Part shown: positions 1 to 28,856 of the stretch, piece by piece
How positions within the stretch are numbered: the stretch's first letter is position 1
Layout of the letters: every line of letters starts with the position of its first letter
Virus record (IMG/VR): IMGVR_UViG_3300030108_005072
Coordinates: 1 to 28,856 of that record
Reading direction: 5' to 3' (one strand)
DNA from: a virus
Length of the DNA stretch: 28,856 nucleotides
Notes under the pieces: generated by a model
The model's input: only the letters and a program-made list of their open reading frames with translations
The model's database searches: none
What the model was told of the DNA's origin: nothing
Made by a program: the position numbers and the translations under genes

Positions 1-2
1 TG

Positions 3-1001
3 GACTCGATTCGTAAATATGCACCACAAGTTTATACGACTCAGAACAGAGCCTTGAGTGCAAATGATTATGAAATACTAATTCCGAATAAAATTTACCC
101 AGAAACTGAATCAATTTCTGTTTTTGGTGGCGAAGATTTAGTTCCTCCACAATTTGGTAAAGTTTTTATAAGTATTAAACCCAGAAATGGTGATTTTGTA
201 CCAAATATTACCAAACAAAATATCAAAAGAGACTTAAAAAGATATTCTGTTGCTGGAATTGTGCCAGAAATACTTGATTTGAAGTATTTGTTTATTGAAA
301 CGAGCAGTAAAGTTTACTATAACACCAATTTAGCACCAAGCGCATCATTCGTATCAACAAAAATACAGAGAGATTTAACTTCATATGCAGAATCATCTGA
401 ATTAAACAAGTATGGAGCAAGATTTAAGTATAGTCGTTTTCTAAAAGTCATCGATTCAAGTCATGAGTCGGTAACATCAAATATAACGACGGTTGAAATG
501 CGAAGAGATCTTCGATTAGCGACATCTGAGGTGGCTGAATATGCGATTGACTTTGGAAATCAATTTCACATCAAGTCAATGAATGGATTTAACATTCGTT
601 CGAGTGCTTTTCGTGTATTGAATATTAATACTGACGTTTATTTGTATGATGTGCCCGACTCAACTAGCGAAAAAGGACAGATTTCTTTATTCTCACTTGA
701 TGAAGGGTCATCAACACCAGTTATTCAAAGAAGAAACATAGGAGTAATCAACTATAAGACAGGACGCATCACTTTAGACCCCATAAATATAGTATCAGGT
801 AAAACAAAAGACAATGTTGACATCATGGAAATATCAGCCTCACCCGAATCAAATGATATTATTGGATTACAAGATCTTTACTTACAATTAGACAGGAGTG
901 ATGTTGAAATGGTGGTAGATCAAATTAGTTCTGGTCAAGATCCATCAGGATCAACATATACAGTAACAACAAGTTACAAAAACGGAAGCATCATAAGATA
1001 A
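3..1001 (+). CDS. gp6: Baseplate wedge protein gp6, C-terminal part (5' truncated by window edge)
   Basis: gp6 forms the ring of wedges in the T4 baseplate and belongs to the baseplate J-like family. The reading frame is open to the left edge from base 3, so the true start lies outside the window. The TTG at 54 is internal, because the residues before it already belong to the family. The recognisable signature is YTTQNRALSANDYE, the J/gp6-type 'QNRA..A.DYE' motif, followed by a mixed alpha/beta region. About 332 residues are present, against roughly 660 in T4 gp6 as I recall it, so about half is missing. The stop at 999-1001 is followed by three bases and then the start of the giant gp7-position gene, so the two are probably co-transcribed. 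Identification rests on the motif and on the 6-(7)-8 gene order. Confidence is good for the family and lower for exact domain limits. Confidence 0.85.
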   Translation, partial: DSIRKYAPQVYTTQNRALSANDYEILIPNKIYPETESISVFGGEDLVPPQFGKVFISIKPRNGDFVPNITKQNIKRDLKRYSVAGIVPEILDLKYLFIETSSKVYYNTNLAPSASFVSTKIQRDLTSYAESSELNKYGARFKYSRFLKVIDSSHESVTSNITTVEMRRDLRLATSEVAEYAIDFGNQFHIKSMNGFNIRSSAFRVLNINTDVYLYDVPDSTSEKGQISLFSLDEGSSTPVIQRRNIGVINYKTGRITLDPINIVSGKTKDNVDIMEISASPESNDIIGLQDLYLQLDRSDVEMVVDQISSGQDPSGSTYTVTTSYKNGSIIR

Positions 1002-1004
1002 CAG

Positions 1005-4000
1005 ATGTCTGAAAAAAGAGTTAAGTTAAATCAGATAGTTAAAAACCAACTACCCTCTTATGTCCAAGAGGATTTTCCTTTGGTCGGTAGTTTCTTGTCC
1101 CAATACTATCAAGGACAAGAATATCAAGGTGGGCCAGTTGATTTAATTCAGAACATTGACTCTTACATAAAGTTAAGTGAGTGTGGCAGTTTAGTAAAGT
1201 CTACAAATACCACTGCTTATGCCGGAGTTACAACTTCGACTATTTTTGTATCAAACACAACAGGATTTCCAGACAATTATGGACTCATAAAGATAAATGA
1301 TGAGGTTATCACATATGAAAGTAAGACTGATATAAGTTTTGTTAATTGTAAAAGAGGTTTTAGTGGAATTACATCATTTCGCAACCCTTCAGATCCGGAA
1401 AATCTTGTTTTCTCGACATCGACAGCTGAAAACCATGAAAATAATACAACAGTTGAAAATTTAAGCGTATTATTTCTTGATGAATTTCTTAAAAAAGCAA
1501 AAAATCAGTTTTTACACGGTTTTCAAAAAGATCTTAACGAAAAAGTAAATAAATCACAGTTTATAAGACAATCAAAAGACTTTTATTCAACAAGAGGTAC
1601 TGATGAATCATTTAATATCCTTTTTGGAGCTCTGTATGGAGAACAAGTTGATATAATTCGTCCAATAGATGAAGTTATAAAACCATCAAATGCAGATTAT
1701 CGAAAAACAAGAGATTTTATCGTTGAACCATATGTTGGTAATCCAGAAGATCTGAAAAATCGAACATTATATCAAAATGAGTTTGAAAATATATCAAAAG
1801 CGTATGCTCCGGTTGGATCAGTTGAAAAAGTAGCAGTTGGAATAAACACCAATACATTTTATAAGATCAGTTTAGATTCAGGTCAATCAACTCCTGATGG
1901 ATCAACAAATTTGATATATGGAGATTTCTCAATTCATCCAAAAACCACAATTATTGGTCAAGTTGGTATTGCACAAACATATATTGATGTAGATTCAACT
2001 CTAGGATTTCCAAATTCAGGGACTTTATCATTTTTATATGAAAATGGCACTTCAGGTGTTTGCACATACTCGGATAAAACAATTAATCAGTTTTTAGGAA
2101 TTAACACAACTGGAATTACAACATCCATTTCCGATAATACTGCTATTGATCAAAATACTTTTGTTTATGCTTCTGATGGAGAAAGTGATACTGGAATTCA
2201 AGTTAAAATTCGTGGAGTTTTAAACAACTTAATTATTGCACCAAATGTAAGTAATCAAAAAGTTGGATCAAAAATAAAAATTAAAAATTTAGGGCAAATT
2301 GGTCAAAATATAAAAGAAAACAATTGGTTATTTAATACAGCACAAAGTTATGTTGTAAAGTCACTTTCAATTATTGATGCAGTCAATAATACTTATAAAT
2401 TAGTTACTAAAGATGTAAATGTTCTTAGAATTGGTGATAAAGTTACAACTCATGAAACTTTAACTGAGGGAACACAATGGGGCGATAAATTTACATCATC
2501 TTTTGAACCAGCAACAAATAAATTATACGTTGTCACAGATGTTTTTGATAATAACACATGTTTAATAAAAGGTAGTGGAATAAATGATCCCACAAAAATT
2601 ACAAAAGTAAGTCGAAGGATTTCAAAAGTAGATTCTGACATTCATGATAACTTAAATAAATTTACAGCAAATATTCAAAATATCTACATTAAACCAGATG
2701 GTGGATTGGTGAAAGGTGTTCCATATTATGGCCCATCACATGAGCATCCCACTAAAGGCACGTTGATGGTTGGGGAGAAACATACATCAAACTTCCATGA
2801 AACAATAACACCGATTGAAGGACAAAATAAAGTTTATGTCACATCATCATCTCTTCCTTTTTCTGGTGTCACTAAATTAAATCCAAAAACTCAAAAATTC
2901 ACTTTTAGTGGTACTTATAATAGAAATGATGAAGAAATAAAAATATCTGATCAAGTTGATCATAATTATTATACAGGAGATGCTGTTTACTACACACCTC
3001 AAAAAGGTGAAGTAAGCACAATTGATTCTGAAGGTAAAACAATAAAACAAGAGTATATTATTAGTAGATTATTCGCTGAAGGTTTATATTATGTTAAGAG
3101 AGTTGATGCAAATACGGTTAAGTTAGCAAAAAGTCAGTCTGATATTTTTGGAGGTATATTTACAAAGGTTGATCCAGATGGTGGAGTCGATAATGTAACT
3201 ATTGCATCAAACGATATTGAAAAATACGAATTTAATGGAAAAACGATTGAACCTCAAAAATTAGTTAGAGAAGTTTCACTTCCAATAAATGATTCTCAAA
3301 AAGAAAAAACAACTCCCGGATATACAGGAATATTCGTTGATGGAGTTGAAGTATTAAATTATAAATCAAAACAATTTGTATATCATGGAATTTTAGAAAA
3401 TATAAATGTGGTAAAAGGTGGAGAAAATTATGACATTATAAACCCACCAGTCGTTGCAATCAATGATTCTATAGGAAGTGGAGCAACAGCTGTCGCTGCT
3501 GTGAGGGGGTCTTTACAAGATATTAAAATAATCGATTCGGGTTTTGATTATATTGAAGAACCAATAATAAAAATAAGTGGTGGTAATGGGATAGGGGCAA
3601 ATGCAGTTGCTAAGTTAAACAAAATTCCACACGAATTAATAATTAATGGTGATGGTGTTGGTCTTGGGACTATAAAATTAGATGCTGCTGGAATTAATAC
3701 ATCATCAATAGGATTTACTACCTATCATCGTTTTAGACAGGGTGAGAGAGTCGTATATGACCCTTTGGGGAGCATTCCGATTGTAGGGTTAGCAACACAG
3801 GCAACTTATTATGTTTCATCAGTATCAGAATATACCATACAATTACATAAAAATTATGATGAGGCAATATCTGGAGTTAATACAATATCATTTACATCTT
3901 ATGGAAGCGGAGTTCAATCATTCAAATCATTAAATGGTAAGTCAATTGTAAGTTCTGTTGTTGTCTTAGATGGTGGATCTGGATATGAAAATAAACAAAG

Positions 4001-7000
4001 ATCTTGCGAATCAACCGGAATCAGCACTGCTTTAGATATTGTTAACATACCAAATCATGATTTTAAAAATGGTGAGATTGTAAATTACTCAGTTGATGGA
4101 ACAGCGATTGATGGTTTATCGACAGATAAGCAGTATTATGTCTCAGTTGTAAACGAAGATCAGTTTAAGCTAGCAGCAGTTGGTGTAGGCACAACCGTTA
4201 GTTCTTTTTATATCAATACAAAACAGTTTAATGCATTTAGAAATACTGGTGTTGGTACTCATACATTTAATTACCCTCCAATATCAGTGGAGGTCATAGG
4301 TAGAGTTGGAATATCATCAGTATCTGGAAATACGTTTGAAGCATCTCTACAACCTATTTTTAGAGGGGAAATTACGTCACTTCAATTAACAAATACTGGC
4401 GTTGGATACGGTGCATCGGATATAGTTGATTTTAATCGAGTCCCAGAAATTAATTTGAATACTGGTAGGGATGCAGTTATAACACCGGTTGTATCTAATG
4501 GAAGAATTGTTGATGTGAGTGTTAGTTATGGTGGAACAGATTATAATTCACCACCAGATTTAGTGGTATTGGGAATAGGTTCGGATGCGAGACTCACACC
4601 AATAATGAATTCATCTGGAAATATTACTTCAGTTAATATTGAGAGTAGCGGAATTGGTTATGGAGCTACAACCACAACCGTGAGAGTTGATGCATCAGGA
4701 AAAAATGCAGGGTTTGAACCTAGTATTCAAAAATGGAGAATTAATAATTTTAGAAAAAATCTAGCAAATTTAAATGATGATGATGTTTTTATAAGTGAAC
4801 CAACAAATCGTTTGTTTGGACTTCAATGCTCATATGTATATGCAGCTAGAAATTTGAGAAGAATATCTTATGCATCCGACGCTGACGGGAAGGTACTATT
4901 TGGTAAAAAAGATTTAACTCTTGTAAATGGAGTGGAGAGTGATAGTGATCAGCACTCACCTATTTTGGGATGGGCATATGATGGAAATCCAATATATGGC
5001 CCATATGGTTACTCACGACGAGACGGTGGTGATATTGTTCAGATGAGATCTGGGTATGTTGATGAAACAATTAAAAAAACAAACAGACCTCCTGTTAGTT
5101 CCTTTCCACCTGAATTTTTTGTAGAAGATTTTACTTATCAAGTATCAAATGATGATTCAGTCCTTGATGAAAATAATGGAAGATTTTGTGTTACACCTGA
5201 GTATCCAAATGGAACATATGCATATTTCGCAACTCTTGATTCGACTGCTGCTTCAGACGGTATATTCAAAAACTTTAAGAAACCAAAGTTTCCTTATTTA
5301 ATTGGTGATAAGTACAACTCAAAACCAAACAAATTTAATTTTAGTCGAGTTTCAAATCAAGAAGATTTTGATGTCAATAACATAAATGCAACAAGAAACA
5401 CATATGCGTTAGCAGTTAACAAAGATTTTAGTGGTTATGATTATTTTACAGAGTCTTATAAATTTATAAATCAAGATTCAAATATAGATTTTGTTACTAA
5501 GGGGGGAGTAAACTCAGTTGGTATAACTTCTGGTGGAATTAACTATAAAGTAAATGATAAATTAGTATTTGATCCAAACGTAGATAATGCTTTTGAGGCA
5601 AGAGCTAGAATATCAAGATTAAAAGGTTCAATATCTGAAATTAGTATATCTAAAGAAACCATATCAGGAGTTAAATTTTTAAGAACATTTGGGAATGGAT
5701 TTGTTGGCATCGCGTCTACATCTTTAAATTTACAAAATTCTGTAATCGTAAATGTTGGTGGATTATCATCAACAGCAACTGATCTGATAGGGCCACAAGA
5801 AATAGGAATAACATCGACAAAACTTATTCTAACTCAGGGCATTGGAACTGCAACTGCAACTGGCATCGTAACTTTTCTTCCAGTTAGTGGTGATTTAAGT
5901 AGAATAAGAACCAATGATAGATTTAAAGTTGGAGTTTCATCAGAGATAGTTAAAGTTTTAGAAGTTGATGATTTATCAAGTAGAATTAGAGTTTTAAGAC
6001 CAGTTGAATTCGTAGGAATTTCACACACACAATCAACAATACTTGAAGAAATTCCAAGATTATTTACATTTAATTCTTTCCTTGCAAGAACTCCCCAAAA
6101 CAAAAGGGATTTGGAAAATGAGGGTCTTTTTCCAACAAGAGAGGAAATAGAAATATATTTCAATCCTAGAGATTCAATTGGAACTTCCCATGCTGATCCA
6201 GATAATGAAACTGGAATTGGAAATACAATTACATTCAATAATCCCGGAGCAGGAAATACTACCATAATAATTCCAAGAGGTTCAATATTTTTACCAAATC
6301 ATAGTCTTCAAACTGGCGATATAGTTAACTATGAATTAAATGGTGTTAATGGATCAGAAACCGCACCTAAAGTAAAATTCTTTAGTGCAACTCCAACAGT
6401 TGATACTACCGTTGGTATTGGTACTTCATTATTTGTGATTAGAAAGACAGATAATTTAATTGGATTATCAACTGTGAAAGTTGGAATCGGATCTACTGGT
6501 GTAAGATTTGGATTGGGTTTAACTGGCACTCAACCTATTTTTGAAGAAATACAATTTTTAGATGTTGGGATTGGATCGATTCATAGTCTCAGATTAAAAA
6601 ATTCAGACACTATTTCAGGAAATATTACAAGAAATGTTGTTAACGTAGTTGGAACAGGTACTCATGGTTTAAAAACAAATGATATTGTTTACATGGATAT
6701 CAACCCCGGTATCAACACAACAATCACTGTCAAGTATAATAAAGTTCGTCGTAAAGCAATATTCAATCCTCTAGATTATGTGGCTGCAGGAATCAAAACA
6801 AGCACTTCTAATGATGGAGTAAGAGATTCAATAAACATCAATGATCACAAATTGTTAACAGGCGATAAAATAATTCATACTTCAGATAGTCCAATAGGTC
6901 TTGAAAATAATAAAGAATATTACGTTTATGTTGTTGATTCAAATACATTAAAATTTGTAGAGGAGAGATACATATTAAATCAAGATTTTCCAGATTTCGT

Positions 7001-10000
7001 TGGTCTAACATCTACTGGAGATGGCACAATAGCATCTATCAATCCACAATTTGCATTCGTTAAAGACTCAAATGCCATTTTTGATTTAAGTGATTCATCT
7101 TTATCATATACGATTAGTGCAACATCATACCCCGCATTTCATTTTGATTTCTTTAAAGACATTAAATATAATGAAAAATATGAAACAAGTGGTGCTACCG
7201 CATCATTTGATGTATCAAGAACTGGTACAATAGGAGTGACAGGTGATGCGAAAGTAACACTTAAAGTAAATCAAAATACTCCCTCCAATCTCTATTATAA
7301 ATTATCACCTGTAAATGTTGCTGATAATTTAACAGAAAATAAAGATATAGTAATTGATGATGAAGTGTTTAATCATAATAATATTGCAACTTATGAGAGT
7401 GGTTATAATGGTGAGGTTAATATTGTATCTACTGGATCTACAACATTCCAATATGAAATAGAAAGTGAACCGGAGTTTAATTCTTACTCTGCATCAACAT
7501 CAACACTTAATTACGCAACGATATCCACGAGTGCGTATGGATCAATTGATCAAATAACAATCACTGAGCCTGGTGGTGGTTATCAAGTTGTCCCCGGAAT
7601 TACGACAATCACATCTGATGTTGGAAGTGGTGCAGTGATTGAAGTATTTTCATCATCAATCGGTAAACCAACAAAAGTAAGTATTGAAAATATTGGATTC
7701 GATTATCCTAGTGATAATACTTTAAGACCTGAAGCTTTATTCCCACAAGTTTTAAGAATTACTCCTTTAAGTGGATTTAAATCAATAGGTATAACATCAT
7801 TCGGAAAAGGATACAATCAAAATCCAAGTTTAGTTGTTTTAGATGGTGTAACTAAAAAACCAATAACAGATGCTGATTTAAAATATAATCCTGAAGAGGA
7901 AATTGTTGAAATTTTAGAAAATACAGAATCCTTAAATGATTCAACACCAACATTGATTCCGATTGGAAATCCAAATGGTATAAGAGCAAAAAATGTCACT
8001 TATGATAATTCTACTCAAGAAGTGACAGTGACAATGAAGAACACTTTCAGTGGCACATTAAATGCCATAGGTGAATATATTGATCCGTTCCCATTTAGCG
8101 TCGGTGATAAAGTTCTCGTTGAAAATGTAAGTGTTGGTGTGGGATCTACAGCATCTGGATACAATTCATCTGATTATGACTATGCTTTATTCACACTTAC
8201 GAAAGTTCATCCTAATTATGGTGGTGTTGGAATTGTTACCTATAGTATGGCAGAATTTTTGCAACAAAACACAGAGTTTCCCGGTATATTTAACGCAGTA
8301 AAATCTAATGCTACTTTAGTTCCTGAAAAATATTTTCCACAATTTGATGTAAAATTACAACCAACTGATTTTAGAATTAATGATGATATTCAATCGGTAG
8401 ATAGTTCTGGAACTGTTGTAAAGGGTGCAGTTTCCGCATGGAACAATTCAAGTAAGTATCTTACTGTTGAAAGTAATAGAGAGTTTGAAATAGGGCAGAT
8501 AATTGAGCAAACAAAATTTAGAGGGGAAAGGGGTAGTAATAATGAATATACAGCTCCAACTGGTGCGAAGGGTATCATCAAAGAAAAAATAAAATTTGAA
8601 ACAAAATACGATTTAGATTATTTTTCTATTGTTGACAATGGATGGCAAACTAGAACAGGATTCTTAAATGATGAGATTCAACGTGTTCATGATAATGATT
8701 ACTATCATGCTTTCTCATATTCTGTAAAATCAAAAATCCAATATGATGAATGGAAAGATATTGTTGGAACATTAAATCATACAGCAGGATTTAAAAAATT
8801 TGGCAATCTTCAAGTTGAATCTAAACTACCAAATGAAAGGTTTGATGATTTAATAGTTCGTCCAGAGAGTGTTGTTACAAAATTAGTTGATTTAATAAGT
8901 GTAGAGAGTCTACAGTCTTTTCATGATTTTGATTTAGTATCAGAAAATTATGTAGAAGGTTTTGAAAAACCTTTCTCTGACGAGTTTAACTTTAAATCAA
9001 GAATACTTACTGACTTCTCTGAATCGGTATCGAATAGAGTTGTCACGATTGATGACTTCAGTAATCTATTCAATAATAATCCAAGATCAACACCTTATGC
9101 AGATGTTTATCGAAATAGATTATCTGACGGTAGGACACAATTCTTTGTGGCTTATATTCAAGATAGGTTATTTACTGGTGAAAGACAGATCATGATTGTC
9201 AACACTTTACATGATACTGGTAAAGGTGTATCAATGATGAATCAATATGGATCAGTTGAAACCACTTTAGATTTGGGAACATTTGATTATGTAATAGATG
9301 GTATTGAATCAGTTCTTCGCTTTTATCCACATAAATCTAGAATCAATGATTATAACGTGGTGTTATGGTCATATCAAATTGACACAAATCAATTAGGTGT
9401 CTCTACAACCAATGTTGCTACGGCAACCACATCTATTCCAGCAGAACCATATGATCCAACAACATCTGAAGGATTAAATGGATCCCTTGTGAGCATTCAA
9501 TCTACATGTGTGTCAGTCGCTGGTGGTGCTGCAGGAACAGTATTCACACTCGCTGGTATTGGAACCACAGTTTCTGGACATAGATCTGCAAAACTATTTG
9601 TAAGTGTTGAGGCAAGTGATGGTAGTGTTGAATACGATCAAGTAAGTGTAATTCATGATGGTACAAATGTAGGGTTCCAAGAATATGGTCAATTAACTGT
9701 TCACTCAAGTGACGCATATTCATCAACTGGTAACATTGGTACTTTCTTCCCATTAATGGTTGGAAATGATCTTGTTGTAAGATATACACCAGACGCAGGA
9801 TTAACAACTGCCTTTGTAAATGCAACTGCAATTGGTATTGCGACTGAGGGATATATTGGTATCGGTTCATATGATATGGCTTATGCGGAGATGTCTGCAC
9901 AAAGCACAGGTATCTCGTCATCTGCAACACCAGTTCCTGTTGGTATCGCAAGTTATAGTGATGCTTATGATGCTGCGTATTGTATTGTTCAGATTGCTGA

Positions 10001-13000
10001 TAAGTTGAATGGAAGTTATGAATTAGCAGAAGTAATAATAATTGATGATTATACTGATGATGATAATGTATATCTTACAGAATTTGGTAATGTTAAAGTT
10101 GGAACAGCATTTGCTGGTCTTGGAACAATTAGTGGAAGAAGGACAACAAACAATATTACTGAAATAACATTTGTACCGAATGCGGGTATTGGAGTTTCAA
10201 TTACAACATTCTTGAATTCATTAAGAGTTGAAGAAAACACTGAGTTACTACCATCCGGTGCCACAAGAGAGGTTGGTGGTGAGGCTGTTAAAGACTTACA
10301 AAATGCTTCAATGGAAAGTGGATTTGCAAACTATGAGGGAACTGAATCAGCAATCAAGACTAAGTTTGCTCTAGAGCATAATGAAGATCCGATATTTAAA
10401 AAACCATATGATGGATCAGGATCTGAAGTTGTTAATGTCACTGCCAATACGATTACATTACCAAATCACTTCTTTGTAACCGGTGAAGAAGTTTCATATG
10501 CACACACAGATAGAAGAACTGGCATTTCATCTGCAATTGGCATAGCTTCAACATCATTCCCTGCTCTTGGTATAACAACCACTTTATTACCATCATCACT
10601 CTTCATTATTAAGAAAGGAGAGAATAAAGTTCAATTAGCAAGAACTGCTCAAGATGCTTTGAAAGAAGTTGCAGTCCCTCTTGATCTAACTCATGTTGGT
10701 ATTGGAACATCTCACACATTCACATCTAAGAATGCAAATACAAGAGTATTAGTTGCAATTGATAATTACCTTCAGTCACCAATCGCAGGAACATCAGTTA
10801 CAACAACTCTTGATAGATCAATCGACAAATCTCAAGATGTCATACATTTCTCAGGTATCACTTCATTCTTTGGTGCTGATAATGTTCGTGTAAGTAGTGG
10901 TAATACAAGCGAGGTGATGAAAATATTATCTGTTGGTATTGGAACAACAAATGGTATTAAAGTAAGAAGACAAAGATTAGGTACATCAATTGCAGGATTC
11001 CCAACTGGAGCATTAGTTGAGAAAATACGTGGTAATTATAATATTGTTGAAAATGAAATTACATTTGCAGAGGCACCTCCCGGAAAGAATCCAATAGGTT
11101 CAATTACAAATCCTCCTGATGAAAGAGACTTTGTTGGTATCACAACATCATCAAGTTTCCAAGGAAGAGTGTTTACTCGATCTGGTATTGTTAACGGAAC
11201 CACAGAAACCTACTCTACAAATCATTTGTATGATGATTTAACATCAGACTTTAATGGTAAAAATAGACAGTATGCACTTACTGTAGATAAAGCTCAGAAA
11301 ACTGGTATTGCTACAAATAATGCATTGATATTAATTAATGGTATATTACAAGCACCCGGATCAAATGGTGATTTCACATTAGAGACAGTTGGTTCTGGAA
11401 CAACAATCACATGGACTGGTGCTGCAAGTTCTGTAGCGAGGGATGTAAACACTGCAGGAATACCTGTTGGTGGAGTAATTATATCTGTTGCATCCACAAG
11501 TGGATTTGGATATCAACCATTAGTCTCTGCTGGTGGAACTGCTGTGGTATCATTAGCAGGAACAATCAATAGTGTAAGTATTGGTAATACGGGTTCTGGT
11601 TATAGATCAGGTATTCAAACTGTATCTGTAGGTTTACAAACTGAGGGATTTGATCAATCTGGTATTACAACTATTGGTCTTGCTAATGTCACTGATGGTC
11701 ATGTAACTAGCGTAAGTATTACTAATCCACAATTCTTCTATAAACCAAGGGACATTTATAATGTAGGTTACTCTTCAATTACTGGTATAACAACTATAAC
11801 CACTGCATTTGCACATAATCTATCCGTTGGTAATGAAGTAGTTGTATCTGGTATTGCATTTACTTGTGATTACGCTCCAGCTGTCGGAGTTCAAAGTGCA
11901 AACTATGATAATACAACTGGAATTATGACAGTCACTACATTAGCTGCTCATGGATTATCTACAACTGGTAAAAGTAGTGATGTTATATTAACTGGATTAG
12001 CATTTACATGTGGACTTGGTGCAACAGTCAATCACATATATCCAAGAAACAGAGATAGATTCTTTGATACTGCAATATCAGTTGCATCAACAACATCAAC
12101 CACCATTACATTAGACGTATCTAAATCTCCGATTGGTCAACAATATACTCACAGATTCATAGGTGCTGCAAGTAGTGCTGTAATACAAGGCGGTGATTAC
12201 TCTCACACATTCCGATATGCTCTTGAAAATGCGGTGACTACTGGTGTTGGAACTCAATTTACACCAACGAATGCAACATATAATGCATCAACTGGTGTGT
12301 TTGTTATATCAATACCTAATCACGGTTTATCTACAAATGATACAGTTGGTATTGGTACAAGTTCAATTGTATTCTCTTGTGAGATGGATAATTATGGAAG
12401 TGATCATCCATATCCAAGACCAACTGATCCGATAGCTGGCATTCAAACTGCAATTACTGCCGTCACTACAAACACCATTACACTGAATGTAGGCAAGTCT
12501 GAATTGAACTTCTATGACGTGTCTGATGCTTCCTACGCTGCTGATACAGGTGTATTAGTGTTAACCATAGGTGCTCACACATTATTACCCGGAAGAAGTA
12601 TAAAACTGAAAAAAGAGTCTCTAAGATTTACATGCTCTAAGAATAACTATGCTACACAACACAAGTATCCAAGAGAAGGAGATCCATATTTTGATGGAAC
12701 ACCAGTCGTAGGAGTTGCAAGTGCAACTCAATTTACAATTAATGTTGGAGTATCAACTGTTCCAACACAATATGTTTCTGGTGGATTTATTCAACCAGCG
12801 ATTATTGCACCAAGAGCAAATAATAATTCAGCAAGTGGTCAAGATGTAGCATTTGATGGTGCATCAGTAATTAGAGTTCTAAGTGCTACAGAGTTTGAAA
12901 TTAATAGTGGTATATCAACAAGAGCTCACCTTTATGCAAGAGGTGGTAGAGTTGACCAGTTAACTAAGATAGTCATCGATGACCCTCTATCATATAGTGA

Positions 13001-14816
13001 TTTACAATTAATTCATAGCACATCTAGTCCCGGATTTGCTGGATCTGAAGCAAGAGCAGATGTCGTTGTAAGTCAAGGATCTACTGTAATGGACTTTAAG
13101 ATTACTAACACCGGATATGGATATGGTGTTGGTGAGATACTAACATTATCATTAACAGGATCTGCTGGAATACCTACTACTTCAAGTTTTGTTGATACTC
13201 AAGAATTTAGAATTACAATCAATGACATATCAAGTGATAACTTTAGTGGATGGTCAGTAGGACAATTACAAGTATTGGATACTTTCCAAAATTTATTTGA
13301 TGGATCGAGAAGAACATTCCCACTAACTGTAGGTGGAGACTCATTATCAATTCAGGCTAAACCCGGATCACCAGTTACAGTTCAGGATACACTATTTGTA
13401 TTTGTCAATGATATACTACAAATACCCGGAGAATCATATACATTCTTAGGTGGTAGTAATATTACCTTCGACGAAGCACCTAAATTTGAAGATACTCTTA
13501 AAATACTATTCTATCGTGGGACAGGTGGTGCAGATGTTGTTGACAGAGATATTATTGAGTCTGTTAAAGTGGGTGATGATTTGACACTTGGTTATGCAAG
13601 ATCTCTTAATCAAGAAAGTTTCTTACAAGAGCAAACAAGAGGTGTTGTTGAAATAACATCATCTAACTCAGTTGATACAAACACATACAATGGCCCCGGT
13701 GTATTTGAAGATACTAGAGTTTATAGACCTATTGTTTGGACTAAACAAACTGAAGACAAAATTGTTGAAGGTAAGATAGTTCATAAAGATAGAGATCTAT
13801 ATAAGGGAAACTTATTCCCAACTACAAACTTTATTCAAACAGTTGGAGTTGGCACAACAGTTGCATATGTAACCGGTGTTAGACCATTCTTTAATGCTAA
13901 GAATGAGAATAATGTATCTACAGAGTTCCAGAAAAATATTGTTATTGTCAATAATGTTGAGAGACTAGCAGCTGCAGCGACTGCAATCGTATCTGCTGCT
14001 GGAACAATATCATCAGTTGCAATATCAACTGGTGGTAGAGGATATGATAGTGCACCAACTGTGACAATACAAAATCCAGTTGGACTTGGAACCACTGCTC
14101 GTGCAGAGGCAACTGCATCGATTACAAACGGTGTTGTCACAAGTATTACTGTTTCAACTGCTGGTACAGAATACAGTGATGCAACTCCACCAGTTGTTCT
14201 TATCGGTGCTGATCCTGTTCTTGAAGAACAGAACACAGTTATATCATATAATGGTGATCATGGTATTATTACTGGTATTGGAACTACATCTTTAGCTGGT
14301 GTTGCCGTAACTGGTATAGTATTTGATTTAGTGATTCCAGCGGATTCATTCTTAAGAAAATCTGAGTTTACACAGGGAGCATCAGGTTCGGGTACGAATA
14401 GTGGTATTGTTACATCTGGATTAAATGTTGGTGATTTCTTCATTGTAAGTAATTCAAATGTGGGTCATGGATTAACATCACTAAATACTGATGGCAGTGC
14501 TGTAGGTGTTGGTACAACTTACATTGATAATGTTTATCGCGTTGCTCATCGCACACTTGGCGTTACAACTGATGCGATGGGATTTGGTTCTACAGTTGTT
14601 ACACAAGTTGTAGTTAGTGTTAACAGTCTTAATGGTCTAACAGGATTAGGTCATAGCATGTACTTTGGTGATTATAGTTATGGTAAATTACAGTTGAATG
14701 ATCGAAACACAGTTCGTTCTTATCCAGTTAATACATCTAATGGGGTTACTGGTATATTGACAGGGCCAATCGTCAAGAGAAAGCAATTCTTAAAAACTCA
14801 AAGTTATTCCACATAA
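1005..14816 (+). CDS. Giant gp7-position baseplate protein with gp7-like N-terminus and many beta-rich modules (4603 aa)
   Basis: Probably a baseplate wedge protein extended outward by adhesive or spacer modules. It sits between gp6 and gp8, where T4 has gene 7 (about 1030 aa), so it is over four times longer. Residues 1-60 and about 155-230 include DFYSTRGTDESF (192-203) and a following LFGALYGEQVDI stretch, which closely resemble the C-terminal part of T4 gp7 as I remember it. The rest is modular. 'TGFP...I..E.ITY' modules lie at about 70-125 and 314-366. 'H..L.TGD.V.Y...YYV..V...T.KLA' modules recur from residue ~648 to ~3230. 'G.GY...P.I' repeats recur throughout. A YHYH domain spans about 1319-1414. 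A conserved block lies at about 2670-2795, a duplicated domain at 2861-3076, three FTC/YPR modules at 3632-3922, and two 'NG.LQ.PG' hairpin modules near 3411-3474 and 4096-4175. I saw no signal peptide or membrane segment. No clear Shine-Dalgarno precedes the ATG. Function beyond baseplate location is inference. Confidence 0.8.
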   Translation: MSEKRVKLNQIVKNQLPSYVQEDFPLVGSFLSQYYQGQEYQGGPVDLIQNIDSYIKLSECGSLVKSTNTTAYAGVTTSTIFVSNTTGFPDNYGLIKINDEVITYESKTDISFVNCKRGFSGITSFRNPSDPENLVFSTSTAENHENNTTVENLSVLFLDEFLKKAKNQFLHGFQKDLNEKVNKSQFIRQSKDFYSTRGTDESFNILFGALYGEQVDIIRPIDEVIKPSNADYRKTRDFIVEPYVGNPEDLKNRTLYQNEFENISKAYAPVGSVEKVAVGINTNTFYKISLDSGQSTPDGSTNLIYGDFSIHPKTTIIGQVGIAQTYIDVDSTLGFPNSGTLSFLYENGTSGVCTYSDKTINQFLGINTTGITTSISDNTAIDQNTFVYASDGESDTGIQVKIRGVLNNLIIAPNVSNQKVGSKIKIKNLGQIGQNIKENNWLFNTAQSYVVKSLSIIDAVNNTYKLVTKDVNVLRIGDKVTTHETLTEGTQWGDKFTSSFEPATNKLYVVTDVFDNNTCLIKGSGINDPTKITKVSRRISKVDSDIHDNLNKFTANIQNIYIKPDGGLVKGVPYYGPSHEHPTKGTLMVGEKHTSNFHETITPIEGQNKVYVTSSSLPFSGVTKLNPKTQKFTFSGTYNRNDEEIKISDQVDHNYYTGDAVYYTPQKGEVSTIDSEGKTIKQEYIISRLFAEGLYYVKRVDANTVKLAKSQSDIFGGIFTKVDPDGGVDNVTIASNDIEKYEFNGKTIEPQKLVREVSLPINDSQKEKTTPGYTGIFVDGVEVLNYKSKQFVYHGILENINVVKGGENYDIINPPVVAINDSIGSGATAVAAVRGSLQDIKIIDSGFDYIEEPIIKISGGNGIGANAVAKLNKIPHELIINGDGVGLGTIKLDAAGINTSSIGFTTYHRFRQGERVVYDPLGSIPIVGLATQATYYVSSVSEYTIQLHKNYDEAISGVNTISFTSYGSGVQSFKSLNGKSIVSSVVVLDGGSGYENKQRSCESTGISTALDIVNIPNHDFKNGEIVNYSVDGTAIDGLSTDKQYYVSVVNEDQFKLAAVGVGTTVSSFYINTKQFNAFRNTGVGTHTFNYPPISVEVIGRVGISSVSGNTFEASLQPIFRGEITSLQLTNTGVGYGASDIVDFNRVPEINLNTGRDAVITPVVSNGRIVDVSVSYGGTDYNSPPDLVVLGIGSDARLTPIMNSSGNITSVNIESSGIGYGATTTTVRVDASGKNAGFEPSIQKWRINNFRKNLANLNDDDVFISEPTNRLFGLQCSYVYAARNLRRISYASDADGKVLFGKKDLTLVNGVESDSDQHSPILGWAYDGNPIYGPYGYSRRDGGDIVQMRSGYVDETIKKTNRPPVSSFPPEFFVEDFTYQVSNDDSVLDENNGRFCVTPEYPNGTYAYFATLDSTAASDGIFKNFKKPKFPYLIGDKYNSKPNKFNFSRVSNQEDFDVNNINATRNTYALAVNKDFSGYDYFTESYKFINQDSNIDFVTKGGVNSVGITSGGINYKVNDKLVFDPNVDNAFEARARISRLKGSISEISISKETISGVKFLRTFGNGFVGIASTSLNLQNSVIVNVGGLSSTATDLIGPQEIGITSTKLILTQGIGTATATGIVTFLPVSGDLSRIRTNDRFKVGVSSEIVKVLEVDDLSSRIRVLRPVEFVGISHTQSTILEEIPRLFTFNSFLARTPQNKRDLENEGLFPTREEIEIYFNPRDSIGTSHADPDNETGIGNTITFNNPGAGNTTIIIPRGSIFLPNHSLQTGDIVNYELNGVNGSETAPKVKFFSATPTVDTTVGIGTSLFVIRKTDNLIGLSTVKVGIGSTGVRFGLGLTGTQPIFEEIQFLDVGIGSIHSLRLKNSDTISGNITRNVVNVVGTGTHGLKTNDIVYMDINPGINTTITVKYNKVRRKAIFNPLDYVAAGIKTSTSNDGVRDSININDHKLLTGDKIIHTSDSPIGLENNKEYYVYVVDSNTLKFVEERYILNQDFPDFVGLTSTGDGTIASINPQFAFVKDSNAIFDLSDSSLSYTISATSYPAFHFDFFKDIKYNEKYETSGATASFDVSRTGTIGVTGDAKVTLKVNQNTPSNLYYKLSPVNVADNLTENKDIVIDDEVFNHNNIATYESGYNGEVNIVSTGSTTFQYEIESEPEFNSYSASTSTLNYATISTSAYGSIDQITITEPGGGYQVVPGITTITSDVGSGAVIEVFSSSIGKPTKVSIENIGFDYPSDNTLRPEALFPQVLRITPLSGFKSIGITSFGKGYNQNPSLVVLDGVTKKPITDADLKYNPEEEIVEILENTESLNDSTPTLIPIGNPNGIRAKNVTYDNSTQEVTVTMKNTFSGTLNAIGEYIDPFPFSVGDKVLVENVSVGVGSTASGYNSSDYDYALFTLTKVHPNYGGVGIVTYSMAEFLQQNTEFPGIFNAVKSNATLVPEKYFPQFDVKLQPTDFRINDDIQSVDSSGTVVKGAVSAWNNSSKYLTVESNREFEIGQIIEQTKFRGERGSNNEYTAPTGAKGIIKEKIKFETKYDLDYFSIVDNGWQTRTGFLNDEIQRVHDNDYYHAFSYSVKSKIQYDEWKDIVGTLNHTAGFKKFGNLQVESKLPNERFDDLIVRPESVVTKLVDLISVESLQSFHDFDLVSENYVEGFEKPFSDEFNFKSRILTDFSESVSNRVVTIDDFSNLFNNNPRSTPYADVYRNRLSDGRTQFFVAYIQDRLFTGERQIMIVNTLHDTGKGVSMMNQYGSVETTLDLGTFDYVIDGIESVLRFYPHKSRINDYNVVLWSYQIDTNQLGVSTTNVATATTSIPAEPYDPTTSEGLNGSLVSIQSTCVSVAGGAAGTVFTLAGIGTTVSGHRSAKLFVSVEASDGSVEYDQVSVIHDGTNVGFQEYGQLTVHSSDAYSSTGNIGTFFPLMVGNDLVVRYTPDAGLTTAFVNATAIGIATEGYIGIGSYDMAYAEMSAQSTGISSSATPVPVGIASYSDAYDAAYCIVQIADKLNGSYELAEVIIIDDYTDDDNVYLTEFGNVKVGTAFAGLGTISGRRTTNNITEITFVPNAGIGVSITTFLNSLRVEENTELLPSGATREVGGEAVKDLQNASMESGFANYEGTESAIKTKFALEHNEDPIFKKPYDGSGSEVVNVTANTITLPNHFFVTGEEVSYAHTDRRTGISSAIGIASTSFPALGITTTLLPSSLFIIKKGENKVQLARTAQDALKEVAVPLDLTHVGIGTSHTFTSKNANTRVLVAIDNYLQSPIAGTSVTTTLDRSIDKSQDVIHFSGITSFFGADNVRVSSGNTSEVMKILSVGIGTTNGIKVRRQRLGTSIAGFPTGALVEKIRGNYNIVENEITFAEAPPGKNPIGSITNPPDERDFVGITTSSSFQGRVFTRSGIVNGTTETYSTNHLYDDLTSDFNGKNRQYALTVDKAQKTGIATNNALILINGILQAPGSNGDFTLETVGSGTTITWTGAASSVARDVNTAGIPVGGVIISVASTSGFGYQPLVSAGGTAVVSLAGTINSVSIGNTGSGYRSGIQTVSVGLQTEGFDQSGITTIGLANVTDGHVTSVSITNPQFFYKPRDIYNVGYSSITGITTITTAFAHNLSVGNEVVVSGIAFTCDYAPAVGVQSANYDNTTGIMTVTTLAAHGLSTTGKSSDVILTGLAFTCGLGATVNHIYPRNRDRFFDTAISVASTTSTTITLDVSKSPIGQQYTHRFIGAASSAVIQGGDYSHTFRYALENAVTTGVGTQFTPTNATYNASTGVFVISIPNHGLSTNDTVGIGTSSIVFSCEMDNYGSDHPYPRPTDPIAGIQTAITAVTTNTITLNVGKSELNFYDVSDASYAADTGVLVLTIGAHTLLPGRSIKLKKESLRFTCSKNNYATQHKYPREGDPYFDGTPVVGVASATQFTINVGVSTVPTQYVSGGFIQPAIIAPRANNNSASGQDVAFDGASVIRVLSATEFEINSGISTRAHLYARGGRVDQLTKIVIDDPLSYSDLQLIHSTSSPGFAGSEARADVVVSQGSTVMDFKITNTGYGYGVGEILTLSLTGSAGIPTTSSFVDTQEFRITINDISSDNFSGWSVGQLQVLDTFQNLFDGSRRTFPLTVGGDSLSIQAKPGSPVTVQDTLFVFVNDILQIPGESYTFLGGSNITFDEAPKFEDTLKILFYRGTGGADVVDRDIIESVKVGDDLTLGYARSLNQESFLQEQTRGVVEITSSNSVDTNTYNGPGVFEDTRVYRPIVWTKQTEDKIVEGKIVHKDRDLYKGNLFPTTNFIQTVGVGTTVAYVTGVRPFFNAKNENNVSTEFQKNIVIVNNVERLAAAATAIVSAAGTISSVAISTGGRGYDSAPTVTIQNPVGLGTTARAEATASITNGVVTSITVSTAGTEYSDATPPVVLIGADPVLEEQNTVISYNGDHGIITGIGTTSLAGVAVTGIVFDLVIPADSFLRKSEFTQGASGSGTNSGIVTSGLNVGDFFIVSNSNVGHGLTSLNTDGSAVGVGTTYIDNVYRVAHRTLGVTTDAMGFGSTVVTQVVVSVNSLNGLTGLGHSMYFGDYSYGKLQLNDRNTVRSYPVNTSNGVTGILTGPIVKRKQFLKTQSYST
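4960..5245 (+). other. YHYH-type domain inside the giant baseplate protein
   Basis: Residues about 1319-1414 read GWAYDGNPIYGPYGY, then an acidic linker, then LDENNGRFCVTPEYPNGTYA. The family pattern is 'GWAYDG.PIYGP' followed by 'LDE.NGRF..TPEYP.GTYHYH'. The order and spacing fit the YHYH domain (Pfam PF14240 as I recall). The terminal YHYH signature is degenerate here (TYAYFAT), so any metal binding through those histidines is doubtful. The family's function is unknown. Confidence 0.8.
9585..10230 (+). repeat. Two divergent copies of one ~86-residue beta domain
   Basis: Copy 1 is 9585-9843 and copy 2 is 9972-10230, both in the frame of the giant gene and 387 bases apart. Shared landmarks in order are a first strand (AKLFVSVEASDG against AYCIVQIADKLNG), a 'V.VIHDGTNV' against 'V.IIDDYTDDDNV' turn, then 'F.EYGQLTV' against 'LTEFGNVKV', then 'GTF' or 'GTI', then 'YTPDAG' against 'FVPNAG'. 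Similar '.EYG.V' domains are, from memory, frequent in marine phage virion proteins. The copies are diverged, so this is an old duplication. Confidence 0.7.
11898..12770 (+). repeat. Three tandem FTC/YPR modules in the giant protein
   Basis: Copies begin at 11898, 12273 and 12528, spaced 125 and 85 residues apart. Each starts with 'A.Y...TG...V' (ANYDNTTGI, ATYNASTGV, ASYAADTGV). It then has a 'H.L' turn, a strand ending in FTC or FSC, and 'H.YPR..D' (HIYPRNRD, HPYPRPTD, HKYPREGD). A fourth partial copy just upstream near 11806-11880 has AHNLSVGNE and AFTC but no YPR. The conserved Cys, His and Tyr-Pro-Arg are the diagnostic residues. Function is unknown; a repeated stalk or binding module is the natural reading. 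Confidence 0.75.
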
Positions 14817-14823
14817 ATAAATA
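14812..14823 (+). promoter_or_regulatory. T4-type late promoter core before gp8
   Basis: CATAAATA at 14812-14819 overlaps a second AATAAATA at 14816-14823. Both match the T4 late core TATAAATA at seven of eight positions. The first contains the stop codon of the giant gene (14814-14816), and the gp8 start is at 14836. This is inferred from sequence and position only. Confidence 0.55.
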
Positions 14824-14835
14824 AAAAAATCTCAA

Positions 14836-16386
14836 ATGGCAGCTATAATTACTGATCAGATAAGAATATTAAATGCAAAGAATTTTGTTGCAGGGGTTTC
14901 AACGTCTACTAATTCATATTATTCTTTTGTAGGATTAACAGATCCAACACAAATTCAAACAGATTGGGATGATGATCCTCCTTCTCCAATTGATAATTTT
15001 ACAAATCATAATGACTTCTGGGATACTGCGATTGCTTTAAAAAAAATAAATGCAACTGATGTCAAACAAGTAGTTAAGAAGAACTCTTGGACTTCTGGAA
15101 CAACTTATGACTATTATAGAGCAGATTATAGTATAACTAATCCACCAAAACATGCACAGGGTACATCATTATATTCTTCTAATTACTTTGTTTTAAACAG
15201 TGATTTTAGAGTTTATATTTGTTTAAAGAATGGAACAAGTCCTGAACAACCAGACGGCAAACCATCATTAGATGAACCGACTTTTACTGATCTTGAACCT
15301 AAGTCTGCTGGTACAAGTGGTGATGGATATATTTGGAAATATCTTTATACAATTAAACCATCCGAGTTAGTTAAATTTGATTCAACAGAATATATGCCAG
15401 TTCCATCTGATTGGGCAACAGGAGCAGATAATTCTGCTGTTAGAGACAACGCTGTAGATGGTGGTTTAAAAGTTGTTGTTATTCAAAACCGTGGTGTTGG
15501 ATTAGGAACTGCAAATAGAACATATACAAGAGTTCCGATAAAGGGTGATGGTAGCGGTGCTGAATGTACAGTTGTTGTAAACGCAGATCAACAAATTGGA
15601 TCTGTTGATATAACAAATCAAGGATCGGGATATACTTTTGGAACTGTTGATATTGTGGCTGGTGGTTTACCAAGACCAGATTCATATCCACAACTTGATG
15701 TAATTATACCTCCAACTGGTGGTCATGGATCAGACATCTATAAGGAATTAGGAGCAACAAACGCACTCGTGTATTCTAGAATTGAAAATGATTCAGAAAA
15801 TCCAGATTTTATTACAGGTAATCAAATTGCAAGAATTGGTATTCTTGAAAATCCAAAAGCATTTGGATCATCATCAATACTTACATTGGATAAAGCAAGT
15901 GCAGCGTATGCAATGCGTCTTACTGGAACTGGTTACAGTAGTGCCACATTCACTCCAGACGCTATTATTACACAAACGACTGGCACTGGTGTGACTGCAA
16001 TAGGAAAAGTTATTAGTTATGAACAAACCACTGGTGTTTTAAAATATTGGCAGGATCGTACCATGGCTGGATTTACAACTGTGGGTGCTGCGACAACAAC
16101 TCCCATTTATGGATTTAACGCTGATAGATTCACAGCAGATATATCAGATGGTGGAAGTGTAAATATAACAGGAGGAAGCATTTCTCTAGGTATTAACACA
16201 TCTTTCGATGGTCTATCAACCTCGATAAATAATAAAACATATTATCTTGGTCAAACATTTACAAGTGGTTTATCTAATCCAGAAGTTAAAAAATATTCTG
16301 GAAACATGCTTTATATTGATCATCGACCAGCAATTACACGTTCTTCTAACCAAAAAGAAGATATCAAAGTTATATTACAGTTCTAA
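14836..16386 (+). CDS. gp8: Baseplate wedge protein gp8, enlarged by internal modules
   Basis: gp8 is a dimeric wedge subunit that binds gp10, gp7 and gp6 in the T4 baseplate. T4 gp8 is 334 residues; this one is 516. Matches to T4 gp8 as I recall it are the 'GDGYIWKYLYTI' segment (T4 has GDGYVWEYLFEI), the 'EYMPVP' segment just after it, and the C-terminal YSGNMLYIDHRPAI (T4 has HSGEMIYMENRPPI) at about residues 486-499. The extra length includes a 'G.GY' beta repeat at about residues 254-300 (ITNQGSGYTFGTVDI) and a Gly/Thr-rich stretch at about 350-460. Both look like the modules in the neighbouring giant proteins. The ATG has no visible Shine-Dalgarno; the upstream bases are A-rich. A late promoter core lies about 20 bases upstream. 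The stop is followed by six bases and then the next gene. Confidence 0.9.
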   Translation: MAAIITDQIRILNAKNFVAGVSTSTNSYYSFVGLTDPTQIQTDWDDDPPSPIDNFTNHNDFWDTAIALKKINATDVKQVVKKNSWTSGTTYDYYRADYSITNPPKHAQGTSLYSSNYFVLNSDFRVYICLKNGTSPEQPDGKPSLDEPTFTDLEPKSAGTSGDGYIWKYLYTIKPSELVKFDSTEYMPVPSDWATGADNSAVRDNAVDGGLKVVVIQNRGVGLGTANRTYTRVPIKGDGSGAECTVVVNADQQIGSVDITNQGSGYTFGTVDIVAGGLPRPDSYPQLDVIIPPTGGHGSDIYKELGATNALVYSRIENDSENPDFITGNQIARIGILENPKAFGSSSILTLDKASAAYAMRLTGTGYSSATFTPDAIITQTTGTGVTAIGKVISYEQTTGVLKYWQDRTMAGFTTVGAATTTPIYGFNADRFTADISDGGSVNITGGSISLGINTSFDGLSTSINNKTYYLGQTFTSGLSNPEVKKYSGNMLYIDHRPAITRSSNQKEDIKVILQF

Positions 16387-16392
16387 TAACTC

Positions 16393-19300
16393 ATGGCTCA
16401 AACCACTAATTTAAACGTATCGCCATACTTTGACGATTTTAATTCAGACGACAACTACTATAAGGTGTTGTTTAAGCCTGGATTGCCCGTTCAAGCAAGA
16501 GAGTTAACTGGTTTACAATCTATATTACAAAATCAAATTGCTAAGTTTGGTCAGCATTTTTTCAAAGAAGGATCAAAAGTAATACCCGGAAACACACAAT
16601 ATAATGATAATTTTGATTGTATTCAAATCAATAATGAATATCTTGGTATAACAGTACAATCATATGTTGATCAATTACTAAATCAAAAAATAATCGGAGC
16701 AACAACTGGAGTAAGCGCGACAGTTGTGAAAATATTAAGTGCAGAAGAATCAGAACAAAACACCCTTACACTTTATGTTCAATATGAATCATCTGGTGAC
16801 ATCACAACTGATTTTGATGATTTTGATGATGGCGAAAATTTAATTACAAATATTGATATATTATCTGGAGCAGAAAATAGCACCTTCATACCTGCTGGAG
16901 AGACTTTTGCAACTACTATATCCTCTAATGCAGCAGCTACAGGAGCTGCTTTCTCAGTGAATGAGGGAGTTTATTTCATCAGAGGAAATTTTGTAACTGT
17001 AAATACACAAACCATAATACTTGATCAATATGATAATATTCCGACTGGTAGAGTTGGATTAAAGATTTTAGAGGAAACAATAAATTCGGACGAAGATCCA
17101 AATCTTACAGATAATTCAAAAGGGTTTAACAACTTCGCTGCACCGGGTGCAGATAGATTAAAAATATCATGCACTTTACATTTCAAAGATTCAGATGATT
17201 TAAATGATGATGACTTTGTTGAATTAGCATCATTTGTAAATGGTGATGTTAAAACACAAACTACAACAACTCAATATAATCTTATCGCAGATGAACTAGC
17301 AAGAAGAACTTTTGATGAATCTGGAGATTACATTACAAAACCATTTTCAATAAAAGTAAGAGAGTCTGCAAATAATTTAGTTGGAAATAATGGTGTCTAT
17401 CCTGACGGTGGAGAAACAGAAGATGGTGGAGAGGCAAGTGATGAATTAGGTTTATATCAAGTTTCTTCGGGTAAAGCGTATGTAAAAGGATATGAAGTTA
17501 CCAAAACTGGAGTGGAATTTGTAGACTTTGATAAACCAAGGGATGTATTAGAACTTAAAAATCAATCTATACCTTATAAAACTGGAGCATCATTAAGATT
17601 GAATCGCGTGTTAGGAGCTCCTGAAGTTGGTGTTGGTAACACATATATCGTGAGTCTTAGAGATCAAAGATCAGGTTCTCAAAGCGCAGCTAATATTATG
17701 TCTGCTCCCGGAGAGGAAATAGGTTTAGCAAGAGTATATGATTTTGCACTTGAGTCAGGTTCCTATAATACGTCGAATGCAAATATTAACGAATTTGATA
17801 TTTCATTGTATGATATTCAAACATTCACAAAGATTACTTTAAACGCTAATCATACACTCTCAACTCCTACTTTTGTTAAGGGAAAGTATAGTAATGCTAC
17901 AGGATTTTTAAGATCATCAATATCAGCGACAACATCTCTACAGGTTTATGAAACATCGGGAGAGTTTATTCCAAATGAACCATTAATATTTAACGGTGTT
18001 GAAAATTCTCGCGTATCAGTCGCAATTACAAGTTTTGGAGTAAGAGATGTTAAATCATTATATGCTGGCCCTGATATGGATCCGATTGGATTTGGTAGAA
18101 CTTTTACAGGTGATGTTAAATTAAAAGATGAATTTGTTTTAGGAAATGGACTTTTAAAAAGATCTGATCTAACCACAGGATTAAGCACAATAACAAGTTC
18201 AAATTCACAGTTTCCTGCAAAGTTGAAAGTCGGAAACATATTGAAATTTGGAGCAGGTAATAATGACCCAAATTTTGCTAGAGTTACCGCTGTTGGAACA
18301 AATGATATAACTGTCACTGGTATAACAACAGTATCGGGAGTATGTGATGGTGGTTTAGTTATAGGTGATCCTACGACTGCTGAAACGACACTTTCAGATC
18401 TCACATTAGTGTCAAGTCAATTTGAAAAATCAGATGATAATACGCTTTACACTCCAATGCCAAAGAGTATAATATCTGACGTTATATTAGATAATGCAAC
18501 TTTATCGATAAGGAAAGTATTCAACGTAGCAATAAGCGCATCAACTGATGAATTATCAACAGCTGTTCAAGCTGGTGACAATGAAACATTTTTACCTTTT
18601 GATGAGGAAAGATACAGTTTAATACGTGCAGACGGAACAACTGAACTTCTTACTGATGATAAATTTACTTTTACAAATGGTAATGGAACACTTCAAATAA
18701 GTAACATAGGATCAGATTTAAGTGCTAATCAAGAAGCAACCTTAGTTGCAACTTTAAATAAAGTAAAACCAAAAGCAAAAGTAAAGAGAAAAAAAGAGGT
18801 TAATTCTATATTAGTTGATAAATCAAAATTATCAGGATCTGGAATTGGAAATACAACTTTAAATGATGGATTAACTTTTGGAAGTTATCCTTTTGGAACT
18901 CGTGTGCAAGATGAGAAAATATCACTTAACACACCTGATGTATTAGATATACATGGAATTTTTGAATCAACTGATACAAGCGATCCATCTGCGCCAAAAT
19001 TAACATTGTCATCAATAAACACTGTTAATGGAAGCACCACAGATTTATTAGTTGGTGAGATAATAGAAGGAAAAACATCTGGCACACTTGCAATTTTTGC
19101 TGAACAATTATCAGATTCTCAGATATCATGCATTCCAGTTAATGAAAGTGAATTTATTGAAGGAGAACCTGTATTTTTTGAAAGCTCAAATGTTCAAGCA
19201 GTATTAAACACTGTTGATGTTCCTTCAAGAAACATATCCGCAGACTTCACATTTAATACAGGACAAGGAGATACTTTATATAATCATGGATTTGTAACAA

Positions 19301-22300
19301 GAAAGAGTGGTGTAGATGCACCATCTAAAAAAATAAGAATATATTTTGCAAATGCATTCTTTGAATCTGATGACACTGGAGATATCACCACTGCAAACTC
19401 TTATGATGATTTAGATTTCAAACTAGATGTGCAAACAGTTAATGAATATCGTAATACTGATTTAATTGATATCAGACCTAGAGTTTCTGACTACACTGTT
19501 GCTGAGAGTGATAGATCACCTTTAGAATTTTTAGGTAGATCATTAAACGGATCAGGAAATTCAGCTGCAAATATATTAGCCTCTGATGAATCAATCACTA
19601 CTGATTTTTCATTCTTTCTAGGAAGAATAGACAAATTATGTCTAACAAAATATGGTGGTATTGTTTTATCTCAAGGAACATCTGCAGAACAACCTGAACC
19701 ACCAATTTCGGCTGATGATTCTCTAGAATTAGCAACCATTACTCTTCCACCATATCTTTTTGATGTTTCAGAGGCAAGCATGTCATTCTTGAAACATAAG
19801 AGATATAGGATGAAGGATATAAGAGATCTTGAAACAAGAATTAAAAATCTAGAATACTATACTTCACTTACATTACTTGAGACAACAACAGCGAATTTAT
19901 TTGTCCCTGATGAGGACGGATTAAATAAATTTAAGTCAGGATTTTTTGTTGATAATTTTACTACTTTTCAACCACAAGAAAGTGAGATTCCAATAAAAAA
20001 CAGTATTGACTCCACAAATAAAGAATTAAGACCTTCACATTATACAAATGCAATAGATTTACAAGTTGGCCCTGTTGAAGCAGATACCATTTATGAAACG
20101 GGAGCTCAACCTGAAGGTGAAGGTATACGAAAAACAGGTGATGTAATCACACTTGATTATGATGAAGTTCAGTACCTTAGACAACCTTTCGGAACAAGAA
20201 GTGAAAGTGTTACTCCCTTCTTACTTAATTTTTGGGAGGGAATAGTAAAATTATCTCCCGGCAGTGATACTTGGGTAAATACCGTTAAAGTTGAACCCAA
20301 CGTATTTTCGATTGAAGGAAATTTTGAAGATACTATAAGAACTGCTGAAAGAAAGTTTGGTGGTTTTGATCCACAGAGTGGTTTAACAAGCACTATTTGG
20401 GGTGGTTGGCAAACCCTTTGGACAGGTACAAAAACTAATTCAAGAGTTAGAAAAAGAAAGGAAGTAACATCAAGAAGTAAAAGTCGAAGAAATAGTGGTA
20501 ATAGATGGAGAGATGTTGAAAAAACAACTACAACTACTTTCCAAGATAGATTTACTGACCGTTTTAAAACAGGAACATCATCCAGAGAGGGTTCAAGACA
20601 ACTTATCACAGAGCAATTTGATCGAACATCATTAGGTGAAAGAGTGCTTAGTACTGAAGTTACTCCAACTATTAGATCAAGAAACGTTTCTTTTGATGGA
20701 AGGGGATTCAAACCACAATCAAGACTTTATTCTTTCTTTGACGGAGTAAATGTTACCAAGTATTGTGTTCCAAAATTAATTGAAATAGAAATGGTGTCAG
20801 GAACATTTAATGTTGGTGAAACAATTACCGGAACAGTAAAATCTGATCCAAATGTATCATCGGAAACACCTTACATTCAATTTAGAGCCGCAGTTCCAAA
20901 TCATAAAGAAGGGCCTCATGATACACCAACAAGAGTTTATTCGAGAAATCCATATACCGATACTCAAGTTGCAGAATTAGCTTTAGAAACTTTTGCAGGT
21001 AATGTGGGTCAAGTTTTAGCAAACTCACAAGGAACAACTGCAGTGGTGCCTAGTGCATATTCATCAACTTCAACATTAGTTAACGTAGATATTGTTTCTC
21101 TTGCAAATCAACCGCAGGGTGATTTTTATGGATATATCCAAGAAGGAATGATATTAAAAGGTGGAACTTCAGGTGCTGAAGCAAAAATAACAAATTTAAG
21201 ATTTATCACTGACTTTGCTTCAACAATTCAAGGTAGTTTCTTTATCCCAGATCCTAACAAAAATACAAATCCCACATTCCAAACTGGAGAAAGAGCTTTT
21301 GTATTAACAGATAGTCCTGCAAATGATCCTGAAGAGATGACAACTCAGGGTGCAGATATTTACCACTCAAGTGGGTCGATCAACACAGTTCAAGAAAATG
21401 TAGTTTCAGTAAGAAATGCAAAAGTTGTTGTTATTGGAACTGAGGAATCTAGATCTGTATCACAAGAAGTTGGAACCACTGTTGAAACTGATGTGATCGG
21501 AACTGATACAACTGAAAGAATAGTAGCAGAAGGACAGAGAAGATCAGGTGGTTCAAGAAGAAGGAGAAATAAAAGACGACCAACAAAGCCAAAAAATGGG
21601 GTTTGCAAAGCTAATGATAGAAAATCGTTTAACAAGTGCAAAAGACCTAGTAGTAAAGCTGGGACAAGAAGAGGAACTCAAGGTGGATTTGGTGGTGGTA
21701 CAGGTAATCCGACTAATAGAAGAGGATCTGGTTTTTCAAGGAGAAAAAAAAGCAAAGGTAGCAGCGGAGGATCTTCAGGAGGAGGATCAAAGGGAGGAGC
21801 AAGTAGTAAGAGAGCTGGTAGTAAGAATAAGAGAGGATCTGGAATGCGCGGAAGACGCGGAAGGAGAGGTGGAAGAAGAGGTGGAGCAAGAGATCCTTTG
21901 GCACAGTCATTCTTCGTAAGCGAACAGAATGGTATCTTCTTAACAAGTTGTGATGTCTTCTTTGAAAGAGTTGATGATAATGGTGTGCCTGTATCAGTTG
22001 AATTAAGAACAGTTAAACTTGGTTTACCAACTAATGAAGTTGTTCCTTTCTCTCAGGTTAATTTAGATCCAGATCAAATTACAACTTCATCTAATGGATC
22101 TGTTGGTACTAAATTTACATTTGAATCACCTGTTTATCTTGAGGGTGGAGGTGAATATGCTTTAGTCGTTCTTTCTACATCACTCAAGTATAGAGTTTTT
22201 ATATCACGAGTAGGTGAAAACGATTTAGTTACTGATGAATTTGTTTCAAATCAACCATTACTAGGGTCATTGTTTAAATCACAAAACGCATCTACTTGGG

Positions 22301-24417
22301 AACCAAGTCAATGGGAAGATCTTAAGTTTACTTTAAACAGAGCATCATTTGTTGCAGATGGTTTTGTTAACTTATATAATCCAATTTTATCAAGAGGAAA
22401 TTATCAAATTCCTAATTTGATGCCTGACTCACTTCGACTTCATTCAAAAAAAGTTAGAGTTGGTTTATCGTCTGCATTTGGTGCTGGTATTCATCCAACA
22501 TTAGGAAATACGATATATCAACAAGGATCAAATGTCACTGGTAATTTAGTAGGAACAGCTGGTGCTGCGTCTGGAAGTATGAGTCTCACAAGGGCTGGTA
22601 TTGGATATACATCAGCAAATGCTTCTGTTGCTTCTCGTGATGGCACTGGACATACCGTGGCAGGAGTTGCTTTATCAACGATAACTGGAAGCGGTGTAAA
22701 TGCAAAAGCCAGCGTTGTCTATAATGATGGAGCAGTCGTGAGCGCAACAATTACATCTGGTGGTCAAGGATATCAAGTTGGTGATTTGTTAGGAATTACT
22801 ACTGACTTAGGTATTAATGGAAGATTATCTGTTGTATCAATTGCTGCAACTAGCGAATTAATTATTGATAATGTTCAAGGTGCATTTTTGACTGGTGCTG
22901 GAACGACTCTGATGTATGGAACAGTAGATGGCGATGTCGGATCTACTAAAGCAGGAGTTGGTAGTGCAATATGTGGTAATGGTGGATCTGTCGGTGCAAA
23001 TATACCTGATGATACAATTATATCTGTGTCTGATGGTTTACATATAACTGTAAATCATAAAAACCATGGTATGTATCATGAACAAAACTTAGTCACCATA
23101 TCTGACGTGTCACCTGATTTGACTCCTACTAAGTTGTCAGTTCCATACAACAACAGTTCAACAGATCCGATTACTGTAAATAACATTGGTATTCTCACAA
23201 CTTTTGAAAATGTTGCCGTTGCTGCAACGAACCCCGGATATGTAAAAGTTAAAAATGAAATTATTAAATACACTGGTGTATCAGCATTCTCAGGTCAAGG
23301 CACGTTAACAGGTGTGACACGAGCACAAGATTCAACATCTGCTCAAAATTACATAAAAGGTGATCTTGTTCAAAAATATGAATTGGGTGGTGTATCATTG
23401 CGTCGTATAAATCGAACACATGATTTCAGAGAGGTCACTGAAACTAATCCTATCACACTTGATTCTTATAAAATTAAATTAGACATGGGTGAGCAGGGAA
23501 TAGGAAGAAGCACATCAACTGTTTCAAGTTACCCAGCTTTATTCCTGAATCAAACTAAATCAGCTGGAGGATTTAATATTCACGCAACACAAAATATGCC
23601 ATTTGAAGTTATCACACCAATGATTCAAAATATGACTGTTGCAGGAACAGCCCTTGGTGCAGAGGTTAGAACAGTAAGTGGAACAAGTATAAACAATGGT
23701 TCGGGTGAGGGAACAGATGTTCCATTTATAGTTCAACTTGGTGAAACTCTCTCTATAAATGAAATAAATTATTTTGATACTCCAAGACTTATTGCATCAA
23801 GAGTTAACGAAACAAATACATCAACCATAAATGTTTTGGCAGGAAGTCGTTCATTTAATATGACTTTGAATCTCTTCGCATTAAATAATCGAATTTCACC
23901 TGTGATCGACACAACAAGAATGAGTGCGATTCTTACAAGTAATCGAATTGATAATGTCATTACTGATGTTACTGAAGATAATCGAGTTGATACATTACTT
24001 GATGATCCATCAGCAGCTACATATGTCTCAAAGGAGAATACTCTAGAAACATCTGCAACATCATTAAGAATTATTGTTGATGCTCATGTCAGCGAATCTA
24101 ATGATATCAAAGCATTTTACGCGATAAGTGAATCGGAGGGATTTGAACCTATATTCAGACCTTTCCCCGGATATGATAATTTAGATGAAAATGGTAGAGT
24201 TAAAACCAATGATAAGAGTAGTGGTAGACCTGATGCGTTGATACCAAAATCAGATGAAACTGGATTCATACCAGAAGAACTTGAATATAAAGAATATACA
24301 TTTACCGCGAATGAACTACCATCATTTAAATCTTTCAGAATTAAATTCTTGATGACAACTACCAATCAGGCATTCGTGCCTAGATTGACAAGTCTAAAAG
24401 TGATTGCAACTGCCTAA
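16393..24417 (+). CDS. Giant DUF4815-family baseplate/tail-fibre protein (2674 aa)
   Basis: Virion structural protein, probably at the baseplate periphery or in the host-contact fibres. It occupies the place of T4 genes 9-12 and wac. The N-terminus (YFDDFNSDDNYYKVLFKPG, then 'LQARELTGLQSILQ'-like residues, actual text VQARELTGLQ) is typical of DUF4815 (PF16075 from memory). Other landmarks are SSGKAYVKGYEV near 358, a helical ETRIKNLEYYTSLTLLE segment near 1143, GFKPQSRLYSFFDG at 1438-1451, a 118-residue Arg/Lys/Gly/Ser tract at 1716-1833, and DPLAQSF at 1834-1840. After that come a conserved block ending in SLFKSQNASTWEP, 'G.GY' repeats at about 2065-2140, and an 'I..EIIKYTG..TRA' module at about 2270-2331. 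The C-terminal domain ends VPRLTSLKVIATA. Two smaller basic clusters lie at 790-802 and 1347-1374. No clear Shine-Dalgarno is seen. The stop overlaps the next start as TAATG. Family assignment is confident; the role is inferred from context. Confidence 0.85.
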   Translation: MAQTTNLNVSPYFDDFNSDDNYYKVLFKPGLPVQARELTGLQSILQNQIAKFGQHFFKEGSKVIPGNTQYNDNFDCIQINNEYLGITVQSYVDQLLNQKIIGATTGVSATVVKILSAEESEQNTLTLYVQYESSGDITTDFDDFDDGENLITNIDILSGAENSTFIPAGETFATTISSNAAATGAAFSVNEGVYFIRGNFVTVNTQTIILDQYDNIPTGRVGLKILEETINSDEDPNLTDNSKGFNNFAAPGADRLKISCTLHFKDSDDLNDDDFVELASFVNGDVKTQTTTTQYNLIADELARRTFDESGDYITKPFSIKVRESANNLVGNNGVYPDGGETEDGGEASDELGLYQVSSGKAYVKGYEVTKTGVEFVDFDKPRDVLELKNQSIPYKTGASLRLNRVLGAPEVGVGNTYIVSLRDQRSGSQSAANIMSAPGEEIGLARVYDFALESGSYNTSNANINEFDISLYDIQTFTKITLNANHTLSTPTFVKGKYSNATGFLRSSISATTSLQVYETSGEFIPNEPLIFNGVENSRVSVAITSFGVRDVKSLYAGPDMDPIGFGRTFTGDVKLKDEFVLGNGLLKRSDLTTGLSTITSSNSQFPAKLKVGNILKFGAGNNDPNFARVTAVGTNDITVTGITTVSGVCDGGLVIGDPTTAETTLSDLTLVSSQFEKSDDNTLYTPMPKSIISDVILDNATLSIRKVFNVAISASTDELSTAVQAGDNETFLPFDEERYSLIRADGTTELLTDDKFTFTNGNGTLQISNIGSDLSANQEATLVATLNKVKPKAKVKRKKEVNSILVDKSKLSGSGIGNTTLNDGLTFGSYPFGTRVQDEKISLNTPDVLDIHGIFESTDTSDPSAPKLTLSSINTVNGSTTDLLVGEIIEGKTSGTLAIFAEQLSDSQISCIPVNESEFIEGEPVFFESSNVQAVLNTVDVPSRNISADFTFNTGQGDTLYNHGFVTRKSGVDAPSKKIRIYFANAFFESDDTGDITTANSYDDLDFKLDVQTVNEYRNTDLIDIRPRVSDYTVAESDRSPLEFLGRSLNGSGNSAANILASDESITTDFSFFLGRIDKLCLTKYGGIVLSQGTSAEQPEPPISADDSLELATITLPPYLFDVSEASMSFLKHKRYRMKDIRDLETRIKNLEYYTSLTLLETTTANLFVPDEDGLNKFKSGFFVDNFTTFQPQESEIPIKNSIDSTNKELRPSHYTNAIDLQVGPVEADTIYETGAQPEGEGIRKTGDVITLDYDEVQYLRQPFGTRSESVTPFLLNFWEGIVKLSPGSDTWVNTVKVEPNVFSIEGNFEDTIRTAERKFGGFDPQSGLTSTIWGGWQTLWTGTKTNSRVRKRKEVTSRSKSRRNSGNRWRDVEKTTTTTFQDRFTDRFKTGTSSREGSRQLITEQFDRTSLGERVLSTEVTPTIRSRNVSFDGRGFKPQSRLYSFFDGVNVTKYCVPKLIEIEMVSGTFNVGETITGTVKSDPNVSSETPYIQFRAAVPNHKEGPHDTPTRVYSRNPYTDTQVAELALETFAGNVGQVLANSQGTTAVVPSAYSSTSTLVNVDIVSLANQPQGDFYGYIQEGMILKGGTSGAEAKITNLRFITDFASTIQGSFFIPDPNKNTNPTFQTGERAFVLTDSPANDPEEMTTQGADIYHSSGSINTVQENVVSVRNAKVVVIGTEESRSVSQEVGTTVETDVIGTDTTERIVAEGQRRSGGSRRRRNKRRPTKPKNGVCKANDRKSFNKCKRPSSKAGTRRGTQGGFGGGTGNPTNRRGSGFSRRKKSKGSSGGSSGGGSKGGASSKRAGSKNKRGSGMRGRRGRRGGRRGGARDPLAQSFFVSEQNGIFLTSCDVFFERVDDNGVPVSVELRTVKLGLPTNEVVPFSQVNLDPDQITTSSNGSVGTKFTFESPVYLEGGGEYALVVLSTSLKYRVFISRVGENDLVTDEFVSNQPLLGSLFKSQNASTWEPSQWEDLKFTLNRASFVADGFVNLYNPILSRGNYQIPNLMPDSLRLHSKKVRVGLSSAFGAGIHPTLGNTIYQQGSNVTGNLVGTAGAASGSMSLTRAGIGYTSANASVASRDGTGHTVAGVALSTITGSGVNAKASVVYNDGAVVSATITSGGQGYQVGDLLGITTDLGINGRLSVVSIAATSELIIDNVQGAFLTGAGTTLMYGTVDGDVGSTKAGVGSAICGNGGSVGANIPDDTIISVSDGLHITVNHKNHGMYHEQNLVTISDVSPDLTPTKLSVPYNNSSTDPITVNNIGILTTFENVAVAATNPGYVKVKNEIIKYTGVSAFSGQGTLTGVTRAQDSTSAQNYIKGDLVQKYELGGVSLRRINRTHDFREVTETNPITLDSYKIKLDMGEQGIGRSTSTVSSYPALFLNQTKSAGGFNIHATQNMPFEVITPMIQNMTVAGTALGAEVRTVSGTSINNGSGEGTDVPFIVQLGETLSINEINYFDTPRLIASRVNETNTSTINVLAGSRSFNMTLNLFALNNRISPVIDTTRMSAILTSNRIDNVITDVTEDNRVDTLLDDPSAATYVSKENTLETSATSLRIIVDAHVSESNDIKAFYAISESEGFEPIFRPFPGYDNLDENGRVKTNDKSSGRPDALIPKSDETGFIPEELEYKEYTFTANELPSFKSFRIKFLMTTTNQAFVPRLTSLKVIATA
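21538..21891 (+). repeat. Low-complexity Arg/Lys/Gly/Ser-rich (RGG-like) tract
   Basis: Encodes residues 1716-1833 of the DUF4815 protein. By hand count it has about 26 Arg, 15 Lys and a single Asp in 118 residues. Its parts in order are an SRRRRNKRRP cluster, a short segment with the only two Cys (GVCKANDRKSFNKCKR), Gly-rich and Ser-Gly runs (GSSGGSSGGGSKGG), and MRGRRGRRGGRRGG. The coding strand is strongly purine-rich. The tract ends exactly where the conserved DPLAQSF block begins, so it looks like an inserted, probably disordered linker. It reads in frame with the conserved blocks on both sides. Confidence 0.85.
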
Positions 24418-24641
24418 TGGATTACGTAAAAGTAAAGGATAATGAGCATTTGATTAGGAATACTAAATCAAATTGCATCATCAATACAAACAAAGCTGAG
24501 TATGAGGAGTATCTTACTCGTCGTAAACTCAAAAAAAGTGAAAAAAATAAAGTTGTTAATCTTGAAAGAGATATATCAACCCTTAGAGATGAAATTACTG
24601 AAATCAAAGATATGTTAAGGAGTTTGGTAAATGGCAACTAA
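24417..24641 (+). CDS. Small conserved phage protein with C-terminal coiled coil (74 aa)
   Basis: Role unknown. The N-terminal half (VKVKDNEHLIRNTKSNCIIN, then TNKAEYEEYLTRR) resembles a family of small proteins found next to tail genes in large phages, which read 'V.G...LVRD..T.AIINTN...Y..Y...R' as I recall. From about residue 38 it is highly charged. From about residue 46 it shows a heptad pattern (LERDISTLRDEITEIKDMLR), so a coiled-coil oligomer is likely. Its ATG overlaps the upstream stop by one base (TAATG), and its own end overlaps the next gene by 11 bases. That indicates translational coupling with two virion genes and suggests a structural or assembly-accessory role. No Shine-Dalgarno is visible, which is consistent with reinitiation. 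Confidence 0.75.
   Translation: MDYVKVKDNEHLIRNTKSNCIINTNKAEYEEYLTRRKLKKSEKNKVVNLERDISTLRDEITEIKDMLRSLVNGN
24617..24622 (+). promoter_or_regulatory. Ribosome binding site AAGGAG
   Basis: A canonical AAGGAG lies eight bases before the ATG at 24631, inside the end of the preceding 74-codon gene. It fixes the start of the 141-codon gene and is the clearest Shine-Dalgarno in the window. Confidence 0.75.
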
Positions 24642-25056
24642 GAAAATTACATTTGATCCAGAGTCTGGAATAGCATATTCATGTGACTTAATTATGAATG
24701 TTGGTGCAGATTTTAATGCGAAGTTTAATATTGTTGACACAGCAAATACTGGATTTAATTTTTCTACAACAAACTCTGTCGGTGTGAATACGGTTAGCGG
24801 ATGGACAGGATCATCTCAAATGACAAAAAGCACAGCAATTGGATCGACTGCTTTTCCTGTAGCTACATTCACAGTTGGTATTGATACAACAGCATCAAGT
24901 GGATATGGACTAACAGTATCTTTAGGTTCAACAGATACTAGAAATGTTAAGGCAGGTAGATATGTGTATGATGTTTTAGTTGGATCTGGTGCAACAGTGT
25001 ATCGAATTATAGACGGAAACATACTCGTAAGAGGTGGTGTATCTTCTGCACCCTAA
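24631..25056 (+). CDS. Small beta-rich tail/baseplate accessory protein (141 aa)
   Basis: Probably a virion accessory protein with an immunoglobulin-like or jelly-roll fold. The layout is a start strand KITFDPESGIAYSCDLIM followed by GADFNAKFNIVD. Next come a Ser/Thr-rich middle, then ATFTVGIDTTASSGYGLTVS, and a closing NVKAGRYVYDVLVGSG and YRIIDGNILVRGGVS. This matches a common small phage tail-protein pattern, 'G.DF..T..L.D', then '..AGRYVYDLEL' and '.RLLEG.V.V.P.V', often linked to BppU-like N-terminal domains. No signal peptide or membrane segment is present. The start is set by an AAGGAG eight bases upstream, and the gene overlaps its neighbour by 11 bases. It lies in the region that holds genes 9-12 and wac in T4, although I see no similarity to those. 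A late promoter-like CTAAATA covers its stop codon. Confidence 0.75.
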   Translation: MATKKITFDPESGIAYSCDLIMNVGADFNAKFNIVDTANTGFNFSTTNSVGVNTVSGWTGSSQMTKSTAIGSTAFPVATFTVGIDTTASSGYGLTVSLGSTDTRNVKAGRYVYDVLVGSGATVYRIIDGNILVRGGVSSAP

Positions 25057-25059
25057 ATA
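25053..25059 (+). promoter_or_regulatory. Possible late promoter core CTAAATA before gp13
   Basis: CTAAATA lies across the stop codon at 25054-25056 and 21 bases before the gp13 start. It is a weaker match to TATAAATA than the other cores. A second near match, TATAAATG at 25075-25082, includes the gp13 ATG and is too close to serve that gene. Confidence 0.4.
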
Positions 25060-25064
25060 TGGAT

Positions 25065-25070
25065 AGAGGT
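25065..25070 (+). promoter_or_regulatory. Ribosome binding site AGAGGT
   Basis: AGAGGT ends nine bases before the gp13 ATG at 25080. It is a reasonable Shine-Dalgarno variant and supports that start. Confidence 0.5.
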
Positions 25071-25079
25071 ATAGTATAA

Positions 25080-25928
25080 ATGGCTCAACCATCAAGTAGA
25101 TCAACATTAATAGATTATTGCAAAAGGCAATTGGGTGCCCCATTGCTTGAGATTAATATTGCCGATGAGCAGACTGAAGATTTACTAGATGATGCGATTC
25201 AGTATTTTCAAGAGAGACACTTCAATGGTGTCATACAAACATTTTTAAAGTACAAAGTTAGACAAGTAGATATTGATCGAGCAAGAGGAAGGGGTGGTGA
25301 TAATGCAGTGGGTATTGTAACTACAACAACAAGTGCAACTATCGTTGGTGTATCAACTGAATTTTCGTTTGAGGAAGACAGTAATTATTTACAGATGCCT
25401 AACTCTGTGATTGGTGTAAATAAATTATTTCACTTTGATGGCGCAAACACTGTAACAAATAATATGTTTAGTGTAAAATATCAGTTATTCTTAAATGATA
25501 TTGCTTTTAATCTTGGATATGCTGGTATCTTAAACTATGCAATGACAAAAAGATATCTAGAGGATATAAACTTTGCACTTACAACTGAAAAACAAATCAG
25601 ATTTAATCAAAGACAGGATCGACTATACATGGACATGGATTTCTCAGCCATGAGTGTTGATGATTTTCTTGTAATTGATTGTTTTAGAATTATAGATCCA
25701 AATGATCACACAGGTGTATATAATGATTACTTTTTAAAGAGATATCTAACTGCATTGATGAAAAGACAGTGGGGTCAAAATTTAATTAAGTTTCAGGGTG
25801 TTAAATTGCCGGGTGGTGTCGAACTAAATGGAAGACAAATATATGATGATGGACAGAGAGAATTGGATATTATAAGAGAACAGATGTCAAATACTTATGA
25901 GTTACCACCACTCGATTTTATAGGATAG
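25080..25928 (+). CDS. gp13: Neck protein gp13
   Basis: gp13 and gp14 form the neck that joins the filled head to the tail in T4. This protein is 282 residues against about 309 in T4. The N-terminus (STLIDYCKRQLGAPLLEINI, then a helix with DLLDDAIQYFQERHF) and the C-terminal RYLTALMKRQWGQNLIKFQG and KLPGGVELNGRQ are characteristic of gp13 of T4-like marine phages, and the 'ALIKRQW..NL' part also recalls T4. A Thr/Val-rich loop at about residues 74-98 (GIVTTTTSATIVGVST) resembles the short insertions seen in the giant proteins. The start has AGAGGT nine bases upstream. The gene ends four bases before gp14 and immediately precedes gp14 and gp15 as in T4, which supports the call strongly. Confidence 0.88.
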   Translation: MAQPSSRSTLIDYCKRQLGAPLLEINIADEQTEDLLDDAIQYFQERHFNGVIQTFLKYKVRQVDIDRARGRGGDNAVGIVTTTTSATIVGVSTEFSFEEDSNYLQMPNSVIGVNKLFHFDGANTVTNNMFSVKYQLFLNDIAFNLGYAGILNYAMTKRYLEDINFALTTEKQIRFNQRQDRLYMDMDFSAMSVDDFLVIDCFRIIDPNDHTGVYNDYFLKRYLTALMKRQWGQNLIKFQGVKLPGGVELNGRQIYDDGQRELDIIREQMSNTYELPPLDFIG

Positions 25929-25932
25929 TGAT

Positions 25933-27357
25933 ATGGTTCTCAATCCCTTTTTTCAGCAAGGATCTACTAATGAGCAGAACCTAGTTCAATCTCTTATAAA
26001 TGAACAACTCCAAATATATGGAGTCAATGTTCATTATATGCCAAGAAAATATGCAAATAGCAATACAATAATCAAAGAAGTTATTGAATCTAAATTTGAT
26101 GATGCGTATCCAATTGAAGCTTACGTTGAATCTTTCGACGGATATGGAGAAAATCCCACACTTTTATCAAAATTTGGTATTCAGGCAACAAATGAATTAA
26201 CACTTACAATATCAAGAGATAGATTTGAAACTTACATCTCACCTCTGATGAAGAATGAGGCAGATGTGAGAATATCAACTCGACCTAAAGAGGGAGACTT
26301 AGTTTATTTTCCTCTTGGTGATCGTTTATTTGAAATAAAATATGTTGAGCATGAGCAACCATTTTATCAATTAAAAAAGAACTACGTATATACTCTTCGT
26401 TGTGAACTCTTTCAATATGAGGATGAGGTCATTGACACTGGTATTGATGCAATTGATGATACACTCGCAGCAACAGAAGGTGCAGATGGTGAAGATTTCA
26501 TTATTGGTGGAACACAAGTATTAACTTTGGTTGGAACTGCATCGAGTGCGTCTGCTGTAACTACGGTTATCAACGGTGGTATTCAGTTTATTGATATCAC
26601 AAATCGCGGGCGTAATTATACATTTGCTCCAAGAGTTGCGATATCATCAGCACCAACAGGTGGAGTTACTGGTATTGCTACCGCAAATCTTCGTGGCGGA
26701 ATTGTTGTTTGCACTGGTGCTGCAGATCCCGGAAATCAAGTTGCAAGTGTTGTACAAAGTATAAACTTAGTAAATCCCGGATCAGGATATACAACAGGCC
26801 CTGATATTCAAATATTTGGTGATGGCGTAGGTGCTGCAGCCACCGCAGGAATGGCAAACGGAACTATCGGTATCGTAACGATTACAGGTGGTGGTTCTGG
26901 ATATACAACAACTCCAACGATAACATTTACAGGATTATCAACAGTGTCTGCTGCTGCAACTGCAATCGTATCTACAGCAGGAACAATTAGTGCAATTCAT
27001 ATTACAAATGCTGGTGCTGGATATACAACTGTACCAACAATTGCAATCGCTCCTCCAGCAGCTAGTGATGCTGTTGGCAACTTCCAATTTAATGAAGTAA
27101 TCACCGGTGGAACAAGTGGTGCGACTGCAAGAGTTAGAGATTGGAATAGCACTACAAGTGAACTTAAGATATCAAATGTAGAAGGAGTATTCATACAGAA
27201 AGAGACTGTGACTGGTGGAACATCTGGCGCAGTTCATACGATAAGAGTTATTGATCTTACTAATTTTGATGACGGATTTGGTGATAATGATAACTTTGAA
27301 ACAGAAGCAGATTCAATATTAGACTTCTCAGAAGGCAATCCTTTTGGTCAACCATAA
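25933..27357 (+). CDS. gp14: Neck protein gp14 with a ~250-residue beta-repeat insertion
   Basis: Partner of gp13 in the neck. Residues 1-185 match T4 gp14. 'VNVHYMPRKY' parallels T4 'VECYYVPREY', 'FDGYGENPTLLSKFGIQ' parallels the T4 'FEGYEGAKSFFSNFGMQ', and EGDLVYFPLGDRLFEI at about 121-136 parallels EGDLIYFPMDNSLFEI. The C-terminus ends FSEGNPFGQP, parallel to the T4 '.SPFDNDF' end. Between them, at about residues 190-439, lies an insertion absent from T4 gp14 (256 aa against 474 here). It consists of four 'G.GYT..P.I' repeats followed by two GGTSGA-type motifs. The insertion is in frame and does not damage the conserved ends, so it should be surface-exposed. The stop codon lies within a late promoter core for gp15. 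A weak TAGGAT upstream may act as Shine-Dalgarno. Confidence 0.9.
   Translation: MVLNPFFQQGSTNEQNLVQSLINEQLQIYGVNVHYMPRKYANSNTIIKEVIESKFDDAYPIEAYVESFDGYGENPTLLSKFGIQATNELTLTISRDRFETYISPLMKNEADVRISTRPKEGDLVYFPLGDRLFEIKYVEHEQPFYQLKKNYVYTLRCELFQYEDEVIDTGIDAIDDTLAATEGADGEDFIIGGTQVLTLVGTASSASAVTTVINGGIQFIDITNRGRNYTFAPRVAISSAPTGGVTGIATANLRGGIVVCTGAADPGNQVASVVQSINLVNPGSGYTTGPDIQIFGDGVGAAATAGMANGTIGIVTITGGGSGYTTTPTITFTGLSTVSAAATAIVSTAGTISAIHITNAGAGYTTVPTIAIAPPAASDAVGNFQFNEVITGGTSGATARVRDWNSTTSELKISNVEGVFIQKETVTGGTSGAVHTIRVIDLTNFDDGFGDNDNFETEADSILDFSEGNPFGQP
26500..27250 (+). repeat. 'G.GYT..P.I' beta-repeat array inserted in gp14
   Basis: The repeat units are IDITNRGRNYTFAPRVAI (from 26590), LVNPGSGYTTGPDIQIFG (from 26767), VTITGGGSGYTTTPTITF (from 26875) and HITNAGAGYTTVPTIAI (from 26998). 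The last three are spaced about 36 and 41 residues apart. Each unit is a strand, a Gly-Tyr-Thr turn and a second strand, joined by Gly/Ala-rich linkers. Two GGTSGA motifs, 30 residues apart, follow at about 27107-27230. The limits are estimated by comparison with T4 gp14. Confidence 0.8.
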
Positions 27358-27360
27358 ATA
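27353..27360 (+). promoter_or_regulatory. T4-type late promoter core CATAAATA before gp15
   Basis: CATAAATA contains the gp14 stop codon (27355-27357) and lies about 20 bases before the gp15 start at 27380. It differs from the T4 late core TATAAATA only at the first base. Confidence 0.55.
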
Positions 27361-27379
27361 ACTCGGTATAGGTGCAAAA

Positions 27380-28405
27380 ATGTTTGAGTATTTTTACAAC
27401 GAAATATTTAGAAAGACGATTATCTCTTTTGGTACGTTGTTTAATGATATCTCCATTAAGCATGCGGATTCTGATGGAAATCAGTCAGTCACAAAAGTCC
27501 CACTCGCATATGGGCCTATCGGAAAGTTTTTAGCAAGATTAGAACAATCACCAAATTTAAATAAATCAGTCGCGATGACATTACCAAGAATGTCATTTGA
27601 ATTTACTGGTTTGACATATGATCCATCAAGAAAGGTAACAACGACACAACAGATAACAGTCAAAGATCCCGATACAGACACTAACACAAAAAAAGTGTTT
27701 ATGCCTGTACCTTATAACATGCAGTTTGAACTTAATATTATGTGTAAGTTAAATGACGATGCCCTACAAATCGTTGAACAAATCTTACCATTCTTTCAAC
27801 CATCATACAATTTAACTGTCAATCTTGTATCAGCAATAAATGAGAAAAGAGATATACCTGTTGTATTAGAAAACGTATCTTTTCAAGATGAGTACGAAGG
27901 TGATTTTACTTCAAGAAGAGTTTTATATTATACAATGAGATTTACTGCAAAGACATACCTATTTGGCCCTGTTTCTTCTGCAACCTCAGATATTGTCAAA
28001 TCTGTTTCTGTTCGCTATCTCGCTGGTGGTGCGAAGAGCACAGAAAGAGATGTTACATACTCAATTAAACCTAGAGCTGTTAAAGATTACACTGGCGATA
28101 TTGTCACCAACTTAACAGAAGATATTGATGCAACACAGAGAACATTTACTGTTGATGACACCACAAATGTTAAGGATGAATTCTATATTGTTATAGATAA
28201 TGAAGAGATGCTTGTTAAATCTATCTCTTCATCCACCAGTAAAATTACTGTTGAGAGAGGAAAAGATTCAACACTTGCTACTTCACACGTTAGAGGAACT
28301 GACATTAAAGGCATTGATTACACAGATACTTCAGATGGAGAAGGTGTTGATAGTGCTGTCATTCCAATGGGTGATGACTTCGGATTTAGTGGTACTATCA
28401 CATGA
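27380..28405 (+). CDS. gp15: Tail sheath stabiliser / tail completion protein gp15
   Basis: In T4, gp15 forms a hexameric ring that ends the tail tube and sheath and connects to the neck. The N-terminus MFEYFYNEIFRKT parallels T4 MFGYFYNSSFRRY, and QIVEQILPFFQPSYN at about 131-145 parallels T4 QIVEQILPYFQPHFN. This protein is 341 residues against 272 in T4. The extra length is mostly a module at about residues 243-314 (IDATQRTFTVDDTTNVKDEF, then 'IVIDNEEMLVKSI' and 'ITVERGKDST'), of the same type as segments in both giant proteins. A weak TAGGTG lies eight bases before the ATG. The stop overlaps the gp16 start as ATGA, so gp15 and gp16 are translationally coupled. Confidence 0.92.
   Translation: MFEYFYNEIFRKTIISFGTLFNDISIKHADSDGNQSVTKVPLAYGPIGKFLARLEQSPNLNKSVAMTLPRMSFEFTGLTYDPSRKVTTTQQITVKDPDTDTNTKKVFMPVPYNMQFELNIMCKLNDDALQIVEQILPFFQPSYNLTVNLVSAINEKRDIPVVLENVSFQDEYEGDFTSRRVLYYTMRFTAKTYLFGPVSSATSDIVKSVSVRYLAGGAKSTERDVTYSIKPRAVKDYTGDIVTNLTEDIDATQRTFTVDDTTNVKDEFYIVIDNEEMLVKSISSSTSKITVERGKDSTLATSHVRGTDIKGIDYTDTSDGEGVDSAVIPMGDDFGFSGTIT
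28105..28322 (+). repeat. 'TGFP / I..E...' module at the gp15 C-terminus
   Basis: This segment follows the pattern 'T.F.V.DT......Y.VIDNE...V.....S..ITV.RG...T....H..G' (FTVDDTTNVKDEFYIVIDNE, then VERGKDSTLATSHVRGTDI). The same pattern appears at about 1213-1380 in the giant gp7-position gene and 23200-23385 in the DUF4815 gene. T4 gp15, as I recall it, has no equivalent. Confidence 0.6.
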
Positions 28406-28827
28406 AAACATCAAAATTTGACGACCTGAACGATGCGTTCAATGTAGAAACAGATATTGTTCCTGCAGAGACAACGAAAGTTCAAAAAAAGGAAGTCAAA
28501 TCAAATGATGATCATATTCAAAAAGATTACGAATATACAAGAGGAAATCTATACAGTATTATAGAGAAAGGACAAGAAGCAATAAACGGTATATTAGAAT
28601 TAGCACAAGAAAGTGAAATGCCAAGAGCATATGAGGTTGCAGGACAACTCATCAAAAGTGTATCTGATGCAACTGATAAGTTGATGGATCTACAGAAAAA
28701 ACTCAAAGATGTAAATGAAGAGGAGAAATCGAAAGGGCCATCTACAGTCAATAATGCTTTATTTGTAGGATCAACTTCTGAACTATCAAAGATATTAAAG
28801 TCTGGACTTAATAAGGAGAATAAATAA
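28402..28827 (+). CDS. gp16: Small terminase subunit gp16
   Basis: gp16 recognises the DNA and stimulates the gp17 ATPase and nuclease during headful packaging. This protein is 141 residues against 164 in T4. It has a short acidic N-terminus (MKTSKFDDLNDAFNVE), then a central helical region from about 45 to 115 (YTRGNLYSIIEKGQEAINGI, LELAQESEMPRAYEVAGQLI, LMDLQKKL) that fits the coiled-coil oligomerisation core. A basic, polar C-terminal tail ends with SELSKILKSGLNKENK. 'A.E..RAYEV...L' residues are typical of T4-like gp16. Its ATG overlaps the gp15 stop by four bases. Position after gp15 and at the end of the virion cluster supports the call, and gp17 should follow beyond the window. Confidence 0.88.
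   Translation: MKTSKFDDLNDAFNVETDIVPAETTKVQKKEVKSNDDHIQKDYEYTRGNLYSIIEKGQEAINGILELAQESEMPRAYEVAGQLIKSVSDATDKLMDLQKKLKDVNEEEKSKGPSTVNNALFVGSTSELSKILKSGLNKENK
28819..28826 (+). promoter_or_regulatory. T4-type late promoter core AATAAATA after gp16
   Basis: AATAAATA overlaps the gp16 stop codon (28825-28827) and would drive the next gene, presumably gp17, beyond the window. A purine-rich AAGGAG at 28813-28818 and a short GGGA...TCCC inverted repeat at 28832-28845 flank it. No start codon for the next gene is visible in the last 29 bases. Confidence 0.5.
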
Positions 28828-28856
28828 ATCAGGGAGAGGAATCCCGAAGTAATATT

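Follow-up and report, generated by a model that had tools for sequence, protein, structure and literature searches.

A paper on pelagimyophages (PMC7029224) describes VrlC as a baseplate protein that replaces gp7 of T4 and assigns it to baseplates of the two-layered type. VrlC of the phages S-SM2, Bellamy and SynMITS9220M01 resembles the protein described here along its full length (49-53% identity), in gene order after gp8 and in the domain that starts with the motif DPLAQSF. These three proteins have no insert at the joint in front of this motif, whereas ours has a basic tract of 118 residues. The DUF4815 chain of Staphylococcus phage phi812 (PDB 9EUF/9EUI) has a homologous DPLAQSF domain, but this chain of 1152 aa passes into it through a short ordinary junction without basic tract or Hint domain. 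At this joint Synechococcus phage S-SCSM1 also has an insert that is long and basic, but made up of Pro-Arg dipeptide repeats ending in NDDD and not of R, K, G and S.

Two other groups of sequences invite comparison. Domains of the BIL type are found in hypervariable regions and can self-cleave, according to a review (PMC7765530). The Hint (intein-like) domains that we found at the joint in relatives share Cys1, the block-B His and the C-terminal His-Asn with the A-type BIL domain of PDB 2LWY, and like the A-type they have no Cys, Ser or Thr at position +1 and lie in a hypervariable region. They differ in their location in a conserved phage baseplate protein, in a +1 residue that is always Lys or Arg, and in being often arranged in tandem. 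Eukaryotic RGG boxes and protamines are Arg/Gly-rich, disordered and polycationic, as the tract is, but have no homology to it, and the tract has few RGG and belongs to a virion protein; the similarity is one of resemblance alone. Our literature search found no paper on DUF4815 structure or on Hint domains in phage baseplates.

The VrlC gene and its neighbourhood

The window is the whole stretch of DNA analysed, 28,856 nucleotides of the IMG/VR virus record IMGVR_UViG_3300030108_005072. Its features around the joint are as follows.

16393..24417, + strand: gene of the VrlC/DUF4815 baseplate protein, 2674 aa (Pfam, phrog_358, homologues, gene context)
20443..20523, + strand: second, weaker basic stretch RVRKRKEVTSRSKSRRNSGNRWRDVEK, residues 1351-1377, in the variable segment after the GGWQTxWTG block
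20674..21375, + strand: upstream beta-rich region, residues 1428-1661 (AlphaFold2 pLDDT mostly 72-95, one low-confidence loop)
21376..21891, + strand: predicted disordered inter-domain linker, residues 1662-1833 (pLDDT, hypervariability in relatives)
21538..21891, + strand: polybasic tract, residues 1716-1833, with 41 K/R, 1 D, 30 G and 17 S
21604..21606, + strand: Cys1738, not conserved
21637..21639, + strand: Cys1749, not conserved
21892..22371, + strand: DPLAQSF beta domain, residues 1834-1993, homologous to residues ~791-945 of the phi812 baseplate chain

The protein matched DUF4815 of Pfam with 186.8 bits (cut-off 30) and phrog_358 with 1978 bits over its full length. Full-length homologues in cultured T4-like cyanophages are 34-53% identical to it, the best of them coming from Synechococcus phages (49-53% over ~95% of the length). 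Genes for a gp6-like wedge protein, a 4603-aa YHYH protein and a gp8-like wedge protein lie upstream, and those downstream match families of connector, sheath-stabiliser and small-terminase proteins; the neighbourhood of VrlC in T4-like cyanophages is similar. The profile match and the gp6-like and gp8-like baseplate neighbours place the protein in the VrlC/DUF4815 family, and its relatives point to a cyanobacterium as the host of the window phage.

Two neighbours have peculiarities of their own. The YHYH-domain protein (window 1005-14816), between the gp6-like and gp8-like genes, is very large. The C-terminal part of a head-closure-like protein (25933-27357) matches many unrelated structural-protein families and is probably an added repeat domain.

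Composition and charge of the basic tract

The tract (21538-21891) is in frame within the open reading frame 16393-24417. The preliminary description had counted about 41 Arg or Lys and a single acidic residue among 118, and this count proved exact; the contrast that it drew with an otherwise acidic or neutral protein is also borne out, the tract having a net charge of +40 and the rest of VrlC -107. No other 118-residue window of VrlC is as basic, the runner-up outside the tract reaching +15 near residue 1345. The weaker stretch at 20443-20523 has likewise basic counterparts in loci L007 and L010.

The C-terminal end of the tract (...MRGRRGRRGGRRGGAR) directly adjoins DPLAQSF, as had been noted, and six of the seven positions of this motif are invariant in 40 aligned relatives. 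Likeness to an RGG box holds for the last ~15 residues only, where two adjacent RGG form the di-RGG RRGGRRGG; these are the only two RGG among the 118 residues, which include seven RG and little aromatic content (three residues). Both cysteines exist, but the disulfide proposed for them is disfavoured since relatives do not keep them: a single one is present in L095, and neither L003 nor L096 has any. A search of Pfam and NCBIfam with the tract segment gave no match, and identity with protamines was rejected on this ground and on the internal position of the tract in a baseplate protein.

How much of this charge could come from base composition? As a null model we used 2000 dinucleotide-preserving shuffles of the tract DNA. 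Shuffled DNA gave a net charge of +17.2 +/- 6.2 with a maximum of +36, against the actual +40, and predicted ~16 acidic residues and 7 stops, against one and zero. Although the tract DNA is 73% purine, its charge beyond the shuffles is therefore not a by-product of purine-rich DNA, and chance or composition is ruled out as its origin. Charge beyond base composition was also seen in L003, L096, L130 and L121 and more weakly in L095 (P 0.002). Read in another phase, such purine-rich DNA encodes Glu; in the phase actually used it encodes Arg, Lys and Gly, which suggests that the sign of the charge is under selection. Arg and Gly codons are used in the tract as in the rest of the gene, giving no sign of a foreign insertion as its source. 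Related tracts lie on independent contigs in L003 and L096, so that the window tract is no assembly accident.

Structure around the joint

Residues 1428-1993 were modelled by AlphaFold2 with a 40-row alignment of relatives. In this model the linker has no secondary structure and a pLDDT of 36-51 per block, across the tract as well, with folded domains on either side, which favours the disordered hinge among the roles suggested earlier; this disorder is read purely from AlphaFold confidence, and low-complexity sequence always receives low scores. The DPLAQSF domain is homologous to the solved phi812 baseplate DUF4815 chain (9euf), with E 4.7e-40 by sequence and 2.5e-8 by Foldseek.

Diversity of the joint among relatives

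We read the joint in 266 loci, including 13 cultured or single-cell records, and retained 143 after dereplication that had enough upstream sequence. Both the length and the composition of the joint are hypervariable among these 143 relatives. The majority have no insert (for example ...VNFWY-DPLAQSF), and the other fillers include polyproline, acidic NVT repeats ending in NNDD, Gly runs and Arg-rich tracts, with Pro-Arg repeats in the cultured S-SCSM1 and a Lys-rich segment in DSL-LC03. Most cultured T4-like cyanophages that were read have no insert or a neutral or acidic filler. Relatives lacking a basic insert are evidently viable; VrlC can therefore do its core job without positive charge at the joint.

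A net charge of at least +4 in the last 12 residues before DPLAQSF was found in 21% of the 143 relatives, whereas none of the 12-mers of the downstream domain (0%) reached it. Long basic tracts recur at the joint in at least three clades, with separate ones in the L121/L123/L130 clade, in the L200-L208 clade and in S-SCSM1. Within the window's own clade, all members without Hint have strongly basic tracts (the window, L003, L095, L096, L004-L006 and L101). The window and L003 are 88% identical in the 300 residues downstream and 83% in the 300 upstream, but only 50 of 116 aligned linker residues are identical, and the net charges are +40 and +48. Much of this identity belongs to two shared stretches, TERI..A at the N-terminal end and RG.GMRGRRGRRGGRRGGAR at the C-terminal end; the last ~20 tract residues are conserved and most of the remainder has turned over. 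In these comparisons, what the clade keeps at the joint is charge, not sequence.

Some further peculiarities of the joint deserve mention. NVT/EVT repeat linkers of variable length ending in NDD occur there in L089, L122-L128 and L132-L139 (P-TIM68-like phages). Breaks of ~10 bases lie in or near the joint in the stored sequences of L002/L095, L018/L102 and L009/L109, and contig L096 terminates inside its own tract, which together suggest trouble in assembling low-complexity DNA.

Hint domains at the joint

Twenty-four distinct metagenomic VrlC alleles carry one or two Hint domains at the joint (loci L007, L009, L010, L102, L105, L113, L114, L116, L287-L290 and L301-L334), and in seven of them, L010 included, the domains are in tandem. 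In the sister clade of the window (L007-L010, L102, L104, L105) the basic tract encloses a Hint domain of 142 residues, CFMPGTLMTLADGS...TEDHPF...HTYIANNFVAHN, followed by K. The window itself represents the Hint-free state of the joint.

The Pfam family Vint was matched above its cut-off (31.3 versus 27), with E <= 0.001 in 11 of the 12 aligned members, and a profile of the domain matched the BIL domain 2lwy (1e-10) and several inteins in PDB, among them a DnaB intein (2e-8). The catalytic Cys and His-Asn are retained: C1 is invariant in the alignment, as is H64, and apart from one truncated row every sequence has H141 and N142. In a count not conditioned on K/R, all 23 distinct alleles have Lys or Arg after His-Asn, and in many alleles DPLAQSF comes directly after this residue. 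A canonical (class 1) intein, which needs Cys, Ser or Thr at +1, is thus rejected. No match to a homing endonuclease was found in these domains of 142-162 aa; mini-inteins lack it too. By sequence the Hint domains at the joint are A-type BIL-like, and they are predicted to cleave or splice. AlphaFold modelling of the domain from nine close rows gave a pLDDT of 38, too low for a usable structure.

The much more distant VrlC proteins of L113 and L114 have, at the same joint, a Hint domain with 87-88% protein identity to that of L007, and L116 has a partial copy of this type. Between L105 and L113 the DNA identity is 87.5% over a block of 518 bp, which holds Hint with ~75 nt of its RGG flank, and 65-77% over the other alignable parts. 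A block so much more alike than its surroundings indicates horizontal transfer into the same site. The dN/dS among copies of this subfamily is 0.12-0.36, so that the domain is under purifying selection. A wider scan added further Hint forms at the VrlC joint, ~40% identical. With two Hint queries, tblastn against 50,697 annotated phage records found none in VrlC, and host bacteria were rejected as the source after a scan of GTDB genomes gave only 28-29% matches. Related Hint domains also occur in non-VrlC phage proteins (L312, L315, L324, L328, L335-L347), often flanked by Pro-, Gly- or Ser-rich sequence.

As a general fact, the compared sequences indicate that the joint accepts inserts, with the basic tract and Hint as two of its occupants.

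Possible explanations of the tract

The tract is a real, non-random and rapidly evolving polybasic linker in a known protein, for which a function can be inferred. The explanation towards which we lean, with somewhat more confidence than doubt, is that of a long disordered spacer at an exposed, insertion-tolerant joint, whose charge selection keeps for use as a tether. Its parts drawn from sequence are position, charge, predicted disorder, the hypervariable nature of the joint, and the charge that the clade retains despite turnover of its sequence. Selection would keep the spacer basic as a flexible polyelectrolyte tether between one half of VrlC and the other. Most likely the tether would lie on an acidic surface, either of VrlC itself, given the charge of the protein without the tract, or of neighbouring virion proteins, or else would touch the anionic host envelope. 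Because the same joint tolerates foreign domains, it has been colonised in relatives, the sister clade among them, by Hint domains whose predicted action is to cleave or splice VrlC at this place.

The tract might instead be a neutral filler, a disordered spacer drifting through repeat expansion in purine-rich DNA, with a charge of no function. Neutral linkers, which the preliminary description took as the sign of such drift, do occur in the family as a whole but not in the window's clade. The fillers of relatives differ greatly, from polyPro, NVT repeats and Gly to none, the DNA is of low complexity, and stored contigs are broken at or near the joint (L002/L095, L018/L102). We nevertheless hold drift unlikely, since shuffles of the same composition produce the acidic residues and stops that the tract avoids, the window clade retains charge while its sequence turns over, and basic solutions have been repeated in separate clades (L121/L123/L130, L200-L208). 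That the tract makes the landing baseplate adhere to the host envelope with its negative charge (LPS) has a distinctly low probability in our estimation: the linker is polycationic and probably exposed, VrlC is placed in the two-layered class of baseplates (PMC7029224) and its phi812 homologue sits within baseplate structures, but the hosts of relatives that lack the tract are cyanobacteria of the same kinds. Nucleic-acid binding of the RGG type, proposed earlier from the end of the tract, can draw on the di-RGG and the seven RG, yet K-rich, poly-R and Pro-Arg versions occupy the same site, RGG and aromatic residues are few, it is not obvious which nucleic acid a protein of the tail tip would partner, and polycations bind nucleic acid non-specifically, so that specific binding is very improbable. 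An overprinted gene whose +1 frame encodes another product, the basic tract being its shadow, has almost no credit with us. A 123-codon alternative-frame ORF does span the tract (21548-21919), but this frame is an acidic low-complexity mirror interrupted by stops in L003 and L095, and purine-rich DNA opens the +1 frame by itself.

Could the tract be tied to the mobile Hint module, either as a remnant after Hint loss or as a landing pad? All seven Hints of the CFMPGT type counted, those with a readable N-flank, lie within R/K/G tracts and have N-flanks of net +9 to +18. In three clades the nearest Hint-less tips have basic tracts ending in RRGGR, RRGGAR or RRGGRGG, similar to the Hint C-flanks KRGGR and KGG, and the block shared by L105 and L113 includes the RGG flank. 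Against this, the window tract has no profile match to a Hint relic, and no Cys1...His-Asn pattern occurs on either strand of the window. The CFMPGT-type Hint of L287, truncated by the contig end, has just a weakly basic flank (QPRRNQGGMG), and in 16 further Hint alleles at this site the N-flank has a net charge between -5 and +5, which indicates that Hint does not require a basic tract. The link is not a general one but is confined to the CFMPGT subfamily, where it holds in most cases, and we regard such an origin of the window tract as rather doubtful. The joint might also be a processing point of VrlC, cut or spliced by a resident Hint in many uncultured phages and, in Hint-free phages such as that of the window, cut at the same place within a protease-labile polybasic linker, so that VrlC would act as two chains in the mature baseplate; we give this little chance. 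The charged tether is retained here as the working explanation.

Meaning of the joint

The larger point concerns the joint itself rather than the tract. Abundant marine phages have, in one of their core baseplate proteins, a joint that freely takes basic tracts, repeats and intein-like domains. Relatives with no insert and with neutral, acidic, basic or Hint inserts form a matched natural set for probing the role of a charged linker in the tail. The Hint alleles would place Hint domains within a conserved virion machine, and would make self-processing of a baseplate protein by the phage testable.
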